Assembly (NCBI GenBank): GCA_020348925.1
Contig: CP070758.1
Span: 1,733,690-1,770,029, forward strand
DNA: 36,340 bases
Source of the DNA: Gemmatimonadota bacterium
GTDB taxonomy: Bacteria; JBHIER01; G020348925
Direction: 5' to 3'
The notes under the pieces were generated by a model, which saw only the letters and a list, made by a program, of their open reading frames with translations, searched no databases and was not told the origin of the DNA. This document shows positions 1-36,340 of the stretch, in pieces; position 1 is the stretch's first letter; the number at the start of each line of letters is the position of its first letter. The position numbers and the translations under genes were made by a program.

Positions 1-348
1 CCCTGAATCACATACTCTTTTTTGTTGACACCTTCATCATCGTGTTCTATATTATCGAACGGAAATTCTTCTAATTTGCTGAAAATAAAAAATTGGTCAT
101 CACCATCATATATGATTGAGCCGCATAGTGTAGGACATGTCGCAACTCTTGAGTGAAAGAAAATCTGTAGCACGGAGATGTCTCTAACTTATCACCTGTC
201 AAGCCATAAGGGGTTTTCTGTATTGATTCGATACGGTGATGAAAGAGTATCCATTCAAGCAATTGATGTGTAGTCGCATATGCAACTATCAGTTGCAAAG
301 AGTGTCCCCTTAAACCCAAGAAAACTTTCATCAACAGGAGGTAATAAG
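1..348. other. Left-edge region, no confident gene
   Basis: No gene can be called with confidence. On the minus strand two overlapping frames look partly protein-like. One is open from about 355 down to 71. The other is open from about 186 to the window edge and reads an acidic stretch that includes DDQFFIFSKLEEFPFDNIE. Neither has a well-placed Shine-Dalgarno site, and neither resembles a family I recognise. They could be the two halves of one frameshifted gene reading off the left edge. The consensus AGGAGGT at 337-343 belongs to the plus-strand gene at 349. Confidence 0.25.
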
Positions 349-1095
349 ATGACATGGATTATTTCGATCGCATTTGCCGCCTGCGGATTGTTGGTCGTCG
401 GCATCGCTTTGCATAAGGTTTTCCGAAGCCTCGATCCATCGAAGATCTCAGGCTATCGTCCCTGCGCGGGTGGTTGGTGGGAAGCCAAGCTGAACAATTG
501 TAGTTCAGGCCTCCTTAAGGTTCCCCAGCAGCCGGTGAATACCTACACGAACGTGGCGTACGTTGCTGTCGGCTTTTTTCTCCTGTTCAAAATCAACACA
601 CTCCCATCATACGTACTTTCTCTGACCTTACTCTACCTCTGCGTCGGATCGGCTCTGTACCACGCCATGTCGACACGCTGGGCGGGCAGTCTTGATGTAA
701 GTGGCATGTACGCTCTTTTCTCTGCGATGACAGCTTACATTATATGTAAGTATATTGGTTTAGACAATTCGCTCGTAGCCCTCATTATGTTTATGGTCGC
801 CGTACTATGTGGTTATCTTTTGAGATACAGATATCGAGGCAATATGTCGCTCAAAATTGGTATATTTTTGGTGCTCACATATCTCTTCACCATTTTGAGC
901 ATGCTGCAGAACAACAGATCGCTGGTAAGCGGCTATTTGATTGCTTCCTTCGCCATGTTTGCCTTAGCATACCTCGCATGGATATTGGATAAGGCGAGGA
1001 ACTTCCCACTCAAACGATTTGGACACGGACTCTGGCACGTCTTAACCGCGGCAGCGATCTCTGTTTTGTTTTATGGCTCCTATCTTTCAGAATAA
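349..1095 (+). CDS. CREST-superfamily (ceramidase-like) membrane hydrolase
   Basis: This 248-residue protein is almost entirely membrane segments, about seven by eye. It carries the residues expected of the CREST superfamily (alkaline ceramidase, PAQR, Per1, SID-1): Ser101 and His105 in SALYH, Asp116 in SLDVSG, and His226 with His230 in GHGLWH. The early QPVNTYTNVAYVAVG stretch also resembles the QPxNTxSN segment of ceramidases. In the family these residues hold a zinc ion in a membrane-embedded hydrolase acting on lipid amides or related lipids; the substrate here is unknown. The start at 349 is preferred over an in-frame ATG at 280 because AGGAGGT lies at 337-343 with ideal spacing. It stands alone, with no clear operon partner. 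Family membership is fairly secure; ceramidase activity itself is inference. Confidence 0.7.
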   Translation: MTWIISIAFAACGLLVVGIALHKVFRSLDPSKISGYRPCAGGWWEAKLNNCSSGLLKVPQQPVNTYTNVAYVAVGFFLLFKINTLPSYVLSLTLLYLCVGSALYHAMSTRWAGSLDVSGMYALFSAMTAYIICKYIGLDNSLVALIMFMVAVLCGYLLRYRYRGNMSLKIGIFLVLTYLFTILSMLQNNRSLVSGYLIASFAMFALAYLAWILDKARNFPLKRFGHGLWHVLTAAAISVLFYGSYLSE

Positions 1096-1520
1096 CTGGC
1101 AGGGGTAAAATCGGTACGGACTCAATTTTTCTTTTTACTATGTTTGGCACGTAGATAGCGGGATGAGAGTCCAAGTACTACGTTTTAGAAACTTTCAGTA
1201 TATTAAAGAAATCAATTCTTCGTTGTCCTCTCTTAATCATGCTTGATTGATACAGGAAGGTAAGTGAAGAAATTGTTGAACATTACCTTTTAATCCAACC
1301 ATCCGCCAATTTCGTATGATCAAACCCTCAACTTTCCTTGGCCGTTAACTGAGCCGGAATATTAGCTGCTCAAAACGTATAATCCAATATGAGGAATGTT
1401 TTTTTTACTTTAGATTTCTAAAAAACTTTTTCTTCGCAAAAGAGTCAAATGACTATATGATCGTTTCTACTTCATATTACGGATGTTTGAATTCTATATG
1501 CTCGAAAATCGGAGGAGATT
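1096..1520. other. AT-rich intergenic region
   Basis: This is a gene-free spacer of 425 bases between the CREST hydrolase and the ATC-hydrolase relative. It is AT-rich, with T and A runs around 1398-1435. I see no convincing open frame, strong hairpin terminator or consensus promoter. The promoter of the downstream gene probably lies here but cannot be pinned down. GGAGGAG at 1511-1517 is the ribosome binding site of the next gene. Confidence 0.5.
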
Positions 1521-2150
1521 ATGGCTCAATACTTGAAAACTGCTCCAAGTCGCAGACAGTTTTTCTCGAGAATCGTTCCTGCCTGTGCTCTCACCTGTTT
1601 TGGATGCAGTGATGTCTTCGCGTCCGCTCTTTCCGGTCAAGGAAAATCCGATTCAAAGGAAATACACCCTTTTCAGGAAGAGCTAAGTGTAACCTATCAG
1701 CGGCTCTTTGAGTTCAGGTTTCAATCGAACTTCATTCCCATATTTAAGGCTATCGAAAAGGATGTCGGCAAGGAGAATCTTTTAGAGATGGTAAAAAAAG
1801 CCAGCTCGAAAAATAATAAAGAACTGGGACAACGAATCGCGAAAAGAAGCCCGGCTAACGACCTCCGTAATTTTGCGGAACCGTTACGAAATCCTCGCGA
1901 CATCTTTAAACATGCCAATATTTACGAGATTGTTGAAGACTCCGAAACTGCTTTCGAAATGGAGGTTACGGAATGTCTGACGGCAAAGGTGTTTCGTGAA
2001 TCCGATGCCGCCGACATCGGATATGCGGCCGTCTGCCATGCTGACTTCGCTCTTCCCGAGGGATTCAATCCCAAAATAAAACTCATAAGGACCAAGACAT
2101 TAATGCAAGGACACGACTGCTGTAACCACCGATATATTTTGCAGGGTTAG
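1521..2150 (+). CDS. L-2-amino-thiazoline-4-carboxylic acid hydrolase family protein, Tat signal
   Basis: The 209-residue product begins with a twin-arginine signal, SRRQFF at residues 10-15, then a hydrophobic stretch and a cysteine-rich CALTCFGC segment (22-29) that could be a lipobox. The C-terminal half resembles the L-2-amino-thiazoline-4-carboxylate (ATC) hydrolase family: EVTECLTAKVFRE, then AAVCHADFAL, and near the end GHDCCNHRY (197-205), where family members carry a conserved G-H-D-x-C pattern. Characterised ATC hydrolase opens a thiazoline ring on the way to L-cysteine, but most family members are untested. Export by Tat would place this one outside the cytoplasm, perhaps because a cofactor is inserted before export. 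A clean terminator follows at 2164-2188, so it is probably monocistronic. Family call good; substrate unknown. Confidence 0.72.
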   Translation: MAQYLKTAPSRRQFFSRIVPACALTCFGCSDVFASALSGQGKSDSKEIHPFQEELSVTYQRLFEFRFQSNFIPIFKAIEKDVGKENLLEMVKKASSKNNKELGQRIAKRSPANDLRNFAEPLRNPRDIFKHANIYEIVEDSETAFEMEVTECLTAKVFRESDAADIGYAAVCHADFALPEGFNPKIKLIRTKTLMQGHDCCNHRYILQG

Positions 2151-2163
2151 GTTACAGTTTGGG

Positions 2164-2188
2164 AGTCAAGTCTCCGCTTGACTTTTTT
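2164..2188 (+). terminator. Rho-independent terminator after the ATC-hydrolase gene
   Basis: A perfect 7-bp stem AGTCAAG / CTTGACT with loop TCTCCG is followed directly by six T residues. It starts 14 bases after the stop codon of the gene ending at 2150. Confidence 0.85.
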
Positions 2189-2390
2189 ACTCACTTTGAT
2201 GCAACAGGGGACGTGAGGAATGAGAGGAGTCCGACATATCAAGCGATTTTTGAACCCAAGCACCGATTGAAGTCGTGCTCTCAAATTCATGACGTTCTCC
2301 AATCTTTCGTTTTGCCGAGGTGCTGGTTTCTTAAACCTTCTTTCGACCTGATCGATGAGTAAAAAGTAAAATTACAAAGAGGAATGAGCA

Positions 2391-2942
2391 ATGTTTACCG
2401 ACGCCAGGGGTAAAACCGTCGTATTCGTTGCACACTGCATACTGAACCAGAATTCGATCTCTGACGGGACAGCCGTATACCCTGGCTTCATACAGGAGAT
2501 CATGGAGGTACTGTGCACGACTCACGTCGGAATAGTACAGATGCCGTGCCCGGAATTTCTGTGCCTGGGCTTGGATCGGGGGAACATCGATGGAAGCACA
2601 TCTCCCGTTGTCGAGGAGAACACGAGAATACGTGAGACGATGGGGCGGAGGTTCGCCGCCCGAAAAATTGAGCAGTTGGCTCAAGATCTTGTTTTTCAAA
2701 TATCGGAATACCGAAAATATGGTTTTCACATACTGGGAATTGTTGGGATCAATCGCTCCCCCAGTTGCGGTGTGGACACCACATCAAAGAACAATCGTGA
2801 AATCGGAGGGGAAGGTGTTTTCATTGAAATACTGCGCAAGGAACTTCAAAAAAACAGAATGGATATTGACATTGTGGGCATCAAACCATCGGAGCCTGGA
2901 AAAGCGGTGAAAGCCATACGAACCTTGATGGACGCCAATTGA
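2391..2942 (+). CDS. TudS-related iron-sulfur desulfidase-like protein
   Basis: This 183-residue protein resembles the DUF523/TudS group, in which thiouracil desulfidase uses a [4Fe-4S] cluster held by three cysteines to remove sulfur from thiolated substrates. The three expected cysteines are present: Cys16 in HCILNQN, Cys53 in MPCPE and Cys126 in SPSCG. The overall pattern of an N-terminal HCxLNxN, a middle PCPE and a later NRSPSCG is that of the CD3072-type TudS relatives. No signal peptide is seen, so it should be cytoplasmic. AGAGGA lies about eight bases before the ATG. It stands between terminator-separated genes but beside an ATC-hydrolase relative, another enzyme family acting on a sulfur-containing small molecule. 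The family is clear; the substrate is not. Confidence 0.75.
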   Translation: MFTDARGKTVVFVAHCILNQNSISDGTAVYPGFIQEIMEVLCTTHVGIVQMPCPEFLCLGLDRGNIDGSTSPVVEENTRIRETMGRRFAARKIEQLAQDLVFQISEYRKYGFHILGIVGINRSPSCGVDTTSKNNREIGGEGVFIEILRKELQKNRMDIDIVGIKPSEPGKAVKAIRTLMDAN

Positions 2943-3051
2943 CACATGAGCCCACCATGTGGATGCAAGGAATTTCGCCAAAATCTCGCCGCCCCTGTCC
3001 CAAGGCCTTCGGCCGCAATTATTGTAATTCTCGAAATTTCTGGAGGTAAAT

Positions 3052-3534
3052 ATGAATTCCCCAAGAAATTTTTTACAAATAGTACCTGTTCTATTGACGG
3101 TGACTTTCATCGGATGTCAATCGCGTCCGGACGTCGAAGCATTACGATCTGAAATTTTGAACCTTCACAAAACACTCATTGACGCCCACTGGAACAAGGA
3201 CATAGATTTTTTCACCGAAAACATATCAGAGGATTATTTCTCCGTTGGAAATGGGGAGATACGTAAGCCGACGAAAGAAGAGATTACGACGCAGGTCACC
3301 AACTATCTCGATAATACGACGTTTACGGAGTACAGAGACTTGCGCGAACCGATCATCGGCTTTTCGAATGACGGTTCAGTGGCCTGGTCTCTTGTCCAGG
3401 TGAAGGTAGCAGGCAAGCGCACCACGGAAGAAGGAACGGAAAGGGACTTGGACTTCACTTGTGCCTGGATCACCTTGTACGAGCGACAAGATAATACGTG
3501 GCTACGATTGGGAGAGGTGTCAACGTTCAAGTAA
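3052..3534 (+). CDS. NTF2-like (SnoaL/DUF4440-type) lipoprotein
   Basis: The 160-residue protein has a hydrophobic N-terminus ending in a lipobox-like FIGC (Cys22), suggesting a lipid-anchored envelope protein. The mature part fits a small cone-shaped NTF2-like domain: a long first helix (VEALRSEILNLHKTLIDAHW), then EDYFSVGNGEI, an ISFSNDGSVAW-like strand region and a closing ERQDNTWLRLGEVST strand. Family members are enzymes or ligand binders, and the catalytic residues vary, so no function is assigned. The start has a strong TGGAGGT site at 3041-3047. A weak stem CTTAA/TTAAG followed by T residues (3543-3564) may terminate it. Confidence 0.65.
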   Translation: MNSPRNFLQIVPVLLTVTFIGCQSRPDVEALRSEILNLHKTLIDAHWNKDIDFFTENISEDYFSVGNGEIRKPTKEEITTQVTNYLDNTTFTEYRDLREPIIGFSNDGSVAWSLVQVKVAGKRTTEEGTERDLDFTCAWITLYERQDNTWLRLGEVSTFK

Positions 3535-4184
3535 AGTTACGACTTAAAGCTGTTAAGACTTTTTGCCTTGTCTTAAGAATGTGGGTATGTTCTCGCATTC
3601 GTCTCGATGTTGCTTCGAATCCTGGATTGATGGATTTATGGGAAAGCCAGACAGAGGGTATAATTTAGCTTGCGATTTCATGTCCATCAAATGAAATTGG
3701 TTGGAAGAGTATCCCTCTTCTTTTTCTTTACTGTCCAAAGCCTTCGCCGAGACCGTCACGGCTCACTGCGCTGTTTTTTCCAAACTCATCCAACCTTCGG
3801 TCGGATTCAGACACGGAAAAAACGGCCGCTCCGTTCGACTGTCGGTCTTGCGGCTCAGGCTTCAGGGCATTGGAGATCCAAAGTATGATGATAGTATATT
3901 TTCTTTGATTTAAGTTATTAGATAGCCAACACATTTTTGTGAGAACCTGATTTTTTAAAAATTCGAAAAAAATATCGCTCAAGTTTATAATAGACTCATC
4001 CATTATCAATTTGGGGTAACTCCTATTCAAGTGCTTTTTAAAATTTATCCTTGCCTTACTTGTAAAAAATTTGTATAATAGCAAATTCATAGAAAGCATT
4101 GAGCTTGCGACGTGCGACCTGAGATATGCGACTCATTCATCAATTCAACCAAAGGGGTGATGCCCCGCTTCAAAAGGAGGGTCT
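3535..4184. other. Gene-free region with an imperfect palindromic element
   Basis: Between the lipoprotein and the OPT transporter lie 650 bases without a supported gene. A GC-rich palindromic block (3737-3863, listed separately) is set in otherwise AT-rich DNA, notably 3880-4100. A minus-strand open frame of 123 codons crosses the block, but its composition changes sharply where it enters the block, and it has no ribosome site. The strong AAAGGAGG at 4173-4180 serves the transporter gene. Confidence 0.5.
3737..3863. repeat. Imperfect inverted repeat, possible small mobile or REP-like element
   Basis: Two arms of about 45 bases (3737-3782 and 3815-3863) are reverse complements with several mismatches and small gaps. 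Shared blocks include AAGCCT, AGACCG and GTTTTTTCC. The arms enclose about 32 bases containing a small ACC-TTC-GGT hairpin. The block is clearly richer in GC than the DNA on either side. Its shape fits a MITE- or REP-type element, but no second copy is in this window, so mobility is inference. Confidence 0.4.
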
Positions 4185-6176
4185 ATGGAGGAGAGGAAAC
4201 AGGCTACACTGCCCGAAAATGCTTACACTCCGTTGAAGGAAGGCGAAGAATATCTTCCCTATATCCCCCCCACTCAATCTCCGCCCGAGATCACAACCCG
4301 TTCGATCTTCTGGGGGGTGCTCATGGCGGCCATCTTCACCGCCGCTGCCGCCTATCTGGGGCTGAAGATCGGCCAGGTCTTCGAAGCCGCCATTCCGATT
4401 GCTATCCTCGCAGTGGGCCTCGCCGGGATGTACGCCAGACGCAGTACCATTCTGGAAAACGTCATCATCCAATCCATCGGAGGCGCCTCCGGTGTTATCG
4501 TCGCCGGCGCCATCTTCACCATCCCGGCCCTGTACATCCTGGAGCTGAACGCCAACTTCTTTCAGATTTTTCTGGCTTCTCTCTTCGGTGGCTTCCTGGG
4601 AATCCTATTTCTTGTGCCCCTTCGGAAATACTTCTGCGCCGATCAACACGGATTGCTCCCCTTCCCCGAAGCAACGGCCATCACCGAGGTGCTGGTCACC
4701 GGAGAGGCTGGTGGTGAACAGGCCAAAGTCCTCATCTGGGCGTCGCTGCTGGGAGGCTTGTACGACTTCTGCATCGCCAGCTTCCATCTGTGGAGCGAGA
4801 TCGTCTCGACACGCGTTCTCCCCTGGGGAGCGGCTCTGGCGGATAGGGCCAAGCTGATCATCCGGGTCAACGCCGGGGCTGCCGTCATGGGCTTGGGCTA
4901 CATCATCGGTCTGCGATATGCGGCCATCATCTGCGCCGGAAGTTTCGTCTCCTGGCTCGTCATCATCCCGGCCATCTGGTATTTCGGCCAGCACCTGACA
5001 GGCATCACCATCATTCCCGGCGATGTTCCCATAGCCGGCATGAGCCCTGAGGATATCTTCTACAACTACGTCCGCCACATCGGCATCGGCGGTATCGCCT
5101 GCGCCGGTGTGATCGGTATCATCAAGAACATTAAAATCATTGTCGGTGCGTTTTCTCTGGGATTCAAGGAAATTTTCAGTGGGAAGATCACCAGCGCTGA
5201 AACCGAAGTTCGGACGCAAAAGGATATTCCCATGTCGGCCCTGATCCTCATCATCGGTCTCTCACTGATCTGCATTCTCCTCTTCTTCCGCGGATTTGTC
5301 GTGGATGGCTGGGGATTTGCCCTTGTTGCCCTTCTACTGGCCATGATCATCGGCTTTCTGTTTACGACCGTAGCGGCCCGGGCCACCGCCATTGTGGGCG
5401 TAAATCCTGTCTCAGGGATGACGCTGATGACCTTGATTCTCTCCTCGGTCATACTGGTGAAATTGGGGTTGTCCGGTCCCGGCGGCATGGTTTCGGCTCT
5501 GATTATTGGCACGGTGGTCTGCACCGCTCTGTCCATGTCCGGCGGGTTCATCACGGATTTGAAGACCGGGTACTGGCTGGGCTCGACGCCGCAAAATCAG
5601 GAGCGCTTCAAGTTCCTGGGCACGCTGGTGGCAGCCCTGTGCGTCGGAGGCGTGGTCCTCCTTTTGAACAAAACGAACGGCTTCGTACCGGGTCCTGAGC
5701 ACCCAAATCCTCTGGCCGCCCCTCAGGCCAATGCCATGGCAGCCATTTTAAGGGTTCTTTTCGGAGCACAGGCCCCGTGGGGGTTGTATGTGGCGGGGAT
5801 TTTTATGGCTCTGGTCATGGAAATTTTAAAAATTTCTCCTCTGGCCTTCGCCCTGGGGATGTATCTGCCTATCGAGCTGAACACTCCCCTTCTCATCGGC
5901 GGTATCGTCGCCCACGTCGTTTCCACTCGAAGCAAGGACGAAGCCTTGAACAAAGCCAGGCGAGAGAAAGGGACGCTCATTGCCTCGGGTTTCATCGCCG
6001 GAGGGGCGCTCATGGGAGTGATCAGTGCCGTTCTTACCCTTGTGTTCGCGGAACGACTGCATACCGGTATCGCCGAAAGAGGCATCGGTGAATGGATTTC
6101 CATTATATTCTTCATCGGCCTGTGCCTGTTCATGTACTATTGGGCTAAAGGAGCGAAGAAGGACACCGGTATATAA
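4185..6176 (+). CDS. OPT family oligopeptide transporter
   Basis: The 663-residue protein is a multi-spanning membrane protein matching the prokaryotic OPT family. After a short acidic, proline-rich cytoplasmic start (residues 1-35) come many hydrophobic segments, and the family NPVSGMT motif lies near residues 406-412. A segment reading AYLGLKIGQVFEA near residues 60-72 is also typical. OPT proteins are secondary transporters that take up peptides or, in the yellow-stripe branch, metal chelates; which one applies here cannot be read from sequence. AAAGGAGG at 4173-4180 sets the start. It appears monocistronic: a very strong hairpin follows at 6483-6509, and a new promoter begins the next unit. 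Confidence 0.9.
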   Translation: MEERKQATLPENAYTPLKEGEEYLPYIPPTQSPPEITTRSIFWGVLMAAIFTAAAAYLGLKIGQVFEAAIPIAILAVGLAGMYARRSTILENVIIQSIGGASGVIVAGAIFTIPALYILELNANFFQIFLASLFGGFLGILFLVPLRKYFCADQHGLLPFPEATAITEVLVTGEAGGEQAKVLIWASLLGGLYDFCIASFHLWSEIVSTRVLPWGAALADRAKLIIRVNAGAAVMGLGYIIGLRYAAIICAGSFVSWLVIIPAIWYFGQHLTGITIIPGDVPIAGMSPEDIFYNYVRHIGIGGIACAGVIGIIKNIKIIVGAFSLGFKEIFSGKITSAETEVRTQKDIPMSALILIIGLSLICILLFFRGFVVDGWGFALVALLLAMIIGFLFTTVAARATAIVGVNPVSGMTLMTLILSSVILVKLGLSGPGGMVSALIIGTVVCTALSMSGGFITDLKTGYWLGSTPQNQERFKFLGTLVAALCVGGVVLLLNKTNGFVPGPEHPNPLAAPQANAMAAILRVLFGAQAPWGLYVAGIFMALVMEILKISPLAFALGMYLPIELNTPLLIGGIVAHVVSTRSKDEALNKARREKGTLIASGFIAGGALMGVISAVLTLVFAERLHTGIAERGIGEWISIIFFIGLCLFMYYWAKGAKKDTGI

Positions 6177-6482
6177 GGAGGAAACCAGGGGTAAGACGGT
6201 TCAAATGGTCGGCTGTCCAGATTACGCCCGGGGCTATGTATGTTAAGGACGGGCAATTGAACAGAGTTGAGAGTGAAGACCTCGATCTCTCATCGCCTTT
6301 GGGAACAATGAAGGGATGCCCGGCGACCGGAACACATCCAGCATCCACCGCGACGACCCCTTTCACAATCCGACCATGACCGTTACGTATGTCGATGGAA
6401 ATCTGCGGCTTTTAATTATGGAGGGAAAATTCCCGTTATAAACACGTCCCAAGTCATGGGTTTCAATTCTCAGAATGTAGGC

Positions 6483-6513
6483 TGGGGTAGGAGGCAGGCT
6501 CCTACCCCATTTC
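6483..6513 (+). terminator. Strong hairpin, probable terminator of the OPT gene
   Basis: A perfect 11-bp stem TGGGGTAGGAG / CTCCTACCCCA encloses a five-base loop. Only TTT follows, so the U-tract is short and termination may be partial. It lies about 300 bases after the OPT stop codon. Confidence 0.55.
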
Positions 6514-6610
6514 AGTCTGGAAGTGGATAATCAGAGCGGAATCGCTTTCCGTCCACGAACCGTGGTGGTTCTTGGTGATGCACCGTCCATCCGATACCTC
6601 CGAAAAAAAC

Positions 6611-6639
6611 TTGACATATTGCACGCAGTGCGTTATAAT
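6611..6639 (+). promoter_or_regulatory. Consensus sigma-70 type promoter with palindromic spacer
   Basis: TTGACA at 6611-6616 and TATAAT at 6634-6639 match the consensus fully and are exactly 17 bases apart. The spacer contains GCAC-GCA-GTGC (6621-6631), a short palindrome that could be an operator. Transcription would begin near 6646 and enter the GWxTD gene at 6721. Confidence 0.8.
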
Positions 6640-6720
6640 ATGGCTGTATCTTTGATACATGAGAGGGGAAAAACCAAGGATGGTGCTTCGATGAAATCCT
6701 GACATACAGGAGCCAGTTAT

Positions 6721-8148
6721 ATGATGAACAAAAGAGTACGTGTTGACCGAGTTTCATCTTTCGCCATAAGCATGCTCACCGCATTTTCTCTGGTTCTCCA
6801 ATCACATGTTGCACTCAGTGCCGACATCTCAAAAGCATCGAAGGGTGATGTGCGGTTTTTTATGGACTGGGCGGGATTTAAATCCTTTCAAGATAATAGA
6901 AAATCATACGTTGAGTTTTACGTAACCCTCTCGCGGGACCAACTCACGTTCAGTCAAATGGAAACCGGATATGCCGGAGCCTATGAGATCGAAATCATCC
7001 TCGATCGTGAGGGTCGAAAACCAGAGAAAAAAAGCTGGCTCGGCGCCGCCCAAATCGATTCTCTCGAGGAAGCATCGCAGAAGATTTCTTTGTTCGATGT
7101 AAACTACTTCCTGTTGGAGCCAGGACACTATACCTTATCAGCGAAAGTGGCGGATCTCAATTCGGGATTGAAGGGGTCCTATGTCGAACGATTGACGATT
7201 CCCAAATTCAAGGAGAAAGAACTCGGTCTGAGCCAGATCGAATTCGCCTCTCGGATCGAAGCGGTCGCTTCACAGAACAAATTCGTAAAAAATGGCGTGT
7301 TCGTTCTTCCGAATCCCCTGCACCTTTATGGAATCCAACTGCCGGCTGTCTTTTTCTACGCGGAAGTATATAACTTACAGCATTCGGAGGGCGACACCTC
7401 GACGTATACGATCCAATATGACATCATCGACTCCACTGACACGGTCGTGAAACCGAGCTCACCGCGGACGTTCAGAAAGAACAGCACATCCGCGGTGGTA
7501 ACTGAACAGACGAGCTGTGTCACACTGGGGACGGGAAAGTATACATTGAAACTGAACGTCACGGATAATGAGACCGGGGAACAGGCGACTCAAGAGGGAA
7601 CATTTCAAGTCCGAATGCCACGGCGACCCGTGTCTGCTCAGGGTGAAAGTGATTCCTTATTGAACGAGGAACAAGCGCAGCTGAACCGTAATATCATCTC
7701 GTATATTGCTACTCGTAAGGAGCTTCAGCTGTACGATGATTTCAATCTCGACGGGAAAAAAGCGTTTCTGGAGAAATTCTGGTCGGATCGCGATCCGACT
7801 CCAGGAACGGAGATCAACGAATTCAAAGAAGATCATCACAAGAGATTTGCTTTCGCCAACATCAATTTTCAATCCACAACTCAGAAGGAGGGGTGGAAAA
7901 CAGACATGGGACGAATTTACATACTCTACGGTCCTCCCCATGACATCGAAAGACACACAGCCGATGCCGAATCCAATGCCTGGGAAAAATGGATCTACGA
8001 AAGCCTCAAAGACCAAGGAAACGTCTTCTTCATTCTCGGGGATCTGGAGGGTTTCGGAAGATACACACTCCTCCACTCAAACCTGAGGGGAGAGAAGTAC
8101 GATGAAAATTGGGAACAGTGGATCAATCGCTATCGAGGACGATATTAA
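6721..8148 (+). CDS. GWxTD domain-containing exported protein
   Basis: The 475-residue product starts with a basic N-terminus and a hydrophobic signal sequence (about residues 12-35, ending VALSA). The C-terminal region contains the defining motif GWKTD at residues 391-395, followed by MGRIYILYGPPHDIERH, as in the GWxTD domain family. The middle is beta-rich and resembles two Ig-like or Macroglobulin-like modules. The molecular function of the family is unknown; it is common in Acidobacteria and FCB-type candidate phyla and often sits near TPR proteins. Here a DUF2723-TPR gene follows within about 70 bases, so the two are probably cotranscribed from the promoter at 6611. A second ATG lies directly after the first and either could be used. 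Confidence 0.8.
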   Translation: MMNKRVRVDRVSSFAISMLTAFSLVLQSHVALSADISKASKGDVRFFMDWAGFKSFQDNRKSYVEFYVTLSRDQLTFSQMETGYAGAYEIEIILDREGRKPEKKSWLGAAQIDSLEEASQKISLFDVNYFLLEPGHYTLSAKVADLNSGLKGSYVERLTIPKFKEKELGLSQIEFASRIEAVASQNKFVKNGVFVLPNPLHLYGIQLPAVFFYAEVYNLQHSEGDTSTYTIQYDIIDSTDTVVKPSSPRTFRKNSTSAVVTEQTSCVTLGTGKYTLKLNVTDNETGEQATQEGTFQVRMPRRPVSAQGESDSLLNEEQAQLNRNIISYIATRKELQLYDDFNLDGKKAFLEKFWSDRDPTPGTEINEFKEDHHKRFAFANINFQSTTQKEGWKTDMGRIYILYGPPHDIERHTADAESNAWEKWIYESLKDQGNVFFILGDLEGFGRYTLLHSNLRGEKYDENWEQWINRYRGRY

Positions 8149-8216
8149 CGGCAAAAAAGCAACGACTATCGTACCTGCGACCGTATGACCCCACATCGAC
8201 CATCCCACGAAACTCG

Positions 8217-9128
8217 ATGAACAAAACCAACAGAGATGGCCGGAAAATCATTTTCATCGGAGCGGTCCCATTTGTTCTGAGCTTCTCAGTCTATATCCTC
8301 AGCCTTTGTCCAACTGTCTACTGGTACGATTCAGGCGAACTCATTTCGGCCTGTTTCAATCTGGGTATCGCTCATCCCACGGGGTATCCCCTTTACACTG
8401 TAGCAGGTCGGATTTTCAGCCTGCTCCCCTTCGGCCATCCGGCATTCCGGATAAACCTGCTATCGGCCCTCTTCGGCTCGCTGACAGTCGTCATCGTGTA
8501 TGCTATCACAAAAGAAGTGTTGGCAATTATCTGGGGTAAAAATAACCGCCCAGACAACGGTCGCAGATTTACTCTCATGTGCCGAGAAGACATGCCAGCC
8601 ATTGTTGCCTCCCTCACCTTCGCATTTTCCCCCCTCTTGTGGACCCAGACTCTCATGGCTGAAGTGTACACCCTCCATACATTCTTCATCGCTCTCCTCA
8701 TACTCTGTCTGTTTCGATGGTCGCAATCGTCTGGTTTATCCTCCAGCCATTCCGAAGAAGAGTATCAACCCGACAATCGGAACCGTGGCGAAAAGGCGAG
8801 ACGCAATTATAGATACGTGTACCTCTTCAGTTTCATCTTAGGTCTGAGTCTCTGTCATCATCTTACGACGCTTCTCTTCCTTCCCGCCTTTTTCTTTTTT
8901 TTTTCTGGCCACGGATTTTCAAACATCCAGGAATGTAAAAATGCTCACCACCGCCTTTCTCTTTTTTCTCTTGGGGCTTTCGGCGGACCTTTATCTTCTC
9001 CTTCGAGCCCGACTCGATCCCATTCAAAACTGGGGAGATCCCGGAACGTGGGAGCGACTTCTCGATGTCGTCATCGGGGCGGAGATACGGACCCGCCCCA
9101 CCCGATATGCGGCCCATACGATTACTGA
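8217..9128 (+). CDS. DUF2723 membrane protein, N-terminal part (frameshifted)
   Basis: This frame encodes the N-terminal part of a DUF2723 protein (PMT-like, GT-C fold type): the motif YDSGELISACFNLGIAHPTG with Asp-Ser-Gly-Glu, then several membrane helices. The frame is meaningful only up to a run of ten T residues at 8895-8904. After it the translation turns into low-quality sequence, while the neighbouring frame continues the family perfectly (LATDFQTSR..., then NWGDPGTWERLLDVV). Removing one T joins both frames into an 839-residue protein spanning 8217-10737. The ATG at 8217 is preferred because upstream in-frame starts overlap the GWxTD gene and are TTG. No good ribosome site is seen, so coupling to the upstream gene is likely. 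Confidence 0.75.
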   Translation: MNKTNRDGRKIIFIGAVPFVLSFSVYILSLCPTVYWYDSGELISACFNLGIAHPTGYPLYTVAGRIFSLLPFGHPAFRINLLSALFGSLTVVIVYAITKEVLAIIWGKNNRPDNGRRFTLMCREDMPAIVASLTFAFSPLLWTQTLMAEVYTLHTFFIALLILCLFRWSQSSGLSSSHSEEEYQPDNRNRGEKARRNYRYVYLFSFILGLSLCHHLTTLLFLPAFFFFFSGHGFSNIQECKNAHHRLSLFSLGAFGGPLSSPSSPTRSHSKLGRSRNVGATSRCRHRGGDTDPPHPICGPYDY

Positions 9129-10737
9129 ACTCTTCACCCTTCTTGGAAAACAATTTCTGCTGCCCGGCACAGCTCTGGGAGCCATCGGAATCCTTTCGAC
9201 GATAAGGAGAAAAAAAACTGTCTTCGTTTTCTTCACACTTTTTTTTATGGGCATGGCTCTCTATATCCTCAGGAACTATGATTTCTTAGAGGATCAATAT
9301 CTGCCCGTCTTTCTCGTCTTTTCGGTCTGGATAGGTTTGGGGGCACACGAGATTCTCTCTTTTACTGCTTCGATACGAGCGGCAAACTATTCGCACATGA
9401 AGGCTTTCATCGGCCCGGTGATATCCGTTCTGATTCTGAGCGTACCCTTTTCTCTTCTTGCCCTGAACTATACCTCTGTTGATAAACACGACCATCGGGT
9501 CGCGTACAACTTCGGGGAAAAAATACTGGAACACCTCGATGAGGGAGCAATTTTTCTATCGGAGGGTTCAAACATACCCCTTCTGCTCGATTATTTCCAG
9601 CGGGTGGAGGGGCGTCGAACCGACGTGGCCAACGTCTATCTCTTTCTCATGGAGTTCGACTGGTATCGGGTACAGCTGTCCCAAAGATTTCCGAATATCT
9701 CGGTTCCCATCCTTCCGGACAACATCGTGCTTCGTCTCATCGAACAGAATGTGAAGGATCGCTCCGTCTATTACGTCCCTTTTTCGAAGGAACCGAACGT
9801 CGACGTCGGTCGCCTCATACCCCATGGTCTCTTTTTCCGCATTGAGCAAAAGCAAACGATTCCGAGTCGAAGCGAACTTGAGGAACATTTTCTTTTTCAG
9901 GGTCGTTTCTACAGCACTTTAACAAGATCCCTGGATCAGGACAGCAAAGACATTCTGGCCCAGCTCCACGGGACTATGGGGCTCTACTTCGAGCGGATCG
10001 GTATGTACGATGAGGCATACAAGGAATACACCAAGGCATTGGAAATCGATTCGCTGAACCCCGGGGTCCATTACGACCTTGGCTCCCTGGCCATGGGGCG
10101 AGGCTCTTTTAAAGAAGCCATCCAAGATTTTCAAAAGGTGTTGGAGTTCGAACCGTCGAACGTCACCACCCGCTATTTATTGGCCCAATGTTATGCGCAT
10201 GACGGCCAATTGATCCCGGCACTTCGAGAAATGGAGGAAGTTGTCCGGACCGAACCGCATGAACCCCTTTTTCATACCGAGCTCGGAACGCTGTACGGAC
10301 AGATGGGACGGACAGAGCTGGCCATCGAGCAGTTCCGCCAGGCGTTGGAATACGATCCGTACAACGCGGATATTTTATATAACTTGGGCATTGCGGAGGC
10401 ACTCTCAGACCACCTGGATATGGCCCTACAACACCTCAAGCAGGCGGAGCAACAAGATACGAACCGTACCGAAATAACCTATGCTCTCGCATCCTCCTAT
10501 GCCCAAAAGAGGGATTTCCGCGAGGCAGAATATTACTATCTCAGAACCCTGAAACTCGGCGGACAACAACCGTCTGTTCTCAGGGATCTGGGCTATCTTT
10601 ATGCTGAAAGCGGTAACGCGGTCAAAGCCATCGAAACATGGGAGGCGGCCTTGGCTCTTGATCCGAGCAACGCCCAGCTGCAGCATGAACTCGTCCGTCT
10701 CAGGCACAGAATGAGAACAGACGGGAAACCGGATTGA
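8941..10737 (+). CDS. DUF2723-TPR protein, C-terminal part (frameshifted)
   Basis: This is the continuation of the gene starting at 8217 after the ten-T run. The true reading frame extends back to about 8848. It opens with a hydrophobic helix, the family segment NWGDPGTWERLLDVV and several more membrane helices to about residue 180. A periplasmic-type region follows, then about seven tetratricopeptide repeats from about residue 340 to 585 (for example YDEAYKEYTKALEIDSLNP and LAIEQFRQALEYDPYNAD). DUF2723 proteins are predicted GT-C type glycosyltransferases of unknown acceptor; the repeats would bind partner proteins. If the frameshift is real in the cell, the ATG at 8941 could only make a truncated product. 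The cupin gene begins 12 bases downstream. Confidence 0.78.
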   Translation: MLTTAFLFFLLGLSADLYLLLRARLDPIQNWGDPGTWERLLDVVIGAEIRTRPTRYAAHTITELFTLLGKQFLLPGTALGAIGILSTIRRKKTVFVFFTLFFMGMALYILRNYDFLEDQYLPVFLVFSVWIGLGAHEILSFTASIRAANYSHMKAFIGPVISVLILSVPFSLLALNYTSVDKHDHRVAYNFGEKILEHLDEGAIFLSEGSNIPLLLDYFQRVEGRRTDVANVYLFLMEFDWYRVQLSQRFPNISVPILPDNIVLRLIEQNVKDRSVYYVPFSKEPNVDVGRLIPHGLFFRIEQKQTIPSRSELEEHFLFQGRFYSTLTRSLDQDSKDILAQLHGTMGLYFERIGMYDEAYKEYTKALEIDSLNPGVHYDLGSLAMGRGSFKEAIQDFQKVLEFEPSNVTTRYLLAQCYAHDGQLIPALREMEEVVRTEPHEPLFHTELGTLYGQMGRTELAIEQFRQALEYDPYNADILYNLGIAEALSDHLDMALQHLKQAEQQDTNRTEITYALASSYAQKRDFREAEYYYLRTLKLGGQQPSVLRDLGYLYAESGNAVKAIETWEAALALDPSNAQLQHELVRLRHRMRTDGKPD

Positions 10738-10749
10738 AAAGGAGGGAGT

Positions 10750-11097
10750 ATGAACGTCAAACACCTCGACGAGATACCGATTCACACTGTTACGATGCAT
10801 GGCGCCGAGGGTGTCAAAGTGCGCCGACTCATTTCCGACCTCGACGGTGCCGAGCATTTTGCCATGCGCCTGTTTGAATTGGAGCCGGGAGGACACACCC
10901 CTCTTCACACTCATGATTGGGAACATGAGATTTATATCTTAGATGGAACGGGAATCGTTCATTACGAAGGGCAAGATTATCCAATGACGTCCGGGACCGT
11001 TCTTCTTGTACCCGGTGGAAAGGAGCATCGGTTCCGAAACACCGGCCAAACGCCCCTCCGGTTTTTGTGTATCGTACCCCTGAGAGGAGATGTTTAA
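10750..11097 (+). CDS. Small single-domain cupin protein
   Basis: The 115-residue protein is one cupin barrel. The first cupin motif gives His53, His55 and a glutamate at 58 or 60 (HTHDWEHE), and the second gives His93 (PGGKEHRFRN). These form the usual metal site. A strong AAAGGAGGG lies just before the start, and the gene follows the DUF2723-TPR frame by 12 bases, so it ends that operon. Small cupins act as isomerases, dioxygenases or sensors, and the sequence does not decide between them. No signal peptide is present. Confidence 0.85.
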   Translation: MNVKHLDEIPIHTVTMHGAEGVKVRRLISDLDGAEHFAMRLFELEPGGHTPLHTHDWEHEIYILDGTGIVHYEGQDYPMTSGTVLLVPGGKEHRFRNTGQTPLRFLCIVPLRGDV

Positions 11098-11156
11098 GGA
11101 TTTTCATATTGAGTATCAACACGTCAGCATGGAAGGTCCCTACTGTTGGAATCCGG

Positions 11157-11185
11157 TTGACAATAGAACATTGTCATGGTATATT
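11157..11185 (+). promoter_or_regulatory. Promoter with inverted repeat over the -35 box
   Basis: TTGACA at 11157-11162 and TATATT at 11180-11185 are 17 bases apart. A perfect inverted repeat TGACAAT-AGAAC-ATTGTCA (11158-11176) covers the -35 element and most of the spacer, a good position for a dimeric repressor. It would drive the SpoIVB-S55 gene and probably gatE-gatD. Confidence 0.65.
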
Positions 11186-11232
11186 GTGCGAGTAAATTTT
11201 AGGGTCCGGCAACATTTTCAACGATTTTCAGG

Positions 11233-13056
11233 ATGTATGCATTGAAAAAAACATCTTTTTACATCTGTCTCTTTTCACTCCTCCTTGCATGTGTACCTTC
11301 TTCACAGGGTGCTGATCTTGATACGAAGAAATTCATGCCGGTCGATGAAGTACGACCCGGTATGAGCGGATACGGGCTGACGGTCTTCTCCGGGATCGAG
11401 ATTGACACGTTTCAGGCTGACATTATCGGTGTTCTCAAAAAAGTCACTCCAAAGGGGGATCTTATTCTGGCCCGATTGAGCGGTGGCCCTTTGGAAAAAA
11501 CAGGCGTCCCTGCGGGCGTCAGCGGCAGTCCTGTCTATATCGAAGGCAGGTTGATCGGCGCAGCCGCTTTCGGCTGGCTCTTCGCCAAGGAACCCATTGC
11601 CGGCATCACCCCCATTGGTGAGATGCTCGATCTGTGGGCGCTCCCCTTCGAGCCGAAAGATCATCGAGAGCCAGGCTCCCTGGGATTCGACATGTCCGGA
11701 GAGAGTCCCATCGAAACCATTCCCGTCCCAGAGGATTTCCTCGCAGAATCACGGATTGCGGTTCCACCTGAAGGGACTTTTCTGAGACAGTGGGGTGCAC
11801 CTTTGGCCGTGGCCGGTTTTGACGATCGGCTCATTGAATCGATGACGCCAATCTTCGAGCGATTCGGCCTCACTCCGGTTCAGGGGGGCGCCACCTCGGA
11901 CGAAAAGGACGCACCCCCTCTTGCACCGGGATCGGCAGTGACGGCCCAATTGGTTCGGGGTGACGCCAGCATCAGTGCTGTCGGTACGGTGACCTATCGG
12001 GAGGACGACAGAGTGCTCGCCTTCGGCCATCCCCTCTTCCGTGCAGGCGGGATCGATCTGCCCATGACCGGGGGCGTCGTGCACACCGTTCTCGCCTCCC
12101 AGCAGCGCTCCTTCAAGATGGCCTCCCCCACAGCGTTGTGCGGCTCCTTTCGGCAGGACAGAAGGACCGGTGCAGCGGGACAGGTCGGCCTCGATCCGAA
12201 AATGATCCCCTGCGATATAGAAATCATCGGTCACCATTCCGGGCCGTCCGAGCGATACACCTTCGAGCTGGCCGACGACCCCCTCTTCACCCCCAACCTC
12301 CTGGGTTGGACCGCGACGAACGCGCTTCTCGCCAACGGCCAACTCGTGGGCAGAACAACAGTCAAAGTCCGGGCGACCTTTTCACTGAAGCATCAGACTC
12401 CGATCACTCTTGAAAATTTCTATTCCGGCGATCTGACGGCACTGGTGGCTGCCTTGGGGGCAGCTTCCCCCCTCGCCCTGCTCATGAACAACCCTTTTGA
12501 AGAGCTGGATATCGACAACATCTCGCTCACCCTCTGGCCCGAGGAGGAATTACGGTTTGCCGTTATCGAGGGTCTGCGCACGGATAAAGACTCGGTCAAG
12601 CCAGGGGAATCTTTGAATATAACCATTATCATCAAACCGTACCTCGGTTCTGCCATAGTGAAAGAGATGACCTTGACGATCCCCGAGGATACACCTGACG
12701 GCGTCGTATATATACTTGCCGCGGATGCAAAGACGATCGCAGCCCGGGAAAAATCGAGAGCACCCTACAACTATCGACCTGAAAACCTAAAGCAGCTCAT
12801 CGCACTCTTAGAGGAGCAAGTGCGGAACAATGAAATTGTCGTCTCCAGCTACAAGCCGTTTCACGGAATTACAATAAAAGGTGAAGAGCTTCCCTCACCA
12901 CCAACCTCTCTCCTGAGCGTCATGACCTCCTCCAAGGAGAAGGGAGAAACAGGACCGACGAGGGGCATCATCCTCGATGAAGAGCGAATAATGACGGACC
13001 ACTTCATTGTCGGTCATCAAACCTTAACCCTCACAGTTGACCAGAAGGCTAAGTAG
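11233..13056 (+). CDS. SpoIVB peptidase S55 domain lipoprotein
   Basis: The 607-residue protein has a signal with a lipobox-like LLAC (Cys20), so it is probably anchored at the envelope. Residues 35-130 carry MPVDEVRPGMSGYGLTVF, RLSGGPLEKTGVPAG and GVSGSPVYIEG (the serine motif, 95-105). The histidine motif LAFGHPLF follows at 262-269. This is the S55 arrangement found in large SpoIVB-domain proteins outside Firmicutes. SpoIVB itself is a sporulation serine protease; in non-sporulating lineages the role is unknown. The C-terminal third (about 380-600) is beta-rich and may be an Ig-like domain. It is followed 16 bases later by gatE, with which it is probably cotranscribed. The AGG just before the ATG is too close to be a good ribosome site. 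Confidence 0.8.
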   Translation: MYALKKTSFYICLFSLLLACVPSSQGADLDTKKFMPVDEVRPGMSGYGLTVFSGIEIDTFQADIIGVLKKVTPKGDLILARLSGGPLEKTGVPAGVSGSPVYIEGRLIGAAAFGWLFAKEPIAGITPIGEMLDLWALPFEPKDHREPGSLGFDMSGESPIETIPVPEDFLAESRIAVPPEGTFLRQWGAPLAVAGFDDRLIESMTPIFERFGLTPVQGGATSDEKDAPPLAPGSAVTAQLVRGDASISAVGTVTYREDDRVLAFGHPLFRAGGIDLPMTGGVVHTVLASQQRSFKMASPTALCGSFRQDRRTGAAGQVGLDPKMIPCDIEIIGHHSGPSERYTFELADDPLFTPNLLGWTATNALLANGQLVGRTTVKVRATFSLKHQTPITLENFYSGDLTALVAALGAASPLALLMNNPFEELDIDNISLTLWPEEELRFAVIEGLRTDKDSVKPGESLNITIIIKPYLGSAIVKEMTLTIPEDTPDGVVYILAADAKTIAAREKSRAPYNYRPENLKQLIALLEEQVRNNEIVVSSYKPFHGITIKGEELPSPPTSLLSVMTSSKEKGETGPTRGIILDEERIMTDHFIVGHQTLTLTVDQKAK

Positions 13057-13072
13057 CTCATTTTTCTTCTTT

Positions 13073-15028
13073 ATGAAAGACACAGAATCCGGCGCTCTAC
13101 ACAATCTTAAGAATAATGAGACAAAAACTTACGAGGAATTAGGCCTCAAGGCAGGCGTCGAGATTCACCAGCAGCTTCTCACGGACCGAAAGCTCTTCTG
13201 CCGGTGTCCGGCGGGTATCTATACAGAGGATCACGACGGTGAGGTGCTTCGTCACATGCGTCCGACCCTTTCCGAGCTGGGTGAATACGACGGCACGGCC
13301 CTGATGGAATTCAAAACGAAAAAGCAGGTCCTTTATCTCTTGCACAGAGATTCGGTGTGCACCTATGAAATGGATGACACCCCGCCGTTTCTTGTCAACC
13401 AGCAGGCCCTCGACATCGCCATCGAAATCGCCCTCCTTCTGGGGTGTACCATCATTGACGAGATGCATGTCGCCCGCAAACAGTATCTGGACGGCAGCAT
13501 TCCCACAGGATTTCAACGGACAGCAATTGTCGGTGTCGGAGGATCTCTGCCCTATAATGGGCGAACGATCGGGATCCGGCAGGTGAACCTCGAGGAGGAC
13601 GCCTGCCGTGAGGTGAACGATTGCGGTCACACCATTACCTTCAGGACAGACAGGCTCGGAATGCCGTTAGGGGAAGTGATCACTGAGGCTGAAATGCATA
13701 CTCCTGAAGACGTAGCCGGCGTTATCGAACAGCTGGGTCGTCTCATGAGGGTTACCGGAAAAATACGGCGGGGCATCGGGTCCGTGCGCCAGGATGTCAA
13801 TGTCAGTATCACCGGTGGTACCCGTGTCGAGATCAAAGGGGTCCCGCAAATCCCCTGGGTGGCCCCGTTGGTGCACAACGAGGCTTGGCGACAGAAAGCA
13901 CTGCTGGAGCTGCGGGAGGAACTTCGCCGCCGGGGGATCTCATCCGGGACACTCCGCTACGAGATTCATAAACTGTCAGAGGTGTTCAGGCAGAGCCGAT
14001 ACCCTCCGCTCCGAAAAGCGGTGGAGAATGGGGAGACCATTCGCGGCATAAAAATCTGCGGCATCCGCGGTCTGTTAAACTTCCCGGTTCAACCAGGAAT
14101 AACGTTTGCCGACGAGATTGCCGGCCGGGTGCGGGTTATCGCCTGTCTGGATACACCCCCGATACTCATAAACACTGATGATTTTCCTAAGTACGACGGC
14201 CAGGAGCGCGAACTCACTGCTATCCGGGAAACGTTTCACTTGGGCATCCCGGATGCGGTCCTCATCTGTCACGGTTCAGACAGGGACACGAACACGGCGG
14301 TGGACGAGATTCGGCTTCGGATAGCAGATGCCATTGAAGGCGTACCGAATGAGACACGGCAGGCTTTCTCCAACGGCACCACCGATTTTGAACGCATTCT
14401 CCCTGGGCCAGACCGGATGTATCCGGACACCGACCATCCGCCGGTAAAAATAACCGAGTACCGGGTACGTAGAATCTTGCGGAGAGTTCCTGAGAAACCT
14501 TGGGTGCGAGGGGACAGTTATCTTCGTATGGGCGTATCCGAACACATTGTGAAGGAAGTGGCCGAATCTCCCCGGGCCACATTTTTCGATAGAGCTGTGC
14601 GAGATCTCGATCTTGGATCAAAGCTGATTGCGGAACTTCTTGTGGGGAAGATGAAAGCCTTGCGCCGGTCCGGGATTCCAGTCGAGGCCATCACCGACGA
14701 AAAGTTGTTCGATTTTTTTTCTGAGATGGCCCGTGGGGGGGTCTATCGAGAAGGATCAGAGTCAATTCTCACCACTATGGCTTGGAATCCTGATCTCTCG
14801 GTAAAAGAGATTTTGGAGAAATTGGATATGACTCCGTGGTCCGAGGAGGCTTTCAGGGATCTCGTTGCCGACGTCCTCTCCCGTCATCCTGACGAGGGGG
14901 GGAAAAATCCTTGTTCGCACGACAAGTTTGTGAGAATCGTAATGGGCGAGGTGATGAGAGAAGTTCGAGGGAGGTTTTCTGGGCGGGGTGCCGCCGATCT
15001 TGTGAGAGAAATAATGGAGGAGGAATGA
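13073..15028 (+). CDS. gatE: Glu-tRNA(Gln) amidotransferase subunit E
   Basis: The 651-residue protein matches GatE, the tRNA-binding kinase-transamidase subunit of the GatDE amidotransferase. Signatures include LKAGVEIHQQL at the start of the GatB-like catalytic cradle, HMRPTLSELGEYDG, RKQYLDGSIPTGFQRT, RQVNLEEDACRE, GIGSVRQDVNVSI, and after the GAD-type insert the LPGPDRMYPDTDHPPV motif. A helical YqeY-like tail closes the protein. It activates Glu on misacylated Glu-tRNA(Gln) with ATP and accepts ammonia from GatD. The ATG at 13073 is chosen over a TTG 36 bases upstream; neither has a clear Shine-Dalgarno site. Its stop overlaps the gatD start (ATGA). GatDE is known as the archaeal enzyme, so its presence in a bacterial context is unusual. 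Confidence 0.93.
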   Translation: MKDTESGALHNLKNNETKTYEELGLKAGVEIHQQLLTDRKLFCRCPAGIYTEDHDGEVLRHMRPTLSELGEYDGTALMEFKTKKQVLYLLHRDSVCTYEMDDTPPFLVNQQALDIAIEIALLLGCTIIDEMHVARKQYLDGSIPTGFQRTAIVGVGGSLPYNGRTIGIRQVNLEEDACREVNDCGHTITFRTDRLGMPLGEVITEAEMHTPEDVAGVIEQLGRLMRVTGKIRRGIGSVRQDVNVSITGGTRVEIKGVPQIPWVAPLVHNEAWRQKALLELREELRRRGISSGTLRYEIHKLSEVFRQSRYPPLRKAVENGETIRGIKICGIRGLLNFPVQPGITFADEIAGRVRVIACLDTPPILINTDDFPKYDGQERELTAIRETFHLGIPDAVLICHGSDRDTNTAVDEIRLRIADAIEGVPNETRQAFSNGTTDFERILPGPDRMYPDTDHPPVKITEYRVRRILRRVPEKPWVRGDSYLRMGVSEHIVKEVAESPRATFFDRAVRDLDLGSKLIAELLVGKMKALRRSGIPVEAITDEKLFDFFSEMARGGVYREGSESILTTMAWNPDLSVKEILEKLDMTPWSEEAFRDLVADVLSRHPDEGGKNPCSHDKFVRIVMGEVMREVRGRFSGRGAADLVREIMEEE

Positions 15029-16413
15029 ATACATCCGATACCCTGAAGGGCTACAAAGGCAGTGCCAAGGCCAAGCTCAAAGAGATGGGCGTGAGGGTCT
15101 GGAGCGACGTGGTCGTCAGGACGGCCAAAGGTGAATTTAAGGGGGTTATCCTTCCCCGGAGTGAGACTGAGGACGATCGACACGTCGTGCTCAAGCTTCA
15201 TTCCGGTTACAACGTGGGGGTCCGCGTCGACACCATCCAATCGATCGAAGAACTGGGTTACAAGGAAGCCCATTACAAGATCCCCGAACGCGACTTCCCC
15301 CAGGATGCCGCCAAACCCAACGTCACACTTTTGGGCACGGGGGGAACCATCGCCAGTCGCTTGGATTACCGGACCGGGGCCGTCATTCCGGCCTTCACCC
15401 CTGGGGAATTGTACGGAGCCGTGCCTGAGCTGGCCGATATCTGCAACCTCAAGACCATAAAGCTCTACGGTGTCTTCAGCGAAAATATGGGGCCGGAGCA
15501 ATATGTCGCCACCGCTCGGGCCATTGAAAAAGAGATCGAGGCAGGTGTTGACGGGATCGTTATCGGCCACGGCACGGATACGATGCACCACACATCGGCC
15601 ATTCTCTCCTTCATGGTGCAGAACTCTCCCGTCCCCATCGTCCTGGTCGGTTCCCAGCGCTCCAGTGACCGCCCCTCCAGTGATGCCGCCCTGAATCTCA
15701 TCAATGCCGTCCGCTCGGCGGCTTACGGCGATATTGCCGAGGTGGTCGTATGCATGTTCGGACCGACGAGTGATGAATACGATCTTCTGCATCGCGGTAC
15801 CCGCGTCCGTAAAATGCACTCCAGCTACCGCAGCACCTTCCGCACCATCGGCGACATCCCCTTGGCCATGGTCTACCCCGACCGGTTTACCTATCTTACC
15901 TCCGATTACAATATGCGACGGAAAGATCGCCTTGTACAAGTCGATACGGCCTTTGAGGAGAAAGTGGCCATTGTCTATTATTACCCCAACATGCAGCCCG
16001 ATATCATTGAATCACTCATCGATCATCAGTACAAAGGAATCGTCATCGCCGGCACCGGTCTCGGCCACGTCAACAAGCCTCTCTATAAACCTCTCAAAAA
16101 GGCTATTGATAGCGGGATCTCCGTCGTGATGACGGTGCAGACCTTATGGGGTTACGTCCAGATGTACGTCTACGACACCGGACGCGATCTCCTGGACATC
16201 GGCGTTATCCCCTTGGAAAATATGCTGCCCGAAACGGCCTACATGAAGCTCTGCTGGGTCTTGGGGCACACTACGGAACACGAAAAGGTTCGGGAGATGA
16301 TGCTTACCCCTATCAACCATGAGACAACCGAGCGGGAACCCCACAACGGCTACCTCATCTTACAGGGAGGTATTCCGGAGGTGGACACCTTTGTATCGTC
16401 ACTCAGGAAATAG
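15025..16413 (+). CDS. gatD: Glu-tRNA(Gln) amidotransferase subunit D
   Basis: The 462-residue protein is GatD, the asparaginase-like subunit that releases ammonia for GatE. After a small N-terminal beta domain (about residues 1-95) the L-asparaginase fold begins with TLLGTGGTIASR. The catalytic set is visible: Thr108 in GGTIAS, Thr184 and Asp185 in GHGTDTMHHT, and Lys263 in VRKMHSS. The GatD-specific DIGVIPLENMLPETAYMKL segment follows near the end. The start codon overlaps the gatE stop as ATGA, with GGAGGAGG-like sequence just upstream (15016-15023), giving tight translational coupling and the expected 1:1 ratio. An in-frame start at 14911 lies inside gatE and is not preferred. Its length is close to archaeal GatD. 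A stand-alone asparaginase is excluded by the N-terminal domain and the gatE partner. Confidence 0.94.
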   Translation: MNTSDTLKGYKGSAKAKLKEMGVRVWSDVVVRTAKGEFKGVILPRSETEDDRHVVLKLHSGYNVGVRVDTIQSIEELGYKEAHYKIPERDFPQDAAKPNVTLLGTGGTIASRLDYRTGAVIPAFTPGELYGAVPELADICNLKTIKLYGVFSENMGPEQYVATARAIEKEIEAGVDGIVIGHGTDTMHHTSAILSFMVQNSPVPIVLVGSQRSSDRPSSDAALNLINAVRSAAYGDIAEVVVCMFGPTSDEYDLLHRGTRVRKMHSSYRSTFRTIGDIPLAMVYPDRFTYLTSDYNMRRKDRLVQVDTAFEEKVAIVYYYPNMQPDIIESLIDHQYKGIVIAGTGLGHVNKPLYKPLKKAIDSGISVVMTVQTLWGYVQMYVYDTGRDLLDIGVIPLENMLPETAYMKLCWVLGHTTEHEKVREMMLTPINHETTEREPHNGYLILQGGIPEVDTFVSSLRK

Positions 16414-16526
16414 GACTACTGCATTCACGAACCATCAATTATTACGGAGATCTCTGCTATTTCCCCTTGATCGTTTTCAAAGAAACCATTATCTTAGCTA
16501 AAAAGTTGACTAAGGAGGTGGCTTCG

Positions 16527-16754
16527 ATGTACCAGGTCAATATACATGAGGCGAAAACGAATCTGTCCAAGCTCATTAAAAAAGTGGTGGACGGGGAAGA
16601 GGTCGTTATCGCCAAAGGAAATAAGCCTCTCGTAAAAATGGTTTTGCTGAACGGAAAGAAACCCAAACGGACATTGGGGAGCGCGAAAGGCACATTGAAA
16701 ATCTCCAAAGACTTCGATGCGCCTTTGAAAGATTTTGAAGAGTATATCAGGTGA
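16527..16754 (+). CDS. Phd/YefM-type antitoxin
   Basis: The 75-residue protein has the Phd/YefM DNA-binding fold signature: VNIHEAKTNLSKLIKKVVDGEEVVIAKGNKPLVKM at residues 4-38, with the family EAKTNLS and V(I/L)AKxxKPLV blocks. The C-terminal third is polar and would fold on the toxin. TAAGGAGGTGG at 16511-16521 sets the start at 16527 instead of an in-frame one at 16467. Its last codons overlap the toxin start (GTGA). Such antitoxins normally repress their own promoter. Confidence 0.88.
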   Translation: MYQVNIHEAKTNLSKLIKKVVDGEEVVIAKGNKPLVKMVLLNGKKPKRTLGSAKGTLKISKDFDAPLKDFEEYIR

Positions 16755-17137
16755 AGTATTTAATCGATACGCACACCCTGCTCTGGATCCTGACAGATGA
16801 CTCCAGATTAAGTAAAAAAGCAAAACGTTACTATCTTGATCCCCAAAATGAGATTCTGTTCAGTATGGCAGGTATTTGGGAACTGGCAATAAAATCAAGT
16901 CTGGGCAGACTCTCATTGGAGAAGTCCCTGGAGGAATTTGTAATGAAACATATCAAGGGTAACGACATTGGTATCTTACATATTGAGCTTCCTCACGTCT
17001 TGAGAGTAGAGCAATTACCCTTTCATCATCGGGATCCCTTCGATCGATTGCTCATTTCCCAGTCGATCGAAAATGATTTGCCGATAATCAGTTCTGACAA
17101 AACTCTTGACCGCTACAGAATACAACGCATCTGGTAA
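16751..17137 (+). CDS. PIN-domain (VapC-like) ribonuclease toxin
   Basis: The 128-residue protein is a complete PIN domain. The acidic residues that bind Mg/Mn are intact: Asp6 in YLIDTHTLLW, Glu44 in WELAIKS, Asp95 and Asp98 in HRDPFDRLL, and Asp116 in SSDKTLD. The HRDPFDRLLISQS segment is typical of the Phd-partnered VapC subgroup. It starts with GTG at 16751, overlapping the antitoxin stop. As a VapC relative it is expected to cleave an RNA, often tRNA; the target is unknown. The pair lies between gatD and the polyferredoxin gene, and the toxin stop is 3 bases before the next start. Confidence 0.9.
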   Translation: MKYLIDTHTLLWILTDDSRLSKKAKRYYLDPQNEILFSMAGIWELAIKSSLGRLSLEKSLEEFVMKHIKGNDIGILHIELPHVLRVEQLPFHHRDPFDRLLISQSIENDLPIISSDKTLDRYRIQRIW

Positions 17138-17140
17138 AAA

Positions 17141-17989
17141 TTGAGCAACGACAAGGATAAGATAAAGAAACAAGACGTACTACTGGGCATCAAGCACGGG
17201 AGAACGTTATCCCAGATTCTGTTTCTGGGTCTGACCGTCTGGGTAGCCTACCGCATGCTGAGCGGCGTGCGGGGGGCGACCATCGAGAAGTACTGTCCCT
17301 TCGGCGGCGTCGAGACGCTGTTCCCCTGGCTCAACAAGACCGGAACGCTGTGCAGCCTGTCCACGATGAATATCTCTGTGCTTGCCGGTGTTCTCCTCAT
17401 CACGCTTCTTTACAAACGCGCCTTCTGCAGCCACATCTGCCCGGTGGGCGCTCTGTCCGAGTGGATTGCTCTTATCGGCCGCCGTTACATCATAAAATCC
17501 CGGCGTGTGCCCTCGAAAGTAGACCGCCCACTGAAGTGGCTCAAATATCCTGTGCTCGCACTCATCGTCTGGGGCACAGTCCGTGTCGGGGAACTGATCT
17601 TTCGTGAAGTCGATCCGTACTATGTCCTCTTCACCCTCGGTCGCGGCCACGGGATTGCGGAGGGCGTCATAGGGATCGGCGGTTACAGCCTCGTCATCAT
17701 CCTTATCCTATTCGGCCTCAACGTCGTGCTTCCACTGGCCTTCTGCAAGTATCTCTGTCCCATGGCGGCCTGTCTCAACCCTCTGTCCAGAATAGGATTG
17801 ATTCGCGTTCGACGAAACCCGGACACGTGCATTGACTGCAGACGGTGCGATGTGACCTGTCAGTGGGGGGTCAAGGTGTCGGACGTGGGCAGTGTTGGAA
17901 GCGCAGAATGCAGCAACTGCCAGGACTGCGTGCGCAGCTGCCCGGTACCGGATACGCTCACATTGAGTTTCGGAAGGAGTCGATCATGA
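17141..17989 (+). CDS. NapH/MauN-family 4Fe-4S polyferredoxin membrane protein
   Basis: The 282-residue protein has about five membrane helices, two inner cysteine motifs (CSHICPVGALSEW and CKYLCPMAACLNPL), and C-terminal ferredoxin clusters reading CIDCRRCDVTC and CSNCQDCVRSCP. This is the NapH/YccM/MauN pattern: an electron-transfer protein that links quinol or membrane electrons to a partner. TTG at 17141 is the likely start; no in-frame ATG occurs before the first helix, and the ribosome site is weak. Its stop overlaps the next start (ATGA at 17986). There is no nap, nos or mau gene in the window, so the electron acceptor is unknown. Confidence 0.82.
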   Translation: MSNDKDKIKKQDVLLGIKHGRTLSQILFLGLTVWVAYRMLSGVRGATIEKYCPFGGVETLFPWLNKTGTLCSLSTMNISVLAGVLLITLLYKRAFCSHICPVGALSEWIALIGRRYIIKSRRVPSKVDRPLKWLKYPVLALIVWGTVRVGELIFREVDPYYVLFTLGRGHGIAEGVIGIGGYSLVIILILFGLNVVLPLAFCKYLCPMAACLNPLSRIGLIRVRRNPDTCIDCRRCDVTCQWGVKVSDVGSVGSAECSNCQDCVRSCPVPDTLTLSFGRSRS

Positions 17990-18357
17990 AGATCCCGCTC
18001 GGATGGCTGACCCCGTTGGTTCTTGTGTCCTTCATCGGCGTCATTCTCGCCGCCAACCTCTGGGAGCTGCCCACCCAACAGCATCAGTTCGGGGAGACCT
18101 CCGCGAAAACTCAAGAGATCCAGATGATTGTGGACGGCCTCCGCTGCCGCGGGACCTCGAACTTCTTTTTGAGCAAACTGTCCGATGTGGACGGACTGAT
18201 ATCGGTCAATACATTCGTGCAGGAGCACCGCGCCGTTATCGTCTTCGATCCAGCCCGGATCTCGGTGGAGGAGATCCGGAGGATGATCGAAGCTCCGGTT
18301 CGCCTCCGGAACGGCCGCATCGTCCAGCCCTTCGCTGTGCGAGAAGTCTGGGAATAA
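17986..18357 (+). CDS. Membrane-anchored HMA-like domain protein
   Basis: The 123-residue protein has one N-terminal membrane helix (about 6-24) and a small ferredoxin-like domain (about 45-105). MIVDGLRCRGTSNFF, then LISVNTFVQEHRAVIVFDP and ISVEEIRRMIEAPV, follow the beta-alpha-beta order of heavy-metal-associated domains. Only one cysteine (Cys54) stands where the family has CxxC, so classical copper binding is doubtful. GGAAGGAG precedes the ATG, and the start overlaps the polyferredoxin stop, so the two products probably act together. It may be an assembly or metal-sensing partner; this is inference. Confidence 0.65.
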   Translation: MKIPLGWLTPLVLVSFIGVILAANLWELPTQQHQFGETSAKTQEIQMIVDGLRCRGTSNFFLSKLSDVDGLISVNTFVQEHRAVIVFDPARISVEEIRRMIEAPVRLRNGRIVQPFAVREVWE

Positions 18358-18529
18358 CCCGAAGGCTTCACCATACTGCTGCGTAATTGGGCCGAAAAAC
18401 CCTCACAGACAGGAACGTCACCGCAATATTCGGGCGGCTGACAGCCGATTTCCAAAAATTGCCGCTTTTTCGGGTTGTGGAAGTTCACTCGTACACCCGT
18501 TTATTTCTTTCATTCAATAGGAGGTAGAA

Positions 18530-19377
18530 ATGAAAGCCCTGCTTCTCTTCTTTGCATGTTGCTCGGCCGCCTATGCAACAAACAGTGATCTGTCACTCGA
18601 GATCAACTCCTCTCCCGATTCGGCACAAGTCTATGTAAACTACCAGTTGAAGGGCACGACACCTCTCTCACTCAGCTCGCTTCCGCAATGAAATTTCGCG
18701 CTCACCTTAGAGAAAGGGAGATACGAACCGTTTCAAATGCAATTCTCTGAATCACATGGGAAATATCGGATGGGAATTGATTTAATCAAACCATTGATCG
18801 CAAGGGACATAGAGAAGAACACAAAACACTTCAGATTAACAAAAAGAATCGTTTCGGGCATAAACTTTGCGCTCACCATAGGCGGTATTCTGTTCAGTCG
18901 AAGGGCATCCATTGAGTTTGAAGATTACGAGAAAGCCCTCTTTTTTAACAGCGATCCATCAACGTATGTCGAATCCAATGTTGACAGGTCGAACGTCTTC
19001 ATAATCTCAGGCACAGAAACAAGTTTTATTCCATCTGCTCTGAATTTTTTCCTCTTTCCCGCAATAATACTTATACGGGGAACCATGCCTATTATTTCGA
19101 TAAAAAATACGTGCAGTCCAGGCAGACGGATTGTTTCATCAGTGCGGTTGTTCATCTGATAGGTGCATTGGTCTTGAATGGCGAACTCAATAAAATCGAA
19201 GAAGATGAAAAGAGCGCTCTCTGGAAAAGCGATTTTTCCGGGATGAACAGGAAAAAGAGTTTTCGGGCAGCTTCCAATATCATGTTTGCGTTGGGTGCCA
19301 TTGACTTACTGCATGCGCTATACCTGCATCTCAGGAAACCGGAGGTACAAGACTACATCGAATTTGAACCTTATTAG
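18530..19377 (+). pseudogene. PEGA-domain exported protein, broken by a stop and a frameshift
   Basis: An ATG with AGGAGGT at 18519-18525 opens a signal peptide (LLLFFACCSAAYA) and a PEGA domain (SSPDSAQVYVNY, then KGTTPLSLSSLPQ). An in-frame TGA at 18689-18691 sits exactly where the domain has its glycine (LPxG), after which the same frame continues naturally (NFALTLEKGRYEPFQ). Further on, near a six-T run at 19045-19050, the coding frame moves by one base; the tail then reads NNTYTGNHAYYFDKKY to the stop at 19377. Restoring both sites gives 282 residues with about two membrane helices. No function is known. Two independent breaks suggest decay or assembly error. The ORFs starting at 18737 and 19111 are pieces of this gene. 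Confidence 0.65.
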
Positions 19378-19754
19378 GCCTTGCCGGCAATCAGTCCAGC
19401 CCCAGATGAGTCCTCAATACCATTCTGGAACGCGGTGAATGTTCAGAAATAGATAATAGCATTCCTGGCTTATTCGTACGGCTTCTTTGCTCAATAACGA
19501 ACCGCAGAGCCTGGATATTAGTAACTCGAGGTTATCTTGACGGAGAAATTCAATTGAAATTCCTGCCAAAAAAAATCTTGATATTTCAATTCCTTTGATT
19601 TAATATATTCCAGAACAGCCAGACATAAATTTGTCGGACTTCAGAACGGGAACTCTCGAATCATGTGATTGTCAGAACTCTCGCCTGGAGCATGAAATAT
19701 TCGATTTCAACACCAGCCACAATTAAAAAAGAGAGAGTATAAGAGGAATTCACA
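19378..19754. other. Intergenic region before the TCA gene cluster
   Basis: There are 377 bases with no supported gene. TTGATA at 19578 and TAATAT at 19601, 17 bases apart, form a plausible promoter. No strong hairpin is seen. AGAGG at 19742-19746 is the ribosome site of the next gene. Confidence 0.45.
19578..19606 (+). promoter_or_regulatory. Possible promoter of the sdhA-wrbA-sdhB-fumC cluster
   Basis: TTGATA (five of six to consensus) and TAATAT (four of six) are separated by 17 bases in AT-rich DNA about 150 bases before the GTG start. An alternative -10, TATATT at 19604, would need a 20-base spacer. Confidence 0.35.
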
Positions 19755-21473
19755 GTGGGAGAATGTCTTATTAAACAAGTGCTCGTTATCGGAGGAGGGC
19801 TGGCTGGTTTGCGGGCGGCTATCGCCGCCCACGATGCCGGATGCGACGCAGCCGTGCTCTCCAAGGTGTACCCCATCCGCTCCCATTCGGGCGCGGCCCA
19901 GGGCGGGATAAACGCCGCTCTGGCCAATCATCCTGAAGGTAAAGACGATTCCTGGGAGCGCCACGCCTTCGATACCATCAAGGGCTCGGACTATTTGGCC
20001 GACCAACCGCGAGTTGAAATTCTGACCCAGGAGGCACCGGAACGGGTCCTGGAAATGGAGCACTGGGGCACATACTTCAGCCGCACTCCCGATGGACACA
20101 TCGCCCAGCGTCCCTTCGGCGGAGCCGGTTTTCCCCGCACCTGCTATGCCGCCGACCGGACCGGCCATCACCTGCTTCACACCCTGTGGGAACAATGCCT
20201 CAAGAGGAATATAACCCTTTACAACGAATGGCTTATAACCTGTCTCGTTGTTCACGGAGGACGGGTCTTCGGTGCGATCTCTCTCCATATCCCGACCGGC
20301 CAATTACAGGCTTTTGGCGCTCATGCGATTATCATCGCCGGTGGCGGTCACGGCCGAATCTTCGCCAAATCGACCAACGCCTACATCAACACCGGCAGCG
20401 CCACGGCTGCCGCCTTTCGGGCGGGGGTACCTTTAGAGGACATGGAGTTCGTCCAGTTTCACCCCACCACCCTGTACGGCACCAATATCCTTATCACAGA
20501 AGGTGTGCGAGGTGAAGGGGGCATTCTCGTGAATGCCAAGGGGGAGCGCTTTATGGAGCGGTACGCATCCACAGTGATGGAGCTGGGTCCCCGTGATATC
20601 GTCGCCAGAGGCATTCAGACTGAGATTGACGAAGGCAGAGGATTTAAAGGGAAATATGGGAGTTACGTGCACCTTGACGTGCACCACCTGGGCGCCGACG
20701 TCATCAAGACGAGGCTGCCGGGCATCCGACAGATCGCCATGGACTTTGCCGGAGTCGATCCCATCGAAGCGCCCATTCCCATTCAACCCGGCCAGCACTA
20801 TTCCATGGGCGGCCTGGCCTGCGACGAGAACGGTCAGACACCTATCGAGGGACTCTTTGCCGTCGGCGAATGCTCCTGCGTCAGCGTCCACGGGGCCAAC
20901 AGGTTGGGCGGCAACTCCCTCCTGGAGACCATTATCTTCGGAAAGCGAGCCGGGGAGCAGGCCGCGAATATAGCAAAAAATGCGGACAAGCCAGGCTCTG
21001 AATCTGTTTTGAACGATGTGCTCCGTGAGCAGGAAGCCGATATCAAAAGCCTGAAAGCTCGGACAAAAGGGGAGCGCCAGATCACGATCCGCCGACGAAT
21101 GCAGGCTGAGATGACTGAGAAGGTGGGTCTTTTCAGAGAAGAAAAATCCCTCACGAAGACTGTGGAAAAACTGGCCCAGCTCAAGGAGGAATACAAGAAG
21201 GTTATTATCGACAACAAGGGTGATGCTTTCAATTACGATTTAATGGATGCACTGGAACTGGGCGGTATGCTGGAACTGGCTGAGGTGACGGCTCAGACTG
21301 CGTTGAGGCGGAGGGAGTGCCGGGGCAGCCACTGGCGAACAGACCATCCCAGTCGAAAGGACGAGGAGTGGATGAAACACAGCCTGGCTTTTTTCAATCC
21401 GGAGGGACCACCACGCATTGAATATGAAGATGTTCTCATTACCACATACGAGCCCACCGTGCGAAAATATTAG
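19755..21473 (+). CDS. sdhA: Succinate dehydrogenase/fumarate reductase flavoprotein subunit
   Basis: The 572-residue protein is the FAD subunit of complex II. VLVIGGGLAGLRAAIAA at 9-25 binds the FAD dinucleotide. His44 in RSHSGAAQGG is the residue that carries covalent FAD. FVQFHPTTLYG, EGVRGEGGIL, HYSMGGLACDENGQT and GANRLGGNSLLE supply the dicarboxylate site and capping domain. It oxidises succinate or reduces fumarate; the direction cannot be read from sequence. The start is GTG at 19755 with AGAGG eight bases upstream. Its partner sdhB lies downstream after wrbA, and no cytochrome b or anchor subunit is nearby. The length matches SdhA of classical enzymes (about 570-590). Confidence 0.93.
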   Translation: MGECLIKQVLVIGGGLAGLRAAIAAHDAGCDAAVLSKVYPIRSHSGAAQGGINAALANHPEGKDDSWERHAFDTIKGSDYLADQPRVEILTQEAPERVLEMEHWGTYFSRTPDGHIAQRPFGGAGFPRTCYAADRTGHHLLHTLWEQCLKRNITLYNEWLITCLVVHGGRVFGAISLHIPTGQLQAFGAHAIIIAGGGHGRIFAKSTNAYINTGSATAAAFRAGVPLEDMEFVQFHPTTLYGTNILITEGVRGEGGILVNAKGERFMERYASTVMELGPRDIVARGIQTEIDEGRGFKGKYGSYVHLDVHHLGADVIKTRLPGIRQIAMDFAGVDPIEAPIPIQPGQHYSMGGLACDENGQTPIEGLFAVGECSCVSVHGANRLGGNSLLETIIFGKRAGEQAANIAKNADKPGSESVLNDVLREQEADIKSLKARTKGERQITIRRRMQAEMTEKVGLFREEKSLTKTVEKLAQLKEEYKKVIIDNKGDAFNYDLMDALELGGMLELAEVTAQTALRRRECRGSHWRTDHPSRKDEEWMKHSLAFFNPEGPPRIEYEDVLITTYEPTVRKY

Positions 21474-21518
21474 AGGAAATACAGTGCCCACCTTTACAAG
21501 CAAGAAAGGAGGAACATC

Positions 21519-22139
21519 ATGAGCACCATCAAAGTAAACATCATCTTCCACAGCTTTTACGGCCATATCTACCGCATGGCCGAGGCCATCGCCGAAGGCG
21601 CCAGGGAGATTGAGGGCAGTGAGGTGAACCTTTTTCAAGTCCCCGAGACGCTTTCTGAGGACGTACTGGCCAAAATGGGTGCCTTGGAACCGAAAAAAAC
21701 CTTTGCCCACATTCCAGAGGCGACGATGGATCATCTTGAAAAGGCTCACGCCATCATCCTCGGCACACCCACCAGGTTCGGCAATATGACGGCACAGATG
21801 CGGGCCTTTCTCGACAGAACCGGTCAACTCTGGGCAAAGGGGACTCTCGACGGCAAGGTCGGCAGTGTCTTCACCTCCAGCAACACTCAACACGGGGGGC
21901 AGGAAACCACAATCGTCAGTACGCACTTTACACTGCTTCATCAGGGCATGATTATTGTCGGTCTACCCTACACCTTTCAGGGGCAGTCGCGCATCGATGA
22001 AATCACTGGTGGCTCCCCCTACGGTGCGTCGACAATAGCCGGTAGTCGTGGTGACCGCATGCCCAGTGAGAACGAGCTGGATGCAGCGCGTTTTCAGGGA
22101 AAGCGTGTGGCCGAAATCGCGAAGCGCCTCTTCGGATAA
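21519..22139 (+). CDS. wrbA: WrbA-type NAD(P)H:quinone oxidoreductase
   Basis: The 206-residue flavodoxin-like protein has the WrbA pattern: NIIFHSFYGHIYRMAEAIAEGA at the FMN phosphate loop, PEATMDHLEKAHAIILGTPTRFGNMTAQMRAFLD, VFTSSNTQHGGQETT and GGSPYGASTIAGSRGDRMPS. Such enzymes are FMN tetramers that reduce quinones by two electrons. AAGGAGG precedes the ATG. It sits 45 bases after sdhA and 13 bases before sdhB, so it is made with them and could serve the same quinone pool; that link is inference. Confidence 0.93.
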   Translation: MSTIKVNIIFHSFYGHIYRMAEAIAEGAREIEGSEVNLFQVPETLSEDVLAKMGALEPKKTFAHIPEATMDHLEKAHAIILGTPTRFGNMTAQMRAFLDRTGQLWAKGTLDGKVGSVFTSSNTQHGGQETTIVSTHFTLLHQGMIIVGLPYTFQGQSRIDEITGGSPYGASTIAGSRGDRMPSENELDAARFQGKRVAEIAKRLFG

Positions 22140-22152
22140 AAAGGATCCGGGG

Positions 22153-22884
22153 ATGGCTGCGAAGAATTTTACCTTTCGCATTCGACGGTTCGATCCCGAA
22201 CGTGACAAGGAACCTCATTTCGAGGGGTATTCTTTAGATGTTTCCGAGGACATGACGGTCCTCGAATCACTCCTGAGAATTCAGACAGAACAGGACGGTA
22301 CTCTATCTTTCCGCTACGCCTGCCGGGGTGCCGTGTGCGGCTCCTGCGCCATGGTCATCAACGGCCGCATTGACCTGGCCTGCCGCAGCCAGGTGCAGGT
22401 TCTCAACCAGGAGACAATCACCATCGAGCCATTACCTCATCTTTCGGTGATCAAAGACCTTGTGGTGGATATGGATCTGTTCTTGAGCAAGAACCAAACC
22501 GTTCAGCCGTGGTTGCAGCCAATTGGACATGAGCCTGAGCGGGAGAATTTGGTCGATCCGGTACAATGGGCCGAGGCGGAACCTTATACCAACTGCATCC
22601 TGTGCGCCTCATGCTACGGCGTCTGTCCGAAGGCCGGACAGGATCCGGACTATCTCGGACCCGCGGCTCTGGCCAAGCACTACCGCTTTCTGGCGGACAT
22701 AAGAGACAAGGCGGACGAAACGCGCCTTGCACTCGTCAATAACGACCACGGAATCTGGGGTTGTGATATGGTCTGGAACTGTGTGGAGATATGTCCCAAG
22801 GGTGTTCCGCCCACCCAGGGTATCGGTAAAACCCGCGCTCGCATACGACGGGCCCAACGGGATCAAGAGAAGGGACACACGTAA
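22153..22884 (+). CDS. sdhB: Succinate dehydrogenase/fumarate reductase iron-sulfur subunit
   Basis: The 243-residue protein holds all cluster ligands of a complex II iron-sulfur subunit. Cys57, Cys62, Cys65 and Cys77 bind [2Fe-2S] (CRGAVCGSC). Cys148, Cys151, Cys154 and Cys214 fit the [4Fe-4S] cluster, and Cys158, Cys204 and Cys210 the [3Fe-4S] cluster. The start at 22153 is preferred over one at 22048 that overlaps wrbA by 92 bases and gives an unrelated N-terminus. It passes electrons from the flavoprotein towards quinone, which needs a membrane subunit not found in this window. Confidence 0.93.
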   Translation: MAAKNFTFRIRRFDPERDKEPHFEGYSLDVSEDMTVLESLLRIQTEQDGTLSFRYACRGAVCGSCAMVINGRIDLACRSQVQVLNQETITIEPLPHLSVIKDLVVDMDLFLSKNQTVQPWLQPIGHEPERENLVDPVQWAEAEPYTNCILCASCYGVCPKAGQDPDYLGPAALAKHYRFLADIRDKADETRLALVNNDHGIWGCDMVWNCVEICPKGVPPTQGIGKTRARIRRAQRDQEKGHT

Positions 22885-22907
22885 TACGAAACACGCAAGA
22901 GAAAACC

Positions 22908-24290
22908 ATGAGAACCGAACGAGACGTTATAGGAGAGATCCAAATCCCAGACAAAGCCTTGTGGGGCGCGCAGACCCAGAGGGCTATTGAGAATTTTCCC
23001 ATCTCCGGCCTCCGCTTCGGACGGAGGTTCATTCAGGCTCTGGGTTTGGTGAAAAGAGCGTGCGCCCTGGCAAACAGCGACCTGAGCCTGCTGGATAAAG
23101 AATTGGGAGAAGCTATCACACGAGCGTGCGATGAGGTTATTGAAGGGAAGTGGGACGACCAGTTTCCCCTGGACATTTTCCAGACAGGCTCCGGTACATC
23201 GACCAACATGAACGCCAACGAGGTCATCGCCAACCGGGCGATACAATTGCTGGGGGGTACGGTCGGCACGAAGAATCCGGTCCACCCCAACGATCATGTC
23301 AACATGAGTCAATCCAGCAACGACTTTTTTCCCACGACCATTCATGTGGCGGCAGTCCTGGCCCTGCGCGACGAGCTCATTCCGGCCCTGGAACATCTGC
23401 GCGATGCCCTTTCTGAAAAGGCCAGGGCTTTCGACCATATCGTCAAGGCGGGCCGCACGCACCTTCAGGATGCCACGCCGATCCGCCTCGGACAGGAGTT
23501 CGGTGGCTACAGAACCCAGATCGAAAAATCCATCGAGCGGGCATACAGCGCGATCGACGCTTCGAATGAACTGCCCTTGGGCGGTACGGCCGTAGGGACT
23601 GGGGTTAACCGCCTGAAAAAGTTTCCTCAAAAAGCCATAGACTACCTGAACGAATCTCTTGGTACGAACTTTTACGAAGCCGTAAACCACATCGAGGCCA
23701 ACGCCGCCCGCGACTCCATTGTGGAAGCTTCGGGTCAACTGAAGACTATCGCCGTGAGCTTGACGAAAATTGCCAACGATATCCGCTGGCTCGGCTCAGG
23801 TCCCCGCAGCGGCCTTGGGGAGCTGCGCCTCCCTGCCTTACAGCCCGGCTCGTCCATCATGCCCGGCAAGGTCAATCCGGTCATGGGTGAGGCCCTAATT
23901 ATGGTGGCCGCCCAGGTCATCAGCCACGATGCTGCTATAACCCAGGGAGGATTGGATAGCCACTTCGAGTTGAACACCATGATGCCGCTCATAGCGTACA
24001 ATCTCATCAGCTCCATTGAATGGATGGCCAAGGTCCTGAGGGCTTTTACCGACAGATGCGTCGTTGGCCTCGAGGCGGACGAGGAGCGCTGCCGCGAGAC
24101 CGTGGAGCGAAATCTGGCCCTGGCCACGGCTTTGGCTCCGGTCATCGGCTACGACAGGGCCGCTGACATCAGCAAGGAGGCTTATCGGAGTGGTCGAACG
24201 GTACGGGAGGTGGCTCTGGATTGGAAGGTGCTTCCTCCTGAAGAACTGGACACGCTGCTCGATCCGTCCAAGATGACGGAACCCGATTAA
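22908..24290 (+). CDS. fumC: Class II fumarate hydratase
   Basis: The 460-residue protein is a FumC-type fumarase. It carries GSGTSTNMNANEV, HPNDHVNMSQSSND (substrate loop), GRTHLQDATPIRLGQE and the superfamily signature GSSIMPGKVNP at 314-324. It interconverts fumarate and malate, the step next to the complex II reaction, and follows sdhB by 23 bases. No iron-sulfur ligands are present, as expected for class II. Its length is normal (460-470). Confidence 0.95.
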   Translation: MRTERDVIGEIQIPDKALWGAQTQRAIENFPISGLRFGRRFIQALGLVKRACALANSDLSLLDKELGEAITRACDEVIEGKWDDQFPLDIFQTGSGTSTNMNANEVIANRAIQLLGGTVGTKNPVHPNDHVNMSQSSNDFFPTTIHVAAVLALRDELIPALEHLRDALSEKARAFDHIVKAGRTHLQDATPIRLGQEFGGYRTQIEKSIERAYSAIDASNELPLGGTAVGTGVNRLKKFPQKAIDYLNESLGTNFYEAVNHIEANAARDSIVEASGQLKTIAVSLTKIANDIRWLGSGPRSGLGELRLPALQPGSSIMPGKVNPVMGEALIMVAAQVISHDAAITQGGLDSHFELNTMMPLIAYNLISSIEWMAKVLRAFTDRCVVGLEADEERCRETVERNLALATALAPVIGYDRAADISKEAYRSGRTVREVALDWKVLPPEELDTLLDPSKMTEPD

Positions 24291-24329
24291 TGGGGGTCTT
24301 AATGGGGGTCGTCTTAATGGGGGTCGTAT
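24288..24329. repeat. Three short tandem repeats after fumC
   Basis: The unit TAATGGGGGTC(GTCT) occurs three times in a row: 24288-24299, 24300-24314 and 24315-24329. The first copy includes the fumC stop codon. The last copy runs into a stretch shared with 28569-28610. Confidence 0.7.
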
Positions 24330-24500
24330 CTTTAATCTTTAATCTTCTTTCTATGTCTCCGTTGTCTCAACACATCCTTTTATCCCATTTGACATGAAAG
24401 ATGTATCATTCACCCTTCGACTCCGCTCAATGTGAAAGTATGTCCATGCCATCTTCATACCGAGAGCTGTCGAGGCATAATTTTCCTACTTTCAGACTCC
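24318..24500. repeat. Dispersed intergenic repeat, copy 1
   Basis: GGGGGTCGTATCTTTAATC and the following ATCTTCTTTCT (to about 24352) recur nearly unchanged at 28569. Further on, CCTTCGACTCCGCTCA (24414-24429) recurs exactly at 28687-28702. Both copies lie just beyond the 3' ends of minus-strand secreted-protein genes, suggesting a repeated intergenic unit of REP type. Confidence 0.55.
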
Positions 24501-24524
24501 CGATGGCATCAAGAAACGCTTATG

Positions 24525-24555
24525 AAAAAACCGCCGGGTGTAAAGCCCGGCGGCT
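24525..24555 (-). terminator. Rho-independent terminator of the TSP3 surface-protein gene
   Basis: On the minus strand the sequence reads GCCGCCGGG, loop, CCCGGCGG and then six T residues: an 8-bp perfect stem with U-tract. It lies 30 bases after the stop codon at 24585. Confidence 0.9.
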
Positions 24556-24584
24556 TCCGATCGCTGTCCACTAACCACTGAACA

Positions 24585-25802
24585 CTATTTCATGAGTACC
24601 ATTCTCTTCGTGTCCGTGAACTCATCAGCCACAATCCGGTAGAAGTAGACGCCACTGGGCAAGCCTGTCGCGTCCCAATTCATGCTGTAATACCCGGCTT
24701 CCAGCTCAGTATCAACCAAGACCTCCACCACTTGACCCAACGTATTGTGCACAGTGAGCTGCACCTCACTGTCCTCCGGCAGACCGAACTCGATACTTGT
24801 CTCTGGATTGAAGGGATTGGGGTAGTTTTGGGCCAAGGCATACTCTGCCGGCACGGGCCCGGCCATCTTGAACCGCGGCGGCCGTCCCACCTCCAGGGTC
24901 ACGTCGTCCGTCTGCGTCGTGCTTCCATCATCGCCCATAACAGTCAACACATAGCTCCCCGGATGCACACCACGCGTCACCTGGATCACCAACATCACCG
25001 TCACCGACCCACGGGCCGGCACCATCACCACAGCGCCGGGATCGAAATAGTACCGCCTCGTGCCAAGCGGCAGGCCCATCACACTCAAACTCACCGCACC
25101 GGTGTAACAATCGACTGAACTGACCGTCACATCGTAGTTGGCCGTCCCCAGAAAACCGCCAAACCATTCCACCCTGGCCACGTCCGGAGAGGCCGACACC
25201 TCAAAATCAGGACTGCCTGCCATATCAGGATCGTTCTGGTCGATCAAACCGTCACAGTCGTTGTCCTGACCGTCACACACTTCCGCATTGCCCGGATAGT
25301 TGTTGGGATTGGCGTCATCGCAGTCGCAGTCATCTGCCCACCCGTCGCCGTCTCCGTCCGGAGAGGGGACCAAGGGATTGGGATCTATGGCGTCCGGACA
25401 TCCATCGTTGTCGTCGTCATCATCGCATACATCCCCAACTCCATCCACGTCAGCATCTTCCTGGCCAGGGTTAAACACGCTCGGGCAGTTGTCGAGGAGA
25501 TCCTCTAATCCATCACCATCGCTATCCAGCCCAGCCGAGGCCGCGAGATATCCCCCCAAGTTCTTGTAGCTCGCACTCTCGCTCTTGCCCAGAACCGGCT
25601 CGCCACCCGCACTTTCCTTCATCTGGTATGTTCCGGATATACCAGACCCGGCAAGGGCGAGGATGGCACATTTCTTCTCCCTGTAGTTCTCACTGGCCTT
25701 CTCCTGTGTGTTGGCTATCAGTACGGCAAGGAGTAAGCCCAAACAGAGCAACAGGACAATCTCCGCTCGTCCCTGTCTCCTCCTCTTTCTTTTGCCAACC
25801 AT
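24585..25802 (-). CDS. Secreted thrombospondin-3/MopE-like protein with sorting tail
   Basis: The 405-residue protein has a basic N-terminus and hydrophobic signal (about 14-31). Residues about 92-150 hold calcium-binding thrombospondin type 3 repeats ([35 protein letters not shown]). About 150-190 holds the metal-binding motif [14 protein letters not shown] seen in MopE-like proteins. The middle resembles an Ig-like domain. The last 80 residues are the [17 protein letters not shown] ... GVYFYRI tail, as used for type IX secretion sorting or FlgD-type Ig folds. It is probably a surface or extracellular protein. AAAGGAG precedes the ATG. It lies 82 bases downstream of the S74 gene and may be cotranscribed with it. 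Confidence 0.8.
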
Positions 25803-25884
25803 GGTCGTTCTCCTTTATTTGTCATTTAAATTTCGTAATTTGGATGTTATGTTTCGTCCGATATAAAATCAAAGACTGCAATTT

Positions 25885-27567
25885 TTATTCAACCTCCTCT
25901 TTCAGATCAGCGATGTCTCTCTTCAACTCATCGATGGTCTTCTGCTGCTCCTGAACCACCTTGGTCAAGACAGCCACGACATCCATGGGACTCATACCCT
26001 CCCTGTCTTTTGTTGATACGAGCTCAGGAACATCCTCGGCGATGAAGCCAAGGTGCTGTTCATCTTTGTCCACCTTGTAGTTGAACGTTACCGGATTCAA
26101 ATCCTCAAGGGCCTCGACGGCTGCTTCGGAGGTCAGCTCATGAATATTCTCCTTGTACTTTCGACTGGAGGCATTTGTCCAGACACCCCCTGCCGTACAA
26201 TGAGCGCCGCTCCCCATATGCAGTGGATACGATGGGTTCGTCGTGTCGATACCGACATAGCCTTCAAACCACGCGGCAACAGGAGAACCTTCGGCAACAA
26301 GACCTACCCCATTCGTGCATTGAAAATAACCGCCATAGCCAGTTGCGGACACACCATTGACAGCAGCACCGCTATTACTGTAAGAAGTGACACCTTCTCC
26401 ACCACCTGCGGCGTAGGCACATATACCACCAGCAGTACCCAAATTCTCAACTCTTAATATACACCAGTCTGTTGTGCTTCCTGATATTTCCTGCATTGTG
26501 TCACAGTCCAAGGTCACGTACTTGTCACTGAGAGACGACGTGCCTTCATAGAGTGTATCAGTGACATTGTACCGACCCCAATCGCTGGAAGCGGCTCCCG
26601 CCGCAGTGGTCTGGACCGAGCCATCGGGAAATTTGAATCCACCCATGGTTGAATGAATGAGGCCACCGGCCGACATACCCAGGAATGAGGACAATTGTTC
26701 TACGGAAACCAAGCCATTGCTGGACATCATGAGACCCTGGCCGATCGCGGCTCCATCCGTTATACGGATCAGGCTGGTCCATGTGTCACCACTCGAAATT
26801 GAGAGAAAATCATTACTGTCCGAGGGGTTCGTTATTTTTAGCACCCCATCGATAACGGCGCTGCTATCGACTTCCAGAACACCTTCAATGTCAACATTTC
26901 CATTCAGCCAGGCGGCAAGGTGCCCTGGAGCAGCTTCAGCAGCAAGACCCGGACCATTGACGGACTGAAAGTAACCGCCCCAGCCATCGATGGAAACGCC
27001 ATGCACACCAATACCACCATCACCGCACTGACCGCGCACTGCCGCTCCCCAACCGTTGCTATATCCATCGAGGCCGATGCCGTTACCCATATTTTCAGCT
27101 CTTAACATCCAATCGCCGGCGCTTCCCGTTATCTCCTGCGAACCGTCAGTAGTACTCACGAACCCGGAAGCGTGCTTGCCGTCCAATCGGTCTGCATTCA
27201 TGGCATAGGGCACACTGCCAACTTTATGTCTGGGTGTCATCTCCGAATCAGAGCCGACCGTGATCCCCAGCCACTTGTCGCTGCCGTCAAACATCAAATC
27301 CAGATTTGGAGTTATACTGCCCAATAGAACAGTATAGCTGCCTTCATCCACGTCCACCGACCCGTGCGCCTCCGTCCATACCGGACTTCCGCCTGTTGTC
27401 ACATTATACAAGTTGAACGTTATCGATACCGTGCCGGTTATCGGCACTCCAGCACCGTCCGTCAATTTCCCCGTGTAATAGAACATTCCCGGAAAGGCCA
27501 AAGCCGAAACGGCTCCACAAAGAATGCCCATCAGGGCAACCGTCACAAAAGTTTTGAACGCCTTCAT
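25885..27567 (-). CDS. Secreted tail-fibre-like protein with S74 chaperone domain
   Basis: The 560-residue protein has a clear signal peptide (KTFVTVALMGILCGAVSALA). Next is a beta domain typical of exported FCB-type proteins (YTGKLTDGAGVPITGTV, DGSDKWLGITVGSDSEMTP, LDGKHASGF). A long glycine-rich central part has repeated GYGGYFQ / GWGGYFQ and WL(N/E)G units. The C-terminal 95 residues form a peptidase S74 intramolecular chaperone: SSRKYKENIHEL with its Ser and Lys, NPVTFNYK, HLGFIAEDVPEL, and a final coiled coil. In phage tail spikes this domain trimerises the fibre and is then cut off. The start at 27567 (GGGAGGAAG) gives the clean signal peptide; ATGs at 27666 and 27717 are in frame and the first of these has its own AGGAGG. 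Confidence 0.78.
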   Translation of the reverse strand: MKAFKTFVTVALMGILCGAVSALAFPGMFYYTGKLTDGAGVPITGTVSITFNLYNVTTGGSPVWTEAHGSVDVDEGSYTVLLGSITPNLDLMFDGSDKWLGITVGSDSEMTPRHKVGSVPYAMNADRLDGKHASGFVSTTDGSQEITGSAGDWMLRAENMGNGIGLDGYSNGWGAAVRGQCGDGGIGVHGVSIDGWGGYFQSVNGPGLAAEAAPGHLAAWLNGNVDIEGVLEVDSSAVIDGVLKITNPSDSNDFLSISSGDTWTSLIRITDGAAIGQGLMMSSNGLVSVEQLSSFLGMSAGGLIHSTMGGFKFPDGSVQTTAAGAASSDWGRYNVTDTLYEGTSSLSDKYVTLDCDTMQEISGSTTDWCILRVENLGTAGGICAYAAGGGEGVTSYSNSGAAVNGVSATGYGGYFQCTNGVGLVAEGSPVAAWFEGYVGIDTTNPSYPLHMGSGAHCTAGGVWTNASSRKYKENIHELTSEAAVEALEDLNPVTFNYKVDKDEQHLGFIAEDVPELVSTKDREGMSPMDVVAVLTKVVQEQQKTIDELKRDIADLKEEVE

Positions 27568-27632
27568 CGGTCTTCCTCCCTTTCGGTTCTGTATGTGAAA
27601 CACATTAAACAAACCCGCAGGTACAAAATGTA

Positions 27633-27737
27633 TTAACAATACTCTCCACCGAAACTCTTTCTCCATGTTGTCCCTCCTTTGCATTGGGTTCCTGCTACAA
27701 TCCTTCTCGTAATCCACACACCGAAACCATTTCTCAT
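27633..27737 (-). CDS. Possible 34-residue leader peptide upstream of the S74 gene
   Basis: A short ORF (MRNGFGVWITRRIVAG...) has GGGAGGTGACGCCT before its ATG. Its end overlaps an in-frame upstream start of the S74 gene at 27666 (AGGAGGGACAAC-ATG), which would allow translational coupling. The peptide resembles nothing I know. It may be only a spurious ORF. Confidence 0.3.
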   Translation of the reverse strand: MRNGFGVWITRRIVAGTQCKGGTTWRKSFGGEYC

Positions 27738-28568
27738 AGGCGTCACCTCCCGTTCGGTTTGTCCGTTCGGTTCCCCTGCATTCGCAGGGGCAAGCCTCTT
27801 ATCCGTTTTTGACTTCTCTCTTGTCAAAGAGTCTGCCATGCCTGTCCCGTAAACAGTCTCGGGGAGTTTGTCGAAGGAAGGATTGAGGAAGATTCATCTT
27901 TTATTGAAACAATCCCCTCTCACTCCCCATTGACAAAGGGGAGAATTATTTCACCACAACGACAACGTACTCGCCTCCCTCCACATGCCACCGCGCCCCT
28001 GCCCTCTGCATCTCGGCACTCTTGTGTGCTGTTGATCACGTCCTTAAAGTTTTTCTTTCCCTGTAATTCATGAACGGCCTTTCTCCGTTCTCCATTTTCC
28101 CTTGAATCCTTGGCCCCTCGAATCCTAGAATCCTGACTTAAAACAAAAAACCCCCTGTCACTCACTCGAAAATGGGCGAAATAGGGGCTTGTTCACCTTG
28201 AATGGAAAAGACGGAAATAAGAACCATCTCTCCCCCTATGTTACAGATTCTAAGATTTGAAGATGTACGTTACCCAGTAGCTGTATGATCAAAGAAATAT
28301 GGAATGCATAGACACAGTTTGACAAAAACGCTCCTCTAACTATTCTGGGTTTGATATTATTTTTTAAATTATGCAATATTTTAATAGATGTCAAGCACAA
28401 TATGATTAAATATCATAATTATTTATCAATAAAAATAAATCATCTTATATTTTTCAAGCATTCCTTGCTATAACGAAATGTTCTTCACTTTTACTATTAT
28501 ATTAAGCTGAATTTTAATAATGATTTATTTAAAAGCCGGAAGTTTTAACATTTTTATCGACTATTCTT

Positions 28569-28806
28569 GGGGGTCGCATCTTTGATCTTTAATCTTCTTT
28601 CTTATATCTCACACCTCCCTGTGGTCCATCCTTGATAGTGGGGACAATGAGCAGGCTATCCATGTTCTGAGGTTCGAAGCCTCCATCCTTCGACTCCGCT
28701 CAGGATGAAGGTACATTCGCGACATCGACACGCTGGGCGTAGTCGAGGCATTCATTTTCAGTGCCAGGTTTATCCTTCGTCATGCCTAGCGGAGTCGAGG
28801 AGGCAT
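28569..28806. repeat. Dispersed intergenic repeat, copy 2
   Basis: The segment repeats the 24318 unit (GGGGGTCGCATCTTTGATC and following) and CCTTCGACTCCGCTCA at 28687-28702. CCTAGCGGAGTCGAGG at 28785-28800 is the inverted partner of that second motif, so the pair forms a palindrome-like REP structure about 115 bases across. Confidence 0.55.
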
Positions 28807-28847
28807 ATTCTCTTCAGACTACCATTAACAGGACGAAACCTCCCACA

Positions 28848-28882
28848 GAAAAGCCGCCGGGTTCAACTGCACCTGGCGGCTT
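28848..28882 (-). terminator. Rho-independent terminator of the caspase-fold gene
   Basis: On the minus strand a 10-bp stem (GCCGCCAGGT / ACCCGGCGGC, one G-T pair) with an 8-base loop is followed by TTTTC. It lies about 28 bases after the stop codon of the gene ending at 28910. Confidence 0.85.
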
Positions 28883-28909
28883 CTCATTTCTGTCCAAAAA
28901 AACAGAAGG

Positions 28910-31900
28910 CTATTTCATCAGCACCATCCGCCTCGTGGCCGTAAAATCTCCAGATTGCAGTCGATAGAAATATATGCCGCTCGAGATCTCATGGCCTTCC
29001 TCGTCCAGCCCGTCCCAGGTCACTTCGTAATACCCCGGCTCCTTCACCTCATCCACCAGCGTCCGCACCGCCTGCCCGAGGATGTTGTAGATCTTCAGGG
29101 TGGTGTGGACGGCGGATCTATTATCTGCTATCTGGTATCTGATATCCGTGCTGGGGTTGAAGGGATTGGGGTAGTTCTGTGACAGATGAAATTCCGTCGG
29201 GACACCAATCGCTTTTTCGACCAAAGTCATGAGTCTCTCAAAATCCTCGTCCGTAAGGTATGATCGAAGCGACTGCAGAAAGACCAGAGCGTCCTCTGAA
29301 ATGGTGACCCTGGGAAGGCCGGGCACACACTCGCCGATACCCAGGATCACATTTACGATGGACAGAGCATCGAGAACATCGTACTCCAGGTCACCGTTGC
29401 AGTCTGCCCGCAGGAGGGCGTTCCCTTCCAGAGGTACAAGTGTTAGGATATGATTGACAACGGCCAGGACATCCAGCACGTTGATGCTGCCGTCACCGTT
29501 GGGATCGCCAATAATAGTCGACTCCTCGCGGCCGAAGAGGAAGTCGTTCACGTAACCGACCTGCTCCTCGTAAGCATCGTACAGAGGAATCGGTATGACA
29601 CTGGCGCGGCCCCACTCGGCGTCCTCGGGGAACATCTGATCTGCCGACGGACACTGGCTCAGGCTCGCCGCCATACGAATGGGGACATGATTCAGACATT
29701 TCTCCCTGACTATGTCCGGATCGTCGAATTCGATCTCAAGAAAAACATCGAAAAAGGATTCGCACGGCATGAGACCTGTGGGATCAATTTCGATGATCTC
29801 TCCTGTAGAGGGCACATCAGGTCGCTGGGTAACCGTTACCGGCCCCAAACTGGAGCTTCCTGTCAGACTCATCTCCACGATTTCCGTCTGGATCTCGGGG
29901 ACGCCGTCATCATTCGCGTCATCCCAGTCACACCGGCTGACCACCACCGGACCTGTCAAATCCAGAGCCACATCGCCAAATCCCGCAAGGTTCACATACA
30001 CCGTCGCGCCGACATTGAGAGCCTCCGTAGCCACAACGCACGACCTGTCCACCCACTCTGGGAAGGAGAAGGTTAGGTACTCGGATTCCAGAATACCATC
30101 GGGAAGCTGTTCCACGCCGGTCTCGATTTTGAGCACCAGTTCAGGCTCCAGGCAGACGTTGCCCAGGGGATTGGACACCCACAGCTCTACCGTCCCCATC
30201 TGACCTTCAGGCACAAAGAGCGACCACTGGTCCGGCTCCAGCTGGCCGAGATTCTCACCGAGGAGCTCCACCGTACTCCCCTCAGGCAGCGTGACATCAT
30301 AGGCATAGATGTTGAAATACGCCACCCCCAGTCCCTCGGCACCACCGATGGAAATGGGCATCATGGTCCGATGGTCACTGCTTTCATACATATCCACGAC
30401 GCTCCACTTCTTCCAGCCCACCATGGTCTCCGTCTCCAGGAGAAACATCCCGTAACCGATGGTGAGGGGGTAAAAATCGGCAAAAGATGCATTGGTGAAG
30501 GTGTGCCTGGCCCCATCACCGGTCAGGGTCATCACATCACCTGCCAGACTCCCCACCTGTGGCGTGAACGCGCCGAAAAGATACTCGGCATAATAGGGCA
30601 GGATGGAGACTTGGGGCGGATAGAGTTCGCTCGGTGCGTAATACCAGTAGTCGACAAAGGTCTCCTGGGGCGTGAAGAAGGTGTCCGGGGGCACCCAGGT
30701 CGTATCCGGCGGGGGAACGCGCCCGCGGTCTCCGCGGGGCTTCGACATGTGCGCCAGCGGTTCACCGGGGCAGTGGTACAGTTGCGGATGGGACGGGAAG
30801 GTGTCGGGCAGCGGATAGTACCCCCTCGAAAAGTCCGTGATGACCTCATCGTAAGCCTCGGACCAGGTGAAGCCGTCTGGCACACCGTCGTCATTTTGAC
30901 CCTGGGCCGCAGCAGCGATGAGCTGCTGGATGAAGATCCGCTCGAAGTAGGAGTGGGCAGTGTCAGGTCCGGCGTTCCTACACCTGCTGGTCTCGTTCCA
31001 GTTGGCTGCTGTGACGATATTGACTTCACAGGGTGCCCTCAGGTCGCCGGCGGACGTCCACTGGCGGCAGAGCAAATCTTTAATATTGGAGGCGATCCCC
31101 CCGCTGAAACAGCAGTCGATCTCAATATTCAGCCTGTCAAGACCGGCGTCCACGCAAACCTTGATCATGTTGGCAAAATCTGCGTCCCTCAATCCCTGAT
31201 TCCCCCACAGCACCAGGTACTGGGGCACATTGATGAGGGTACCGCCGACGGTATTATCCCCGTCCACATCGATCCCCTTTATATGAATATTTCCATCCGC
31301 ATCAACGGTGAGACTCGAAAAACCATTTGGGGCCGTGACTTCAACCCCATCCCGAAACAGGCGGTACGTCCCGTCCGAATACCGCCTGATCTCAAAGGTG
31401 ACCTGCTGACCGGAAGCCGTCGCCTCCACCGTTCGGCTTAACCGGATAAATCCGGCCGGAGGTATGGCGAGCGGCCCGAACACGAGCTCAGCATCCCTCT
31501 CCGCCTGATGATCGTCCGTAATGGTCGTCGAATCGCCGTGACTGACGTTCGCCCCGTGGGAGGAGATGAGGATCTGCAACTCTGTGTTTAAACACCGGTT
31601 GTGGCAGTCCCGGATGCTGTCGGCGAAGGCGGAAAACTGGCTCTGGATGTTGGCCGAACTGGCCCCCTGAGGTGCGGGAGGCCGGGGAATATCGCGTTTG
31701 GGTGGGCCGGGGTTCCAGACGCTGTTCGTCAGGGTATTGTATTGGGACCATCCATTCGCCGCAGTGAAGGGGGCACCGGGTACACCGCCACCCTCCCAGA
31801 AGACAGCGAGATGATCTGCCTCGTATCCCCCGTAGCCCAACTTATAGATGAGCTTGAGACACATGTCGTTGTATACGGCGTTGCGGATGCGATCGGAGTC

Positions 31901-32998
31901 GTTGGCGGCCGTACAGATAATCATGGCAAACCGGCACCAGTCCTCCTCAGCCAGGACGCCGCCCTCTTCAATGAGCTTATAGAGATCGCCCTCCGTCTCC
32001 GATCGTCCCTTCGTCTTCGGAGAGGCGGAGACGACAGTGGGATTTTCCAGACAGACCGACGTCTCCACTCCGAATTGCGGACGGTGATTGTATTGGCACA
32101 AGATCCCCTCCAGAGTAACCCACCGCTCGTTATAGTCGTATCCGTACAGCGTGACGAAGTCGCCCACGAGGATCTCAGAATAGGGGTAGATCAACTTCTG
32201 ACGCGCGTAATTCTCGTCAAGGCAGAGGTAGGCGTAGTTACCGCTGGCCGTGAGAAAACCGTTGACCTCCACAGGATCGCCGGCCGCCAGTTCACCGCCA
32301 ACCCATTTGGCATACACCTCGGATACAGTCAGAGCAGCGCCGCCGGTGTAAACGCCTCCCACTCTGACGAGGGCATCCCCTTCCGTTACGGTCAACCAGG
32401 ATCCGCCGCTGTTCAAGCTGATGGTGGTCCGCTGGGTCGTGGTGCCGTCGTCGTCCAGGGCCGGCCACCAACCCGATCCAGGATATGGACCACCGGGTGC
32501 GAATCCATAAACGATGTGAAAGTCCTGGCCGGCGCTGAAGCCGATGGGACCTGCCACATCAAACTGGACCCAAGTGAGATGCGGTAGGGGTGGGGATATG
32601 GCCCCCACATATGTTGCCGGCCACACCGGTTTCCCAGTACCGTCATCCGCTGCGACATAGAGATTGCAGCCGTTCGTCGCATTATTGAACTCATTCATCA
32701 CGGCGAAGTAGATCGACAGAAGAGAAAAATCGAAGGTCGGTGTAAACCTGACAGCGATATACGTATTCGGGCTCGTTGAGATGAAGCCTATGAAACCGTT
32801 GTCGTACTGTATTGTATCAGGTTGCGGGCTCGTGCGATCGTCACTCGTGGCTTTTTTCTCGACATCAATCGCCTCGAACCGGGCCGGCTCGAGGCCGGTC
32901 CGGCCCTGGTCGGCCTGAGTGGAAAAAACGCTCAGTATGCCGAGATTCAGAATACAGATGCAGACCAACAGATCTGCAATTCTTCGTACTCTTGGCAT
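28910..32998 (-). CDS. Giant secreted caspase-fold protein with dockerin and sorting tail
   Basis: The 1362-residue protein has a signal peptide (residues 1-30). Residues about 340-640 show a caspase-fold (clan CD) peptidase: FAMIICTAANDSDRIRNAV starts the core, ILISSHGANVSHGD (about 477) supplies the His, and IEIDCCFSGG (about 628) the Cys. About 150 residues separate the two, far more than usual, because a beta-rich segment is inserted. A beta-sandwich region comes next. About 1163-1215 is a dockerin-like pair of EF-hand repeats (GDPNGDGSINVLDVLAVV, DCNGDLEYDVLDALSIV). The end is the YPNPFNPSTDIRYQ ... GIYFYRL tail. The His and Cys suggest an active extracellular cysteine protease of the C13/C14/gingipain group; activity is inference. 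AAAGGAGGCG precedes the ATG. Confidence 0.75.
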   Translation of the reverse strand: MPRVRRIADLLVCICILNLGILSVFSTQADQGRTGLEPARFEAIDVEKKATSDDRTSPQPDTIQYDNGFIGFISTSPNTYIAVRFTPTFDFSLLSIYFAVMNEFNNATNGCNLYVAADDGTGKPVWPATYVGAISPPLPHLTWVQFDVAGPIGFSAGQDFHIVYGFAPGGPYPGSGWWPALDDDGTTTQRTTISLNSGGSWLTVTEGDALVRVGGVYTGGAALTVSEVYAKWVGGELAAGDPVEVNGFLTASGNYAYLCLDENYARQKLIYPYSEILVGDFVTLYGYDYNERWVTLEGILCQYNHRPQFGVETSVCLENPTVVSASPKTKGRSETEGDLYKLIEEGGVLAEEDWCRFAMIICTAANDSDRIRNAVYNDMCLKLIYKLGYGGYEADHLAVFWEGGGVPGAPFTAANGWSQYNTLTNSVWNPGPPKRDIPRPPAPQGASSANIQSQFSAFADSIRDCHNRCLNTELQILISSHGANVSHGDSTTITDDHQAERDAELVFGPLAIPPAGFIRLSRTVEATASGQQVTFEIRRYSDGTYRLFRDGVEVTAPNGFSSLTVDADGNIHIKGIDVDGDNTVGGTLINVPQYLVLWGNQGLRDADFANMIKVCVDAGLDRLNIEIDCCFSGGIASNIKDLLCRQWTSAGDLRAPCEVNIVTAANWNETSRCRNAGPDTAHSYFERIFIQQLIAAAAQGQNDDGVPDGFTWSEAYDEVITDFSRGYYPLPDTFPSHPQLYHCPGEPLAHMSKPRGDRGRVPPPDTTWVPPDTFFTPQETFVDYWYYAPSELYPPQVSILPYYAEYLFGAFTPQVGSLAGDVMTLTGDGARHTFTNASFADFYPLTIGYGMFLLETETMVGWKKWSVVDMYESSDHRTMMPISIGGAEGLGVAYFNIYAYDVTLPEGSTVELLGENLGQLEPDQWSLFVPEGQMGTVELWVSNPLGNVCLEPELVLKIETGVEQLPDGILESEYLTFSFPEWVDRSCVVATEALNVGATVYVNLAGFGDVALDLTGPVVVSRCDWDDANDDGVPEIQTEIVEMSLTGSSSLGPVTVTQRPDVPSTGEIIEIDPTGLMPCESFFDVFLEIEFDDPDIVREKCLNHVPIRMAASLSQCPSADQMFPEDAEWGRASVIPIPLYDAYEEQVGYVNDFLFGREESTIIGDPNGDGSINVLDVLAVVNHILTLVPLEGNALLRADCNGDLEYDVLDALSIVNVILGIGECVPGLPRVTISEDALVFLQSLRSYLTDEDFERLMTLVEKAIGVPTEFHLSQNYPNPFNPSTDIRYQIADNRSAVHTTLKIYNILGQAVRTLVDEVKEPGYYEVTWDGLDEEGHEISSGIYFYRLQSGDFTATRRMVLMK

Positions 32999-33109
32999 CG
33001 TGCGCCTCCTTTTATGAATAGGGATTTTAGAAACACAGGAACGATACTACAATTCTTTGATCGTACAAGCTGAAAATAGTGTTTTAGACGGTTAGATTCA
33101 ATTATTTCT

Positions 33110-34885
33110 TTATGTTCGCCTGCTTTCCCCGAGATATTTGAGAATGACTAACGTGATATCATCCTGTTGCTGGCCTTTTGCTGCGAAGGCTTTGACCCGC
33201 TGAACGATCTTTTGACCGAGCGCTTCGGCACTCAAGCTGGTATCTTCACGTATGGTACGCAACAGGCCTTCCTCCCCGAACTCCTCCTCTTTCGAGTTCA
33301 TGGCTTCCGTAACACCGTCTGTAAACATCACGATTTGGTCGTTCGGACGAAGACGGACCATCCCCTCCTCGTAAGGGACATCCCTCATCATACCCAGAAC
33401 AAGCCCGCCTCTATCCAGAAGCTCCTGCGCGCCATCCCCTCGAACAAGAAATGGGGGATTGTGACCTGCGTTTGAGTACGCGAAAGTTTTTTCCTCGACG
33501 TCGAGCACGCCGTAGACGGCGGTGATGAACTTGTCGATATCCGTGTTCCGGACGGCCAAATTGTTCACGATACTCATGATCTCACTGAGGGGTTTGTTCT
33601 CACCGGCAAGCGTCCGGAGCGAAGCCTGAAGATTGGCTATGAGTAATGCCGCCGGTGCACCTTTGCCTGAGACATCGGCAATGGCGATCGCAACTTTGGT
33701 TTGATGCAATGAAATGAAATCGTAGTAGTCGCCGCCGACCTGTTTGCTGGGAATGTTCAGACCGGCCAGGTCAAAGCCCTCCACAGGCGGGATCGATTTA
33801 GGAAGCAAGCCTTGCTGAATCCGGCTGGCGATGGACAGCTCCTCCTCGAGTCGCTCCTTCTCCAGGGCCTCTTCAAAAAGATGTGCGTTCTCGATAGCAA
33901 TCATCCCCTGATTGGCCAGCGTGGACAGAAATTCAAGCTCGTCAAGGGTATAGGGCCCTCCGTACATTCTCTCCCCAAGCCCAATGATGCCCCGCGTTGC
34001 CCCCTGATGCCGCATGGGTACGACGTACGACAGGCCCCACCTGCGCAGCTCTCCCAGGCCCCTCTTCTCCCGAATACTCATTGGCTCCGAGATGAGGGTC
34101 AGTCGCTGCAGCAGACGGCCATCGATCGTCTCAACGTCGACATCCTTCAAACCCTGGGCGATCGAGTGTTCGATACGGTGTTCACGAAACACGAGAATAA
34201 GACTGCGGTTTATGGCCATCTGGCCCATGACGGCATAGGTCAGGAGCTGAAGAATCTTGCGGGGATTCAACGAGGAGTTCAGTTCCTTGCCGATGTCAAA
34301 GAGGGTGTTGAGCTCCTGTATCTTGCGGTCGAGTCTTTTGTTGACGATGCGCAGCTGTTCGACGACGAGACCGTTATGGACGGATGTACCGGCGATGTTG
34401 GTCAGGGAACTGAGAAAATCGATTTCAGCCGACTGATAATTATATCCCGTGGGCTTCGGCCCGAAGCATACCAGGCCCATGGTTCTTTTTCCCGCCCGCA
34501 TGGGCAGGACGAGCACGATCCCCAACTCCTGCAGAGCGGTTATCCATGCCTCTTTCCCCACCGCAGCATCTTCAACAAGCAGAGATTTTGAAGGGGCGGA
34601 GTCGAGGGCGAAGGTTAAGGAATCAAGCCGTTTCTCCATGATGCCCTTCGAGGTCTCAACTGTAAAGTTGATTCCGTCTCGGCTCAGAAGAATGAGGCCC
34701 TTGCCGATGAGCATTTTTCCCATGGCCGTCAGCAGAACGTGATCCAATATGGATTTGAGACCGAGGGACGCATCGAGCCTTTGGGTCACCTCAAAGAGAG
34801 AGGTCAGCTCGACAAGGCGTTCGTCCAATTCGCTCTGCACATCGCCCTTCGAGTCCGCAGGGAATGCTTGTTCCGTTTTCTCCAT
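33110..34885 (-). CDS. Double-GAF RsbU/SpoIIE-type serine phosphatase
   Basis: The 591-residue protein has two GAF-like sensor domains (about 25-180 and 190-345), a linker coiled coil (LEKERLEEELSIASRIQQGLLP) and a PP2C phosphatase of the SpoIIE/RsbU class (about 370-585). Metal-binding aspartates are visible in GGDYYDF, IADVSGKG, FTDGVTEAMN and QQDDITLVI. It would dephosphorylate the STAS antagonist encoded upstream in this cluster, freeing it to bind the kinase. The GAF domains, with no obvious cofactor site, would sense the signal. It is the last gene of the minus-strand cluster, 46 bases after the second kinase. No membrane segment is seen, so it is probably cytoplasmic. Confidence 0.9.
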   Translation of the reverse strand: MEKTEQAFPADSKGDVQSELDERLVELTSLFEVTQRLDASLGLKSILDHVLLTAMGKMLIGKGLILLSRDGINFTVETSKGIMEKRLDSLTFALDSAPSKSLLVEDAAVGKEAWITALQELGIVLVLPMRAGKRTMGLVCFGPKPTGYNYQSAEIDFLSSLTNIAGTSVHNGLVVEQLRIVNKRLDRKIQELNTLFDIGKELNSSLNPRKILQLLTYAVMGQMAINRSLILVFREHRIEHSIAQGLKDVDVETIDGRLLQRLTLISEPMSIREKRGLGELRRWGLSYVVPMRHQGATRGIIGLGERMYGGPYTLDELEFLSTLANQGMIAIENAHLFEEALEKERLEEELSIASRIQQGLLPKSIPPVEGFDLAGLNIPSKQVGGDYYDFISLHQTKVAIAIADVSGKGAPAALLIANLQASLRTLAGENKPLSEIMSIVNNLAVRNTDIDKFITAVYGVLDVEEKTFAYSNAGHNPPFLVRGDGAQELLDRGGLVLGMMRDVPYEEGMVRLRPNDQIVMFTDGVTEAMNSKEEEFGEEGLLRTIREDTSLSAEALGQKIVQRVKAFAAKGQQQDDITLVILKYLGESRRT

Positions 34886-34931
34886 ATTACATTATGCGAA
34901 CGGGAAATGAATGGATCGCCCCAGGCCCGTT

Positions 34932-35360
34932 TCAACTCTTCTTAAAATACTTCGTCATTTGCACCTGATTTCTGACTCCGGGTTCGATGTGAAAGTTGAC
35001 ATCGTCCATCACCGTTTTGATGATGTACAGACCGAATCCACCGAATTTATGCTGGGCCAGGAGCTTTTCGATATTCGGTGTTTCGATGGCATCGGGATCG
35101 AACCCTCTGCCGCTGTCAGAAACTGTGATCGTCATCCCCCTTCTGTCGACCTTGGCTTCGACTTCAACGTACTTTTCGTCTCCGCCGTCGTATGCGTGCC
35201 GAATGACGTTCGTGCACGCTTCGTCCAGAGCCAAAGCTATCTTATGGACGTTCTCTTCATCAAACCCGGCCTCATTCGCCAACTTCGATATGAACTCCCG
35301 TATGACATCCAAATAATCGGTGTGACTTGGCAGTTGTAAATGAACGTGTTTCTTCATCAT
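34932..35360 (-). CDS. RsbW-like HATPase anti-sigma/switch kinase 2
   Basis: The 142-residue protein is a GHKL ATPase of the RsbW/SpoIIAB type. Its N-box reads LALDEACTNVIRHAY, with Glu, Asn and His in place, followed by DSGRGFDP and GGFGLYII for ATP binding. Its start overlaps the stop of the other kinase (ATGA at 35357-35360). Such kinases phosphorylate a STAS protein and bind a sigma factor or other target. About half the residues match its neighbour, so the pair probably arose by duplication. Confidence 0.9.
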   Translation of the reverse strand: MMKKHVHLQLPSHTDYLDVIREFISKLANEAGFDEENVHKIALALDEACTNVIRHAYDGGDEKYVEVEAKVDRRGMTITVSDSGRGFDPDAIETPNIEKLLAQHKFGGFGLYIIKTVMDDVNFHIEPGVRNQVQMTKYFKKS

Positions 35361-35830
35361 TGGGAAGTGTCGGATGTGAAGTTGATTTTTTCGTTTTTAT
35401 CTTTCAGGAGATATTTTACCATACGGACTTCGTTCCGGACGCCTGGCTGGATGTCGTAATTGACCTCGTCCATGAGGGTTTTCATCAAATAGATTCCGAG
35501 GCCGCCGACCCGCAACTCGGCCAAATAGGCCTCCATGCGCGGGAGTTCAAGGGTCTTCGGGTCGAAGCCCTTGCCCCGGTCCGTCACAATAATAGCCAAC
35601 TTTTGATAATCGATCTTTATAATTATACCTATATGATCCTCACCCTCTTTATCATAAGCGTGTTTGATGACGTTCGTACAGGCCTCATCCACAGCAATTT
35701 GAATTTTATCGACATCATCATCGTGAAAACCCACCTTGGCTGAAACTTTGGAGACGAAATCTCGAATGAGTTCCAAATTATCCGTCTGGCTGGGTATCTT
35801 CAATTCGTACTGTTTTTCATCACTTTTCAA
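35357..35830 (-). CDS. RsbW-like HATPase anti-sigma/switch kinase 1
   Basis: The protein is about 157 residues with the same fold as the next gene: IAVDEACTNVIKHAY (N-box), DRGKGFDP and GGLGIYLM. All ATP-site residues look intact. The start is probably TTG at 35830, eight bases after AGGAGG (35844-35839 on the minus strand); GTG codons at 35839 and 35836 are in frame but touch or overlap that site. A short polar tail (KDKNEKINFTSD) is absent from its paralogue. It lies 87-96 bases after the STAS gene, in the same direction. Confidence 0.87.
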   Translation of the reverse strand: MKSDEKQYELKIPSQTDNLELIRDFVSKVSAKVGFHDDDVDKIQIAVDEACTNVIKHAYDKEGEDHIGIIIKIDYQKLAIIVTDRGKGFDPKTLELPRMEAYLAELRVGGLGIYLMKTLMDEVNYDIQPGVRNEVRMVKYLLKDKNEKINFTSDTSQ

Positions 35831-35926
35831 ACTCACCACCTCCTCTTCCCTGTCTTGTTCTTCTCAACATCTCGTCTGAAACCCCTCTCTCTCCAGACAG
35901 GGATCGGATTTTCGAGCGCAATGAAC

Positions 35927-36274
35927 CTACTCCGTAAAGCTGGTCAATGCTTCCTGTTCATTCTTAAAAATTCTGTAGAGTTTGGGGAATCCGAGAAGAT
36001 CGAAAATTTTGAAAACTTTTGGCGTCATGTTACTCATACGGATATCCCCGTTGTTCTCTCTGATCTTCTCAATGAAACCCATAAAGACCCCCAGCCCGGC
36101 ACTGCTGATATAATCGAGATCGAAAAAATTGACGAGTATGTTATATTTATGCTCTTCGATCAAATCCTTAAAGGCTTTTTCCAGGTCCGGAGCCGTGTGA
36201 GCATCCAGGAAACCTTTGAGGTAAAGAACGGCGATATCCTGGTTCATTTTTTGAGTAACTTCAAAACCGGTCAT
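35927..36274 (-). CDS. STAS-domain anti-sigma factor antagonist
   Basis: The 115-residue single STAS domain has the phosphorylatable serine in FDLDYISSAGLGVF, as in RsbV/SpoIIAA. It would be phosphorylated by one or both RsbW-like kinases and dephosphorylated by the RsbU-like phosphatase at the end of the cluster. AGAGGAGGT precedes the ATG with good spacing, making it the first gene of the cluster. A promoter should lie beyond 36280, partly outside the window. Confidence 0.92.
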   Translation of the reverse strand: MTGFEVTQKMNQDIAVLYLKGFLDAHTAPDLEKAFKDLIEEHKYNILVNFFDLDYISSAGLGVFMGFIEKIRENNGDIRMSNMTPKVFKIFDLLGFPKLYRIFKNEQEALTSFTE

Positions 36275-36340
36275 TGGTAAACCTCCTCTAATAGTAAATA
36301 TTTTTTACATAACACGGCGAAGCCCTAACCTTGAAACTGT

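Follow-up and report, generated by a model that had tools for sequence, protein, structure and literature searches.

In archaea, Gln-tRNA is formed by the GatDE amidotransferase, while bacteria use GatCAB or GlnRS, and textbooks label GatDE as archaea-only. What, then, is a gatE-gatD pair doing in a bacterium of the Gemmatimonadota, and where does it come from? The window, i.e., the whole stretch of 36,340 nucleotides analyzed here, covers positions 1,733,690–1,770,029 of a single 5,037,917-base contig (genome of ~5.04 Mb, 96.3% complete and 0.52% contaminated). We found that both subunits belong to a well-supported clade, here called type II, which is sister to the canonical archaeal GatDE (type I). 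On balance we favor the view that the pair forms an active tRNA-dependent amidotransferase for tRNAGln-type tRNAs, which would replace GatCAB and would represent a largely bacterial type II branch.

Architecture of the gatE-gatD pair

The sequence-only reading had recognized here a genuine GatDE with two complete subunits, an ATGA overlap and intact key residues, all of which was borne out (Table 1). GatE scores 564.6 bits against NF003107 (cut-off 456) and 469.5 bits against TIGR00134 (cut-off 319.6), and GatD 521.7 bits against TIGR02153 (cut-off 324); the GatD_N domain and the two asparaginase domains are all detected in the latter. GatE is composed of the GatB/GatE catalytic domain, a putative AspRS-like (GAD) insert at residues ~296–420 and a YqeY-like tail; the insert region is confidently modeled and lies within a full-length family match, although the Pfam GAD profile does not match the window protein and detects just some of its type II relatives. 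The AlphaFold model of GatE (pLDDT 86.8) matches the GatE subunits of both Pyrococcus abyssi (1zq1) and Methanothermobacter thermautotrophicus (2d6f), with 1zq1_C as the top PDB match (E 1e-43). As for GatD, its top PDB sequence matches are the GatD chains 2d6f_A and 1zq1_A (E ~1e-121), and its model is only moderate (pLDDT 75), so that no conclusion was drawn from it.

Table 1. Coordinates of the gatE-gatD pair and its diagnostic sites (positions in the window; Mth, M. thermautotrophicus)
Feature	Position	Strand	Remark
gatE, type II	13073–15028	+	651 aa; NF003107, Pfam GatB_N and GatB_Yqey
GatE H32 codon (Mth H15)	13166–13168	+	conserved site of the kinase-transamidase center
GatE loop 138–145 (YLDGSIPT)	13484–13507	+	type-specific residues
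GatE E174 codon (Mth E157)	13592–13594	+	same center as H32 and E201
GatE E201 codon (Mth E184)	13673–13675	+	same center as H32 and E174
gatD, type II	15025–16413	+	462 aa; GatD_N and type-I-asparaginase fold
ATGA overlap, gatE stop/gatD start	15025–15028	+	read in the sequence
GatD T108 codon (Mth T101)	15346–15348	+	amidase active site
GatD T184 codon (Mth T177)	15574–15576	+	amidase active site
GatD D185 codon (Mth D178)	15577–15579	+	amidase active site
GatD K263 codon (Mth K254)	15811–15813	+	amidase active site
GatD C-terminal tail E438–E452 (EPHNGYLILQGGIPE)	16336–16380	+	exclusive to type II

The catalytic residues align with their M. thermautotrophicus equivalents. In our alignment, the GatE triad H32/E174/E201, a metal site in GatB/GatE structures, is invariant in GatE of either type and in both GatB included, and the four GatD residues are kept in 120/120 GatD (81 type II and 39 type I). 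Other positions separate the two types, ~20 or more per subunit. In the GatE loop 138–145, type II proteins carry Y138, I143 and P144, as opposed to an invariant V and N and nearly always T in type I; the loop is partly GatB-like, in Y138 and, as regards some GatB, in P144. The GatD tail occurs in 78 of the 81 type II proteins, the remaining three of which stop early, and in none of 36 type I proteins. Judging by the overlap, gatE and gatD may be translationally coupled; the purine-rich stretch GGAGGAGGA (15016–15024) lies immediately 5′ of the gatD ATG. The gatE ATG has no obvious ribosome-binding site upstream.

A largely bacterial sister branch of archaeal GatDE

In the trees, both window subunits fall outside the canonical archaeal GatDE and within a clade whose members come from at least fifteen bacterial phyla and from a few archaea. 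With GatB as the outgroup, type II is sister to type I at support of 100/99 and 98/92, with a root that depends on long GatB branches, and the branches separating them measure 0.77–1.23 changes per site, with full support. Window GatE is 26–39% and window GatD 34–44% identical to the canonical archaeal proteins, and mean pairwise identity among GatD is far higher in type II than in type I (69 vs. 43%).

Between the two origins that the sequence-only reading had left side by side, an acquired archaeal operon and a bacterial group carrying GatDE natively, this placement fits the latter much better. There is only a slim chance that the lineage recently took up an archaeal operon or that the contig is chimeric. 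The closest GatD by tree path are indeed those of five archaea, at 77–80% identity, but these genomes themselves carry type II, and window GatE instead pairs with that of a bacterium (G321, 60%); its low identity to the canonical archaeal GatE and the long branches parting the two clades also argue against transfer. Since the whole genome is one 5.04-Mb contig, a chimera is unlikely, and G+C content is even throughout the locus. The phylum of the window bacterium is represented by one genome in the sample compared.

Among archaeal genomes with type II GatE, nine yielded neither a further GatE nor a match to GatB, so that type II is presumably their only Glu-tRNAGln amidotransferase. Clustering of gene neighborhoods revealed no recurrent family near type II genes besides gatE and gatD. 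The remaining clusters were either long frames on the reverse strand of these genes or small groups confined to single clades, and the window's S55, PIN/antitoxin and Sdh genes therefore carry no information on the pair. We found no papers on bacterial GatDE in the open-access literature.

Host tRNA charging and the distribution of GatDE

The sequence-only reading had named gatCAB, glnS and an aspS or asnS of archaeal type as genes to be sought in the same genome. The first are missing as it turned out: PF02934 and TIGR00133 match gatE alone, the sole GatB/GatE-family gene, and in the absence of GatB there is no GatCAB. The genome encodes bacterial GluRS, GlnRS, AsnRS and AspRS, so that glnS (743 bits on TIGR00440, in a host where the canonical route would expect no GlnRS) and asnS are both present, while aspS proved to be bacterial rather than archaeal in type and bears a non-discriminating signature. 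With GlnRS and AsnRS present and GatB absent, the textbook role of the sole Gln-tRNA route is not needed here. Canonical GatDE recognizes the A1-U72 pair of archaeal tRNAGln (PMC9499178); both host tRNAGln have U1-A72 and G73 instead. In the canonical route, Glu-tRNAGln is provided by a non-discriminating GluRS; the host GluRS possesses Arg at the position of Thermus thermophilus R358, usually taken as a mark of discrimination. The same Arg was found in GatE-positive genomes devoid of GlnRS (G103, G179, G034, G314, G137, G295, and G258), and it is therefore not diagnostic of discrimination.

In our sample of 386 bacterial genomes, 35 encode GatE. GatDE was detected in 21 of the 69 genomes lacking GatB vs. 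14 of the 317 others (odds ratio 9.5, p 4e-9, a figure that ignores shared ancestry and gaps in the bins). GatD is present in 34 of the 35 GatE-positive genomes, with the two genes unlinked in several of them, and the pair is thus kept together for a reason. GlnRS co-occurs in 21 to 23 of these 35 bacteria, i.e., in about two thirds.

Where a tRNA gene lies 200 nt or less from type II gatE, it is invariably of the Gln, Glu or stop-anticodon tRNAGln-like kind. tRNA-Gln genes flank gatE in two archaea (G557 and G593; 33 nt) and one myxococcote; the tRNA-linked loci include L045 and L046 of Myxococcota, the latter with tRNA-Glu. tRNAGln-like genes with a UUA or CUA anticodon lie ~130 nt or less 5′ of gatE in a Coatesbacteria family (G314, G179, and G034) and, likewise, in an unrelated Holophagaceae bin; three of them are confirmed by Rfam tRNA at 44–49 bits. 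The majority of type II loci lack a linked tRNA gene, and neither Rfam nor ARAGORN detected one near the window genes.

Proposed role and its alternatives

The activity, substrate and physiological role that we infer for GatDE in this bacterium are as follows. GatD would free ammonia by hydrolyzing Gln or Asn as the amide donor. GatE would bind mischarged tRNAGln-type tRNA, use ATP to activate the side-chain carboxylate of the Glu that it carries, and take up the ammonia there to yield Gln-tRNA. Because GlnRS already makes Gln-tRNAGln, GatDE would most likely act as a second route or in the clean-up of Glu-tRNAGln in a cell lacking GatCAB. The curated family matches, the intact active sites, the tie to GatB absence and the tRNA-Gln linkage elsewhere speak for this amidotransferase; against it, GatDE looks redundant for Gln-tRNA next to GlnRS, the host tRNAGln deviate from the archaeal acceptor pair, and the GluRS Arg is of the usually discriminating kind, though not diagnostic here.

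It is also conceivable, though rather less probable, that the substrate of type II GatDE is Asp-tRNAAsn, either by itself or in addition to Glu-tRNAGln: a non-discriminating AspRS (ND-AspRS) would misacylate tRNAAsn, and GatDE would then form Asn on that tRNA. This would parallel GatCAB of Bdellovibrio and Deinococcus, which likewise occurs with GlnRS and AsnRS. ND-AspRS is said to always come with an amidotransferase (PMC6523644), and in this genome none other than GatDE was detected. The host AspRS carries the residues of Pseudomonas aeruginosa ND-AspRS (RRRDHGG/RPEG) and lacks those of the discriminating Escherichia coli or T. thermophilus enzymes (RRRDLG/RDEK, RPE-); positions H31/G82 are the determinants. 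Host tRNAAsn has U1-A72, and the GatB-like traits of the GatE loop point the same way. So does G102, a genome with GatDE and no GatB that has AsnRS and an archaeal-type AspRS of the family called 'aspartate--tRNA(Asn) ligase' by NCBI; ~1.44 Mb sampled of its 1.9 Mb contain no bacterial AspRS and no asnB-like frame, the latter a partial indication. However, the G102 AspRS shows neither determinant pair, the tRNA genes within 200 nt of gatE are never Asn, and canonical GatDE is Glu-specific. It is highly improbable in our estimate that the pair is a decaying remnant, or that it serves metabolism as an asparaginase/glutaminase unrelated to tRNA. GlnRS and AsnRS make GatDE look dispensable and GatD by itself resembles a type I asparaginase, but no catalytic residue varies in either subunit, conservation of GatD is far stronger in type II than in type I, and GatD nearly always accompanies GatE.

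The stop-anticodon tRNAs raise the thought that type II GatE and stop-codon-reading tRNAGln variants form a recoding module, the special tRNA of the window pair being encoded elsewhere or lost, which we regard as quite unlikely. Their position close upstream of gatE in both lineages and the Rfam matches favor it. On the other hand, the window contains no such tRNA, and neither do the 38 tRNA genes identified genome-wide, a list that misses several necessary isoacceptors; linked tRNAs are missing at most type II loci; and in the Coatesbacteria family ordinary genes, e.g., gatB and gltX, still terminate in TAG/TAA, which excludes wholesale codon reassignment. A broader version, in which type II GatDE replaces GatCAB and accepts a wider range of substrates than canonical GatDE, and GatE of some lineages is paired with UAA/UAG-reading tRNAGln in an undescribed recoding system related to the window pair, is tentative and unlikely, if a little less so.

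Taken as the Gln-forming amidotransferase that we favor, the window pair shares with archaeal GatDE its two subunits, domains, catalytic residues, GatE fold and scores above the equivalog cut-offs, and differs in its sister-clade position, its sequence, the extra GatD tail, a mostly bacterial distribution and a host with GlnRS and U1-A72 tRNAGln. With GatB, window GatE has in common the catalytic domain, the active-site residues and part of the loop, at 15–20% identity in structure matches (23% for one), and type II is encountered chiefly in the absence of GatB; unlike in GatCAB, the ammonia would come from an asparaginase-type subunit and GatE has the putative AspRS-like insert. The host resembles Bdellovibrio, Legionella, Thermus, and Deinococcus in combining both direct amide routes, an AspRS of non-discriminating look and an extra amidotransferase, which is GatDE here and GatCAB there. 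As in pyrrolysine-type systems, the stop-anticodon tRNA of Coatesbacteria and Holophagaceae adjoins a gene acting on aminoacyl-tRNA, but it is tRNAGln-like, no dedicated synthetase was seen, the tRNA genes identified in the host include none of this kind, and a recoding function is putative.

A separate GatDE branch thus extends over at least fifteen bacterial phyla, and roughly two in three of the carriers sampled also encode GlnRS. This makes directly testable both the archaeal history claimed for GatDE and why a second amidation route is kept; the linkage of gatE to tRNAGln genes, including those with stop anticodons, provides a lead to a new use of the enzyme, and the rules for loading tRNA with glutamine in cells need revisiting.

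The gatE-gatD pair and its clade

We confirmed that the window carries two complete subunit genes, as the sequence-only reading had proposed, with ATGA shared by the gatE end and the gatD start and a purine-rich GGAGGAGGA directly ahead of the latter. Both products pass curated cut-offs (GatE, 564.6 bits against NCBIfam NF003107, cut-off 456; GatD, 521.7 bits against TIGR02153, cut-off 324) and together hold the Pfam domains GatB_N, GatB_Yqey, GatD_N and both asparaginase domains. The GatD residues named earlier as key (T108, T184, D185 and K263) all align with T101, T177, D178 and K254 of M. thermautotrophicus, and GatE H32, E174 and E201 align with its H15, E157 and E184, being matched also in GatB. 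For the GatE AlphaFold model (mean pLDDT 86.8), the top structural matches are GatE of P. abyssi and M. thermautotrophicus.

Coordinates of gatE, gatD, their window neighbours and genes at other loci
Feature	Position	Strand	Remarks
Promoter-like TTGACA-17-TATATT	window 11157-11185		ahead of SpoIVB/S55-like gene
SpoIVB/S55-like protein	window 11233-13056		directly 5' of gatE; Pfam match slightly under cut-off
gatE	window 13073-15028	+	651 aa, complete
gatD	window 15025-16413	+	462 aa, complete
Phd/YefM antitoxin, PIN toxin	window 16521-17137		shortly 3' of gatD
Fumarate reductase/succinate dehydrogenase flavoprotein, flavodoxin/FMN reductase-like protein, iron-sulfur subunit, class II fumarase	window 19755-24290		cluster
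Type IX sorting or FlgD-like tailed proteins, endosialidase-chaperone (S74) protein, SpoIIE phosphatase, histidine-kinase-like ATPase domain protein (34932-35360)	window 24585-35360
Host AspRS	L005 1114-2904
tRNA-Gln(CUG)	L235/L272, L237/L274		archaeal G557, G593; 33 nt downstream of gatE
tRNA-Gln(CUG)	L045		Myxococcota bin; divergent from gatE
tRNA-Glu(CUC)	L046		another bacterium; upstream of gatE
tRNA, anticodon UUA	L012 3196-3270 = L094 16-90		G314, Coatesbacteria family; directly upstream of gatE
tRNA, anticodon CUA	L013 1309-1383		G179, Coatesbacteria family; directly upstream of gatE
tRNA, anticodon UUA	L015 1309-1383		G034, Coatesbacteria family; directly upstream of gatE
tRNA, anticodon CUA	L073 4188-4263		Holophagaceae bin; directly upstream of gatE
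tRNA-Sec, anticodon UCA	L354 3252-3348		GatDE-positive genome G102

The GatE cut-off is exceeded in 24 of 386 diverse bacterial genomes, with about 11 more showing near-cut-off or fragmentary matches; GatD is also present in 34 of the 35 GatE-positive genomes, the exception being a fragmentary bin. Scanning GTDB genomes yielded at least 579 relatives, the best 80 of which are labelled as Planctomycetota, Acidobacteriota, Aminicenantes, Ignavibacteriota, Zixibacteria, KSB1, Electryoneota, Fermentibacterota, Krumholzibacteriota, Eisenbacteria, Marinimicrobia, Cloacimonadota, Myxococcota, Gemmatimonadota, WOR-3, Coatesbacteria and others, with two Thermoplasmatota in addition. In the GatE trees and the GatD tree these relatives form one clade, termed here type II; the branches between it and the canonical archaeal GatDE, or type I, are long and have full support. 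Both window subunits, initially described as archaeal-type, fall in this separate clade; the pair is neither the sole case in bacteria nor canonical archaeal. With GatB as the root, types I and II come out as sister clades, and type II does not arise from within type I, a tentative result given the long branches on which this root sits.

Type II is the sole GatE in three archaeal groups; for some of these carriers, neighbouring genes for the thermosome and for formate-dependent purine synthesis (PurP-type) support an archaeal identity. The archaeal genomes at loci L114, L120 and L231-L237 have type II as their only GatE and no GatB match; in five of them GatD shares 77-80% identity with the window protein, more than any bacterial GatD seen. 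One bacterial bin (G006, L009) has instead a type-I-like pair in the order gatD-gatE, either a separate transfer or contamination.

GatD is strikingly conserved in type II, with a mean pairwise identity of 69% versus 43% in type I (GatE, 46% versus 39%). Every type II GatD reaching its end bears a C-terminal tail (EPHNGYLILQGGIPE in the window protein) that is missing from all 36 type I proteins compared. Loop 138-145 of type II GatE (YLDGSIPT in the window protein) has Y138, I143 and P144, whereas in type I V138 and N143 are invariant and position 144 is T with few exceptions; Y138 resembles GatB, and P144 resembles some GatB.

Amide-tRNA enzymes of the host and other carriers

The occurrence of GatDE in this bacterial genome is real. 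The window lies on a single contig of 5,037,917 bases (genome 96.3% complete, 0.52% contaminated). The sequence-only reading had proposed looking there for gatCAB, glnS and archaeal-type aspS/asnS. The only GatB/GatE-family member found in the genome is the window gatE, and GatCAB is therefore absent. GlnRS is present (743 bits against TIGR00440), its bacterial gene directly following that of a bacterial GluRS, with glutamine synthetase near. AsnRS was found as well, along with LysRS; AspRS proved to be bacterial, not archaeal in type. With GlnRS and AsnRS, both amides thus have direct charging. The AspRS carries the anticodon-domain residues of a non-discriminating AspRS (ND-AspRS), despite the presence of AsnRS and absence of GatB. 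Both host tRNAGln found and the tRNAAsn have U1-A72; A1-U72 is a recognition feature of canonical archaeal GatDE (PMC9499178).

Among the 35 GatE-positive bacterial genomes, 21 are without GatB, while the remaining 14 encode it, in one case as a fragment. A GlnRS above cut-off occurs in 21 of the 35, and two others contain GlnRS fragments. GatDE occurs in 21 of 69 genomes without GatB versus 14 of 317 with it (odds ratio 9.5, Fisher p 4e-9), in a test that ignores relatedness, includes some incomplete bins and, for GatE-negative genomes, counts no match or a very weak match as GatB absence. Hence, type II GatDE tends to take the place of GatCAB, but in most carriers it occurs alongside GlnRS. 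A 2014 survey knew of no bacterium with both routes to Gln-tRNA (PMC4206432).

Linked tRNA genes and the putative substrate

Across 123 type II loci (1.05 Mb, partly overlapping), any tRNA gene lying 200 nt or less from gatE encodes tRNA-Gln(CUG), tRNA-Glu(CUC) or a stop-anticodon tRNA; no comparable link was seen at the type I archaeal loci examined. The probability that neighbours drawn randomly from about 45 tRNA genes would all be of Gln, Glu or stop type in five lineages is about 5e-6, a rough figure framed post hoc. The stop-anticodon tRNAs have complete folds with CCA and all resemble bacterial tRNAGln; the three from the Coatesbacteria family pass the Rfam tRNA threshold. Within this family, TAG and TAA still serve as stop codons of ordinary genes (gatB and gltX), so there is no wholesale code reassignment. 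The window contains no stop-anticodon tRNA, and none is included in the 38 host tRNA genes found, an incomplete list without several indispensable isoacceptors.

On balance, we lean towards the window pair being an active amidotransferase that acts on Glu carried by tRNAs of the tRNAGln type. GatD would release ammonia from Gln or Asn, and GatE would use ATP to activate the side chain of Glu before amidating it, providing a parallel or corrective route in the host. The main rival, that type II GatDE acts on Asp-tRNAAsn, seems rather unlikely, yet it draws on the host AspRS, whose tRNA-recognition residues are those of P. aeruginosa ND-AspRS, a type said to be always accompanied by an amidotransferase (PMC6523644). 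Moreover, in Bdellovibrio GatCAB fills this role although AsnRS and GlnRS are present (PMC4206432), and the GatDE-positive, GatB-negative G102 encodes AsnRS and an archaeal-type AspRS of a tRNAAsn-named family, with ambiguous determinants. The tRNA-Gln linkage of type II gatE, however, favours the Glu role; both roles may also be combined.

Automatic annotation will give the type II proteins the names GatD and GatE. The protein family is known, and what appears to be new is its bacterial-dominated sister branch, for which we found no describing paper among the open-access papers searched. The accepted role of GatDE is often redundant in type II hosts. The finding contradicts a textbook generalisation, and the function of these proteins in GlnRS-bearing bacteria is testable.
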